The position numbers were made by a program, and so were the translations under genes. A stretch of DNA of 33,618 nt from a virus. The notes below the pieces were generated by a model that saw nothing but the letters and a program-made list of their open reading frames with translations, was not told where the DNA came from and ran no database searches. The DNA is taken from positions 1 through 33,618 of the IMG/VR virus record IMGVR_UViG_3300031576_000217; one strand, given 5' to 3'. Positions 1-33,618 of this stretch are shown here, piece by piece (positions within the stretch are counted from its first letter, which is position 1; the number at the start of each line of letters is the position of its first letter).

Positions 1-656
1 TTCTTATTCGATCCGGCGTTCACCGGGTCGCCGTCCGTCGCACTGCCGGAAGGCGACCAGGCCCACAATAGTTGCGGCGGAAAGTGCGGATACGCGGCGT
101 GATAGCCGCGCGCCCCGGCCCCGTCTTCCAGCGTGCGCAGCGTAACGTGTACGGTATCGTCGGGCTGGGCGTTGACCACGAAGTAGTCGGGGTCGAAGAC
201 CTCCGTGGCGGTCGGCGCGCGTCGCTGGTCCGGCGGCCCCCACTGGTCGAGGAATTGGCTGACCACGGCCGAATCGTTGGTCGCGTAATCGAACTGTGAG
301 TCGATCAGCGCCCGCGCCCCCAGCGCGGAGTCCTCCATCGAAGAGACCTGATAGTTATTAGCCGGACTAGAATAGTTGGCGATCCCTCGCGAGCCGGCCG
401 GGCCGAAGTAGCGGTGGTCCTCGTCGTACACCAGGTCCATGCCGTACACCGCGTCGTTGGCGTCAATCAGCTCGACGAAGATGGAATCGGAGATCGGCTC
501 CTCCGGCGTGCGCGCGGCGGTCAGCCGGAAACGCACGTCGGAGGAGCCGCCGCTGACGCCGCCGCCGCCCTCGGCAATTCGCACCGGCAGCCCGGCAATC
601 TGGCGAGCCACCAGCGCCAGCTCTCTTTCCACTGTGATGAGCCGGTCGCGGTCCAC
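1..656 (-). CDS. Tail-tip or distal tail protein, 3' end outside the window
   Basis: I translated this frame by hand. It opens with GTG at 656, overlapping the TAG stop of the upstream hub-like gene (TAGTG), and stays open for 218 codons to the window edge. The N-terminus (DRDRLITVERELALVARQIA) looks helical. A glycine-rich hinge (EGGGGVSGGSS) follows, then a beta-rich body containing VYGMDLVYDEDHRYFG. I do not recognise a family. Its place right after the hub-like gene, translationally coupled to it, suggests a tail-tip, baseplate or fibre-base component. That role is inference from position only. The missing C-terminus could change the interpretation. Confidence 0.7.
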   Translation of the reverse strand, partial: MDRDRLITVERELALVARQIAGLPVRIAEGGGGVSGGSSDVRFRLTAARTPEEPISDSIFVELIDANDAVYGMDLVYDEDHRYFGPAGSRGIANYSSPANNYQVSSMEDSALGARALIDSQFDYATNDSAVVSQFLDQWGPPDQRRAPTATEVFDPDYFVVNAQPDDTVHVTLRTLEDGAGARGYHAAYPHFPPQLLWAWSPSGSATDGDPVNAGSNK

Positions 657-2824
657 TACACCACCCTTGTCAAATCCAAGTCTTCGTCGTTCGTCTTAAT
701 CGTCATCGAGCCATTGGTCAGGTCGTAAGTAATCATGCTGACGACTGAGTTCACCGTCTCTTGCGTCACGCTGCTGCCGATCGTGGTGATGAGCATTCCT
801 AAGCGAAACAAGTTGCGGACTTGGCGGAATGTCATCGTGACCGGCAGCCGGTCCTGCTGATACCATTCGTAGGCCACACGCGCGATGTCGTTCAGGTGCG
901 GCCGGTTGTCGCGCAGTACGCCGCCATTGGTGAGTACGGGTTCGCCGTTGCGTAAGTCAACAATCGTGTTTGCGGCTAGGAAGTCGAGTCGGTATTCATC
1001 GCCCGCGTACAGCACGAGCTTTTGCAGCGGGACGCCCGCTGGTAAATCCACGTCGGCCGGAAACTTACCTTCCGCGTAGCTGTCGGCTTCGATCGTGGTG
1101 GTCACGCGCAGCGTTGCGTAATCGACTTGCGGGTCCGTGCCGGTTGGCTCGGCCGCCGTCCAGTGATTCAATGCGGCCGCGTGTTGCACGCCATCGGAAT
1201 CGAGCAGCACGCCCGGCACGGTCTGTTGCATGCGCAGGTTGTAGCTGGTGCTGATTTTGTCCGACACCAACCCCCCGGCCGCGAAATCGTGTTCGGACAT
1301 CTTTTCCACGAATTGATATTTTTCCGGCACGGACGCGCTCTCCGCCTCCGCGACTTGCAGGATGGCAAACGTCGGCATGTATTCGGCTTCGCTGCCTGTC
1401 GGTTGCGTCTCCTCGATATCGGAGGTGTCTTGGTAATTCCAACCGCGCTTGAGGCGCGTCAGATTCAGCAGCCGCAAGCCTTCAATCGCGTATTCCAGCG
1501 TGCCCAACACCGATCCGGTGTTGGACAGCACGGGAAACGTCCAGTTGCGATCGCCGTCGCCGCCGTCGCCAGACTTGCCATCCCAGGCGGGATCGAGCCT
1601 GAACGCACTGTAGACGCGGTAGAATCGCTCGGCCTTTTGGAAAGCGTCGTTACGTGTCTTTTTCTGGGCGGTCGTTAGCGCGGCGTAGCCGGCCTCCGAG
1701 GAGGAAGCCGCTTTGTAGCCGTCCTCAATCACACTCTGCCAATCGACGATGAGTTCAGCGCCGTCGCCGGCCACGGCTAGCGTACCCGTACTGGTCATCC
1801 GCGCGCCGCGCGCGATGATTTGGTGATACACGCGCGAACCAGCCTCGGCCATGATTACGTCTTCCACGTCGCGTTCGGTATCAAAATCCAGCGTTTGTTG
1901 ATCGCGGTTGGCGGGCACCGTGCCGGTGGACGGCAGCGTGATGGCCGACGCGGCCAGCGTCTCGACGCGAATCTCGCACACTCCGGGTGGGCCTGCACCC
2001 TCGACATATTCCAACCACCACACAAAGCCACGTTGCGGTGATAGGAGCTTGCTGAGCACCTGAAAGACGGTCATGCCGTCCGGGTCGAGAGTTGGCGCGA
2101 TGCCAGCCAGCACGTTCGCAAATGCGTCCCCGGCGTTCAGCCGGAACGGAGCCGGGGCCGTTACGTCGGCCGTGGTGCGGGTCGTGTAGTAGGCCGTCAA
2201 GTAATCGACGATTTCGCCGAGCTTCCACAACTCGCCAGTCTCGCCACTGGCCGCGAAGGTATAGCTGCCGTCGCCATTGGTGGCGTCGCTGCGATTGGCC
2301 CGCGTGCGCGTGTCGGCGTCCAAGCTTACGCCCTTGCCACCGTTGAATGGCAAAGTGCGTTGAATAACCGTATCCTCTCCAACTACCGCCGAATAAATCT
2401 GCACGCGGTCGAGAAAGTATTCCATGCCGACCGCTCTCAGGACTTGTTTCTTTCCGGTGAGCAGCTGCGCCATGCCTTCGCCCTTGACGGCCGAGCGCTG
2501 CTTAGCAGTCCCGATAATGAAGCCGACCCACACAATATCGCTATCCGCTGTATCTTCGTCCGGATGAATCGTGATGCGCACGTATCGGCCCAGCAACGCT
2601 AACGGAGAATACTGCGCATAGAAGTCGGTTCCGAAGTGCAGCATGTCGCCAAGCTCGCGGCTTAGCTCGGCTTCGTCGTAAGCGTTCACGGCCAACGTCA
2701 ACTTGTCACAGTATAGAAACGTGGTTGCGGTCCACACCGCATCGTCGAGACTCTGTTTGATCTCGACCGTGGCGGCGCGGAATTCCGTGATGAGTTGGCC
2801 GTGGTCGGTACTTAGCGTCGGCAT
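656..2824 (-). CDS. Large tail hub-like protein (722 aa)
   Basis: The start is taken at the ATG at 2824 (MPTLSTDHGQ), 7 bases after a GGGG run and just past the stop of the upstream gene. The longer reading with 13 more residues would overlap that gene. The protein is long, acidic and beta-rich. It has no signal peptide or membrane segment. A helical stretch near residues 370-400 contains TTAQKKTRNDAFQKAERFYR. The C-terminus (MITYDLTNGSMTIKTNDEDL) resembles the closing beta-barrel strands of baseplate-hub/tail-tip proteins such as the gp27/late-control-D group. That resemblance is by eye. Position after the tape measure supports a tail hub through which DNA is delivered. The exact family is not established. 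Confidence 0.7.
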   Translation of the reverse strand: MPTLSTDHGQLITEFRAATVEIKQSLDDAVWTATTFLYCDKLTLAVNAYDEAELSRELGDMLHFGTDFYAQYSPLALLGRYVRITIHPDEDTADSDIVWVGFIIGTAKQRSAVKGEGMAQLLTGKKQVLRAVGMEYFLDRVQIYSAVVGEDTVIQRTLPFNGGKGVSLDADTRTRANRSDATNGDGSYTFAASGETGELWKLGEIVDYLTAYYTTRTTADVTAPAPFRLNAGDAFANVLAGIAPTLDPDGMTVFQVLSKLLSPQRGFVWWLEYVEGAGPPGVCEIRVETLAASAITLPSTGTVPANRDQQTLDFDTERDVEDVIMAEAGSRVYHQIIARGARMTSTGTLAVAGDGAELIVDWQSVIEDGYKAASSSEAGYAALTTAQKKTRNDAFQKAERFYRVYSAFRLDPAWDGKSGDGGDGDRNWTFPVLSNTGSVLGTLEYAIEGLRLLNLTRLKRGWNYQDTSDIEETQPTGSEAEYMPTFAILQVAEAESASVPEKYQFVEKMSEHDFAAGGLVSDKISTSYNLRMQQTVPGVLLDSDGVQHAAALNHWTAAEPTGTDPQVDYATLRVTTTIEADSYAEGKFPADVDLPAGVPLQKLVLYAGDEYRLDFLAANTIVDLRNGEPVLTNGGVLRDNRPHLNDIARVAYEWYQQDRLPVTMTFRQVRNLFRLGMLITTIGSSVTQETVNSVVSMITYDLTNGSMTIKTNDEDLDLTRVV

Positions 2825-2826
2825 GC

Positions 2827-3213
2827 TTACCCCAAGAGCGTCCAGCTCACGACGTGGCAGCATTGCTCGCCGCCGACCAATCCGCCAAGAGAATTAAAGA
2901 TGGCGTAGCGTTCGCGTTCGCGGACTTCCAACACAAGCCACGTTCCTTCGCTCACCGAATGCCGCACCCATTCCACCGGGTCGTCGCCGACCATCGCCTT
3001 GTATTCCAGCATCTTATTATGCGCGGATTGCAAGCTCGCTTCGTAATTGAGCGTCACGATCTCGAAGGGCTTGCTACGCTTTCCCGTCTTGCGCACGGCC
3101 GTGCCGTCCACGCCGGCCCGCTCGATAAGTTCAAGCTGTTCCTGGCGCAGGAATGGCGGGCCTTCCATGCTGAGGAATTGGAAGTAGCCGATGGTGTTGA
3201 GGTGGACGGGCAT
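2827..3213 (-). CDS. Small tail protein, probable distal-tail component
   Basis: This 128-aa ORF starts with MPVHLNTIGYFQFL and ends 2 bases before the hub-like gene, so the two are probably translated together. It has no membrane segment, cysteine cluster or catalytic motif. It looks like a small alpha/beta domain. A central lysine-rich stretch (VRKTGKRSKPFEIVTLNYEA) leads into a strand. It ends with GGEQCCHVVSWTLLG. Between tape measure and hub is where lambda M/L-type or distal tail proteins sit, so a tail-tip role is likely. No named family is recognised. The start lacks a strong ribosome binding site. Confidence 0.65.
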   Translation of the reverse strand: MPVHLNTIGYFQFLSMEGPPFLRQEQLELIERAGVDGTAVRKTGKRSKPFEIVTLNYEASLQSAHNKMLEYKAMVGDDPVEWVRHSVSEGTWLVLEVRERERYAIFNSLGGLVGGEQCCHVVSWTLLG

Positions 3214-3223
3214 AAAACTGCTG

Positions 3224-3253
3224 TTGCGGTAGCTAAATCGCGATGCTCATAAT
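3224..3253 (+). promoter_or_regulatory. Possible plus-strand promoter, weak
   Basis: TTGCGG (3224-3229) and CATAAT (3248-3253) are separated by 18 bases. The second box matches the sigma70 -10 consensus at 5 of 6 positions, the first at only 3 of 6. It points at the plus-strand ORF that starts at 3260. Transcription would begin about at the ATG, implying a leaderless message. This is a suggestion based on spacing and position only. Confidence 0.2.
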
Positions 3254-3259
3254 GGTGCG

Positions 3260-3565
3260 ATGCGAACGCTCTGGCCTATCGTTGTGCTCGCGGCTTTGTG
3301 CGGAGGATTGCTCGGCGGGATTATTGGCGCGGCCGTTGTTCTGAATACCAACAAGCCACCCCGGGCCGTGCGAGCGCCGTCTAACAAGGTCGATCCAGGA
3401 ATTGAGAAGCGAATAAAAGCGATGGAAGTTAAACTCTCCAAACATCACGAAGCAATACGAGCAACCGTTTATGGTGTCGAGAATTTGGCGAACACGCTCG
3501 ATGACGCGAATATCCCTGGCTGGCCAGTAAGGCGCCCTGATTTCTCTGACATTGATATTGAATAG
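3260..3565 (+). CDS. Plus-strand single-pass membrane protein with coiled-coil-like tail (101 aa)
   Basis: This ORF runs against all its neighbours. Residues about 4-30 are a strongly hydrophobic, glycine-rich helix (IVVLAALCGGLLGGIIGAAV). A proline/basic linker follows, then an amphipathic helix around IEKRIKAMEVKLSKHHEAIR with heptad-like spacing. This is an N-terminal anchor with an exposed helical domain. The composition is far more protein-like than the antisense reading. It exactly fills the gap between the tape measure and the next tail gene, convergent to one and divergent from the other, as accessory 'moron' genes often do. No ribosome binding site is clear. The competing minus ORF at 3233-3571 does have a GGAGG site and ATGA coupling, so the assignment is open. 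Confidence 0.5.
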   Translation: MRTLWPIVVLAALCGGLLGGIIGAAVVLNTNKPPRAVRAPSNKVDPGIEKRIKAMEVKLSKHHEAIRATVYGVENLANTLDDANIPGWPVRRPDFSDIDIE

Positions 3566-3567
3566 CA

Positions 3568-5085
3568 TCATTGTTCTTGCCTCCCTGATGGGCGGGGAGC
3601 TTCTAAGCCGCGTTCCATTCGCTCGTTGGATTCAGCGGTCCGCTTCATATACTCCAGAATTTCCGAACGCAGTTCGGGACTAATCGCGCTGTCTCCGGTG
3701 CGGTTCAATGCCGCACGGAATGCACCCTCTTCGCCGCCCAGCCCCTCAATAATTGGATAGATCGCGGATGATGCCGCGTAACTGAACCCGCTTTGACGTG
3801 ATTTGGTTTCAGCAACTAATGCTTCAAAAATGTTCCTCTTGGTGCTATCGAGCGACATAGACAGACTTCCTTCGCGGCGCTGGCGTAATGTCGCTGCCCT
3901 GAGTTGCGGGTCGGATTCGATGTATCGTCGATCCCCGATGACATCCGAAGTGTTGCCCGCTTGAATCTGAGGCAGCATTTGGCTGAACATCGCCTGCCCC
4001 TCAGCGCTTGCGAGAATGTTCAAACCCGCAGCCGCGCGCATTTCCCCCGTGATGCCAATGGCCGATTCACCGCTGCGCATCCTTTCGACCAATGCCGTAA
4101 CCGTTTCCAGGAGCGTGCCCTTGCCTAATTTGTCTTTGTTAATCTGATTCAGCAGCGATCGCATGCGCGTGGCTGCCTCTTCCGTACCGGGAGACTGCTT
4201 TTCAATCGCCACGAACGCCGCTAGCGCCTCTTCGTCAGAGAAACCGAGCGCATTCGATTCAGTTCCAAAAAGTGTTGTTCCAACGGCTGCTAGTGCGAAG
4301 TCGGTTTGCATCGCACCCGCTGCGATTAATACTTTGTTAGCAATTTGTTCAATGCTCCCGGCTTCACCTTTACCGAAAACGTCCTGTGTTTTCTTTAAGC
4401 CCTCGGCAACCGTTTTGAGATTATCCGGCCTGACCTGCTTGCTCTGCCCGAGCTTGGTGATATACGCCACTTCGGAGTCGGAGTAGCCAGCGTTGCGGAG
4501 TCCGAAGACAAAGTCGGCCGCTTGTCCGCCTTGGTCGGGTCCGAACACGCCCTGCGTCTGTAGGTTGCGTGCTTGCCCGACTAACTTTTGAAAGTCTGGC
4601 GGTGAAGTGGAAACCTGCTGCAACTCGCCGAATGCGCCGACTGTGTTAAAGACACGATCCGCCGCCACCTGAGAATCGGCGCTCATTTTCTGTAGCGCTT
4701 GCGAAACAATACCAACCGCCGCACCAACGCCGATAAACCCAGTGGCATAACTCTTTAGGTCGCCGATTGCTTTCGCACCGAATGTTTTGCCGCCACTGCT
4801 ACCAACATCGTCGAGCTTCTGCCGTAACCGCGCCGCCGTCCGCTCGGCGTCCGCCATTTCCATCTTGCCGGCCTTCACGGCCTTGGCCATCGTTTCCAGC
4901 TTCTGATTGTAGCGCTCTTGCGGCGTGAGGTTTTGATCGGTGATGCGCTTGGCGGCTTTTTCCAGCGCGTTCATTTCGCGCACTGAGCCCTTCACCGTGT
5001 CGCCGAGTTTTTTATAAACGGCGTTTAGATCGGCACCGGCTTTGAGGCTGGTAGATAGATCGGTTTCAAATCGCAGTCGGGCCAA
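3568..5085 (-). CDS. Tail tape measure-like protein (505 aa)
   Basis: It starts with TTG at 5085, behind GGGTGG and one base past the end of the frameshifted chaperone reading frame. The protein is mostly helical: residues about 1-95 are charged coiled coil (LKAGADLNAVYKKLGDTVKG and following). A glycine-rich hydrophobic patch follows (SYATGFIGVGAAVGIVSQAL). The rest is long alanine-rich helical segments. It sits immediately after the chaperone pair with a -1 slippery site, the standard tape-measure position. In known siphophages tail length scales with tape-measure length. At 505 residues this would be a short tail unless another protein contributes. The C-terminus (GRQEQ) overlaps the start of a competing minus ORF. 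Confidence 0.8.
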   Translation of the reverse strand: MARLRFETDLSTSLKAGADLNAVYKKLGDTVKGSVREMNALEKAAKRITDQNLTPQERYNQKLETMAKAVKAGKMEMADAERTAARLRQKLDDVGSSGGKTFGAKAIGDLKSYATGFIGVGAAVGIVSQALQKMSADSQVAADRVFNTVGAFGELQQVSTSPPDFQKLVGQARNLQTQGVFGPDQGGQAADFVFGLRNAGYSDSEVAYITKLGQSKQVRPDNLKTVAEGLKKTQDVFGKGEAGSIEQIANKVLIAAGAMQTDFALAAVGTTLFGTESNALGFSDEEALAAFVAIEKQSPGTEEAATRMRSLLNQINKDKLGKGTLLETVTALVERMRSGESAIGITGEMRAAAGLNILASAEGQAMFSQMLPQIQAGNTSDVIGDRRYIESDPQLRAATLRQRREGSLSMSLDSTKRNIFEALVAETKSRQSGFSYAASSAIYPIIEGLGGEEGAFRAALNRTGDSAISPELRSEILEYMKRTAESNERMERGLEAPRPSGRQEQ

Positions 5086-5086
5086 G

Positions 5087-5919
5087 TTACCACCCTTGAT
5101 TCAGCGCCGCCAAATCGGCGAACGTCGGTTTGTATCCTGCCGCCAACCCCCGCGACCACGCGCGGTAAACTAACCAGCGGCGGTCACAGGGGATGGTGTC
5201 TTTTTTTTTGAAACCTCTTGCCATTTGAGATACGTTGGCCAATCAACCGCGATGGCCACGATGTTGTGCGTCATCTGTTCGGTCGTAAGAAAGTGACCGT
5301 GGGCAATCTCGTTCGCCCCAATAACGTAGTTCGTCTGCAAAAGCGCCTGCGCGGCCTTGTTAATATCCGCTTTGTTCACCTCTGGCCCGCCTTCGTCGTC
5401 GGCCAGCATTTGCTCGGCGAAGGGGGCGGTTAAATTCCACAGGTGCGCATACAGCGGGAGCACTTGACCGGGGACCAATTCGCCCTTGTCATCAACGTCC
5501 AGGTAGCTCGGCAGATTCGTGCGCAGCTCTACGGCGGATTCGTCGAAATAGCGGACCACCGGGCATAACCACCGAGCACCGTCGGCCAGTGAAACCAGAT
5601 AGCCGCCCAATTGATTCTTGCGGGCGAGGTCTAGCGGTGTCGGCGGAGCGTCTTTCCAGTAGCCTACGAATACGTCCGGCTCGCCCGGCCGCTTCATCTT
5701 GCGCCACGCCTGATTCTCCATGTCCATCTTCACGCGCCCGTCGTCATGCCGCGACGGATCGGCGAACACGACGCCGGTGGAGCCCGTGGGCGTGTGGGCG
5801 TGGCACACGCACGTTACTGGCGGAGTCTCGAAAGCATAGGACAGCCCCCACGCCTTCACGTCGTCCTGCGAGACGTTGCGAGTTTGACTGGGGCGGAAAT
5901 ATAAGAAGCCATTGGGCAT
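5087..5919 (-). CDS. Tail assembly chaperone, -1 frameshifted long form (gpGT-like)
   Basis: This is the predicted fusion product of the 249-aa chaperone and a 37-codon extension read after a -1 slip at A AAA AAG (5206-5200). The first 240 residues are those of the upstream frame. The extension, which I translated by hand, begins DTIPCDRRWLVYRAWSRGLA and ends ADLAALNQGW before TAA at 5089-5087. It has no start codon of its own near its beginning. It ends one base before the TTG of the tape measure, so the frame exactly fills an otherwise empty 85-base gap. In lambda and many siphophages the frameshifted form bridges tail-tube subunits and the tape measure. The length of the predicted fusion is 277 aa. 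Confidence 0.75.
5170..5919 (-). CDS. Tail assembly chaperone, short form (gpG-like)
   Basis: The 249-aa ORF starts MPNGFLYFRPSQTRNVSQDD, 3 bases after the stop of the preceding tail gene. It is soluble and mixed alpha/beta, with a more helical second half (NKADINKAAQALLQTNYVIG). The last residues (EVSKKKTPSPVTAAG) are encoded over a run of nine A residues, where the frameshift is predicted. Sequence alone would not identify it. The call rests on position between the tube-protein cluster and the tape measure, together with the slippery site. It is longer than lambda gpG (about 140 aa), so it could carry an extra domain. Confidence 0.7.
   Translation of the reverse strand: MPNGFLYFRPSQTRNVSQDDVKAWGLSYAFETPPVTCVCHAHTPTGSTGVVFADPSRHDDGRVKMDMENQAWRKMKRPGEPDVFVGYWKDAPPTPLDLARKNQLGGYLVSLADGARWLCPVVRYFDESAVELRTNLPSYLDVDDKGELVPGQVLPLYAHLWNLTAPFAEQMLADDEGGPEVNKADINKAAQALLQTNYVIGANEIAHGHFLTTEQMTHNIVAIAVDWPTYLKWQEVSKKKTPSPVTAAG
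5200..5206 (-). other. Programmed -1 frameshift slippery site A AAA AAG
   Basis: In the chaperone frame the codons read TCA AAA AAA AAG ACA. The heptamer A AAA AAG has the X XXY YYZ form and is the one used in E. coli dnaX. Nine consecutive A residues (5209-5201) are unusual in this GC-rich DNA. A Shine-Dalgarno-like AGAGG (about 5218-5213) lies about 6 bases upstream, as in dnaX. Downstream, complementary segments CCGCG/CGCGG (around 5165-5150) and CCGCC/GGCGG could form a stem. Slippage leads to the 37-codon extension. Confidence 0.8.
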
Positions 5920-5921
5920 GA

Positions 5922-6419
5922 TTAACTTAGCGTTTCGATGAACTCAGCGAAGGCCAGCGGGCCTGCCGCGCCGGTCCCGAGATTGACGATCATTTGAATG
6001 GAAAACACGTCGCCGGCCACGAATGTCGTACTGCTCAGCGTGCCCTCGACCACAACTCTGTCGCTCGTGGCATGAGTAATCGTCAAGTCCGCAGACATAA
6101 TCGTCGTGCCGTTCTTTTTCAGCACGAAGTCAATGTCGGTGTTCGTGCCGGTGTCGTTCAGTAGCCCGGCGAATTTGTTGATCGTGCCGGCCGACCCGGC
6201 CACGAATACAACCTCTTCGCGGGCCACCGGGGGCGTAGTGGCAATCGGCAGGTCGAAGTTCGTCCAGCCCTTGGAGAACAATTCCGACTTCGACGCCGGG
6301 AACGCATCGGCAACGGCGCTTGACCACATCGCCGGCTTCAACGCGCCGTCTGGAAACGTGATTGTCGCCCCAGCGTTGGCCGGCACTTTGACTGAGCAAT
6401 TGGCAATGATCGTAGACAT
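5922..6419 (-). CDS. Tail structural protein, beta-rich (165 aa)
   Basis: The ORF starts MSTIIANCSVKVPANAGATI behind a GAGG motif. It is rich in Val, Thr, Ala and Gly in alternating beta-strand patterns (VVFVAGSAGTINKFAGLLND). A segment ATSDRVVVEGTLSSTTFVAG ends in a hydrophobic strand, SIQMIVNLG. It contains no catalytic motif or membrane helix. The pattern fits a virion surface or Ig/jelly-roll-like decoration domain. Location between the tube gene and the chaperone suggests a tail-tube-associated protein. The family is not recognised. Confidence 0.65.
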   Translation of the reverse strand: MSTIIANCSVKVPANAGATITFPDGALKPAMWSSAVADAFPASKSELFSKGWTNFDLPIATTPPVAREEVVFVAGSAGTINKFAGLLNDTGTNTDIDFVLKKNGTTIMSADLTITHATSDRVVVEGTLSSTTFVAGDVFSIQMIVNLGTGAAGPLAFAEFIETLS

Positions 6420-6422
6420 GGC

Positions 6423-6665
6423 TTATTCGTCCTCTTCCGTAAGCCCGTCAATCGTGGCTTTGTTTTCTTGACCAACCTTCCTTAGGATCGTGATGACCTT
6501 ATCCCGCACGGCAGGGACGCAGCAGCCGTGAACATCACAGAGCGAGGCGAGCTGCTTGCGGTATTCTTCCGGCACACGATCCACTACCCGCGCTGAGCGG
6601 CCGGCGGCAATCATCACCGCGACCGCGCGCCAAAATTCGTCAAGTATTGGTTTCTGTTTACTCAT
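6423..6665 (-). CDS. Small tail-region protein (80 aa)
   Basis: The true start is taken as the ATG at 6665 (MSKQKPILDEFWRAVAVMIA), which overlaps the TGA stop of the tail tube gene as ATGA, with GGAG upstream. The same frame extends further upstream, but that part only shadows the tube gene. The product is mostly helical. It has three cysteines in CDVHGCC and an acidic tail (GLTEEDE). The family is not recognised. The tight coupling to the tube gene suggests it is made in proportion to tube protein and helps assembly. Confidence 0.65.
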   Translation of the reverse strand: MSKQKPILDEFWRAVAVMIAAGRSARVVDRVPEEYRKQLASLCDVHGCCVPAVRDKVITILRKVGQENKATIDGLTEEDE

Positions 6666-7621
6666 CACGACTCCGGCGACGTGTCGTAAGCGGCAGCAGT
6701 ATTGAACAGGATCGGGGCATTGGTGCCGTCGTACAGGCACTCGATACGAACATCCACCGTGGCGTCCGCCTGACCCGATGCACTGAATGGACTCGTGACG
6801 GTGATTAAGCCGAAAGCGGTGAACGCGATGTGCTGAGTGGTGGCGGAGGCAACGTAGGAACTGCCGGTGAGGCGCTTGACTAGCTGAATCTTGGTGTCGG
6901 CATGAGTGGCTGTATCCCATAGTCCGATGTTTGCGCCGCCGATCTTGGATGGGTTGATGCCCCGAAAGGTGATCACCGGGACTACCTTCGTGACCGCGAT
7001 GCGGTCCGGGTAGATCGTAGGTGCCAGCGGGCGCGGCTTGGCGACTTGTACGCCAAAATCAATCGTCACGCTTTCCGGCTTGAATTGGATGCCGCTTATG
7101 GCGCATAGACCTATCTCGAATTGCTCTTTGATAAGCGACGCTGGCAGGGTTGCCGCGTGGCTGATGACCAGCGGGGCATTGGTGCCATCGAAAATGGCAT
7201 CAATCATAAAGCTGAGCGTGGCATCGCTGCCTTTGTCGGCTTGTAGCGAGCCGAGATACATCAGCCCGTTGGCGAAAACGTAACTGCTATGACTATTGGA
7301 CTCCACGTCCGTCAAGCAGTCGCCGCGGTTCTTGCCGAACACGGTGACACCGGGGTCGCCCACGGCATCCACGAAACATTGGCCGCTGACGCCGATCGTG
7401 GAAAGCACTTCGGCGATCGCCTTGGACGTTACGCTGGCGACCGGGGCAAATTGCGTGATTGACCGGCCTTCGTCGTAGATCGATCCCGAGTCGTCGCCGA
7501 TCGTCTCAACATTGCTGGCAATTTCGATGCTCACGATGGAGCCGATTTGTGCATCCAGCGTGGCGGCAGCCAATGGTTCCTCGGCGTCAACGATCACTCC
7601 GCCGCTTGAATAACTTGGCAT
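6665..7621 (-). CDS. Probable major tail tube protein with internal duplication (318 aa)
   Basis: The start MPSYSSGGVIVDAEE has an ideal AGGAG site 6 bases upstream. The protein is beta-rich with few charges. Two parts look like copies of one domain: a SSYV...DATLSF...IFDGTNAPLVIS segment in the first half and a SSYV...DATVDV...LYDGTNAPILFN segment near the C-terminus. The shared YDGTNAP/FDGTNAP block is clear by eye. Its position after the head-tail completion proteins and before the chaperone is the lambda gpV position. Some tube proteins carry an added Ig-like domain. Here the two halves seem related to each other instead. A second tail structural role is the alternative. Confidence 0.65.
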   Translation of the reverse strand: MPSYSSGGVIVDAEEPLAAATLDAQIGSIVSIEIASNVETIGDDSGSIYDEGRSITQFAPVASVTSKAIAEVLSTIGVSGQCFVDAVGDPGVTVFGKNRGDCLTDVESNSHSSYVFANGLMYLGSLQADKGSDATLSFMIDAIFDGTNAPLVISHAATLPASLIKEQFEIGLCAISGIQFKPESVTIDFGVQVAKPRPLAPTIYPDRIAVTKVVPVITFRGINPSKIGGANIGLWDTATHADTKIQLVKRLTGSSYVASATTQHIAFTAFGLITVTSPFSASGQADATVDVRIECLYDGTNAPILFNTAAAYDTSPES

Positions 7622-7630
7622 TGATGGCTC

Positions 7631-8143
7631 CTATGCGGCTTTGCGACGAATGGTGGTGCGGCCCAGGCGGTCTAGTTCGCGGTCGAAAATGCGGACGAAC
7701 AGCGCGGCCAGTTGTTCGGCTTCCGATGGCAACACGCGCGTCACCTCTTCGCGCATGTTGATGTTGCTGTCCTTGTATCGAAAGTTGAGCGCGGGCGCGT
7801 TGATAATTACGTCGCAAATAGCTTGCGTGGCAGATGGAGCCTTGGCCTCGGTGCGAGCTGCCTTCGCGCGCTCGCGACTACGACCGGACCAGACTAGTGG
7901 CTTGTCTTCCTTGATGCTCGCCACGCCGGCAATCTCAGCACCGAGGCGCTTGCGGCGGCGATAGACGGGGTCACGATTGGCGTAGCTGTAGCGTGCAGTG
8001 GCGCTCTGCAAAAAGTGGCGTGGCAGCATGTCGGCAATCCACCGATCACCAACGGCCTTCATCGCCACACGCGCAGCCGCGCGAATCTGGTTCGGCTTCA
8101 AGCCGGCGATGCCGTCTAAGGTGATGGATGCGCTTACGCTCAT
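7631..8143 (-). CDS. HK97 gp10-like / tail completion protein (170 aa)
   Basis: MSVSASITLDGIAGLKPNQI starts at an ATG overlapping the upstream stop (ATGA). A motif of the gp10/virion-morphogenesis type is visible: MLPRHFLQSATARYSY followed by DPVYRRRKRLG, a basic stretch with aromatic residues. The C-terminal half has beta strands and an acidic helix (LPSEAEQLAALFVRIFDREL), then a basic tail (RTTIRRKAA). Proteins of this type close the head or tail end and join the two. Gene order agrees. I assign it by motif style and order, not by a clear family hit. Confidence 0.65.
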   Translation of the reverse strand: MSVSASITLDGIAGLKPNQIRAAARVAMKAVGDRWIADMLPRHFLQSATARYSYANRDPVYRRRKRLGAEIAGVASIKEDKPLVWSGRSRERAKAARTEAKAPSATQAICDVIINAPALNFRYKDSNINMREEVTRVLPSEAEQLAALFVRIFDRELDRLGRTTIRRKAA

Positions 8144-8700
8144 TCAGTTTCGATGTCGCCCCAAGTAAACGTCAGTAAGGCGTACAGGTAACAACCCTGG
8201 TCGGCCTCGCTGCGCCTTGATCCAAATTCCGGCCCGATCATTCGATTGACTTGTTGGAAGCGGTTTCGGTTGGTAAGTGCGGCCAATGCTTCGGCGGCCG
8301 GAATCAATTGCGTTCCAATCGCCGATACGCGGTCCCAAAAAAACTTGTAGGCGTCCGCCCGATCCTCTGATTCCCGAACCTGCCGGCGCAGGTACACGCG
8401 GAACACGCCGCCCTCTCGCGGGTTGCCAACCGCTTCCGGCGACAAGCCGGCAAGGTGGCCTTCCTCGGTCTCCGCGTACACCAACCCAAAAAAGTGTTGA
8501 TTCTCAAGTTGCCCTAGCGAATAGGCATCGCCGTCGAATGGATCGGCTGCGATGCCTACCGTGATTTTTGCCAGCGCCTCCGCAGTTACCGCCGTCTCCG
8601 CTAAGTTTTTGACCGCCGTTGCTTCGCTCAGTCTGTCCGCAAGCTGGTAGGCCGCTTTGAGTTCGCCGGACAACGCCGTGGTGATGTCAAACAGAGGCAT
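8140..8700 (-). CDS. Head-tail interface or tail-terminator-like protein (186 aa)
   Basis: The start MPLFDITTALSGELKAAYQL overlaps the end of the connector gene by 14 bases. The product is soluble, with an N-terminal alanine-rich helix, a beta-containing middle (GQLENQHFFGLVYAETEEGH) and a C-terminal strand (YALLTFTWGDIETE) reminiscent of tail terminators. Its neighbours are an FII-like connector and a gp10-like protein. This is the Z/U position of the lambda map. Which of these two genes plays which role cannot be settled from sequence alone. Confidence 0.6.
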   Translation of the reverse strand: MPLFDITTALSGELKAAYQLADRLSEATAVKNLAETAVTAEALAKITVGIAADPFDGDAYSLGQLENQHFFGLVYAETEEGHLAGLSPEAVGNPREGGVFRVYLRRQVRESEDRADAYKFFWDRVSAIGTQLIPAAEALAALTNRNRFQQVNRMIGPEFGSRRSEADQGCYLYALLTFTWGDIETE

Positions 8701-9073
8701 TGCTGCGGGCCTGCCATTCGCGTGCTAACATCGTGCGTTCGATTCCCAACTTCACCCACACCTGCCCCCACTCCGATTCAGCCAGGCGGAGCGACCACTT
8801 CTCCAACCCATAGGCGTCGACCATCGCGGTTGCCGGAAGTTCTGTGATTCCATGTTCCGCGAAGTGCCTGCGTTCGACTTGCACCGTAGCTGTCAGCAAT
8901 CGTATTTCTTGGCCAACGTCGGTGAACTCGGTTGCTCCGCGAATCAGTCCCAAGATCGCATCGACCGTAAACGCTTCGCCGGCAGTCGGCCTGATAATCA
9001 CCGAGCCGCGTTCACCGAATTGTTCGATCAGCGCGCCTGCATTTGCTGCCGCGAAGTCGTCGAACTCGCTCAT
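8687..9073 (-). CDS. Head-tail connector (lambda gpFII-like), 128 aa
   Basis: The start is the ATG at 9073 (MSEFDDFAAANAGALIEQFG), overlapping the TAA of the decoration gene (TAATG). Ten extra upstream residues in the frame are rejected. The segment IEQFGERGSVIIRPTAGEAF followed by TVDAILGLIRG is typical of the phage head-tail joining/gpFII family. These bind the portal-adaptor ring and form the tail attachment site. A mixed helix/strand core (VGQEIRLLTATVQVERRHFA) completes the domain. Position after capsid and decoration genes is the expected one. Confidence 0.75.
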   Translation of the reverse strand: MSEFDDFAAANAGALIEQFGERGSVIIRPTAGEAFTVDAILGLIRGATEFTDVGQEIRLLTATVQVERRHFAEHGITELPATAMVDAYGLEKWSLRLAESEWGQVWVKLGIERTMLAREWQARSNASV

Positions 9074-9420
9074 TAGACGTAAGGCTTGTGCAATGCCTTG
9101 CAAGTTGAGTTTGCTCCGCCGCCGCCGCCCGAGACGATGAATCCGAACAGCGACATGTTGGTTGATACGCTCGTGATCTTACTGCCGTCCCAGTACACCT
9201 TGGCACCATTCGCCGAGTTGTTGAGGTTGATCACGTCGTATACGCCACCACCGGTCGCCACAGAACCTTCTACGCTATTGGCTATTGCGTGATGGGCGAT
9301 GACGTTCGTGAGCCCAGTCAGATTGCCAATCAGAATCACGTCGCCGGCCGGCACAGCACCAGCGGCGGGGGTGTGAGGAACCATGACCGGCTCGCCATAC
9401 CGTAATGTTGCTTCTGCCAT
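9073..9420 (-). CDS. DUF2190 capsid decoration (cement) protein
   Basis: The 115-aa product begins MAEATLRYGEPVMVPHTPAA and continues AGAVPAGDVILIGNLTGLTN. This early basic/proline segment and the VPAGDV block are typical of DUF2190 proteins that decorate capsids. A later VYWDGSKITS strand and a glycine-rich loop (SGGGGGANS) are also typical. The family is normally encoded next to the major capsid gene. Here the large glycosyltransferase-methyltransferase gene and a small helical gene separate it from the capsid gene. Confidence 0.8.
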   Translation of the reverse strand: MAEATLRYGEPVMVPHTPAAGAVPAGDVILIGNLTGLTNVIAHHAIANSVEGSVATGGGVYDVINLNNSANGAKVYWDGSKITSVSTNMSLFGFIVSGGGGGANSTCKALHKPYV

Positions 9421-9422
9421 TT

Positions 9423-10703
9423 CTATGCCTCCAATAAAACTGCGGCCGGTGGTCGCACCACGGCCAAGGATTCTTGTCTGGAAAGTAGCTCTGCACCCGC
9501 CGAGATAAGTTCATCGACCGCCAGCTTCACGCCTTCGTCGCCTAAGAGTCGATAATCGTGGAACACTAGGAGCCCGTCTGGCTCCAACGCGGCCAGTGCC
9601 TTGTCAATGTCCATTCGCACGGAGTCTAGTTCATGGTCCCCGTCGATAAAAACCACATCGAAACGGGCGGCTGCTATTTCATCTCGCATCGACAGGGACG
9701 TAACTTTGTCAGCCACGCCGTAGCGGATGATGTTGTTTGTAAACTCCGAGAGCGTGTCGCGTGGATTGGGCGTGGCGCGGCCGTCGTGTGGGTCGATACT
9801 CGTGACGTGCTTCGCGGTTTGCGCCAAGCAGATCGTACTGCGTCCGCAATAGCTGCCGATTTCCAATACCCGCTTGCCGCTGGCCAGTTGTGACAGCACC
9901 CGGCCTTCGGCTTTCGTCAGCCAGCCATCGACATCGTGCGGGAAATCGTTCGATACGCTACCGCGCACCACCGTGCCGGGCACATATTCGGAGTCATATT
10001 CGTTACCCCAGGGCTGCGAGTTGGTAAATTCAATATCGCCTCGGTGGCTGAGTTGAATCTTGCGAGTCACGCCAACTCGCTTTCCCAAACAATGAAAGCC
10101 GCGTGAGAAATACCAGTCTTCTGGTTCGCATTGGGCGACGTAGCGATTCAGCTTTTCGTCGTAAACGATTCGGTCGTTGATCGTGAAACTCAACCGGCGA
10201 CACCATGACGGGTCGAAGCGACAGACCCATAGCCCAGTATTCAGCAAGAGCGGATATCCGACGTCTTCGCTCGTGAAGGTGTCCGGCAGCCGATAGATTT
10301 CCTGCATCGTCAGCCGACAATGCACACTCCACGTATCGGCGTCAGGCCGCGCAAGTGCGATACTGGTAACGCCTCGAGTGTCCTTGATGGGCACCACGAC
10401 TCCGAGCATGTCCAGGTCGTGGGCTTCCAGTTCGGCAATTAACGTATCGAGCCAGAAGTCTTCTGGCTCGATGTCCGCGTGTTGCATGGCGAAATACTTG
10501 ATCGGCATTCCAGCCGCGTGCAAATTCAAAGCGTGCGCCCATAGCCCATTGAAGTTCGCCGCTAACAGTGAGCCTTGCTTGTACTCCCAGAACAATGCGT
10601 CGGGCTTCCGGCTGGCACGCCAGAAGCCACGCGATGCGCCGGCGGTCAGATAGCCGTATCCGGGCATTCCTAAAAAAATTCGTTCTGAGTTGCTATCCGT
10701 CAT
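9423..10703 (-). CDS. Glycosyltransferase-methyltransferase fusion inside the head module
   Basis: Residues about 1-215 look like a GT-A glycosyltransferase: FAMQHADIEPEDFW carries an HAD in the usual DxD position (residues 75-77), followed by LDMLGVVVPIKDTRG. A later CEPEDWYFSRGF resembles the acceptor-side acidic motif. Residues about 255-420 are a class I SAM-dependent methyltransferase of the Methyltransf_24 type. Motif I is VLEIGSYCGRST (269-280), and FDVVFIDGDHELDSV and LLVFHDYRLL follow. The gene lies between the capsid/helical genes and the decoration gene. A role in modifying sugars on capsid proteins, or on host surface glycans, is inference. No signal peptide is seen, so the enzyme should act in the cytoplasm. 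Confidence 0.8.
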   Translation of the reverse strand: MTDSNSERIFLGMPGYGYLTAGASRGFWRASRKPDALFWEYKQGSLLAANFNGLWAHALNLHAAGMPIKYFAMQHADIEPEDFWLDTLIAELEAHDLDMLGVVVPIKDTRGVTSIALARPDADTWSVHCRLTMQEIYRLPDTFTSEDVGYPLLLNTGLWVCRFDPSWCRRLSFTINDRIVYDEKLNRYVAQCEPEDWYFSRGFHCLGKRVGVTRKIQLSHRGDIEFTNSQPWGNEYDSEYVPGTVVRGSVSNDFPHDVDGWLTKAEGRVLSQLASGKRVLEIGSYCGRSTICLAQTAKHVTSIDPHDGRATPNPRDTLSEFTNNIIRYGVADKVTSLSMRDEIAAARFDVVFIDGDHELDSVRMDIDKALAALEPDGLLVFHDYRLLGDEGVKLAVDELISAGAELLSRQESLAVVRPPAAVLLEA

Positions 10704-11119
10704 TTTGCAATCTTTTCTATGGCTTCCTGAATTGCCGTTTCCATCGCAGATGTAATACCGTCGATCTTGGTCAACGTGCCGTGCCCAGACCCGAAAGCCA
10801 AGATGTCGGCTACGGTGTTAAGTCCAACTGACGCCAACGCTACTTTTGCTTTCTTCGATACAGCGAGTTTTTCTATCGCCGTGATCTTCCATAAGTCGGG
10901 ACTTGGCGGTCGCTTCTCCGGCGGCGATTCGCTTGGCTCCATTGCATCTGTTGGCAGGTCAATATATTCACCAGCCAGCACCGCTTGACCCAAGCGAATC
11001 ATCGTCATCAATACGCTCTCGCGAATATCGCCTAGGTGATCTCCACGTTTGTATTGCTTGCTGACTCCACCACTGGCGACAGTAATGGAGTCAATGTTCA
11101 AGCGGTAACTGCACAGCAT
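10700..11119 (-). CDS. Head-module protein with a helix-hairpin-helix-like domain (139 aa)
   Basis: The first 50 residues (SITVASGGVSKQYKRGDHLG and following) are mixed. A proline-rich acidic hinge (EPSESPPEKRPPSPD) follows. Residues about 77-139 look like a helix-hairpin-helix/RNA polymerase alpha-CTD-like unit: AIEKLAVSKKAKVALASVGL, then TVADILAFG, LTKIDGIT and a final helix. Such domains bind nucleic acid or proteins. It follows the capsid gene, where lambda has FI. It could help attach the connector or contact packaged DNA. The fold assignment is by pattern only. Its stop overlaps the start of the fusion enzyme. Confidence 0.65.
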   Translation of the reverse strand: MLCSYRLNIDSITVASGGVSKQYKRGDHLGDIRESVLMTMIRLGQAVLAGEYIDLPTDAMEPSESPPEKRPPSPDLWKITAIEKLAVSKKAKVALASVGLNTVADILAFGSGHGTLTKIDGITSAMETAIQEAIEKIAK

Positions 11120-11134
11120 TATTCAGCCGAAGGA

Positions 11135-12856
11135 TCAACCCTCGCCCTTGTAGAGGCCACGCCAATCGAGCCCCTTTGCACCGATGTCCATCTTCACGTC
11201 CCATCCGAGACCCCAGCGACCTTGGGTAAGCACAAACGGCCGGACTTGAGGAACGCGCCCGGTGCCGCGCAAGTAGCCGACTTCGATCGTGTGCGACCCG
11301 GCGCGTGCCGCCAAATACCAATCGTTATTGGCACCGGCATGAGTCGTTGTCGGGACGGTCGGATCGACCACACCGTTTTCCAGGCGCGGCTCGACGACGA
11401 CACGCAACTTTTGATAGTTGGGGTTATTGCTCGGCGTCTTCGCGACATCCGTCGAAATCAGCATCCGAGAATTGACCAGCGAATCGGCATCGTCTTCCAA
11501 CGTCGGCGGCACGATCAGGAACTCGGACATCAGGTTCAAGTTGCGGACGCCCTCGCGCTGCAACCGCATGGCGGAGCGACCGGCCCCGAGCTTGCCTGCT
11601 GTCGCCAATCCGGCCGCTGTGGCGAGGTTGCCGTGGGTGGCTGTGTGGAACAACGCAACGCTGTCGCGCATGTTCGGATTCCCAATCAGGATCGAGTACA
11701 CCAAGTCGGGGCGAAGCTGCCGCGCAGCAACACCAAGGTCGGCCGGTGCGAATTCGTTGGCGGCACCGAACGTGTCGTCAACGATGTCCTGATCGTCCAT
11801 GACGAATTGCTTGGCGTACCGCGCGATCCGATACGATTCGATCACGTCCTCATGGGTTGCGTGGTCCGCTTCTTTTCCACGCGGCAGCTTGACCAACGCT
11901 CCACCCTGAACAAGTCGAATGCGATCGTTGGTCTTGAAATCCGCCACGTCGGCTTCACGAATCCAGCCGCCAGTTGTCGAGTCAGGAGCAGTTTCAAACG
12001 CAGTCAATAGCTGCGAGTTGATATTGGTCGTGAAGATATTTGACAGCGTTTGCGTGCTGAAACCAGACCGCAAGTACGCCTCCAGCAAACCGTTGCGACC
12101 ATTCGGAAGCGTCACGCCGTCAACTCGCGCGGCCATCCGTAGGAAATCTTCCATCGAGCACGCCCGGTACTGCCACGCCTGCTCGGCGATACCGGCCAGA
12201 TCGTTACCGCTTCGACGTACTGGCATACAGTTGTCGTTGCCGACCCAGCCTTGCGCCGGGTTGATGCCGCTGCGGTGCAACATGGCGGCTTCGAGAACTT
12301 GCGAAGTCATGCCACTCACGCTGCTGCGGCTGTGCGCTGCCGGCACATTCGGCCGATCCGGCGTCACTCGCGCGCGGGTGCGGGCCTGATAGTCCTCGAA
12401 AATCCGCTGCCGCGCGGCATCGGCCGTGATTTGCAAATCGGCAACCAGCGTATCGACCAGCTCTTGCGAAGTGCTGGCGATGGCGGCGTACTCGCGAATG
12501 GCCTGGACGCGGGCGCGTTCGCGATGCGCGCCTTCCGTGCGGGCGGCTTCCAGGTCGGCGCCGTTGGCCGCCGCGCCGTCGGTTCCGGCTTGCCGCTGCG
12601 CTGCCGGCGTTTCTTCCGGCAGAACTTCGCTCGGCTTTTCCGGGTTGTAGCCCAGAGCGCGGATCATCAAGTCGCAGTTGGTCCGCGCGGCGTGATCGTC
12701 TTCGTTATAGTTGAGGGCGTTGGCGATCGACGCCTGCAAGCCGCGGAGACTTTGATAGAACGCCCATGCTTGTTCATCGGTGGCGTTGTGGTCAAGTCGA
12801 TCGCCGTTCGGATTCGCACCGATGCTACGCAGGTAGGCAAGAAGTCGTAGGTTCAT
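11135..12856 (-). CDS. Major capsid protein with N-terminal scaffold-like region (573 aa)
   Basis: The start MNLRLLAYLRSIGANPNGDR has a strong GAGGAG site and overlaps the protease stop (ATGA). Residues about 1-185 are charged and helical with coiled-coil character (DLEAARTEGAHRERARVQAI) and a basic/proline linker. They resemble the delta/scaffold segment that a prohead protease removes. Residues about 190-573 match the style of Mu gpT-like/HK97-fold capsid subunits. Segments include LSNIFTTNINSQLLTAFETA, KQFVMDDQDIVDDTFGA (the E-loop/A-domain area) and, near the end, LTQGRWGLGWDVKMDIGAKG. No separate scaffold gene is present, which supports the fused arrangement. The cleavage site is unknown. 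Confidence 0.85.
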   Translation of the reverse strand: MNLRLLAYLRSIGANPNGDRLDHNATDEQAWAFYQSLRGLQASIANALNYNEDDHAARTNCDLMIRALGYNPEKPSEVLPEETPAAQRQAGTDGAAANGADLEAARTEGAHRERARVQAIREYAAIASTSQELVDTLVADLQITADAARQRIFEDYQARTRARVTPDRPNVPAAHSRSSVSGMTSQVLEAAMLHRSGINPAQGWVGNDNCMPVRRSGNDLAGIAEQAWQYRACSMEDFLRMAARVDGVTLPNGRNGLLEAYLRSGFSTQTLSNIFTTNINSQLLTAFETAPDSTTGGWIREADVADFKTNDRIRLVQGGALVKLPRGKEADHATHEDVIESYRIARYAKQFVMDDQDIVDDTFGAANEFAPADLGVAARQLRPDLVYSILIGNPNMRDSVALFHTATHGNLATAAGLATAGKLGAGRSAMRLQREGVRNLNLMSEFLIVPPTLEDDADSLVNSRMLISTDVAKTPSNNPNYQKLRVVVEPRLENGVVDPTVPTTTHAGANNDWYLAARAGSHTIEVGYLRGTGRVPQVRPFVLTQGRWGLGWDVKMDIGAKGLDWRGLYKGEG

Positions 12857-13443
12857 CGAAAATAACTCCTCTTTTGCGGGCGAGCATGCCCAGTTTGTGA
12901 ACGAATGAGCGCCATCGAATCCGCGCCGATGGGCGTGAGCGAAAGTTCGTGGCCGTGCCAGCGCGTCGAAATGCGAAGCAACCGCTCGCCGGCTTGGTAG
13001 GTTTTCCCATCGACCGACATTCGTTTGCCGGGTGGAATGTCGGTTTTTTCATCGACTATGTAGCCGATCGACACGGCGCGGACGTGACGATCCTTAACAC
13101 GTTGCCAAACTCTTTCAACTGGATCGTTGTCTCCTACTGGCACGGCAACGATGCCGCGCACGAGCCACTTATCAACGCTGAGTCGGTAATCCAGCGCCGA
13201 GCCGATGACATCGAGCGTGCTGTAACGCTGGTGGTTTTCGAGTAGCGGCGTGTGCTCCGGGAAACTGCCGCCGCGGGCGACTAGGATTTCCTCGATGATT
13301 TCGTAACGCTCCCAGTCGATGACTAGCGCGCGTTGTTCTGTCGTCGCTACGGCCTCGAAACTCCGCTCTTGTTCGTTAATACTGTCGGAGCGCAGCGCCA
13401 TCGCACGGGTTGTAATCCCGCGTTCGCGCATGATTTCGCGCAT
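12853..13443 (-). CDS. HK97-type prohead protease (U35 family)
   Basis: The start is set at the ATG at 13443 (MREIMRERGITTRAMALRSD), 4 bases after the portal stop. The same frame continues about 70 residues upstream, but that part lies inside the portal gene and looks random. Family landmarks are RSFEAVATTE, then HTPLLENHQRY with the likely catalytic His (about residue 71). DVIGSALDYRLSVDKWLVRG follows, then VRAVSIGYIV with the catalytic Ser (about residue 115), and HELSLTPIGAD near the end. It should cleave the scaffold part of the capsid protein during maturation. Gene order (portal, protease, capsid) is canonical. At 196 aa the length is normal. Confidence 0.85.
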   Translation of the reverse strand: MREIMRERGITTRAMALRSDSINEQERSFEAVATTEQRALVIDWERYEIIEEILVARGGSFPEHTPLLENHQRYSTLDVIGSALDYRLSVDKWLVRGIVAVPVGDNDPVERVWQRVKDRHVRAVSIGYIVDEKTDIPPGKRMSVDGKTYQAGERLLRISTRWHGHELSLTPIGADSMALIRSQTGHARPQKRSYFR

Positions 13444-13447
13444 GCAA

Positions 13448-14974
13448 TCAACTGGCGAAGCTAAAGCGGACACGGCTGTTTCTCGTTTTTGGTTTGGCCT
13501 TCGGTTGTGGTGCGGCTTCGTCCGGCTCGAGCGGCATTCCATCTGTGTCGCTCGGCGTCGGCGGCAAGTCTGCTTGCTCCAAATCGTCTTGGCATTTCTT
13601 GCGCGCCGAGACGACAAAGTCCCAGTCGTAGCCGAGCATGGCCGATGCCTGACTGGGGGCAATCAAGCCGAGCTTGACCATCGTTTCGATGGCCCTGACG
13701 TACTTCTCGATATTGGCGTGCGGCGGGACGTTGTGCGTCCACACGGCCTCGAATTCACGCGGGATACGGGCCATGCCGCGCAGGGCAATCTCGGCAATCA
13801 CGCCTTGCATCAAAAACTTGTTGAGCGACCGGCGTTCGATAAAACCTTGCAACTTCCGCACCCCCTCTAAATAAACAGCGCCTTCGTACTGCGCGCTGGA
13901 AAAATTCGCATCGGCGGCGGAAAGCAACACGACCAAGAGCGGCATGTGCAATGGGCGCCCGAGTTCGGCGGCCCGCTCGCGACGAAATTCGACGTACTGC
14001 GCAGCCGGTTGCGTCGCCTGCAAACTCTGCCATGCCCAGCCTGGCGGCGCTACATTCACTTCGCCGGATGACATCGGATAGGTGTCGGTCGCGATCGGCT
14101 GTGGGTCGGTGACGAGTTCCGGGTGAGTGGCTTGCAAGCCGACCGCATGACCAGCCGCATTTTTTGCCGCCTCCATGACGAGCTTGTCGTAATCTCTGAT
14201 ATCGGCGGCCGTCTCCAACGTGGAAGTCATCAGCGGGTAGCCGGTGAGCTGCTCGCCCTCGACCGGGATGTAGCAATGCTGAACGGCGGCGGCGGGGTAC
14301 GGCTTGAACTGCATGCCGAGTTGCGCGAACGGCCCGATGTTGCGCGAATTGTCGATGTAGTATTCGAGCGGCGCGCCGTCATCGTTGCTGCGGCAGCCGA
14401 AAGCTACGTTCGGATCGCCTGAGAATTGCGGCGGCGTGACCAGCCTACGCGGATGCACGCTGCGCCAACCGAACGTGATCGGCGTTGCCGCACGCCGCAC
14501 GGTCGAATTGATATTGACGTAGCTCCCCGCCAACAGAAGCGAGATAACCCACGTCCGCATGATTTCGACGCCGCCAAAGCGTTGCGTGGGGTCGGGGTTG
14601 CCGAATACTTCCCACCACGCCGCCTCGACCACGCGGGAAAACTTGTCGCTGTCGGAGTCGATTTGCAGGAGCGGACCATCGCGTCCGGTCACGTCATCGC
14701 CGAGCGTATTGCAGACGCCCTCGAATTGCGGATTGCTGGCGTACTCGAATTGGCACCGCGCCTGGAGCGTTGCCAGATACATGGCCAGATCGTTATTGAT
14801 GCTCTGGCCGTGGGCGCGTTCCCAGTGGGCGCGATTGAGGCGGTTCGTTTGGGCTGCTGCGAAACGGCCGACCGACTCGAATCCTGTCGCGCGATCATCC
14901 CGGCCGAACACTCCGCGCGTCGGCCGGACGGGCTTTCGCTTGAATATGCCGGCGATGGAACCAAATAGCCCCAT
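13448..14974 (-). CDS. Portal protein, lambda gpB family (508 aa)
   Basis: It starts MGLFGSIAGIFKRKPVRPTR, with the ATG overlapping the TAA of the gpW-like gene. Typical lambda-family portal landmarks: LNRAHWERAHGQSINNDLAM, a VCNTLGDDVTGRDGPLL block (the 'VVG.G' region), the clip/wing area with SLLLAGSYVNINST, and YPLMTSTLETAADIRDYDKL. The long helical C-terminal part has YIEKYVRAIETMV-like segments (NIEKYVRAIETMVKLGLIAP). A basic tail follows (KAKPKTRNSRVRFSF). The portal forms the dodecameric DNA channel and docks terminase. Length is typical. Confidence 0.9.
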   Translation of the reverse strand: MGLFGSIAGIFKRKPVRPTRGVFGRDDRATGFESVGRFAAAQTNRLNRAHWERAHGQSINNDLAMYLATLQARCQFEYASNPQFEGVCNTLGDDVTGRDGPLLQIDSDSDKFSRVVEAAWWEVFGNPDPTQRFGGVEIMRTWVISLLLAGSYVNINSTVRRAATPITFGWRSVHPRRLVTPPQFSGDPNVAFGCRSNDDGAPLEYYIDNSRNIGPFAQLGMQFKPYPAAAVQHCYIPVEGEQLTGYPLMTSTLETAADIRDYDKLVMEAAKNAAGHAVGLQATHPELVTDPQPIATDTYPMSSGEVNVAPPGWAWQSLQATQPAAQYVEFRRERAAELGRPLHMPLLVVLLSAADANFSSAQYEGAVYLEGVRKLQGFIERRSLNKFLMQGVIAEIALRGMARIPREFEAVWTHNVPPHANIEKYVRAIETMVKLGLIAPSQASAMLGYDWDFVVSARKKCQDDLEQADLPPTPSDTDGMPLEPDEAAPQPKAKPKTRNSRVRFSFAS

Positions 14975-15243
14975 TATTCTTCGTCGCTTTCAACGGCGAC
15001 GTGCTCGATTGGAATTCGGCGGACCTTGCCGGCGTCCGTGGTTAATTCGCGGCGCAGGTCTTTCACCAACATCTCGATATCTTTCAGCGTGAACGACAGC
15101 CCTTCTTTTTCCGTGTCGGGCGTCGTCAGCCAAAGGAAACGGAATTCGCGTAACTGGTCGTTAGGCAGTTCGCCGCGACCAAGCGCGTAGCCGATCTGGT
15201 CTCGGAGTCCGGCTAACCTTGCTGCCGCAGTTTCTTCGGCCAT
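14974..15243 (-). CDS. gpW-like head completion protein (89 aa)
   Basis: The 89-aa product begins MAEETAAARLAGLRDQIGYA. It has an N-terminal helix, a short turn, a beta-like LSFTLKDIEM segment and a second helix (DIEMLVKDLRRELTTD). This is the helix-hairpin-helix layout of lambda gpW, which joins the portal-filled head to the connector. It lies between terminase/zinc-ribbon and portal, exactly where W sits in lambda. It has a longer acidic tail (VAVESDEE). The ribosome binding site is weak. Confidence 0.7.
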   Translation of the reverse strand: MAEETAAARLAGLRDQIGYALGRGELPNDQLREFRFLWLTTPDTEKEGLSFTLKDIEMLVKDLRRELTTDAGKVRRIPIEHVAVESDEE

Positions 15244-15285
15244 ACCTGAATGGTAGAGAAAATCAGGCGACGATAGAGAAGGGTG

Positions 15286-15304
15286 GTTTACAGGCGGTGT
15301 AAAC
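15286..15304. promoter_or_regulatory. Perfect dyad GTTTACA-N5-TGTAAAC
   Basis: A 7-bp perfect inverted repeat around GGCGG lies in the 63-base gap between the zinc-ribbon and gpW-like genes. It is too short and too AT-rich to be a convincing terminator, and no T run follows on the minus strand. It looks like an operator. A related arm sequence (GTTTAAC/GTTAAAC) occurs at 18265-18284 and 27744-27750. Function is unproven. Confidence 0.4.
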
Positions 15305-15306
15305 GA

Positions 15307-15624
15307 CTAGGCAGATTCAACACTCTTGAAATTCTGCCCGCAGTCAGAACATTTGTGATAACGAATCCGGTTACTATGCTTCGACGTGACCACCGTGTTT
15401 TTGCTGTCGCACGTCGGGCACTTCACGCGCTGATAGACCACGCCGTTGACCATGCCGCCGTTCGGTTGAGGGTGGAAGCCGACGGTAAATAGCTTCTCGC
15501 AATGGTCGCACTTGAACCGCGCCCACGGCTTTCCGAATCGTGATCCTGCATCGTGCAATTGGACCGCATTACACCCGCACTTCGGGCAGTCAGGGCCAGC
15601 GGCTTTGGTTAATTGCTCGCTCAA
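15307..15624 (-). CDS. Double zinc-ribbon protein (105 aa)
   Basis: Four cysteine pairs are visible: CPKCGC and CDHC in the first half, CPTC and CSDC in the second. They form two ribbons of the C-x2-C / C-x2-C kind. The second ribbon (VKCPTCDSKNTVVTSKHSNR, then RYHKCSDCGQNFKSV) resembles small DNA-binding ribbons such as Ogr/Delta activators or the N-terminal ribbon of transposition regulators. The ATG overlaps the terminase stop (ATGA). It may be a late-gene activator or a packaging accessory. The sequence shows metal binding but does not decide between these. Confidence 0.7.
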   Translation of the reverse strand: MSEQLTKAAGPDCPKCGCNAVQLHDAGSRFGKPWARFKCDHCEKLFTVGFHPQPNGGMVNGVVYQRVKCPTCDSKNTVVTSKHSNRIRYHKCSDCGQNFKSVESA

Positions 15625-17705
15625 CCCTGCATCCTCGCGTACCAGTTGTCGGCGGCAGGGAGCGTTTCGTCCGGCACCGGTTCCTGCTCCGCCTCCTCAA
15701 CCGGCACGTCGGCGATGTCGCGCAGGCTAAAACCAAGCTCATTGCCGGCGGCGAGCGCCATTTTCACGCAGTCGCCCCAGTGGTTTTCGCCAGATTGAAT
15801 CCACTTTTCGACCAACCCGCCACGCTTCGCGTCCCATTCCTTGACGAGTTGATCGCTGCAAAGGTGATTCGAGAGCTTGGCGTGTTCGTTTTTCGTGTCG
15901 GCGGCGAAGAATGTCAGCGAGCCCTTGCGACCTTGCTTGGTGCGCAATCGCTCCTGCATGTAGAGAATCCAGAAATCGGAATTGAAAGTCGTTTCTGGTA
16001 TGCCACGCTTGAAATTCCATTCCCGATACCACTGCATACCGACGATCGGCGTGGATGTACTGACGCGCTTCGGATGGTTGTAGCCTCTGTTGTTTCCCTG
16101 AATCGACTTGCCGCGCCCGCGCCCGCACTGAAAACGACCTCGCAAGCCGCCGCCGGCTGCCTTCGTCGCGGCAGCTACGTCATCCGGCATATAGTTCATG
16201 TCTGTCCACACGCGACCGGGAACGATAACCGACGACGAATCGTAAACGTGGAAGCCTTCAAGCAATCGCTCATCATGTTCGCGCAGGGCGTTGACAATCC
16301 GCGTCGAAAGATCATCTTGCGGCCCGCGGTAGATATCGAAACAACCGTAGGCCGGCACGGTGATTTCACCAGACTCGCGAAACGCGACGGCCGCCCAGTA
16401 GCCAGTCCATTTGCCGATATCGCGACCAACCGCGACGTACATCGTGTCCGGTGGAAGAATCCCACGCGACCAGTCCGTGCGGCGCTTGCGGACAACTTTC
16501 GGATTGAGCGGCTCGTTGTCGGCCAGTGAAGAGACGTACGGCGTCGCAAATGCCTTCTGACACAAGTCGCGTTCCGAGTTTTCACGGTCCAGCGTGCCTT
16601 CCTCAATCTGCGACGCTTCCCACTCTTTAACTGCGGTATCACCAGCATTTAGCAGGCAGTTATGCCAAGCGCTCCAACGGAACCAAAGACGAAGCGTGGG
16701 CGGAAGTGGGCCTTCAATCGCGCCGTCAGTGCCGATCACCTGCCCGTGGTGGATGATTCGAACGTCTCGCAGCGCGGTCCTGCGCTGCGAGTCGTCGATC
16801 CCCATTCCGCATTCGGGGCAAACAAACACGGCCTCATCGAGCACCTGCATCATGCTCTTTGCGTTTTGCCAGCCGCGCAAATGCTCACGCTCGGGAGAAA
16901 TCCACGCTCCGCAATGCGGGCATGGAGAAACTAATTGCGACCGAGAACTGGCGAGCGTGTCGTCATCGTCTCGACCGCGCAGTCGCCACGGCAGATGATC
17001 TTCAATCGTGCCGGTCCCTTCGGCCACAACCAGGCGCCGACGGTCTTTCAGGCTGAACGCACCGAGTCGGCCGATCAATTGACGGTACGCATCGGCCTCT
17101 TCATCGGTGTCCGACTTCGAAGCGCCACTAAATCCAGCCGCCTCGGTGATTCGAAGCCGCGCCGAGGTGTAACCGGCTTTGTTCGTCGCCTGACCACCGC
17201 GACTCATCACTTTGATGTCAACGCCGTTGCCGAGCGTCACCCGATCTTTGACACGACCGCCCTTGGCGCCGGATCCTGACGATGGAATCAGCCATTGCAG
17301 GTCCGGTGAAGCGTCGAACACCGGCCTGAAATCCTTGTCCCACTTGTCGGCGAACATGTCGGCTTCCGGGACGCCAACGATCGGCGACAGCCGCAACTCG
17401 ACAACATCGCGAAGTGTGGGCACAACCAGGGCACCGAAGCTCTTGCTGGCCTGAACTGGTCCGGTGACCGCAACTTCTTTCCAGTATTCGCGGTCTAGTT
17501 CGTCCCACAGAACGCCGATCACTGGTTGCCACTCAGACTTAAACCGCTCGCCGCCGCGGGGGCCGCTTTGGGGCATTGTGATGTACTTTTCGGCGAACTG
17601 GCGGTGGGTCAGCGGTCGCTTGGGCCGTGCCTCCCTGATCAGCCGCGACCACACCAGTTTTCGCGCGGTTGATTTCTTCGTCAGCGCGCTGGAGGCCGTC
17701 ACCAT
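15621..17705 (-). CDS. Terminase large subunit, GpA family
   Basis: The ATPase half holds a degenerate Walker A (VTGPVQASKS) and an acidic Walker B-like ARLRITEAAGFS. The conserved entry FAEKYITMPQSGPRGGERF is typical of lambda gpA/GpA terminases. A central zinc-binding insert has CPHC and CPEC. The nuclease half starts around YVAVGRDIGKWTGYW, with GENHWGDCVKMALAA near the end as a late acidic/His motif. It packages DNA into the prohead and cuts it. The start is placed at ATG 17705 (MVTASSALTKKS). TTG 17738 and ATG 17735 are alternatives. The 5' end overlaps the small-subunit gene by about 170 bases, which is long. Confidence 0.88.
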   Translation of the reverse strand: MVTASSALTKKSTARKLVWSRLIREARPKRPLTHRQFAEKYITMPQSGPRGGERFKSEWQPVIGVLWDELDREYWKEVAVTGPVQASKSFGALVVPTLRDVVELRLSPIVGVPEADMFADKWDKDFRPVFDASPDLQWLIPSSGSGAKGGRVKDRVTLGNGVDIKVMSRGGQATNKAGYTSARLRITEAAGFSGASKSDTDEEADAYRQLIGRLGAFSLKDRRRLVVAEGTGTIEDHLPWRLRGRDDDDTLASSRSQLVSPCPHCGAWISPEREHLRGWQNAKSMMQVLDEAVFVCPECGMGIDDSQRRTALRDVRIIHHGQVIGTDGAIEGPLPPTLRLWFRWSAWHNCLLNAGDTAVKEWEASQIEEGTLDRENSERDLCQKAFATPYVSSLADNEPLNPKVVRKRRTDWSRGILPPDTMYVAVGRDIGKWTGYWAAVAFRESGEITVPAYGCFDIYRGPQDDLSTRIVNALREHDERLLEGFHVYDSSSVIVPGRVWTDMNYMPDDVAAATKAAGGGLRGRFQCGRGRGKSIQGNNRGYNHPKRVSTSTPIVGMQWYREWNFKRGIPETTFNSDFWILYMQERLRTKQGRKGSLTFFAADTKNEHAKLSNHLCSDQLVKEWDAKRGGLVEKWIQSGENHWGDCVKMALAAGNELGFSLRDIADVPVEEAEQEPVPDETLPAADNWYARMQG

Positions 17706-18147
17706 GCTCTCTAATCCACTGTTTTGCAGCGTCATCAATGGCGGCCAGCATGATCTCTTGGCAAGCTGGCGGAAGTTTCTCGATGCCCTTGCGTACCGAA
17801 CCAGCGAACAAATCGACGTCGCGCGTCGCGTCTCGCACGTGTAATAGGATTTCGAGGTCTTTGTGGTAGCGGAGCTCTTCCCGGTTCGCCTTGATTAGCT
17901 TTAGCCGTTCGTCCTGGTCTGGAGGCTTAGCATCGGTCGGGACCTCAAATCGAATGCGGGCGTCGATCCAACCAGGAAAATAAATCCATAACGGTGTGCC
18001 TGGCTTGCCATCGCCGCGGTGTTCGAAGGGCACGCCAAATGATCGATGCATTCGCTGGAATTGGGCGTGCTTGATTCCGAGTCGCGATCGGAGCTCGTCG
18101 GCTCGCATCCATCGCAGGTCGGTTTCTTTGAATTCTTGGCCATCCAT
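17539..18147 (-). CDS. Terminase small subunit, Nu1-like
   Basis: The 202-aa product starts MDGQEFKETDLRWMRADELR, an N-terminal winged-helix-like DNA-binding region with RSRLGIKHAQFQRMHRSFGV. A LKLIKANREELRYHKDLEI helix follows, and then a GSVRKGIEKLPPACQE helix, both typical of Nu1-like subunits. The C-terminus is basic and proline-rich (KVHHNAPKRPPRRRAV) and lies over the start of the large subunit. It should bind the packaging start site and recruit the large subunit. The gene begins after a 234-base AT-richer gap that may hold its promoter. Confidence 0.8.
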   Translation of the reverse strand: MDGQEFKETDLRWMRADELRSRLGIKHAQFQRMHRSFGVPFEHRGDGKPGTPLWIYFPGWIDARIRFEVPTDAKPPDQDERLKLIKANREELRYHKDLEILLHVRDATRDVDLFAGSVRKGIEKLPPACQEIMLAAIDDAAKQWIREHGDGLQRADEEINRAKTGVVAADQGGTAQATADPPPVRRKVHHNAPKRPPRRRAV

Positions 18148-18381
18148 CCGGTCTCATTCTGCGTTGCTATTGCTACCCTTAAAAACAAGCCATTTGCGAA
18201 TAAAAGTACGTCGATGCTTCTTGGCGAAGCCCCCGGTAGGCCCCTCGGAAGGACCCGTTAAAATGTTTAACAAAGCTGTTAAACTCTTTTTACCTGTGTT
18301 TTCTAGTGTCACAATATGCCTTGTTTTACAGTGTTTCTCATTACGAGAGAGTCGTAAGTCCTTATGGTAAGCTAGGCAATA
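18148..18381. other. AT-rich intergenic region upstream of the terminase genes
   Basis: No credible gene is seen in this gap. It is clearly more AT-rich than its surroundings. It contains the dyad described at 18257-18284. A confident sigma70 promoter pointing to the terminase could not be picked out. It is a natural place for a packaging-gene promoter, a cos site or terminase-binding sites, but none is proven by sequence. Confidence 0.5.
18257..18284. promoter_or_regulatory. Dyad GTTTAAC-N6-GTTAAAC with a third half-site
   Basis: GTTTAAC (18265-18271) and GTTAAAC (18278-18284) form a perfect 7-bp inverted repeat around AAAGCT. A further GTTAAAA lies at 18257-18263. On the plus strand a T-rich run (CTTTTT) follows, so a weak terminator is an alternative. 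A low-GC stem makes an operator more likely. It sits upstream of the terminase genes. Confidence 0.4.
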
Positions 18382-19524
18382 TCAATCGTCATCGCACAAC
18401 ACATCAAGCGCCAACTTCAAGACCTGACCAACGAACGGAACGACGTCGATCGTGATGGTCGTCGTGTCGAGGTCTTCGGCCTGAGTCGCATCGATAACGA
18501 TGGACACGTACTTACCGTGCATCCCGATGTTGACAGTGAATTCACCGCTGCTGCTCAGGCCATTCAACACATTCTGAATGTTGCTGGTCAACTGTTTGGT
18601 GCAGTCGACCCACACTTGGCTGATCTCGCCTGGCACAATACGCAACGCGGGGAACGCTTTGACCACACCATCAGCCCGCGAGCCAAGTTTGGCCGTGCGA
18701 GCTGGGACTGGCTCCTGGTTGTGCACCTGTGCAACCGAGCCAGCTAAAGCCGTCGTTGAATCGACAAGCGTCACGCGGGATAGGTGCCCGCTGGCGTTGA
18801 TGCCCAGCGACCGGAAGTTGGGCGGAACGGCCATGTCTTTAATCGCATAAGTCGCCGCGTCGGTGATCGTCCAATTCGGCGCGCTGTCCACCGTCACAGC
18901 CAGGCGACTAGCGCTTACATAGGTCGAGGTGACAATGGTTCGTTGCGTCAGCCGGCCACCTTCGCGGAGCACGATCGTTGCGCCCACGAGGTCGACACCG
19001 CCGGCGACGAGGCCGCTGCCCGTCCAATTCAGGGTGTAATTGGTCTGAGTGGTGACGTCTTCGATCCCGCCCGCGTTTAGAAGCGTGCCGTAACCATCGC
19101 CGTTGAAGTAGGCTGCGGCGTTGGCTCCCGTGAACGCGATGCCGCCGAACTGCGTGGCGTCCACTTGCAAATAGTCAGTGCCAGCAGCCGCGAACAGGGA
19201 ATCGTAAATGTTCGCCGGCACTATGTAGAAATCCGCCCACACGGGTAAATTCGTCGTCGCGTCCACGAATTGCGCGCGGAGCGTCCCCACCGTGCCCGTG
19301 TCCGTCGCATTGAGCGTGACGCGGTAGTTTCCGTAGCTGTCGTAGACGCTCGCCGTAACCGTGGCCGCACGCACTGCCATCGCAGCGCCGTTCTTACTGA
19401 GCTTGATGCCTGTGGTGGCGTGGTCCAACGCGCCGGCCAGACCGATCTGCAGCGTCACCCCGTCCACTTCATCCACAAATGGACCGAACGAAATCACCGC
19501 ACTTGTGGATTGTTTTAGAAACAT
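18382..19524 (-). CDS. Virion fibre or receptor-binding-like protein (380 aa)
   Basis: It starts MFLKQSTSAVISFGPFVDEV, overlapping the phosphoesterase gene by 10 bases. The N-terminal 120 residues (GVTLQIGLAGALDHATTGIK, GTLRAQFVDATTNLPVWADF) follow the pattern of many phage tail-fibre and baseplate-attached proteins. Further on are a repetitive beta-rich middle with Thr/Val/Gly and a C-terminal block (FPALRIVPGEISQVWVDCTK). No membrane segment or catalytic motif is seen. A surface or host-recognition role is inferred from composition and from its companion LamG protein. It is encoded before the terminase genes, away from the tail genes. Confidence 0.6.
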   Translation of the reverse strand: MFLKQSTSAVISFGPFVDEVDGVTLQIGLAGALDHATTGIKLSKNGAAMAVRAATVTASVYDSYGNYRVTLNATDTGTVGTLRAQFVDATTNLPVWADFYIVPANIYDSLFAAAGTDYLQVDATQFGGIAFTGANAAAYFNGDGYGTLLNAGGIEDVTTQTNYTLNWTGSGLVAGGVDLVGATIVLREGGRLTQRTIVTSTYVSASRLAVTVDSAPNWTITDAATYAIKDMAVPPNFRSLGINASGHLSRVTLVDSTTALAGSVAQVHNQEPVPARTAKLGSRADGVVKAFPALRIVPGEISQVWVDCTKQLTSNIQNVLNGLSSSGEFTVNIGMHGKYVSIVIDATQAEDLDTTTITIDVVPFVGQVLKLALDVLCDDD

Positions 19525-21230
19525 GGCTGCCTCATCCTTCGCATGTGCATTTTGGGAGCCGCTGCGGGAAACGGCCCTGTTTCCAAGCTCGTCGAGAAAA
19601 CGTCAGAGACACCAACATTGGGAAATTCACGCACGGCGGCCAGCGTGCCGTAGCCGCTCATTGTCGCGCCGCCGCTGGTGAATTCGCAGACCATCAGAAA
19701 CCCATTGCCGTCGCCGGCGCTTCCCAGGCCGGTCCGCTCCTGGTTGTTGACGACGAACGCCGACACGTCGTTGCCGTACGCGCCAGTCTGCGCCAAGTGC
19801 CCGGTCCGCGCTTCCGACGAGCTGTTGATGAAAGCGTGGCCGCACCAAATAGCGACCAGGTTCGGAATGTACTGGTAATAATTCGCCCACATATCGCTCG
19901 GCACGTGGTACGCCTCAGCTTCGCTGGCGTAGTAGTTGTTCGGATTGGTGCTGATTAGCGCCGCGCCGAGCGACGTGTCTTGCAGCACGTAATCGTGCCT
20001 CACCAAAAAAACGCGCTTGGTCGGGTACTGCCGGGCCTTGGCCTGGGCCCACTGGGCCTGGGCGATCGTGGGGCCGAACGGCTGCGTGATAAACAGGTCG
20101 GTTTGCGTGAAGCCGAGGTCCAAAAAGAACGAGTACGCGTACTGGTTGTAACCGCCGCCCGGCATCTGCTCGTTCAATTCGTTCTTGCCTGTAATGAGCA
20201 ACATTGGCAGGTTGCCGCTATCGTCCATTTCGGTGACGGTCCGCGTGGGCGCGTCCGCCCCGCTCTGGTCGCCGTCCAAATCGTGATTGCCCGGCACGAG
20301 CGTGACAAACAGGTTATTGATGACGATATCCAGGCCGGTCCGATGCTTGACGAACGTGCTCGTGCCGCCGCCATCGGCATAGCCGCGTTCGGTGTGATCG
20401 CCTAAATGAATTGCCGCCTTCAGATTCAGCACGCTGCGGTAGTCCTCGATCCACTGATAGAGTGCGTTGGTGGATGCCTGCGTGTAGGTGAGGTTTTGCG
20501 TGTCGCCGATGAGCACCACCGAGGGCGACTGCGCCGGGAACGGATAGACGCCGCCCGTCGTGTGCAGGAACAGCAACTTGCGCTCATCCGCCGTCAGAGA
20601 ACGCGACCACAGCATGGCCGGTCCCATGCGTCCGTCGTAACGATTCGCGACAGCGCCGTTGTTGAGGTGGCAGCCCAGCGTGACGTTGGCCATCGAATTG
20701 TGGAGGCCCGACGAATAGGCCGTGGAATTCTCGGCCCCGCCGTTGACCTGGATAGAGATATTCGCGCCGTCATACCGGGCGATGACGAGACACCAGCGAT
20801 TGGTTATCACCACGCCGAAGTTGTCGGCGACGACCGACGTTGGCGCAATCCCGTCGCTGCTCACCGCGAAATAGAGTTTGTTCGTCGAACCCGTGATGCC
20901 GATGGTCCAAGATCGCTGGTTGGTAGAGCCGCCGAAGTCGTACTGCCCGATGATTCCCTCGTCCACGCTTAACTGCTCGAACTTGATCCACACGGCGACC
21001 GTCATGTTCGAGCCGCTCAAATTGAATGAGCTGTTGTCGGCGATGAAAAGATGCCCCTGGTCCGCGCCCGCGTTGCGCTCGAAGTCGCGCGCCGTGGAAG
21101 ACACCAGGCCGGTGCCAGATTTTACAGAGCCGCTCACCGACAACGTATTGCTGCCGTGGCTATCGACAGCGCTGGCGTCAGCGGCTTCCGTGAGTGGCCA
21201 GTACGAAATAAGGTTATCGGTGAAGGCCAC
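19515..21230 (-). CDS. LamG-like plus metallophosphoesterase protein (571 aa)
   Basis: The start is GTG 21230, overlapping the upstream TAG (TAGTG) with a perfect GGAGG site. The much longer ATG-started frame only shadows the upstream gene. Residues about 1-210 are a LamG/concanavalin-type lectin domain: LISYWPLTEAADASAVDSHG, NMTVAVWIKFEQLSVDEGII, and the closing GRMGPAMLWSRSLTADERKL. The C-terminal part is a calcineurin-type phosphoesterase with metal motifs: VVLIGDTQ, AIHLGDHTERG, LVPGNHDLDGD, VRHDY and AIWCGHAF. No signal peptide is seen, so it is probably a virion component. It could bind host glycans and hydrolyse a phosphodiester in surface polymers, but the substrate is unknown. Confidence 0.8.
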   Translation of the reverse strand: MAFTDNLISYWPLTEAADASAVDSHGSNTLSVSGSVKSGTGLVSSTARDFERNAGADQGHLFIADNSSFNLSGSNMTVAVWIKFEQLSVDEGIIGQYDFGGSTNQRSWTIGITGSTNKLYFAVSSDGIAPTSVVADNFGVVITNRWCLVIARYDGANISIQVNGGAENSTAYSSGLHNSMANVTLGCHLNNGAVANRYDGRMGPAMLWSRSLTADERKLLFLHTTGGVYPFPAQSPSVVLIGDTQNLTYTQASTNALYQWIEDYRSVLNLKAAIHLGDHTERGYADGGGTSTFVKHRTGLDIVINNLFVTLVPGNHDLDGDQSGADAPTRTVTEMDDSGNLPMLLITGKNELNEQMPGGGYNQYAYSFFLDLGFTQTDLFITQPFGPTIAQAQWAQAKARQYPTKRVFLVRHDYVLQDTSLGAALISTNPNNYYASEAEAYHVPSDMWANYYQYIPNLVAIWCGHAFINSSSEARTGHLAQTGAYGNDVSAFVVNNQERTGLGSAGDGNGFLMVCEFTSGGATMSGYGTLAAVREFPNVGVSDVFSTSLETGPFPAAAPKMHMRRMRQPCF

Positions 21231-22234
21231 TAATTCGCCTCCCACACGTAGTTTGCCTTGAGGCTCCGCTCGATGTTGATGCGGACCCTGGCCTTGTTCA
21301 GCAGGATCGGGTCGCCTTTGATTTCTGCGGTGTCGCTGGCGATTCCGCGAATATGCACGACCGGTCGCGACCATTCGTAGGCGCACAGTTCTTCGAGCGG
21401 CGAGCCCACCGCATCGCCGCCGTCCATATCGACCCGCAGGCGAAAGAAGCCGTTGTTCTTGTTCGGATAAGTTTTCTTTTCGGCGTCGCCCAGCAACAAC
21501 CAGCGGTCCCAACTGCCGTTGGTACGGATGTCGGCCACGATCTTGCCGCCCTGCTTGGCCCAGATAACCGCCTTGCCGTTGCCTGCGGCGTAGAGATCGA
21601 AGCGATGATCCACCGACTGGTTATCATCGGTGATGATGGAGTAATCGACCGTATGCGTCACGAGTTCACGGGTGCGGGTATGGTCGCAGTGCCCGCCGCC
21701 GTCGCCGTTGTCGGCGTGCAGGATGCCGATCTCGCCGTTCGTCACAGTGACGCGATCGAAGCTGGTCATGCCGACCGGCCACTCCGCGCCCCTCTGCGTA
21801 ATCTCGACGATCGGGCCGGCGCTCATGGCCGTGTTGTGCTGGCCGGGCCACACGATGCAACCGGCTAGGCCGATGTCGGCGACGCGGAACCGCGAACGGC
21901 GAATCCTCAGCAACGGCTCGGCGTTGTCGCGCGGGCGGGCGTCGATGATCTGCGTGACCGCCACCCACGGAGCGCTCCACGCCGAATAAGGCTTGGCGAA
22001 GTCCGGCGCGCCGCTCCCCAGCAGGGCGCCGCCGACGCCGCTGCCTGCGTCCATCATCGTGTGGGCGTAAAACACGCCCACCGGCAGAAGCTTGGCCGCC
22101 CGAATATGTTCCACAATGGCAGGCCCGGAATCCTTCGTCCGGTCGTTGTGGTACAGCTCGGCCGCCTGTGCGGCATTGATTGCCGCCAGCCCCGTGAGGA
22201 GAATGCAGCTAGTGAGGCGTACGATGGAATTCAT
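21230..22234 (-). CDS. Secreted beta-rich protein with Sec signal peptide (334 aa)
   Basis: It begins MNSIVRLTSCILLTGLAAIN, then AAQA and a likely signal peptidase site before AELYHN. The mature part has repeating beta segments with Asp/Asn turns (ITDDNQSVDHRFDLYAAGNG, GGGHCDHTRTRELVTHTVDY), which suggest a right-handed beta-helix. The fold is not certain and no polysaccharide-lyase active site is identified. A phage protein exported by the host Sec system could act in the envelope, or could be displayed or secreted. Its end overlaps the LamG-phosphoesterase gene. The start has no clear ribosome binding site. Confidence 0.7.
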   Translation of the reverse strand: MNSIVRLTSCILLTGLAAINAAQAAELYHNDRTKDSGPAIVEHIRAAKLLPVGVFYAHTMMDAGSGVGGALLGSGAPDFAKPYSAWSAPWVAVTQIIDARPRDNAEPLLRIRRSRFRVADIGLAGCIVWPGQHNTAMSAGPIVEITQRGAEWPVGMTSFDRVTVTNGEIGILHADNGDGGGHCDHTRTRELVTHTVDYSIITDDNQSVDHRFDLYAAGNGKAVIWAKQGGKIVADIRTNGSWDRWLLLGDAEKKTYPNKNNGFFRLRVDMDGGDAVGSPLEELCAYEWSRPVVHIRGIASDTAEIKGDPILLNKARVRINIERSLKANYVWEAN

Positions 22235-22325
22235 GGAATGGGCACTGTGGTGGGCCGTGGTGATTCTGGCGTGGCCGCTGGCCGGGCTGGCGATCGGTTA
22301 TCTGTTGGGGTGGCCTCCGGGCTGA
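22224..22325 (+). CDS. Plus-strand membrane micropeptide (33 aa)
   Basis: This short ORF reads MEFMEWALWWAVVILAWPLA, then GLAIGYLLGWPPG: a single strongly hydrophobic helix with tryptophans at both ends. A GAGG motif lies 6 bases before the ATG at 22224. A second in-frame ATG is at 22233. The reverse strand over the same bases carries no credible protein. It fills the 105-base gap between the holin-like gene and the signal-peptide gene, overlapping the latter by 11 bases. Antiholin or small membrane regulator are possible roles. Its size and lack of homology keep confidence moderate. Confidence 0.4.
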   Translation: MEFMEWALWWAVVILAWPLAGLAIGYLLGWPPG

Positions 22326-22339
22326 CTCTCAGTGGCGTT

Positions 22340-22567
22340 TCATTCTTTCGTCCGCTTCAAAATCTCTTTGATGTCCGTCCGCACTTCGCTGAACCCGGTG
22401 CCAATGGTGTGTTCGATGTTTTGGACTTTAGCTTCCAGGATGACGATGCGATTGGCCCACACCAACAGCGCGGCGAACATCGCGACGGCATGGATGGCGA
22501 TGAGGCCGATGAATTTCCACCATTCGCTGCTGGCGAACTTCGTGTTGCCATTTTCGTCTCTGCCCAT
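22340..22567 (-). CDS. Holin-like/XhlA-like membrane protein (75 aa)
   Basis: The start is taken as ATG 22567 (MGRDENGNTKFASSEWWKFI). A TTG ten codons upstream is less likely. One membrane helix is present (FIGLIAIHAVAMFAALLVWA), followed by an amphipathic coiled-coil-type helix (VQNIEHTIGTGFSEVRTDIK) and a basic end. A single helix with a charged coil at the C-terminus is the layout of XhlA-type haemolysin/holin accessory proteins. It lies in the exported-enzyme cassette where lysis genes are expected. Role inferred from layout. Confidence 0.65.
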   Translation of the reverse strand: MGRDENGNTKFASSEWWKFIGLIAIHAVAMFAALLVWANRIVILEAKVQNIEHTIGTGFSEVRTDIKEILKRTKE

Positions 22568-22586
22568 CGCATGGAAGACCCTTGTG

Positions 22587-22853
22587 CTAAAATCCAAACC
22601 CGAATACTCGCAGCACGTCGCTCGGATTGAGCCCGATCATTTCGGCGATTCGTCGCAGTTCCTGTTCCAAGTGTGGCCCGCTGGTTTCCTCGTCGTCACA
22701 CCAACAGTTGGCCGATACGGTCCACTGGCCGCGCTCGTACACGGCGATGATCTTCCACTCGTTGACGTTGCGGAGCGTGCGACAAATGTTCTCGTCCTCA
22801 CGTTCTGTCTTTCGAGTTGTCCCGCAACCACTGATAAACGCCCCGGCCGACAA
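22587..22853 (-). CDS. Small cysteine-containing protein between holin-like genes (88 aa)
   Basis: The first codon of this frame is TTG at 22853, and its first 19 or so codons overlap the upstream holin-like gene. A start further in is possible, for example the GTG in front of YERGQWTVSA, which would give about 51 aa. The confident core is NEWKIIAVYERGQWTVSANC and WCDDEETSGPHLEQELRRIA. It ends with MIGLNPSDVLRVFGFGF. No family is recognised. FISGCG near the N-terminus looks like a lipobox, but there is no proper signal sequence ahead of it, so I do not call a lipoprotein. A soluble partner of the membrane proteins is possible. Confidence 0.55.
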   Translation of the reverse strand: MSAGAFISGCGTTRKTEREDENICRTLRNVNEWKIIAVYERGQWTVSANCWCDDEETSGPHLEQELRRIAEMIGLNPSDVLRVFGFGF

Positions 22854-23025
22854 TCACGGCTGCGCCCGCCAGCGCCGCGCGCCAGTTGGCAGAGACCGTC
22901 AGCACGCCGACCAGCTCCGCACCATTCGCGATCACGACCGTCAGCAGCACGGGGCCGAGCCAGTCGATGACGCCCTGGGCCTCGAAGGCGCCGAACGCGC
23001 CAGCTTTGTTGCCGAAGAATCTCAT
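22798..23025 (-). CDS. Small two-helix membrane protein, candidate holin (75 aa)
   Basis: The start is ATG 23025 (MRFFGNKAGAFGAFEAQGVI) with GGAGG four bases upstream, overlapping the caspase stop (ATGA). The longer upstream frame is a shadow of the caspase gene. Two hydrophobic segments are visible, GVIDWLGPVLLTVVIANGAE and WRAALAGAAVIVGRGVYQWL, with a basic C-terminus (DNSKDRT). Size, two helices and a charged tail are typical of class II holins. Position next to exported enzymes supports this. Confidence 0.7.
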   Translation of the reverse strand: MRFFGNKAGAFGAFEAQGVIDWLGPVLLTVVIANGAELVGVLTVSANWRAALAGAAVIVGRGVYQWLRDNSKDRT

Positions 23026-23735
23026 GCCACCTCCGCAAATGATTGGAGCGTGCGCCGCTTCATCGCGTTGTCTGTGTAGAAACACGGATGTTGATTCCAA
23101 CGATCGTTCGGCAGCATCTTCTGGATCCGCTTGTGCAGCGCTGGCAGCGTGGTGTTCGTCTGCCGCTCCGCGAACGCTTCGAGGAAGGTCAGCGTCATGG
23201 CCCCGCCCATGCCCGTGCTGAATGCCACTTCTCCCGCCCGGCAGGCCGCATACGTGGCGTTGGGCCGCTTCACGCCGCGCGTCGGCAGTTCGGCCGTGTG
23301 TTTGAAGCAATGCTTCACCGCGACCGTGCGGGCCTTTCCGTGTCCGCGGGGCAGGCCGCCAGAGAAACAACAGTCGGCCAAGCTGGCCAGCATCGAGCCG
23401 GCCGCACGCTTGGTAAGCTCGGCCCGCAGCTCGAAGTCGTAAATCAATTCCAGGCCGTGGCACACGATGGCTTCGACGCGCTTGCCCTTGATCGTGTCGA
23501 ATGTGCCGTGACCACTGAAATACAGCAGGCCCAAGTCGCCCTTGCCAAGCGTGGCCAGAAACTTGCGGACCGCCGTGAAGATGCTGTTGCGCGTGGCCTT
23601 CTCGGCAAGCAAACACTTGGCGGACGCGCAGAACGGCTCGAACGCTTCCGCGATGTTCGTGGCATCCAATTCGCAGTCGGGCAGCTCGCAGCTTTCGCCG
23701 CGGTTGTTGCTCGCGATGGCCAGGAGGTGGATCAT
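23022..23735 (-). CDS. Caspase-like cysteine protease (peptidase C14), 237 aa
   Basis: It starts MIHLLAIASNNRGESCELPD, the short first strand and loop of the caspase fold, with a DATNIAEAF helix. The catalytic histidine is in LLYFSGHGTF (His76). The catalytic cysteine is in LASLADCCFSGG (Cys123, in the D-x-C-x-S-G pattern). Both dyad residues are intact and in the right order and spacing. No signal peptide, membrane segment or repeat domain is seen, so it should be cytoplasmic unless processed otherwise. Metacaspase/orthocaspase proteins are common in bacteria but unusual in phages. The start overlaps the nuclease-fold gene stop (ATGA). The substrate is unknown. Confidence 0.85.
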   Translation of the reverse strand: MIHLLAIASNNRGESCELPDCELDATNIAEAFEPFCASAKCLLAEKATRNSIFTAVRKFLATLGKGDLGLLYFSGHGTFDTIKGKRVEAIVCHGLELIYDFELRAELTKRAAGSMLASLADCCFSGGLPRGHGKARTVAVKHCFKHTAELPTRGVKRPNATYAACRAGEVAFSTGMGGAMTLTFLEAFAERQTNTTLPALHKRIQKMLPNDRWNQHPCFYTDNAMKRRTLQSFAEVA

Positions 23736-24250
23736 TCGCCGAGCCTCCCGCCTTTGGTCGTGCTGGCAAACTTCATGCGGACCTGCGTCTGGCCCAACGA
23801 TTGGCCGTTGACGACGACTTCCGACAGCAGCCGTTCGAGCGACAGATAATCAATCACGCGATTCGATTCGACGGGCAGCCGGATGAGACCGCTCTTGCCG
23901 AGCGCCAGCGATTCCAGATTTTTCTTGCTGGCGATGCCGCTGCGATAGGCCGCCTCGCGTTGGCTGACGTTGGCGATGCTCGATTGACGACGCGTCTCAT
24001 CGGCCCAACAGCCGCGGCCGTGCGCCCCCAATAGCCGAATGCGGACGATGATCGACTTCACGGCCAGCGTGCCGCCGCCGACCAGCGGCAGTTCCCAATC
24101 GACCGGCACGGCCGCGTCGAGCGTGTCGCCATCGACGATGCTCACCACCTCGCAGGTAATCTCGACGGTCCGCAATATGGGCGGATCCTTGGCGGGTACT
24201 GGGCCCGCCAAGGCCGCCGCGGTCACGAAGGTAGCGAACCATCGAAGCAT
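23732..24250 (-). CDS. Exported SNase-like protein, catalytic site partly changed (172 aa)
   Basis: Start ATG 24250: MLRWFATFVTAAALAGPVPA is a plausible signal peptide, with the mature part starting near KDPPILRT. VVSIVDGDTLDA matches the staphylococcal nuclease IDGDT block. VKSIIVRIRLLGAHGRGCWA corresponds to its RLLLVDTPE block, but with AHG where the nuclease has D-T-P and no glutamate there. VESNRVIDYLSLERLL matches the GR-containing region. Two key acidic residues therefore look replaced. It may be a binding or structural SNase fold rather than an active nuclease, or the alignment may be off. The upstream extension of the same frame shadows another gene. Confidence 0.65.
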   Translation of the reverse strand: MLRWFATFVTAAALAGPVPAKDPPILRTVEITCEVVSIVDGDTLDAAVPVDWELPLVGGGTLAVKSIIVRIRLLGAHGRGCWADETRRQSSIANVSQREAAYRSGIASKKNLESLALGKSGLIRLPVESNRVIDYLSLERLLSEVVVNGQSLGQTQVRMKFASTTKGGRLGE

Positions 24251-24252
24251 GC

Positions 24253-25173
24253 TTAGTCGGGAGCGCGGCCGCCCGTCGTGACGTTTTTCTTGATGGGAAT
24301 TGCCAGCGGGTCGCCGCCAGCAACGCGATCCTCGATTCCGGGGAGCGTGCTTTCCCAATCGCCTTCACCCTCGAGGTACGTGACCGGCCAGCGGGCCGCA
24401 AACTTGAGGGCCGTGGTGTATTGCACGCCGCGGATGCGCGATAAGTCATTTTCCGTCGGCCACCACGATAGCGCCGGCCGCTCCATCGTCTGCTCATGCG
24501 ATGGAATTACGTCTTGCGGCTTATAGTTGGCGCTCGAGAACTTTTCGGGGGCAATCACGAAATCCGGATTAGTCCGAATCTCTTCGGCGTCGTACCCGAA
24601 ATACTTCGTGGCAGCACGCAGGAACGCACCACGGATATAGCTTTCGATGACGTCTGCCATCGGACCGCTCACGCGATCGATATACTCGTTCGACGAGTGC
24701 TGCATGATCTCGCCGAGCAAGTTCAGCCCCCACGCCGCTTGGTCAAGACAATCCTCTTGGCGCACGCGCGAGCCGAAAAACGGAATCGGGAACACCAGGA
24801 AAGTCTTACGCTGGTTGCGCAGGTGGGCCGGGTCGATGTCCAGTGTCGTGCCCGGGTCGATGCGGTAGGCTCGCACCATCGAGCGCAGTAGCACCAGCGC
24901 CTTCTGCCATTCCCACCACCAATCCTTGTGTGGCGGTGCCGAGAATTGCACGTCGACGCGGTGCATCAGGTCGAACAGCGTGGCCCCGATGAGCTTGTGC
25001 ATCTTGAAGATCGTGGTGTTGTTGGTCCACGTCTTGCCCTGTCCGTTCGGCATCCCGTAGCCGGCCATGCCCCAGCGACCGTCTTTGAACCACAGGATTT
25101 CGTCGGTTTGCCAGATCTCGCGCAGTTCATCGGGCGTTCCGGCTTCGTTCGGGCTAACTTCTGCGGCCGTCAT
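24253..25173 (-). CDS. Unrecognised 306-aa protein in the secretome cassette
   Basis: The start MTAAEVSPNEAGTPDELREI has an AGGAG site 6 bases upstream, just past the end of the out-of-frame extension. It is soluble with no signal peptide. A tryptophan-rich stretch (APPHKDWWWEWQKALVLLRS) and several helical segments (GPMADVIESYIRGAFLRAAT, FGYDAEEIRTNPDF) stand out. It ends GGDPLAIPIKKNVTTGG. I do not recognise a family or active-site motif. It sits between the trypsin-like and SNase-like genes, so its job may be linked to theirs. Confidence 0.75.
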   Translation of the reverse strand: MTAAEVSPNEAGTPDELREIWQTDEILWFKDGRWGMAGYGMPNGQGKTWTNNTTIFKMHKLIGATLFDLMHRVDVQFSAPPHKDWWWEWQKALVLLRSMVRAYRIDPGTTLDIDPAHLRNQRKTFLVFPIPFFGSRVRQEDCLDQAAWGLNLLGEIMQHSSNEYIDRVSGPMADVIESYIRGAFLRAATKYFGYDAEEIRTNPDFVIAPEKFSSANYKPQDVIPSHEQTMERPALSWWPTENDLSRIRGVQYTTALKFAARWPVTYLEGEGDWESTLPGIEDRVAGGDPLAIPIKKNVTTGGRAPD

Positions 25174-25182
25174 GTTCAGCTC

Positions 25183-25467
25183 CTAACACCGTAATGTGCC
25201 GGTCGGGTCGCCTGAAAGCGCCAACTCTTTGATGTCTTCCACGTCGCGGAAAAGCTCGACCGCACGCACGGGTTTGTTGGGGTTATGGGCTAAGTATCTT
25301 TCTTTCGCCACGCGCCACGCTTTCGAGTCGGCGCTGTTTGGAATTTGGACTTCGACGTATTCGGTAATTCGCTCAATGCGTGGTTCTGGCTGCGGTTGAT
25401 TCGGCTCTGGCAGTTTGGGTTGCGGACGCTCGACCGTCTTAGGCGGCTGCTCTCCGAAAGGGCGCGG
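25183..25467 (-). CDS. Out-of-frame extension of the trypsin-like gene (94 codons), no usual start
   Basis: I translated this frame by hand. It opens after a TGA at 25470-25468 inside the end of the protease gene and closes with TAG at 25185-25183. It encodes PRPFGEQPPKTVERPQPKLP, then a proline-rich stretch (EPNQPQPEPRIER) and a charged domain containing ADSKAWRVAKERYLAHNPNK and VELFRDVEDIKELALSGDPT. No ATG, GTG or TTG occurs before a GTG at 25311, which would give only 42 aa. The frame is +1 relative to the protease. CCC TTT at 25462-25457 is one possible +1 slip site. It may be a programmed frameshift, a mutated longer gene or a sequencing error. Confidence 0.55.
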   Translation of the reverse strand, partial: PRPFGEQPPKTVERPQPKLPEPNQPQPEPRIERITEYVEVQIPNSADSKAWRVAKERYLAHNPNKPVRAVELFRDVEDIKELALSGDPTGTLRC

Positions 25468-26686
25468 TCACGGACCCCAGGCCGCGGTCTTCGAGTTTTC
25501 CGGTCAATCGTTTCTTGAGTCGCCGCGTCGCCAGCCACGCGCCTAAGCCTGCGACGGCCCCGATCGGCCCGAGCGCTGACGTTCCGGCGCCCAGCCACCA
25601 CTTGAGCGATGACGCGCCGCTGACCACGTTGCCGGCTCGCTCGGCCAGCGATGGGTCTGGTGGCACTTGCTGGTTGGGATCGGGAATCTGTTGCGCGATC
25701 GGCGGTTGCCGCGGCGGCGCCAGCCCGCCCGGTTGTTCGGCCCGCGGCGGATCATTGGCCAGCGGCGGGGCTTGGAGGTGCGGCGGGGCTGGCAGCGGCG
25801 GTTGCTTGCTAGGATCGGGAATCTCAATCTGGGGTCGCTGGCCAGAGGACCACGGCATTTGATCGCGGCGCGGAATGATCGCGCCGGGCCGACCTGGCAA
25901 AATGCCGTCAAGTAGTCCCTGGACGTAATGCAGCGGACAGCCGAACGCGGCACGTTGACCGCGATTGTAGGCGGTGCTTCCCACCGTGACGCAACTGTGA
26001 ATGACGCCAACCAAGCGACCGCTGCGGTCGAGAATAGGGCCGCCGCTCTCACCGGGAATGGCCTGACCCTTGAATTCATAAGCACCATGATTATCCTGGC
26101 CTTTGTAAATTGTTGAGCGAATTCGCAATCGGCCGTTGTCGCCGCCTGGGAAACCGGCCAGATAATAGGTTTCGCCGCGCACCGCTCCGGCTTGCGCGAG
26201 CTCGAATGCGTCGCTGCGCGGTCCGCCGCGGAGCTTGGCAATCGAGCAGTCGCTACCGCCTGAATCGAGCGGCGGGTCAATGGCCACGATGTCGGCAACT
26301 TCGGTCGTGCGGCCGTCGCTAAAGATAATCAGCACGGGGTCGCCCTTGCCGCTCATGCCGTGGGCGCAGGAAGCGATGTAGCTCTTGTCGCCGCCGACGT
26401 CGATGATCGCGCCGGACAGATAGCAGAACTCCCCATTGCCGATCATGTTGCGTATCCGCACGATCCGCGCGTCGCACCACGGCGGCAGCGGCTGTTGCGG
26501 CGCCACGTAGGGTTGGCCCGGCTGTTGCGGCTGCGGAGCCTGTTGGGTCTGCGGCGCTTGCCAGTCGCTGCCGTCGCAGTATTGCTCGCATTGGCCGGTC
26601 TGCGGATTGATGCGCCATTCGCATTTAGCGCGGGCCACCGAGCACGGCCACAGCAGAATCACGGCGATGATTGCCAGAACACGCAT
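25439..26686 (-). CDS. Exported trypsin-like serine protease with C-terminal membrane segment (415 aa)
   Basis: A signal peptide is clear (MRVLAIIAVILLWPCSVARA, cut near KCEW). A Gln/Pro-rich linker follows. The chymotrypsin-fold triad is visible: His109 in SYIASCAHGMS, Asp146 in GGSDCSIAKL and Ser224 in IPGESGGPILD. AAFGCPLHYVQGLLDG closes the domain. A long Pro-rich linker (about residues 270-345) leads to a hydrophobic segment (WLGAGTSALGPIGAVAGLGA), then ATRRLKKRLTGK. It probably stays membrane-anchored with the protease domain outside. An envelope-degrading or host-protein-cleaving function is inference. The end is followed by the out-of-frame extension. Confidence 0.85.
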   Translation of the reverse strand: MRVLAIIAVILLWPCSVARAKCEWRINPQTGQCEQYCDGSDWQAPQTQQAPQPQQPGQPYVAPQQPLPPWCDARIVRIRNMIGNGEFCYLSGAIIDVGGDKSYIASCAHGMSGKGDPVLIIFSDGRTTEVADIVAIDPPLDSGGSDCSIAKLRGGPRSDAFELAQAGAVRGETYYLAGFPGGDNGRLRIRSTIYKGQDNHGAYEFKGQAIPGESGGPILDRSGRLVGVIHSCVTVGSTAYNRGQRAAFGCPLHYVQGLLDGILPGRPGAIIPRRDQMPWSSGQRPQIEIPDPSKQPPLPAPPHLQAPPLANDPPRAEQPGGLAPPRQPPIAQQIPDPNQQVPPDPSLAERAGNVVSGASSLKWWLGAGTSALGPIGAVAGLGAWLATRRLKKRLTGKLEDRGLGSVTAPFRRAAA

Positions 26687-27120
26687 TAAAGCTCAATGCA
26701 TAAAATGATTGGACAGAACAAACCGCGCACCGCGCTGCGCGTCGCCGCGCCCACGGTCGTGACTCGCGGAATCTTCGCCAACCGCCGCAGTTGGCCGGGC
26801 GTGGCCATGCCGACGATTCGCGCCCCGCTATCGAAGTCGCCGCGTGGCGTAGAAAGCACGTAGCAGTACGTAGGGAATCGCGCGACGCGGTAATAGGCTG
26901 CACCTTGCGGCCAGTCCTTGGCGTTGTAAGTGCGCAGGTCGATGCCTTCGGCGCGGAGGCCCGCTTCTACCGGTTCCATCGCCGCGCAGGGCTGGCAGTT
27001 GTCGGTATGGAAGGCGAGGAGGTAGTTGGCGGCTCGGCAATTCGCCACGCAGCACAGCAGGAACGCGACGACCGCGATGGCAATCAGCAGCAGCCATTCG
27101 TATTTGCTCGTGTGGGTCAT
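26686..27120 (-). CDS. Membrane-anchored thioredoxin-fold protein with CQPC (144 aa)
   Basis: The ATG at 27120 overlaps the stop of the DUF1353 gene (ATGA). The N-terminus WLLLIAIAVVAFLLCCVANC is a signal peptide or membrane anchor. The thioredoxin-like part starts at NYLLAFHTDNCQPCAAMEPV, with the CxxC CQPC (Cys42, Cys45). The segment VARFPTYCYVLSTPRGDFDS matches the cis-proline strand region of the fold. It could keep exported, cysteine-containing phage proteins in the right redox state, or reduce host envelope disulfides. Phage thioredoxins are usually cytoplasmic, so the anchor is unusual. Confidence 0.75.
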   Translation of the reverse strand: MTHTSKYEWLLLIAIAVVAFLLCCVANCRAANYLLAFHTDNCQPCAAMEPVEAGLRAEGIDLRTYNAKDWPQGAAYYRVARFPTYCYVLSTPRGDFDSGARIVGMATPGQLRRLAKIPRVTTVGAATRSAVRGLFCPIILCIEL

Positions 27121-27557
27121 GTTGGGTCTCGCTTAAACCACGTTCGGATTTCGCGCCAATAGGACCACGCGCGAACCGCAACGTGCATTAGCTTGGCGCG
27201 CACGGGCCCGATCCCCGAATGCCTGAGCACGGCCACGAACACGGCGTCGGAAATCACGCGGTCGAGTATCTGGGGGTTGTCCGTTAGAAAATCGTGAATC
27301 AAGGCCGCGAGTATCGTGCGGTCGAGGGGGGAGAAGCCGCGCACGATCCACAGCAGGCGCGGGATCGACGCTCCGTCGAAATAGTAAGCGGCGGGAATCC
27401 GCAGGTCGATCATGCCGCGCTGGTAGCGTATCTCGCAGAGCGTCACGAACGGTTTGCCGCCGCCGTTCATGCGGTGATTCACGGCGATCGGAAAGGCCAA
27501 CTCGGCCGTGATGTTCACGGGGCCGGAGAGAATTTCCTTCAGGTGTCCCTTGGGCAT
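27117..27557 (-). CDS. DUF1353 family protein (146 aa)
   Basis: The start MPKGHLKEILSGPVNITAEL has GGAG six bases upstream. The DUF1353 landmarks are visible: IPAAYYFDGASIPRLLWIVR, then AALIHDFLTDNP, and a helical end (AKLMHVAVRAWSYW). The family is common in tailed phages near lysis or tail-module genes, but its function is not established. There is no signal peptide. The histidine/aspartate positions in HDFL suggest metal binding, as in the family generally. An overlapping reading frame with a hydrophobic start precedes it. Confidence 0.85.
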   Translation of the reverse strand: MPKGHLKEILSGPVNITAELAFPIAVNHRMNGGGKPFVTLCEIRYQRGMIDLRIPAAYYFDGASIPRLLWIVRGFSPLDRTILAALIHDFLTDNPQILDRVISDAVFVAVLRHSGIGPVRAKLMHVAVRAWSYWREIRTWFKRDPT

Positions 27558-27768
27558 GGCACACTCCGACGATTAAGAGAAACGCGGCTAGAAGTTTCAT
27601 GAGTTCCTTTGCGGCCAGTGACAGGCACTCGGCCAGTTCGAGAATCAACGCGATGAATGTGATGGGTCGTTGCATGAAAAGCGGCGGCGCGCCGGTGTCG
27701 TTCACTTAGGTAGGATTGCCGCGTTGTTCATGCGCGGGTTAAAGTTAAACGTCAAAGTCAATGGGCAT
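27558..27768. other. Gap before DUF1353: possible hydrophobic leader ORF
   Basis: No firm gene is seen. The minus strand has an ORF (27705-27133) whose first part, MQRPITFIALILELAECLSL then MKLLAAFLLIVGVCHAQ, is strongly hydrophobic. AAGGA precedes the second ATG at 27602. The remainder lies over the DUF1353 gene in another frame and looks random. A short leader or small signal-peptide protein is possible. The gap also holds GTTAAA GTTAAAC (27738-27750), which resembles half-sites elsewhere. Confidence 0.3.
27738..27750. promoter_or_regulatory. Tandem GTTAAA GTTAAAC half-sites
   Basis: GTTAAA (27738-27743) is followed directly by GTTAAAC (27744-27750). The second equals one arm of the dyad at 18265-18284. 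Reading on the minus strand, TTGACT and TTGACG (-35-like) lie just upstream, without a convincing -10. It could be part of the promoter region for the middle gene block. The evidence is motif similarity only. Confidence 0.25.
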
Positions 27769-28023
27769 TTACGTTTCGACGCGCCGCCGTGATCTCTTCT
27801 GTGGATGATGGCCGGCGTTGGATGACTTTTTCTTGTGTTGCGGGATTACTTCCGCTGTCGGGCCTTTGTTGTAGGGTTGAATCAGAGCGTTAATCCAAGA
27901 GTTTAAGTCCCTGATGTCGTTCCGCAGTGATTCTATTTCGTGGCCCTCGGCCAACATCGCTTCCCAACGGGCAATCATGGCCCGATAAGTTTTCACGCGG
28001 CTGTTGAGTTGGGCGGGCGTCAT
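27769..28023 (-). CDS. Small helical basic protein (84 aa)
   Basis: It starts MTPAQLNSRVKTYRAMIARW and continues as helical, charged sequence with a coiled-coil-like LRNDIRDLNSWINALIQPYN. The C-terminus is strongly basic (HKKKSSNAGHHPQKRSRRRV), which suggests nucleic-acid or membrane binding. It is the first gene after the intrinsic terminator, so its expression probably needs its own promoter or readthrough. No ribosome binding site is clear and the family is not recognised. Confidence 0.6.
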   Translation of the reverse strand: MTPAQLNSRVKTYRAMIARWEAMLAEGHEIESLRNDIRDLNSWINALIQPYNKGPTAEVIPQHKKKSSNAGHHPQKRSRRRVET

Positions 28024-28039
28024 TCATGGTCGTGAAACG

Positions 28040-28088
28040 AAAAAAGCCCATCAAACTGCACGCACGGATGCGCGGGGTTTGATGGGCT
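28040..28088 (-). terminator. Rho-independent terminator on the minus strand
   Basis: On the minus strand AGCCCATCAAAC is followed, after a 20-base loop, by the perfect complement GTTTGATGGGCT and a run of T residues (28044-28040). The 12-bp stem with a T tail is the strongest intrinsic terminator in the window. It separates the early gene block from the exported-protein block. Readthrough control or antitermination would be needed for one transcript across both. Confidence 0.85.
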
Positions 28089-28123
28089 AACGGGTTGCGT
28101 TGCCGTGAGTTGTCTGTCGCCGG

Positions 28124-28318
28124 CTAAGGCTTGGGCAACAGCATGGTGAGGGGCTTGCTCCTATCTTCGCGGGGTGCCCGAATGTCTCCGGCCGTGGCTG
28201 AGAATTCGATAGCAAAACGTCCGCTGAGCCGGTTGGCTCTCACATTACGCGCCAAGTCTAGCATAGCTTGGGCTACAAAGTCAACTTGCGGGTCTGGGTC
28301 TATCGCCGCTGCTGCCAT
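28124..28318 (-). CDS. Small unknown phage protein (64 aa)
   Basis: The start is set at ATG 28318 (MAAAAIDPDPQVDFVAQAML). Longer readings lie over the upstream gene. The product has an acidic, helical core (VDFVAQAMLDLARNVRANRL), a short beta-like FAIEFSATAG and a basic end (LTMLLPKP). There is no recognised family. It is the last gene before the terminator. The ribosome binding site is weak, so the start is uncertain. Confidence 0.5.
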   Translation of the reverse strand: MAAAAIDPDPQVDFVAQAMLDLARNVRANRLSGRFAIEFSATAGDIRAPREDRSKPLTMLLPKP

Positions 28319-28367
28319 CCATTCGGCCCCAGGGGTCCGGCCTAGCCGATTCCCGGCTCGGCTATGC

Positions 28368-28715
28368 CTACCATTGTTCGTAAAGTGTGTCGTGACGCAA
28401 ACCCTGTAAGGAAATCTCTTTGATTTGTGGCTCGTAATCCTTGTGGTGGGACTGGTCGCGGAGCTTGCGCGCCAGGTGCGCGGCACGCAGTTCGACCTTC
28501 TGGTCGGCAATCTTGTCCGGCGTCGGCACGGGCCAAAGACTGGACTTGGGGACGGTCAACAACTGGCCCGTCCGCCGTTCGGTTTCGTGAATCTCGACTT
28601 CCGCGATGCAAGCCGTGGCGCAGTTGACGCTGACCACGCGGGCGATGCACTCGGCGGTGTAATTCGAGTAGCCGACTAAATCGCCGGGCTTCACGTCGTG
28701 CGCTTTGCGGGGCAT
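28368..28715 (-). CDS. Small unknown protein with SH3-like beta pattern (115 aa)
   Basis: MPRKAHDVKPGDLVGYSNYT has a textbook AAGGAG site 5 bases upstream. The first 60 residues alternate strands (IARVVSVNCATACIAEVEIH, then LLTVPKSSLWPVP) with a VKPGDLV motif typical of SH3/KOW-like barrels. The rest is a charged helix (KVELRAAHLARKLRDQSHHK). It may be a nucleic-acid or protein adaptor. No specific family is recognised. It starts the last early-gene cluster before the terminator. Confidence 0.7.
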   Translation of the reverse strand: MPRKAHDVKPGDLVGYSNYTAECIARVVSVNCATACIAEVEIHETERRTGQLLTVPKSSLWPVPTPDKIADQKVELRAAHLARKLRDQSHHKDYEPQIKEISLQGLRHDTLYEQW

Positions 28716-28772
28716 GGTTGCTCCTTGGGTCGTTCATTGACAACACTCTCACCTAGCGGTTGGGGTGGGGCT

Positions 28773-29435
28773 TCACGCGGCAGCTAACAGTTGCAAAAGT
28801 TTGTCGGCCATCTCGCACCATGCGGCGGTGCGCGCCGTTTTCCAGATTGCGCTTCTGCGCGCAGCATCAGCAGCATCAGCAGCAGCAGCAGCAGCATAAG
28901 CATAAGCAGCATCAGCAGCAGCAGCATATGCAGCATAAGCAGCAGTACGCGCCTTGCGCCAATCTTTGATTGACGGCTTCGCGCCATCGAGCCATTTTCG
29001 GTACAGTCCAGCAACGCCTTCGATACTCTCGCGGTTGCGGTCGGTGATTCGCAGCATGTTGCTGTCGGTCAGCAGCCATAACGCGAACTTCGGCCAGACC
29101 ATCGACAGGTCCGAGCCAACTTGGATTGCCGATGCAACCTGCCACGGCCAATCCAAGTAACGATCTTCCGGCAGGGCCTCGAAAATCGAATCTTCTAGCC
29201 GCGCGATAACGCGCGGGATTCCAAGATGCGTTTCGTAAACTCCGTGATCGTTGGTCGGCAGCGAGAGGCCGCGACGTTGGTTGAGTGAGTGAATCGAGCA
29301 CCCGATCGCGCACCCAGTGAACTTGCCATTCGTCTTGCCGTAATGGCCCTTCACGATTGCATCTGATTCGCGGTGAATGCGGAGTTCTTCCACGATGTCG
29401 ACTTTCAACTGAGGGTCTCCTAAGAACGCTTTCAT
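28773..29435 (-). CDS. Alanine-rich phage protein with triplet repeats (220 aa)
   Basis: The start is ATG 29435 (MKAFLGDPQLKVDIVEELRI) with AAGGA upstream. The longer frame shadows other genes. The N-terminal 110 residues, with GKFTGCAIGCSIHSLNQRRG and YLDWPWQVASAIQVGSDLSM, belong to a widespread phage/prophage hypothetical family of unknown function that I know by its KGCAVGCTIHS-like block. After GLYRKWLDGAKPSIKDWRKA comes a low-complexity run (AAYAAAADAAYAYAAAAAA), encoded by the triplet repeats. The end ADKLLQLLAAA is helical. Ala-rich tails of varying length are common in this family. Confidence 0.8.
   Translation of the reverse strand: MKAFLGDPQLKVDIVEELRIHRESDAIVKGHYGKTNGKFTGCAIGCSIHSLNQRRGLSLPTNDHGVYETHLGIPRVIARLEDSIFEALPEDRYLDWPWQVASAIQVGSDLSMVWPKFALWLLTDSNMLRITDRNRESIEGVAGLYRKWLDGAKPSIKDWRKARTAAYAAYAAAADAAYAYAAAAAADAADAARRSAIWKTARTAAWCEMADKLLQLLAAA
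28859..28946. repeat. AGC/CAT-type trinucleotide repeat tract
   Basis: Blocks of AGC and CAT/CATA triplets repeat almost without interruption, such as CAGCAGCAGCAGCAGCAT. It encodes the alanine/tyrosine/aspartate-rich part of the protein above on the minus strand. Length changes by whole triplets would keep the frame, so it may vary in copy number. It is not a CRISPR array: there are no unique spacers. Confidence 0.8.
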
Positions 29436-29457
29436 GCTGTCTTCCTTGTGGTTAGGG

Positions 29458-30408
29458 TTAGGCGACGGATTCGAGTTCCGCAAGCAACCAGTCGCGCAGC
29501 ATCGGCGATTCGATCCTGCCCTTCGCCGGAAGCATGTGTACCAGCGCCGGGCAGACGCGCTCGGCAAGTTCTTTCTGTGCGGGCTTCTTCATCGCGTCCA
29601 ACTGCTGACCGAATTCGCGCTCGCGCCGTTCGCGCTCCGCTCTGTCCGCCGCTCGCTGAATTTCCGCTGTTGCCTTTTCGGCGCGGAGTTTTTTTGTACT
29701 TTCGAGAGCCGCTTGTCGGGCCGCTTCGCGCTTCACGTCCGGCGACTCCGGCGGCCACAGCGAATCGAACGACTGGTCGGGCTTGAACCGCAGTAGCCGT
29801 TCGTACAAGGCACCAGGCCCCCACGCCGGCTGACGTGTCCGCCAGTGCTCGATGAGGTTCCGAACCTGCGTCACGGAGCAACCAGCGGCCTCTGCGATGC
29901 CGCGAGCCTCCCCCGCCTTGGCCACCCCGTACCGAACCAAATCCTCCTCCACCGCCGCCCAGGAGGTGCTTGGTGGTGGTGGTGGTGGTGGTGGTGGTGA
30001 TGTGTGCTTGGTGATGTGTGGTGGGTGCTTGGTTGGAGCGCTTTGTGGAATTTCCTGAGAATCCTGTGAATTGCGGCCTTTCAAACCGCCTAGTTTTTGT
30101 TGATAACTTCGCCAATTCATTAGAGTTACGAAATCGCCATTGATTTCGATAGCTCCGCATTTTTGCGCCCGATGCAACATGCCATCGACCGCACGCCCTG
30201 TGAGTCGATGGGCCTTCTGGAATACACTTTTGCGGATGGACACCTTGCCACCGCGCCCTTTTCTCTTCGCGTCGCACATCAGGCAAACCCAGGCGAGCCT
30301 TTCGCCCATCGTGGACTCTTCCTCAATGCCATACTGAGGCAGCGAGTCCCACATTTCGGACTCGTCCCAATCCACTGCGAGTGCCAACCACGGCGCGATT
30401 ACGCTCAT
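29458..30408 (-). CDS. DnaD-like replication protein with polyproline hinge (316 aa)
   Basis: MSVIAPWLALAVDWDESEMW is the usual beginning of phage replisome organisers of the DnaD/winged-helix type. HRLTGRAVDGMLHRAQKCGA and VTLMNWRSYQQ follow as the winged-helix and its edge strand. Nine prolines in SPPPPPPPPPSTS separate it from a second helical domain (YGVAKAGEARGIAEAAGCSV, then TQVRNLIEHWRT), a helix-turn-helix-like unit. A charged coiled coil (EIQRAADRAERERREREFGQ) and a final helix close it. It probably loads a helicase or binds the phage origin. GGAGG lies 11 bases before the start. Origin sequence not located. Confidence 0.75.
   Translation of the reverse strand: MSVIAPWLALAVDWDESEMWDSLPQYGIEEESTMGERLAWVCLMCDAKRKGRGGKVSIRKSVFQKAHRLTGRAVDGMLHRAQKCGAIEINGDFVTLMNWRSYQQKLGGLKGRNSQDSQEIPQSAPTKHPPHITKHTSPPPPPPPPPSTSWAAVEEDLVRYGVAKAGEARGIAEAAGCSVTQVRNLIEHWRTRQPAWGPGALYERLLRFKPDQSFDSLWPPESPDVKREAARQAALESTKKLRAEKATAEIQRAADRAERERREREFGQQLDAMKKPAQKELAERVCPALVHMLPAKGRIESPMLRDWLLAELESVA
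29972..29998. repeat. (GGT)9 microsatellite encoding polyproline
   Basis: Nine uninterrupted GGT triplets run from 29972 to 29998. On the coding strand they read ACC units in frame as CCA/CCP codons, giving nine prolines. The sequence is likely to vary by triplets through slippage, which would change the hinge length without a frameshift. Confidence 0.85.
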
Positions 30409-30468
30409 TGTTGAAACTTCCTCCCTGCCATCCGCTCCCTCTCTCTGCCGGTCACTCCGTTGCTGTCA

Positions 30469-30828
30469 TCACCCCAGACACGCCCACGCCACCCCGATCA
30501 TCGCCGCATAGCACGCACACACGCCACCCAGCACGATGAGGAGGCACGCCAGCCTCCCCCAGTCAATCAGCGGCGCGGGGGCACGCACAGTCGCATGTAC
30601 GGTGCTGTGCTGAGGGTCGGGCGTGAAGGGCAGCTCGTCCGGCTCGCAGTTCTGATTCCGCTCGCAGGAACATGCGTAACCGCAGCGGTGGTCCAGCGGC
30701 GTTACCGAGTCGCAGTACATGGGCGCGGGGTCGAACTCGCCTTTCGGCTCCCCCAACATGAACGCGGTCTCCAGCGGCCCCATCGAACGCGTTCGGCTTG
30801 GTTTGATGATTGGTTTGCGCGTTGGCAT
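30469..30828 (-). CDS. Cysteine-containing protein with C-terminal membrane helix (119 aa)
   Basis: The start is ATG 30828 (MPTRKPIIKPSRTRSMGPLE), which has a perfect AAGGAG site. A start ten codons upstream is weaker. Cysteines cluster in YCDSVTPLDHRCGYACSCER and may bind metal or form disulfides. The C-terminus is a hydrophobic segment (LACLLIVLGGVCACYAAMIG, then VAWACLG), which suggests a tail anchor. The family is not recognised. It lies between replication and a widespread phage small protein. Confidence 0.65.
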   Translation of the reverse strand: MPTRKPIIKPSRTRSMGPLETAFMLGEPKGEFDPAPMYCDSVTPLDHRCGYACSCERNQNCEPDELPFTPDPQHSTVHATVRAPAPLIDWGRLACLLIVLGGVCACYAAMIGVAWACLG

Positions 30829-30864
30829 CTCACTCTCCTTTCCGGCAGGCTTGCTCATACTCGG

Positions 30865-31263
30865 TCATGTTGGCTCCGTTATGTGCCGCTCAACCCATTT
30901 GCGCATGTATTTCCAGCGCTTTTCACCGTCGTCCCAGTCGTCGTTCTGGTAAGCAATTTCGCGCACGAGTTTGTCAGACACTCCGAATGCAGCCGCGACT
31001 TGTTCCGGTTCTTCGGGGTCGAGGTTCGTCATGTCGATTTCACGCAAATTCCCTACAGCACCTAACGCGCACACGTCGCCGTCCTTATTTTTCAAGACGC
31101 CGGAAATCAATCTCTTGTGCGGCATCGCGTCCAGTGCATCACGCATTTCTCTCAGTAGCTTCTGACCACGCTTGCCGCGAATGGCTGACATAACCGCCCC
31201 ACGCCAGCGGATCATTGTCCACTGGTCGCCAGAATCATTGTCGATGTAGCCTGATCTGCTCAT
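30865..31263 (-). CDS. Widespread small phage protein of unknown function (132 aa)
   Basis: The start is ATG 31263 (MSRSGYIDNDSGDQWTMIRW) with GGAG upstream. A GTG at 31371, overlapping the RusA stop, is a less likely start. The first 40 residues, MSRSGY...WRGAVMSAIRGKRGQ, and ALDAMPHKRLI with DGDVCALGAVG mark a family I know from many phages and prophages as a hypothetical protein. Its end has an acidic helix (NDDWDDGEKRWKYMRKWVER). Function is unknown. The C-terminal region looks like a helical domain. Confidence 0.75.
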   Translation of the reverse strand: MSRSGYIDNDSGDQWTMIRWRGAVMSAIRGKRGQKLLREMRDALDAMPHKRLISGVLKNKDGDVCALGAVGNLREIDMTNLDPEEPEQVAAAFGVSDKLVREIAYQNDDWDDGEKRWKYMRKWVERHITEPT

Positions 31264-31367
31264 GGGTAGCTCCGTTAAAAACTGCGACTCCGCCTCATGC
31301 TCGGTCGCACCAGTCCTTAACCCGCTGCTGGCCACGTCTCCGACGTATGCGGGGTCTCTGTCTCTGG

Positions 31368-31820
31368 TCACTCCGTAACTTCACGAATGGATACAGCACA
31401 ATGCGGCTGCTCATCGCCGCTGGCTCGCCACTTCTCAATCGTTCCGGCGTACACTTGGCAGTCGTCTACGATGATCGTTCCTTGCAGCGCATCTAAAACG
31501 GATTTTATGAGGTTATCGATGTCGGGCTTTTCAACGTGCGGGTAGCGCGGCATCGGCTTGGACTTCCAGACCTTTGACGAATGGCGCGGGAACACGAACA
31601 GCACGTCGATGCGGACGGGTCCGGCGATGGGCGCTCCGTTGTAGACCTCCGCCGCCAGTCGCACCGTTGCCTTAAACGCATGGATCGGGTGCGGGCGTTT
31701 GCCGTCGCCCGTGCCGAGCGTCGTGGGCGTGTAGACGCGGGCCTTACCACCGAACGCCGTCGCCTTAGTGCGCGGCTGGGCCACGGGTACAGCGGGTACG
31801 GTGAATTTAATGATCGCCAC
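31368..31820 (-). CDS. rusA: RusA family Holliday junction resolvase (150 aa)
   Basis: The start is GTG 31820 (MAIIKFTVPAVPVAQPRTKA). The N-terminal extension in the same frame shadows the upstream gene. The family pattern is strong: VPVAQPRTKA, then ARVYTP, then the core KPDIDNLIKSVLDALQGTI with VDDCQVYAGTIEKW. The metal-binding acids are Asp100, Asp102 and Asp119/Asp120. RusA enzymes are homodimers that cut Holliday junctions and here probably resolve intermediates made by the exonuclease-annealase pair to the right. Length (150 aa) is slightly longer than E. coli RusA. Confidence 0.85.
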   Translation of the reverse strand: MAIIKFTVPAVPVAQPRTKATAFGGKARVYTPTTLGTGDGKRPHPIHAFKATVRLAAEVYNGAPIAGPVRIDVLFVFPRHSSKVWKSKPMPRYPHVEKPDIDNLIKSVLDALQGTIIVDDCQVYAGTIEKWRASGDEQPHCAVSIREVTE

Positions 31821-31866
31821 AGTCCGTTTTCCTTGGCCGCGCCGCAGCGCGTCGAGATTCCTAATG

Positions 31867-32052
31867 TCAGTTTTTCTTGACGTGCTCCAGGCAATGCTGC
31901 GCCGCGTTGAATGCACTCGTGGCGTCTCGTTTGGCGTCGTGGTTGCCGTCGTACTCGGCCATTGCGGAGAATAGCCGGCGTGCTTTTTCGATGAGGTTCA
32001 GGTCAGCGGCCGTGTAGCTGAATTTCTTGCTGACTGGGTTGAACGTGGGCAT
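31867..32052 (-). CDS. Small paralogue 2 (61 aa)
   Basis: MPTFNPVSKKFSYTAADLNL then IEKARRLFSAMAEYDGN: an all-helical small protein after an acidic/basic start. A GGAGG lies 4 bases before the ATG. It resembles the product at 32272-32478 over its first 32 residues (MP-x-F, KK, Y-x-A, D, I-x-KA, L-x2-AMA). A 220-base gap separates the two. It probably arose by duplication. Function is unknown. Confidence 0.65.
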   Translation of the reverse strand: MPTFNPVSKKFSYTAADLNLIEKARRLFSAMAEYDGNHDAKRDATSAFNAAQHCLEHVKKN

Positions 32053-32098
32053 AAGTCCTCCGTGGGAATAAAATCTGGAATAAATGTGAGGGGCGAAA

Positions 32099-32209
32099 TT
32101 AAAAGCGGCGTTGGTCGTTTGGCTTCCTGCCCGGTCGTCGTGCGATACTTCTTTTCACGCCCCGCGATCGATGTACGGTGCTGTCACGTCTCGGGCCTTT
32201 AACAGCCAT
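32099..32209 (-). CDS. Short basic ORF (36 aa), tentative
   Basis: It reads MAVKGPRRDSTVHRSRGVKR then SIARRPGRKPNDQRRF and is very basic. The ATG at 32209 has GGGGA just upstream, and the TAA is at 32101-32099. It lies in the 220-base gap between the two small paralogues. It may be a small nucleic-acid-binding peptide or a chance ORF. Confidence 0.3.
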   Translation of the reverse strand: MAVKGPRRDSTVHRSRGVKRSIARRPGRKPNDQRRF

Positions 32210-32271
32210 GCGTCCCCGTCTGTCCGTGAGTGTTCAGCACTAACGTGCTGGCCAAACGCGCCGCTTGTCTG

Positions 32272-32478
32272 CTACCGATACTCAGGCCGATCGTTAAACA
32301 ACTTCCCGCTCGCCGCCGCTTCGCGCTCCTGATCGGCGATTTCATCTGCGGTTGCTTGCGATGGCGAACCGCTGGGCACGTCCGCCATTGCGGTCAGCAG
32401 TGCTACGGCCTTGTCGATTGCGGTGCAATCCGAGGCCGCGTACTTTAGAGTTTTCTTGGCGAGGTCGAAGGAAGGCAT
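32272..32478 (-). CDS. Small paralogue 1 (68 aa)
   Basis: The product begins MPSFDLAKKTLKYAASDCTA and continues IDKAVALLTAMADV, with an AGGAG site before the ATG. It shares its start and pattern with the 61-aa protein at 31867-32052. The C-terminal part is acidic/alanine-rich (ADEIADQEREAAASG) and differs. Family unknown. It lies between the exonuclease and RusA, so a minor recombination or host-takeover role is possible. Confidence 0.65.
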   Translation of the reverse strand: MPSFDLAKKTLKYAASDCTAIDKAVALLTAMADVPSGSPSQATADEIADQEREAAASGKLFNDRPEYR

Positions 32479-32490
32479 GATTGCTCCTGG

Positions 32491-33156
32491 TTAAAAGTAA
32501 CTTTCCTGGGGTTCTCGTACTGCGACGGCCACTGGGTCGCCCATCGCGTCCAGCGTCGCCGCCAGCTTGTCGTAAAGCGCTCGAAACTTCTCCAGCGCAT
32601 CGGCTAGCTGGACGGTGTAATCATCCAAAGCGAGCGAGTGGATTACCGGCGGCAGTCCTACGGCGTAGCTCATCAGCAGCCACCGCTTTCGTTGGGTCAC
32701 GATCATTCCGCCGTGACACTGGGCTTTGTATTCATCCAGCAGCGTTTGCGGACTCAGCAGATACTTAATTTGTGTTTTGTGGAGCGGACATTTCAGCTCC
32801 AGGCCGCATCTGTCGCCAATGAGGCTGTCCGGTGACGCGCCGAATCGCTTGTCATCGGTCATCACAAATCCGACGCGGGCGCATTCAATGCCCAACTGAA
32901 ACGCGATGTAGTTTCTGGCCTCATCCTCCCGGTCAATCCCGTGCTGCATCGGGCCGCTCGTATGGCCGTTGCTAACCCAATAGTGCGCAGGCACGATTCG
33001 TTCCGCTAAAAGCTCATAGGCATAAGTGCGGGCTCCGGCCTCGGAAAACTGTAGTTTCTTGGGGCTCAGCAAGTCGCCCATACGCGATGCAGTACAGATG
33101 CCTCGCCGCGACTCGGCCCACACTTCATCGCCTTGGATGCAATCGACAACGATCAT
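32491..33156 (-). CDS. YqaJ-type viral recombinase/exonuclease (221 aa)
   Basis: MIVVDCIQGDEVWAESRRGI then TASRMGDLL is the typical entry of the YqaJ/lambda-exo-like family. The nuclease acids are seen in order: DREDEAR (about residues 75-81), FGASPDSL (Asp110), LELKCP (Glu120, Lys122) and YKAQCHGGM (Gln136). The enzyme should degrade one strand of double-stranded DNA from its end, giving substrate for the annealing protein. It is translationally coupled to the ERF-like gene (ATGA). Length and motifs are normal, so it should be active. Confidence 0.85.
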   Translation of the reverse strand: MIVVDCIQGDEVWAESRRGICTASRMGDLLSPKKLQFSEAGARTYAYELLAERIVPAHYWVSNGHTSGPMQHGIDREDEARNYIAFQLGIECARVGFVMTDDKRFGASPDSLIGDRCGLELKCPLHKTQIKYLLSPQTLLDEYKAQCHGGMIVTQRKRWLLMSYAVGLPPVIHSLALDDYTVQLADALEKFRALYDKLAATLDAMGDPVAVAVREPQESYF

Positions 33157-33618
33157 CTTTGCGAAGCCGCCTTGCGTTTGAGGGCATCCACCGCCTTGCC
33201 GAATTCCTGCATCGGAATGTCAGCCAGCGATTCAACGCCCATGAACTTCAGGAATGGGGACAGTCCATCGTCAATCTTTTCCAGCCACTCATTCAACGTG
33301 GCTATGTGCTTCTCGCCGATACGCTCCGAAGATCGGCCATCCTTGTCCTTGCCGGCAATCGTGACGTTGAAGATGTTGCAGGTAAGCACCCGTTCGCCGT
33401 AGCTATTCGTGCTGACGCAGCCTTGGACGCGGTTCATTCCGCCGATGGGATTCCCCTTGGCACCGATGCCGTCGATGGGCAGGTCGATGTGATAGCGAAC
33501 ACAATGCCCGGCGCTGTGGCGGCAGTCGCACACAATTCGCTTCCACCCCTCGATGGGGCACTTATCGCCGTCACCGAAACTCAGAGAGAATCCGTGCTTG
33601 TTGTAGATCGGCTTGGCC
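33153..33618 (-). CDS. ERF-like single-strand annealing protein, 5' end outside the window
   Basis: The frame is open to the window edge. Hand translation of the last bases gives AKPIYNKHGFSLSFGDGDKC, so the GTG at 33533 is not the real start. The GAKGNPIGGMNRVQGCVSTN then SYGERVLTCNIFNVTIAGKD part corresponds to the family pattern of ERF proteins: a G-x-x-G followed by the GSALTYARRYAL-like block and a D-rich end. The C-terminus (DALKRKAASQR) is helical. It should anneal complementary strands together with the neighbouring exonuclease. The family assignment is by pattern and neighbour. Confidence 0.7.
   Translation of the reverse strand, partial: AKPIYNKHGFSLSFGDGDKCPIEGWKRIVCDCRHSAGHCVRYHIDLPIDGIGAKGNPIGGMNRVQGCVSTNSYGERVLTCNIFNVTIAGKDKDGRSSERIGEKHIATLNEWLEKIDDGLSPFLKFMGVESLADIPMQEFGKAVDALKRKAASQR

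Follow-up and report, generated by a model that had tools for sequence, protein, structure and literature searches.

A length-conserved run of nine A and a −1 extension in a divergent family of phage tail assembly chaperones

Recoding in the G/GT region of the tail operon is a hallmark of long-tailed phages. It has been ascribed to the ribosome from work on a few model phages. In lambda, gpG and gpGT are encoded between the major tail protein and the tape measure protein, and a slip on a heteropolymeric heptamer near the 3′ end of G reaches a −1 extension that stops at the tape measure start (PMC5009743, PMC3711429). In Thermus thermophilus dnaX and in insertion sequences with A9 runs, transcriptional slippage takes place on nine A, a run whose length is conserved, and the slip yields the shorter product in T. 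thermophilus dnaX (PMC1088944). Baranov et al. (2005; PMC1088944) consider transcriptional slippage very likely where homologs keep a run at nine A, the length at which many genomes select against such runs. Families that use polymerase slippage, such as IS630, show both directions of frame change (PMC3711429).

The chaperone family described here has the position of lambda G/GT, and its −1 extension is likewise reached by a slip near the 3′ end and stops at the tape measure start. Its G part, however, is about 250 aa long with an N-terminal beta domain and belongs to no Pfam or PHROG family, and the slip occurs on a length-conserved A9 rather than on a heteropolymeric heptamer. With T. thermophilus dnaX and the A9 insertion sequences it shares a run of nine A of conserved length, but here the change is always to −1, some relatives carry heptamers that a polymerase could not use, and slipping does not make the shorter product as it does in T. 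thermophilus dnaX. Escherichia coli dnaX combines A_AAA_AAG with a Shine–Dalgarno (SD) element and a stem-loop; our locus likewise has A_AAA_AAG, followed immediately 3′ by a stable stem-loop, whereas the family as a whole has no conserved SD, its run is longer than a heptamer, and its longer product carries a new domain.

We analyzed a 33,618-base virus contig, IMG/VR record IMGVR_UViG_3300031576_000217 (hereafter the window). The G-like tail assembly chaperone is encoded in frame 0 at 5170..5919 on the minus strand (249 aa, ATG start), an assignment based on the open reading frame and 72 distinct homologs. Its 3′ end reads GTT TCA AAA AAA AAG ACA, so that the run of nine A (5201..5209, minus) contains A_AAA_AAA in frame (5209-5203) and, with G5200, a second in-frame heptamer, A_AAA_AAG (5206-5200). 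A −1 shift after K240 adds 37 codons and gives a predicted fusion of 277 aa; this T-like extension, DTIPCDRRWLVYRAWSRGLAAGYKPTFADLAALNQGW, occupies 5087..5199 (minus) including its TAA stop (5089-5087), which is followed by one base and then by the TTG start of the next gene at 5085. The original prediction had described this layout, with A AAA AAG inside nine A near the chaperone end, a 37-codon extension, a 277-aa product and a stop one base before the next start, and its coordinates were confirmed; the empty gap that it put at 85 bases measures 84 from the 0-frame stop to the tape measure start. It had also argued that nine A would hardly persist in such GC-rich DNA without a function. The run is the only A9 in the window (59% GC), but shuffled versions of the window contain 0.25 such runs on average and at least one in 18 of 100 shuffles, and the run alone is therefore weak evidence. 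It is the comparative evidence that lifts the slip site above chance.

The neighboring genes, one for a tail tube and one for a tape-measure-like protein, place the chaperone between them in a tail operon on the minus strand. The major tail tube protein (6665..7621, minus; 318 aa) was identified with AF2 and Foldseek, its model matching the tail tube proteins of phages SH-Ab15497, T5, and P74-26 (E 2e-7), and in 24 other loci the gene immediately before the chaperone is a tube homolog. Downstream is a putative tape measure protein (3568..5085, minus; 505 aa, TTG start), recognized by phmmer homologs that directly follow the chaperone in 14 other loci. The order of tube, chaperone, and tape measure is that of lambda, and the portal, capsid-protease, and terminase genes lie further upstream in the same operon. 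Between the tube gene and the chaperone the window also carries a 165-aa orphan ORF (5922-6419, minus); no homolog of it was found at that position in other loci, and it therefore looks like an insertion specific to the window's phage.

An AF2 model of the chaperone body, built from 20 sequences, reached a pLDDT of 92 and a pTM of 0.87. The only BFVD entry that the model matched significantly in a fold search is a tail assembly chaperone (E 4e-4, over part of the protein); the same search of the PDB gave no significant match, and none of 20 family members had a convincing Pfam or PHROG match. Taken with the comparisons below, the gene at 5919..5170 and its extension appear to constitute a lambda G/GT-like chaperone pair of a family without a Pfam or PHROG match.

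Relatives were reached indirectly. When only the chaperone and portal of the window served as queries, scans for close relatives were empty, and a tblastn search of phage and plasmid records returned no chaperone relative. The window's capsid protein led to locus L009, whose chaperone has 28% identity and whose −1 extension, following exactly nine A, is 47% identical over 36 residues; L013 has the same arrangement. The extension motif was then searched as DNA with a pattern that left out the A run, and a wider pattern gave 56 loci in a viral scan. In the first motif scans, each real match was immediately preceded by a run of seven to ten A; two candidates, L029 and L039, were rejected as chance matches. 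A profile of the extension was searched against 392 genomes, and a separate profile of the 0-frame body only was built to avoid bias from the extension and searched against genomes from the phylum, class, and order to which a Sedimentisphaerales (Planctomycetota) locus and further matches belong. Merging at 80% identity left 72 distinct homologs, nearly all 25–40% identical. The family apparently belongs to phages of Planctomycetota, and since relatives sit in Planctomycetota genomes, a Planctomycetota host is also probable for the window's phage.

The extension was found in 63 of the 72 homologs, always in the −1 frame (63/63) and always after an in-phase slippery heptamer (63/63), with the motif W-x5-W-x2-G-L-x2-G-Y-x-P-T-x2-D. 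An A run provides the heptamer in 59 of these 63, including L100, L102, and L103, whose extensions were missed by the extension profile and assigned by eye. In the other four it is replaced by G_GGA_AAC (L045 and L077), G_GGA_AAA (L071), or G_GGG_GGC (L088). None of the nine homologs without the extension has a run above A4, and in eight of them a tape-measure-like gene follows directly. Across the family, the slip site and the extension are thus seen to be gained and lost together. The extension-less homologs are L098, L099, L101, L104, L105, L107, L109, L049, and L050, seven of which form one tree group. A minor hint that constraint acts on the −1 frame comes from two close relatives, L024 and L027, which differ within the extension region by a CGC-to-CGT change that is silent in −1 and replaces Ala with Val in frame 0. 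Selection on the −1 extension and on the slip site, like the gene order, is evident from these comparisons. The original prediction of a programmed −1 frame change in a tail chaperone with a G/GT layout and a conserved extension is therefore supported by homologs and gene order. The conservation check that it proposed came out in its favor, with heptamer and extension together in 63/72 and the nine homologs without the extension also lacking the A run. A slippery heptamer is in phase in 63/63, but the A run is kept by its length of nine, in any phase, rather than as a heptamer.

The lengths of the 59 A runs carry this point. Nine A are found in 49, ten in 5, eight in 2, and seven in 3, and the A9 runs are spread over the three codon phases (14/14/21). 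The base that follows the heptamer core compensates for what precedes it: it is A in 26/27 cases in which the preceding codon ends in two A and in 15/18 in which that codon ends in one A, and in 0/14 in which that codon is AAA. Shuffling the 3′ sides among loci gave a mean of 20 A9 runs against the 49 observed (permutation p ≤ 1e-5, a value that, like the other p-values here, is optimistic because the homologs share ancestry and are not independent samples). Given the heptamer, codon-position base frequencies lead to a neutral expectation of 58% A7, 28% A8, and 11.5% A9, and this neutral model is rejected. The minimal A_AAA_AAG without an extra A is never used. Phase labels are scattered over the trees, which have long branches, suggesting that phase changed often while length stayed. 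With A9 in 49/59 and A10 in 5/59 regardless of phase, the family shows the pattern that was proposed to indicate transcriptional slippage (PMC1088944). In E. coli reporters of another gene family, output was 10% at A7 and 40% at A9, by an unspecified mechanism (PMC3711429), so run length raises output there too.

Other features of the loci bear on the ribosome. Just 3′ of the slip site, the window encodes a GC-rich RNA hairpin (5141..5198, minus; 23 pairs, with a continuous stem from C5192) that is a candidate −1 stimulator. Its stability corresponds to z −4.3 over 100 nt and z −5.0 over 60 nt, and it lies at the usual stimulator distance from the slip site, 5–8 nt (PMC4066793). The original prediction did not mention this hairpin. 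Downstream structure in 25 relatives showed a modest excess over 848 control stretches (p 0.002; 0.005 without the window). Hairpin-aided polymerase slippage would predict a hairpin upstream of the run; such structure was not enriched in the 25 relatives (p 0.17). The stimulator that the original prediction had pointed to, an SD-like AGAGG (5214..5218, minus) 4 nt before the run, did not hold up: it is not conserved, and SD-like motifs occur in 10/25 relatives against 34% of control stretches. Stimulators are common at sites of −1 ribosomal frameshifting but are not required.

That recoding takes place at this site is near certain. The idea that the open frame is accidental, or that a homopolymer was misread or misassembled, could draw on the 18 of 100 shuffles that contain an A9, but 63 divergent loci, taken from many metagenomes and genome assemblies, show the same arrangement, and we regard this explanation as refuted, its remaining probability being negligible. 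An extension made as a separate protein, through an internal start and translational coupling, is scarcely more credible. The window does have a −1-frame ATG 7 codons upstream of the slip, yet in 37/59 loci the extension frame holds no ATG before its last 25 codons, and in 24/59 it holds no ATG, GTG, or TTG there. Internal initiation, which would also leave the run unexplained, was rejected on the basis of these 24 loci without a start codon. The question is therefore which machinery slips. We favor a programmed A9 site at which at least some of the fusion comes from polymerase slippage, with ribosomal −1 slippage adding to it, and we put the probability of this reading at roughly 0.55. Against it stand a direction that is never +1, unlike that of known polymerase-slippage families, and the four relatives whose heptamers lack an A run. 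For polymerase slippage supplying part or all of the fusion, whatever the share of the ribosome, the odds are about even.

The strongest competing account, which we consider unlikely though far from negligible, is −1 frameshifting by the ribosome alone, with the P- and A-site tRNA-Lys slipping on A_AAA_AAA or A_AAA_AAG and the 3′ hairpin as stimulator; the length of nine would then be incidental or would somehow tune efficiency. This account readily accommodates the in-phase heptamer and the −1 direction, each in 63/63, and the runs shorter than nine, which hold their heptamer in phase in every case (A7 3/3, in the sole workable phase, and A8 2/2). The window's hairpin at the usual distance (PMC4066793) fits it as well, as does the replacement of the run by G_GGA_AAC, G_GGA_AAA, and G_GGG_GGC. 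Heptamers of the GGGAAA type are unusable by polymerase slippage, and L071 and L077, which carry them, are placed among A-run members on a tree in which many branches are weak. Left unexplained are exactly nine A in any phase (49/59 vs. 11.5% expected) and the non-use of the minimal A_AAA_AAG, and the SD-like stimulator is not enriched. Because a run length of nine is kept in all phases, the pattern described by Baranov et al. (PMC1088944), we do not accept a purely ribosomal reading. The original prediction of ribosomal slippage is favored by the direction, the heteropolymeric heptamers, and the 3′ hairpin, but it does not account for a run kept by length. The opposite extreme, transcriptional slippage alone at A9 as in T. 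thermophilus dnaX, with no part for the ribosome in the window's phage, is improbable. It would explain why length nine is conserved independently of phase, as the same study proposes (PMC1088944), but the strong hairpin in the window (z −5.0), the constant −1 direction, and the heteropolymeric heptamers of relatives speak against it.

Under the combined polymerase and ribosome reading, one gene would yield two chaperones, a short G-like one of 249 aa and, in lesser amount, a G-T-like fusion of 277 aa; we infer both products and their ratio, as well as what they do and at which step the slip happens. By analogy with lambda (PMC5009743), the predicted partners are the tape measure protein for the G part, which would bind it, and the tail tube protein for the T part, which would recruit it. 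RNA polymerase would slip on the run and add a tenth A in some mRNAs, a share that we assign to the polymerase because nine A are selected whatever the codon phase. Ribosomal −1 slippage on the in-phase A_AAA_AAA/A_AAA_AAG would add to the fusion, aided in the window's phage by the 3′ hairpin, and would replace polymerase slippage in relatives without an A run. Substituting AAGAAGAAG for the run would be expected to abolish slippage by both polymerase and ribosome.

It seems a balanced call whether in the chaperones of these apparent Planctomycetota phages the G/GT ratio is set by polymerase slippage at an exact A9, alone or together with the ribosome. The open-access papers that we searched contain no report of transcriptional slippage in a phage tail chaperone. 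The family is large and divergent, was missed by current annotation libraries, and has kept in evolution the number of nucleotides in the run rather than the phase in which they are read. Its runs of A7 to A10 in three phases, their replacement by GGGAAAC and GGGAAAA, and their loss offer a natural series for how polymerase and ribosomal slippage may stand in for each other.

Three other genes of the window, all on the minus strand, deserve mention. Inside the head-tail module, a 426-aa protein (9423-10703) has a C-terminal methyltransferase domain (PF13578, E 1e-16). The capsid gene (11135-12856) matches the "major head and protease protein" families phrog_4523 and phrog_133 over most of its length, which suggests a protease-capsid fusion. 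A 665-aa protein (19515-21512) weakly matches phrog_4390, a family of unknown function (E 4e-5).

Follow-up and report, generated by a model that had tools for sequence, protein, structure and literature searches.

An exported protease and thioredoxin cassette in the expected lysis-gene position of an uncultivated phage

The lambda-type lysis cassette carries holin, endolysin and spanin genes, in that order. The locus described here resembles it in that an exported hydrolase and small membrane proteins are encoded just before the terminase, on the same strand, but the hydrolase is a protease accompanied by a thioredoxin, and no peptidoglycan hydrolase was recognised in the cassette. The nearest solved relatives of this protease, 3k6y and 3k6z, which we take to be MarP, likewise represent a membrane-tethered envelope protease; however, they are cellular enzymes, and our protease lies far under the NCBIfam MarP cut-off (31 bits against 250). 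PeiW and PeiP offer the likeness of a viral lysis peptidase directed against an unusual wall. They are papain-like, carry pseudomurein-binding repeats and belong to an archaeal host with an isopeptide wall, and we know of no thioredoxin partner for them. They are named as pseudomurein endoisopeptidases of Methanothermobacter (PMC12596118). The enzyme studied here is an S1-type trypsin, not papain-like, and falls outside the PeiW/PeiP group. Finally, one phage of the same capsid family (G045) has an M15 endolysin clustered with a protein that resembles, in its membrane-helix and coil topology, one from our cassette; in contrast to our locus, the enzyme is a recognisable peptidoglycan endopeptidase and is located in the tail region.

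We analysed the full 33,618 nt (hereafter the window) of IMGVR_UViG_3300031576_000217, a record listed as linear and representing a fragment. A sequence-only reading had described a cassette of exported enzymes at 21230-27557, where lysis genes are expected. Its coordinates and gene set were correct, and the observation is confirmed. The cassette lies on the minus strand between RusA/YqaJ-type early genes and the terminase, on the terminase strand, which corresponds to the lysis position in lambda. Its genes, and two flanking ones, are as follows:

27117..27557, minus strand, DUF1353 protein of 146 aa (PF07087, E 1.4e-15), first gene of the cassette
26686..27120, minus strand, membrane-anchored thioredoxin of 144 aa (CQPC at residue 42, hydrophobic N-terminus)
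25439..26686, minus strand, exported trypsin-like serine protease of 415 aa (Trypsin_2, E 5.3e-14)
24253..25173, minus strand, 306-aa protein of unassigned fold (homologue in the relative G071, phmmer E 1.2e-9)
23732..24250, minus strand, SNase-like protein of 172 aa (E 1e-5 in a pairwise comparison with the exported SNase-type protein encoded at locus L178)
23022..23735, minus strand, caspase-fold (C14) peptidase of 237 aa (PF00656, E 3.5e-16; H76/C123)
22798..23025, minus strand, protein of 75 aa with a single hydrophobic helix, resembling a holin in size and topology only
22340..22597, minus strand, small protein with one membrane helix and a coiled-coil-like tail (by topology; PHROG 404, minor tail protein, E 0.0035)
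21230..22234, minus strand, exported beta-rich protein of 334 aa (tblastn E 5e-4 to locus L003)
19515..21233, minus strand, flanking LamG and metallophosphatase protein (PF13385, 7e-16; PF00149, 1.4e-5)
15621..17738, minus strand, flanking terminase large subunit of gpA type (PF05876, 1.4e-14)

The LamG and metallophosphatase gene, upstream of the terminase, has a homologue in the relatives G001/G003, and the terminase large subunit shows 46-57% identity in the nearest relatives.

The protease scores well above the Trypsin_2 cut-off (53.6 bits against 27.6) and has an intact His-Asp-Ser triad (H109, D146, S214); the older Trypsin model, PF00089, had no match in the window. A signal peptide is followed by the protease domain, a proline-rich stretch, a weak C-terminal membrane segment and a basic tail, and the nearest PDB match is the membrane-associated serine protease 3k6z (E 0.0015). 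Of the secreted trypsin with membrane segment proposed earlier, the trypsin stands through Trypsin_2 and the triad, whereas the C-terminal segment is weak by hydropathy and was not flagged; it is clear in a homologous fusion protein of G071. The putative membrane-anchored thioredoxin has the CQPC motif and a hydrophobic N-terminus, and an HMM built from eight thioredoxins of other phages matched it at E 3.2e-6 when searched among the window's genes. The Pfam Thioredoxin model remained under its cut-off (E 0.019, 15.4 bits against 23.5), and in the PDB a thioredoxin was matched only at E 0.75.

The SNase-like protein probably starts at 24250, giving an export-like N-terminus (MLRWFATFVTAAALAG). 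In our reading of its alignment with the exported SNase-type protein of a papain-thioredoxin cluster (L178), DGDT, the glutamate of CWA(D/P)E and a late Arg are kept. This similarity and the N-terminus would fit the secreted SNase fold that had been suggested; searched by itself, the protein matched nothing in Pfam or the PDB. The caspase reaches 60 bits against a cut-off of 21.4, has the C14 His-Cys dyad and no hydrophobic segment, and it matches GSU0716 (E 6.3e-10) and metacaspase-9 (2.4e-5). It was found in none of 38 relatives, mostly fragments without the cassette region, and since so few hold that region nothing marks the caspase as a core part of the cassette; we did not retain it as such. 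For the two proteins called holin-like, the one-helix topology holds but no holin family was matched in Pfam or PHROG. The membrane-helix and coil topology was also read by eye in G009, G026, G045, G053, G059 and G071, with no mutual sequence match by phmmer. L003/L005 encode, in the corresponding position, a distant homologue of the 334-aa protein (24% identity pairwise with L003). The sequence of the 334-aa protein can be read as a beta-helix, which we do not claim. For both this protein and the 306-aa protein, searches of Pfam, PHROG and NCBIfam gave nothing of note. The DUF1353 gene overlaps the next by 4 bp, and the PHROG label for its family is tail assembly chaperone (1.8e-15). Among 50 capsid-family records searched for C1, M15_3, Amidase_2 and DUF1353, one has the DUF1353 family; in G027, a DUF1353 gene (E 2.2e-11) lies ahead of an exported protein and a papain-like gene.

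Single queries of viral contigs with the trypsin, the 306-aa protein or the portal protein gave no direct relatives. Capsid searches gave 111 relatives, of which 80 were kept, all listed as linear and often fragments. In G071, a single polypeptide combines a hydrophobic N-terminus, a thioredoxin unit (PDB E 4.9e-15), a trypsin with the motif GHG..D..GDSGG, a proline-rich stretch and a membrane helix. The window trypsin matches it at E 6e-4, and a homologue of the 306-aa protein directly follows it, which is the gene order of the cassette. Trypsin_2, like the caspase, was found in none of the 38 relatives searched first, most of them without the cassette region and G071 not among them. Other proteases are found in other relatives: in G005 the enzyme is an exported subtilisin (E 2.3e-29), which lies between the early genes and the terminase if the contig ends join, and papain-like genes are present in G009, G026, G027, G059, G060, G067, G068, G070 and G071. 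Because the protease of G005, G027 and G070 lies at the contig end opposite the terminase, adjacency there assumes joined ends. Of the capsid-family records, 11 offer 4 kb or more of sequence ahead of a detected terminase match; among these, G001, G002 and G003 have no protease in that stretch, and the papain of G067 sits elsewhere. The G009 cassette comes after the capsid gene, and the thioredoxin beside its papain is recognised by a CAPC motif only, with no Pfam or NCBIfam match.

We identify these proteins as papains from the G009 enzyme (cathepsin L, E 3.1e-8; Pfam C1, 1.6e-9), from that of G060, which exceeds the Pfam C1 cut-off and is homologous to the G026 papain (1.5e-20), from the C-H-N alignment, and from inteins seen by eye directly before the papain Cys in L189 and L199; neither the G026 papain alone nor the papain profile A9 matched the PDB. 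For one papain subfamily, viral contigs gave at least 505 matches, 80 of which were kept. A thioredoxin lies within 1.5 kb of the papain in 20 of these 80 loci (and in 13 of the 20 clusters formed at 70% identity), against a mean of 8.2 for random placement in the 28 thioredoxin-bearing loci (P 1e-4), with eight of the 20 neighbours being seeds of the thioredoxin HMM itself. No thioredoxin was found within 2 kb in 58 of the 80, in some for want of flank. In 16 of the 80 an L188-type terminase is encoded downstream at a distance of no more than 5 kb, and two loci (L179, L183) also have a trypsin. A neighbour scan (115 ORFs, 25 families listed) covered 19 loci chosen for carrying thioredoxin, so it confirms identity and not frequency. 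In 50,697 named phage records, within the E-value limits used, the window trypsin, caspase, 334-aa and 306-aa proteins and the G009/G026 papains had no match. Of the same records, 86 were matched by one of the cassette thioredoxins, which makes thioredoxin by itself commonplace in phages. As read from these genes, an exported protease with a disulfide reductase is a recurring theme, often in the lysis-gene position.

The only pointer to a host comes from ECF sigma factors in the relatives G004 and G053, the latter near the Rhodopirellula/Verrucomicrobium subfamily, under the NCBIfam cut-off. Neither prophage searches of sequenced bacteria with terminase or capsid profiles nor a plasmid search with a sigma factor gave a match. 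Envelopes of Planctomyces are described as consisting of protein that resists SDS, has a high Pro and Cys content and is linked by disulfide bonds (PMC3035269). We give a probability of about one in two to the reading that, at release, the cassette opens an envelope containing protein and disulfides. In this reading the thioredoxin, anchored in the membrane and exposed to the periplasm, would reduce disulfides of envelope proteins, and the exported, membrane-tethered trypsin would then cut the unlocked proteins; in other phages a papain or subtilisin may take the place of the trypsin. The small one-helix proteins could time lysis or form a pore in the manner of a holin, and the SNase-like protein, if exported, may clear DNA or RNA spilled at lysis. 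Such a module, presumably expressed late, would replace or supplement an endolysin at the lambda-like position. Comparison with other phages partly supports the protease-based release proposed before, with its proteinaceous or disulfide-rich target, through the G071 fusion with its 306-aa homologue, the unrelated proteases of relatives, papain-thioredoxin adjacency and the absence of four common endolysin families in 30 papain records; peptidoglycan in planctomycetes and the caspase count speak against it.

Peptidoglycan is not cut by trypsin, and it is conceivable, if on the unlikely side, that a hydrolase of unrecognised kind (the 306-aa protein, an ORF with a weak SLT_4 match or an unseen gene) lyses the cell, the protease and thioredoxin only helping by clearing envelope proteins or activating it. 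The absence of a recognisable endolysin held in a Pfam search of 40 chosen main ORFs of the record, none of which exceeded any peptidoglycan-hydrolase cut-off; the sub-threshold matches were SLT_4 on a small ORF at about 22590-22853 (E 0.026, 14.6 bits against 27), which favours such a hydrolase, and a PHROG endolysin on the DUF1353 protein (E 0.29). The folds of the 306-aa and 334-aa proteins are unassigned (AF2 models unusable, pLDDT 33 and 29), and, the record being a linear fragment, an endolysin could from this DNA alone lie beyond its ends; the other records are fragments as well. Two distant named relatives are annotated with an ordinary endolysin or lysozyme. Planctomycetes, if they are the hosts, possess lysozyme-sensitive peptidoglycan (PMC4432640). 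Against this, Pfam found no peptidoglycan-hydrolase family in the 38 ORFs of G005 or the 48 of G026 and G027, Amidase_2, Phage_lysozyme, M15_3 and SLT were absent from the 30 of the 80 kept papain records searched (1.52 Mb), and the 306-aa protein lacks a hydrophobic N-terminus.

A role in lysogenic conversion or envelope remodelling (superinfection exclusion, nutrition, surface proteolysis) appears improbable. The relatives look temperate, with integrase genes in G002 and G005, the secreted CAP and alpha/beta hydrolase neighbours resemble exported accessory enzymes, and protease presence varies between relatives; yet the cassette is on the terminase strand, four of its junctions overlap by 1-4 bp, a promoter and terminator scan gave it no signal of its own above chance, and the papain class turns up again in unrelated records, the longest 226 kb. 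Least credible is that these proteins belong to the virion or act in entry, digesting surface proteins at infection and being carried with the LamG/phosphatase proteins, for although the cassette adjoins LamG-metallophosphatase and beta-rich proteins and its DUF1353 and membrane-helix proteins match PHROG tail families, its hydrophobic N-termini and membrane segments, and the Tat-like RR N-termini of 10 of the 80 papains, point to export from the host cell and not to packaging.

To return to envelope breaching at release, the similar protease-thioredoxin pairs encoded by uncultivated phages suggest an undescribed way of opening host cells. More tentatively, and with the odds somewhat against it, many uncultivated tailed phages may lack a peptidoglycan hydrolase and be released by an exported thioredoxin that opens disulfides and then an exported protease that cuts the unlocked proteins, with the protease type (papain, trypsin or subtilisin) exchanged between phages. 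This principle would be distinct from holin-endolysin lysis and matched to hosts whose envelope strength comes from disulfide-bonded protein. If true, lysis by phages need not always depend on hydrolysing peptidoglycan. The enzyme pair would then flag phages of hosts relying on such protein, providing a gene signature for finding them in metagenomes and a module testable outside the host. Protease-thioredoxin mixtures might also become tools against lysozyme-resistant envelopes. Should the hosts be planctomycetes, the finding would bear on the old question of how their envelopes hold together. Even without a role in lysis, protease and thioredoxin genes form a cluster that recurs among phages.

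The window record is linear (33,618 bases), with a G+C content of 57-63% in 2-kb steps, and its main genes lie on the minus strand. Read from right to left, YqaJ, RusA and several unknown genes are followed by the cassette (27557-21230), then by a LamG-metallophosphatase protein, a 380-aa protein, a small terminase-like gene and a gpA-type terminase, after which come a lambda-family portal, a capsid_4 capsid, and more head and tail genes, the tail genes being named via relatives. The cassette genes overlap by 1-4 bases at four junctions, with gaps of 265 bases ahead of the 306-aa gene and 105 bases ahead of the 334-aa gene.

Overlapping gene junctions in the cassette
DUF1353/thioredoxin, minus strand: overlap of 4 bases
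Thioredoxin/trypsin, minus strand: overlap of 1 base
SNase/caspase, minus strand: overlap of 4 bases
Caspase/75-aa membrane protein, minus strand: overlap of 4 bases

Directly ahead of the terminase genes, here and in three other viral loci, are LamG-type proteins or hydrolases of unrelated kinds (metallophosphatase and, by eye, SGNH-like), several sharing a C-terminal domain. Separately, a 426-aa gene amid the head genes of the window (9423-10703) carries a Methyltransf_24 domain (E 1.1e-16).

LamG-type or hydrolase proteins before the terminase
Window, 18382-21233
L005, 2280-4709
L006, 861-3443
L049, 8470-11585

The trypsin (Trypsin_2, E 5.3e-14), caspase (3.5e-16) and DUF1353 protein (1.4e-15) named in the sequence-only reading all pass the Pfam cut-offs. 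Its thioredoxin stands on a CQPC motif after a membrane helix and on a match at 3.2e-6 to an HMM built from eight thioredoxins of other phages, but falls under the cut-off in Pfam (E 0.019; PDB thioredoxin E 0.75). The SNase-like protein has no Pfam or PDB match of its own, and its assignment derives from a pairwise E of 1e-5 to an SNase-type protein of another phage locus, L178. The absence of a recognisable endolysin was also borne out: among 40 chosen ORFs of this linear record, none matches a peptidoglycan hydrolase over the Pfam cut-off, the one sub-threshold hint being SLT_4 in a small ORF (E 0.026).

The related record G071 encodes a 643-aa fusion protein (locus L152, 2717-4648), in which a hydrophobic N-terminus is followed by a thioredoxin domain, a trypsin domain, a proline-rich stretch, a membrane helix and arginines. 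The thioredoxin domain has WCGPC and matches PDB thioredoxins (E 4.9e-15) and the phage-thioredoxin HMM (5e-17); the trypsin domain has GHG, D and GDSGG, and matches the window trypsin at E 6e-4 in a single comparison. Directly after it comes a homologue of the window 306-aa protein (E 1.2e-9); in the window, the thioredoxin, trypsin and 306-aa genes are adjacent and follow the same order. We regard this fusion of two predicted exported enzymes, neighbours elsewhere, as strong evidence for joint action. It comes from a single record, G071, and no second such fusion was found among the 92 related records.

The sequence-only reading called for the same cluster to be sought in other phages, and its pairing of protease and thioredoxin recurs there, mostly with a papain. 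Searching viral contigs with the papain profile A7 yielded at least 505 matches, of which the best 80 loci were analyzed. The papain-type Q-to-C motif is present in all 80 and NSWG in 78, and Cys, His and Asn are invariant across 14 aligned papains; 10 of the 80 have a Tat-like signal at the N-terminus. In 20 loci a thioredoxin gene is no more than 1.5 kb away, often directly adjacent, and eight of these 20 neighbours are seeds of the detecting HMM; the count is 22 within 2 kb and 28 anywhere in the available flank. Random placement inside the 28 thioredoxin-bearing loci gave a mean of 8.2 against the 20 observed (P 1e-4), and 13 of 20 papain clusters (70% identity) have a thioredoxin neighbour. 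Pfam matches listed for 115 neighbour ORFs from 19 loci included thioredoxin (17), Trypsin_2 (2) and SNase (1); these loci were selected for having thioredoxin, and the scan confirms identity, not frequency. In 16 of the 80, a terminase of the L188 type follows no more than 5 kb downstream. Locus L178 combines an SNase-type protein, an exported protein, a papain and a thioredoxin, and L179 an exported trypsin, an exported protein, a papain and a thioredoxin; these predicted sets are the window's ingredients in other phages. Amidase_2, Phage_lysozyme, M15_3 and SLT had no match at E 0.01 in 30 of the 80 papain records (1.52 Mb in all, the longest 226 kb), and control genomes gave matches in the same four-family search. 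Two papains carry inteins, by eye, exactly before the catalytic Cys (L189, 3051-5219; L199, 7286-8785).

The 92 related records were gathered with terminase and capsid profiles (the capsid search giving the best 80 of 111). The closest by terminase are G001-G003, G005-G007 and G038 (46-57% identity). Named phages are distant, with three weak terminase matches, among them an Akkermansia phage with an annotated endolysin behind its tail genes and a Paracoccus phage with an annotated lysozyme. No lysis gene was seen by eye in G002 from terminase through tail and integrase to early genes; together with the window, G002 covers the group genome except mainly part of the early region.

Other proteases occur in these records. 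In G005 (49 kb), the stretch from the early genes to the contig end encodes an exported subtilisin (E 2.3e-29), a CAP protein and further proteins that are likewise exported, an alpha/beta hydrolase and a small membrane protein, and the terminase is near the opposite end; none of the 20 Pfam families from 38 ORFs is a peptidoglycan hydrolase. A papain-like gene lies ahead of the terminase in G026 and, in G027, at the contig end, where it follows genes for DUF1353 and an exported protein, with no hydrolase among 23 Pfam families from 48 ORFs of the two. The G009 papain matches Pfam C1 (1.6e-9) and cathepsin L (3.1e-8), and further papain-like genes occur in G059, G060, G067, G068, G070 and G071. 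Eleven capsid-family records extend 4 kb or more ahead of a detected terminase match. In that interval five encode a protease of papain or trypsin type (G026, G059, G060, G068, G071) and four have no protease (G001, G002, G003, and G067, whose papain is elsewhere); the other two are G005, whose subtilisin is at the opposite contig end, and G053. The latter has a C92-like gene before the terminase (E 0.0023, below cut-off), perhaps another substitute enzyme. G045 has an M15 endolysin (6.8e-5) adjoining its tail genes.

The C92-like protein (G053, 10728-11411, capsid-oriented) resembles permuted papain-like amidases, below cut-off, and adjoins a one-helix membrane protein. ECF-type sigma factor genes are found in G053 (9571-10125, capsid-oriented) and G004 (11868-12581), one of them near a Rhodopirellula/Verrucomicrobium subfamily, below cut-off; a host flank or a phage regulator is possible. 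In G027 (L050, 17273-19008), a 417-aa TnpB/Cas12-like protein, by eye, precedes a CRISPR-like array of 8 repeats with 66-base spacing and two repeat variants. Could this be a phage-borne miniature type V system?

No phage protease-thioredoxin cassette is described in the titles and abstract openings listed for papain, planctomycete and S-layer lysis in a mainly open-access literature, and the available text of PMC12596118, which surveyed viral lytic proteins in 2025, contains neither "planctomycet" nor "papain". We propose that the thioredoxin-protease pair would be exported late, aided by the small membrane proteins; the thioredoxin, as a disulfide reductase, would unlock envelope proteins (compare PMC2754498), and the protease would cut them. 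Planctomycetes also have lysozyme-sensitive peptidoglycan (PMC4432640), and thus a protease alone may not suffice if they were the hosts. As for the protease-based release suggested at the outset, the cluster of predicted exported protease and thioredoxin genes is real, recurrent and often in lysis position, and a role in lysis, judged from sequence, is likely.

Follow-up and report, generated by a model that had tools for sequence, protein, structure and literature searches.

The window analysed here, 33,618 nucleotides in length, is the whole of IMG/VR record IMGVR_UViG_3300031576_000217, assigned to an uncultured bacterial virus, and since the record is without end repeats its genome is probably incomplete, a fragment. 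As can be followed in Table 1, the gene order runs from recombination genes through DUF1353, thioredoxin-like, trypsin-like and caspase genes to a holin-like gene and a gene for a protein with a transmembrane segment and coiled coil (TM-coil), and from there to the terminase. Bacterial genomes scanned with the terminase profile and a caspase profile gave no relative that would point to a host or to the nearest bacterial caspase; Planctomycetota are a suspected candidate host, going by the kind of small secreted proteins that sister phages encode.

Table 1. Features of the window, with the basis of each assignment or a remark.
Position	Strand	Feature	Basis or remark
9423-10703	-	426-aa protein with C-terminal methyltransferase domain	lies among tail/capsid genes
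11135-12856	-	Major capsid protein	
12853-13662	-	Head maturation protease	
13448-14974	-	Portal	
15621-17738	-	Terminase large subunit	phage side of the operon
19515-21260	-	LamG and calcineurin-like phosphoesterase protein	before terminase; 25% similar in sister phages L004/L006
21230-22234	-	334-aa protein, hydrophobic signal-like N-terminus, no assigned function	ORF list, N-terminus
22340-22567	-	Short TM plus coiled-coil-like protein	TM/coil prediction
22587-22853	-	88-aa ORF, same operon, no assigned function	TTG start, start uncertain
22798-23025	-	Small membrane protein, 75 aa, holin-like	size, TM segment/hydropathy, position
23022-23735	-	Caspase-family (Peptidase_C14) protease, 237 aa	ATG start; Pfam, PDB, alignments, model
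23732-24250	-	172-aa protein, signal-like N-terminus, no assigned function	overlap with caspase start
24253-25173	-	306-aa protein, no assigned function	ORF list
25439-26686	-	Trypsin-like serine protease, signal-like N-terminus	Trypsin_2, E 5e-14; also weak PADLOC match to RT-linked protease
26686-27120	-	Thioredoxin-like protein, membrane-anchored	weak match, below cut-off
27117-27557	-	DUF1353 protein	E 1.4e-15
28852-28950		GCAGCATCA-type repeat units within ORF 28773-29567	encode Ala/Asp/Tyr-rich tract
31368-31916	-	RusA resolvase	upstream recombination gene
32491-33156	-	YqaJ-like exonuclease	upstream recombination gene

Membership of the central gene product in the caspase (Peptidase C14) family is firm and, in our judgement, close to certain. 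The Pfam Peptidase_C14 profile (PF00656) matched residues 13-221 with E 3.5e-16 and 60 bits, above the curated cut-off of 21.4 bits, and a sequence search of the PDB returned GSU0716 (3bij, E 6e-10) as the nearest solved structure. The PADLOC caspase model matched with E 1.6e-7, and the NCBIfam model for EACC1-associated caspases with E 2.6e-7, far below the cut-off of that model. An AlphaFold model made from five viral sequences reached low to moderate confidence (mean pLDDT only 55, pTM 0.61); the top Foldseek matches of this model were caspase-family chains, the best being 3bij at E 4e-6, and VIA-align superposed it on MALT1 with Z 12.8 over 166 residues at an rmsd of 3.7. The earlier note had described the ORF as a caspase-like protease with an intact dyad, and this description holds in every particular: His76 lies within YFSGHG and Cys123 within DCCFSGG, in the right order and context, and both residues align with the dyad of all relatives aligned, the viral ones included. 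Scans of the protein for a second domain and for a transmembrane segment found neither, in agreement with the suggestion in the same note of a free protease with no sensor domain.

Cleavage preference can be approached through the S1 pocket, which in the metacaspase TbMCA2 is formed by Cys92, Asp95, Ser156 and Asp211 (PMC4357240). The corresponding residues of the window enzyme are Cys21, Asp24, Ser74 and Asp121, of which the first two share the spacing of Cys92 and Asp95 in the sequence alignment while Ser74 and Asp121 stand two residues before the catalytic His and Cys, respectively. Orthocaspases cut after positively charged residues (PMC6426788), and from its TbMCA2-equivalent S1 residues the window caspase is predicted to do the same, cleaving after Arg or Lys and not after Asp. 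Enzymatic activity with this specificity is likewise a prediction from sequence. The loop between the dyad residues is short and does not contain the DGxDE stretch present in L009, L011 and L015, on account of which a dependence on calcium appears doubtful.

The caspase gene belongs to the phage and is embedded in an operon. It shares 4 nt (ATGA) with the end of the preceding 172-aa gene and likewise 4 nt (ATGA) with the beginning of the 75-aa gene that follows; its codon usage, compared with that of the structural genes, gave the best fit among the genes scored and a far better one than its own shifted frames. Recombination genes lie upstream and terminase, portal, head protease and capsid genes downstream, all on one strand. 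An origin from a bacterial chromosomal island, a possibility that the earlier note had reserved against its claim of a phage-encoded protease, is rejected because of these phage genes on both sides, the ATGA overlaps and the phage-like codon usage.

Related viral loci, about 40 in number, were gathered with terminase and capsid profiles. Their structural block is conserved, identities reaching 63% for the capsid and 57% for the terminase, and almost nothing corresponding to 18-33 kb of the window was recovered from them. A search for PF00656 in 34 related records gave no match, a result that for the most part says little, since nearly all of these records have only a short stretch upstream of the terminase. 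The only related record covering an arm comparable to that of the caspase is G008 (49 kb), from whose arm the caspase is absent; between its replication and terminase genes lie a secreted subtilase (E 2e-29), a CAP-domain protein and an alpha/beta hydrolase. If G008 is read as circularly permuted, matches to the LydA holin (E 0.005) and to an Rz-like spanin (E 0.002), both weak, come next, at the place that corresponds to the holin-like and TM-coil genes of the window. The arm is therefore variable between the two phages and protease-bearing in both, with different protease families, and the caspase is not a core gene of the group. Phages commonly employ dedicated maturation proteases, and processing of virion proteins had been named as one possibility for the caspase in the earlier note; however, this phage has a head maturation protease of its own adjoining the capsid gene and conserved in sisters in which no caspase was detected, and the caspase gene is not part of the conserved structural block, which leaves such a role very unlikely.

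A second caspase of the same compact kind was found in an unrelated phage. A compact-caspase pattern scan of viral contigs yielded 19 stretches, of which only that in L074 (IMGVR_UViG_3300038379_000388, a 40-kb contig) encodes a compact caspase; scans of viral contigs with the window caspase and with its 306-aa neighbour as single-protein queries gave no matches. L074 differs from the window phage in carrying a P22-like portal, capsid and terminase together with a serine integrase, and in possessing an endolysin. Its caspase (255 aa, with SGHG and DSCFSGG) is 30% identical to the window caspase over 210 residues (E 5e-20), and the two have in common a compact single domain and the motifs ELPDCxLDA, SGHG, D(C/S)CFSGG and AAC..E.A.STG.GGA. 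In a small tree they pair with support of 83/83, the join lying between two long branches. The L074 gene stands in a cassette on one strand that comprises TM-coil, holin-like, Gly-zipper lipoprotein-like, caspase, DUF1353 and endolysin (phrog_465, E 5e-7) genes. Both phages thus have DUF1353 nearby and lysis-type neighbours around the caspase, although caspase and DUF1353 overlap by 4 nt in L074 and lie 3.4 kb apart in the window; TM-coil genes occupy the equivalent place in L074 and in the sister phages.

It is likely that the window caspase is a functional gene of the phage. That it might be a host-derived passenger useless to the phage, or an artefact of binning or assembly, would accord with its absence from G008, the one sister record with an arm to compare, but one contig bears phage genes on either side of it, its start and stop overlap those of its neighbours, its codon usage matches the phage, and the catalytic and S1 residues are retained at about 30% identity to the L074 copy; we regard this explanation as quite improbable. 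The 4-nt overlap with the upstream 172-aa gene might instead point to a partner that the caspase cleaves, or to a nuclease that it activates as in canu, caspase-nuclease pairs being on record (PMC12799240). Against such a partnership, Pfam, NCBIfam and PDB searches with the 172-aa protein found no nuclease or other family and its structural model is too poor to judge, a signal-like N-terminus is present on this protein and none on the caspase, and the gene upstream of the caspase in L074 is a different one, so that the idea is hardly to be expected to hold. A VDGDT motif noticed by eye had suggested a staphylococcal nuclease, a candidate that was dropped for want of any Pfam, NCBIfam or PDB match and in view of a model pLDDT of 36.

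The gene block around the caspase looks like a lysis module. The 75-aa protein is regarded as holin-like from its size, hydropathy and position, profile searches having given no match, and the 88-aa ORF was considered as a spanin lipoprotein and dropped since no signal segment is found at its start. Of eight annotated phages viewed, six (phiPMW, NrS-3, FNU4, phiRTG5, gmqsjt-1 and TDDLMA, but not Shewanella phage 1/44 and nickie) had an annotated endolysin, lysozyme, holin or autolysin gene no more than 2.5 kb away from DUF1353. Of the ORFs that were tested in the window, itself a fragment, none matched an endolysin. A caspase on a Paraburkholderia plasmid (L008/L079) lies 2.2 kb away from an N-acetylmuramidase but has transposases around it, and was not counted as support. 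What matters most in this context is the overlap of the caspase with the holin-like gene, the presence of DUF1353 in the arm, and the related caspase within the L074 lysis cassette.

Taken together, these observations point to a compact single-domain orthocaspase that would be translated with a phage lysis-type module. It would most likely be a cytosolic cysteine endopeptidase that cleaves behind Arg or Lys, would presumably be made late, alongside the holin-like membrane protein, and may help or time lysis of the host cell, either by cleaving host proteins (of the envelope, or inhibitors) or by processing a lysis partner. The lysis role is the best-supported one because related caspases occur in lysis-type surroundings in two unrelated phages; the association is seen in these two phages only, a small sample, and we put forward as a tentative reading, whose chances fall slightly short of even, that the enzyme is a cytosolic orthocaspase of Arg/Lys type, produced along with the lysis module and at work around the time of lysis. 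The broader proposal that a caspase translated together with the holin serves as a lysis protein in some tailed phages is rather unlikely. Such an enzyme might be kept in the cytosol until the membrane opens, or be active just before, and would be needed to break protein structures or inhibitors beyond the reach of peptidoglycan hydrolases; if so, it would be the phage counterpart of the executioner caspases of programmed cell death.

The same arm could also be read in terms of host takeover or counter-defence, with a free orthocaspase cleaving host regulators or defence proteins from an accessory position and taking no part in lysis. A location that varies among sister phages, as is typical of accessory genes, a free cytosolic protease with no partner domain, and a second, trypsin-like protease within the arm are all consistent with this. 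Translational coupling of the caspase to a holin-like gene speaks against it, however, as does the L074 homologue, whose place within a lysis cassette would not be expected of an unrelated takeover function, and we consider takeover possible but rather unlikely.

A further role to be weighed is that of a defence or superinfection-exclusion effector akin to the caspases of bacterial immunity (TIR-caspase, canu, CRISPR-linked and gasdermin-linked). Caspase effectors of bacteria are established (PMC12799240), the window protein matches the PADLOC caspase model as given above, and virus record L014 holds a caspase beside a ThsB-type TIR gene. In the window, on the other hand, the neighbouring ORFs that were tested showed no recognisable TIR, sensor, STAND, nuclease or Ig/TPR partner, the protein is of a single domain, and a separate transcription unit is not indicated. 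A defence function is thus improbable, and for superinfection exclusion, which the earlier note had also raised, no evidence was found.

The statement of the earlier note that caspases rarely occur in phages broadly holds. A caspase search at E 0.01 across 50,697 phage records gave no match, but caspases are present in five further IMG/VR records and in one 485-kb phage (LR745208), so that a caspase in a phage is rare, not new. The dyad is intact in those of L014, L015/L016, L017 and LR745208, which differ from the window caspase in being more distant in sequence and in standing in other neighbourhoods. In L014 (9570-10945) a ThsB-type TIR gene directly precedes the caspase gene near tail genes, and the pair looks like a TIR-caspase immune pair on a prophage. 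In the related records L016 (9830-10576) and L015 (3682-4428) the caspase lies, by eye, between UDP-galactopyranose-mutase-like (Glf-like) and PhoH-like genes. The uncultured phage LR745208 (L012:4971-5771) encodes a 266-aa metacaspase-like protein with an intact dyad, its gene close to that of an apparent vWA-domain protein.

Caspases are familiar above all from programmed cell death, and the bacterial members of the family have been studied chiefly as cell-death and anti-phage effectors. That two unrelated phages carry intact caspases within lysis-type modules suggests that viruses, too, may have adopted the family as a means of ending the cell, and the caspase with its lysis-type neighbours constitutes a concrete, testable gene set. 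In the literature searched, no paper paired a caspase with a phage lysis cassette, and one near precedent appeared, the eight phage-related metacaspase operons noted in Clostridium botulinum in 2012 (PMC3501461).

Among known systems, the caspase-like proteins of giant viruses (cedratvirus, pithovirus and others in BFVD) likewise represent a virus-encoded caspase fold but belong to eukaryotic viruses, and no tailed-phage protein named caspase was among the best 50 BFVD matches. The canu and TIR-caspase (Thoeris) systems resemble the window enzyme in that a caspase serves in the cytosol as an effector of the conflict between phage and bacterium; no MBL-fold nuclease family as in canu was seen in the neighbouring ORFs and no Ig-like or TPR domain in the 237-aa caspase, and none of the ORFs tested from 21230 to 27557 matched a Thoeris-type TIR, in contrast to L014. 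With the bacterial orthocaspases and metacaspases (MEROPS C14, PF00656) it has in common the caspase fold, the His-Cys dyad, the acidic S1 residues and a single p20-p10-like domain, the nearest relatives found being only about 30% identical. It differs from bacterial orthocaspases in its short loop with no recognisable DGxDE-type acidic stretch, in having no accessory domain, and in being encoded by a phage within a lysis-type operon, so that a known enzyme family is met here in what is apparently an undescribed setting.
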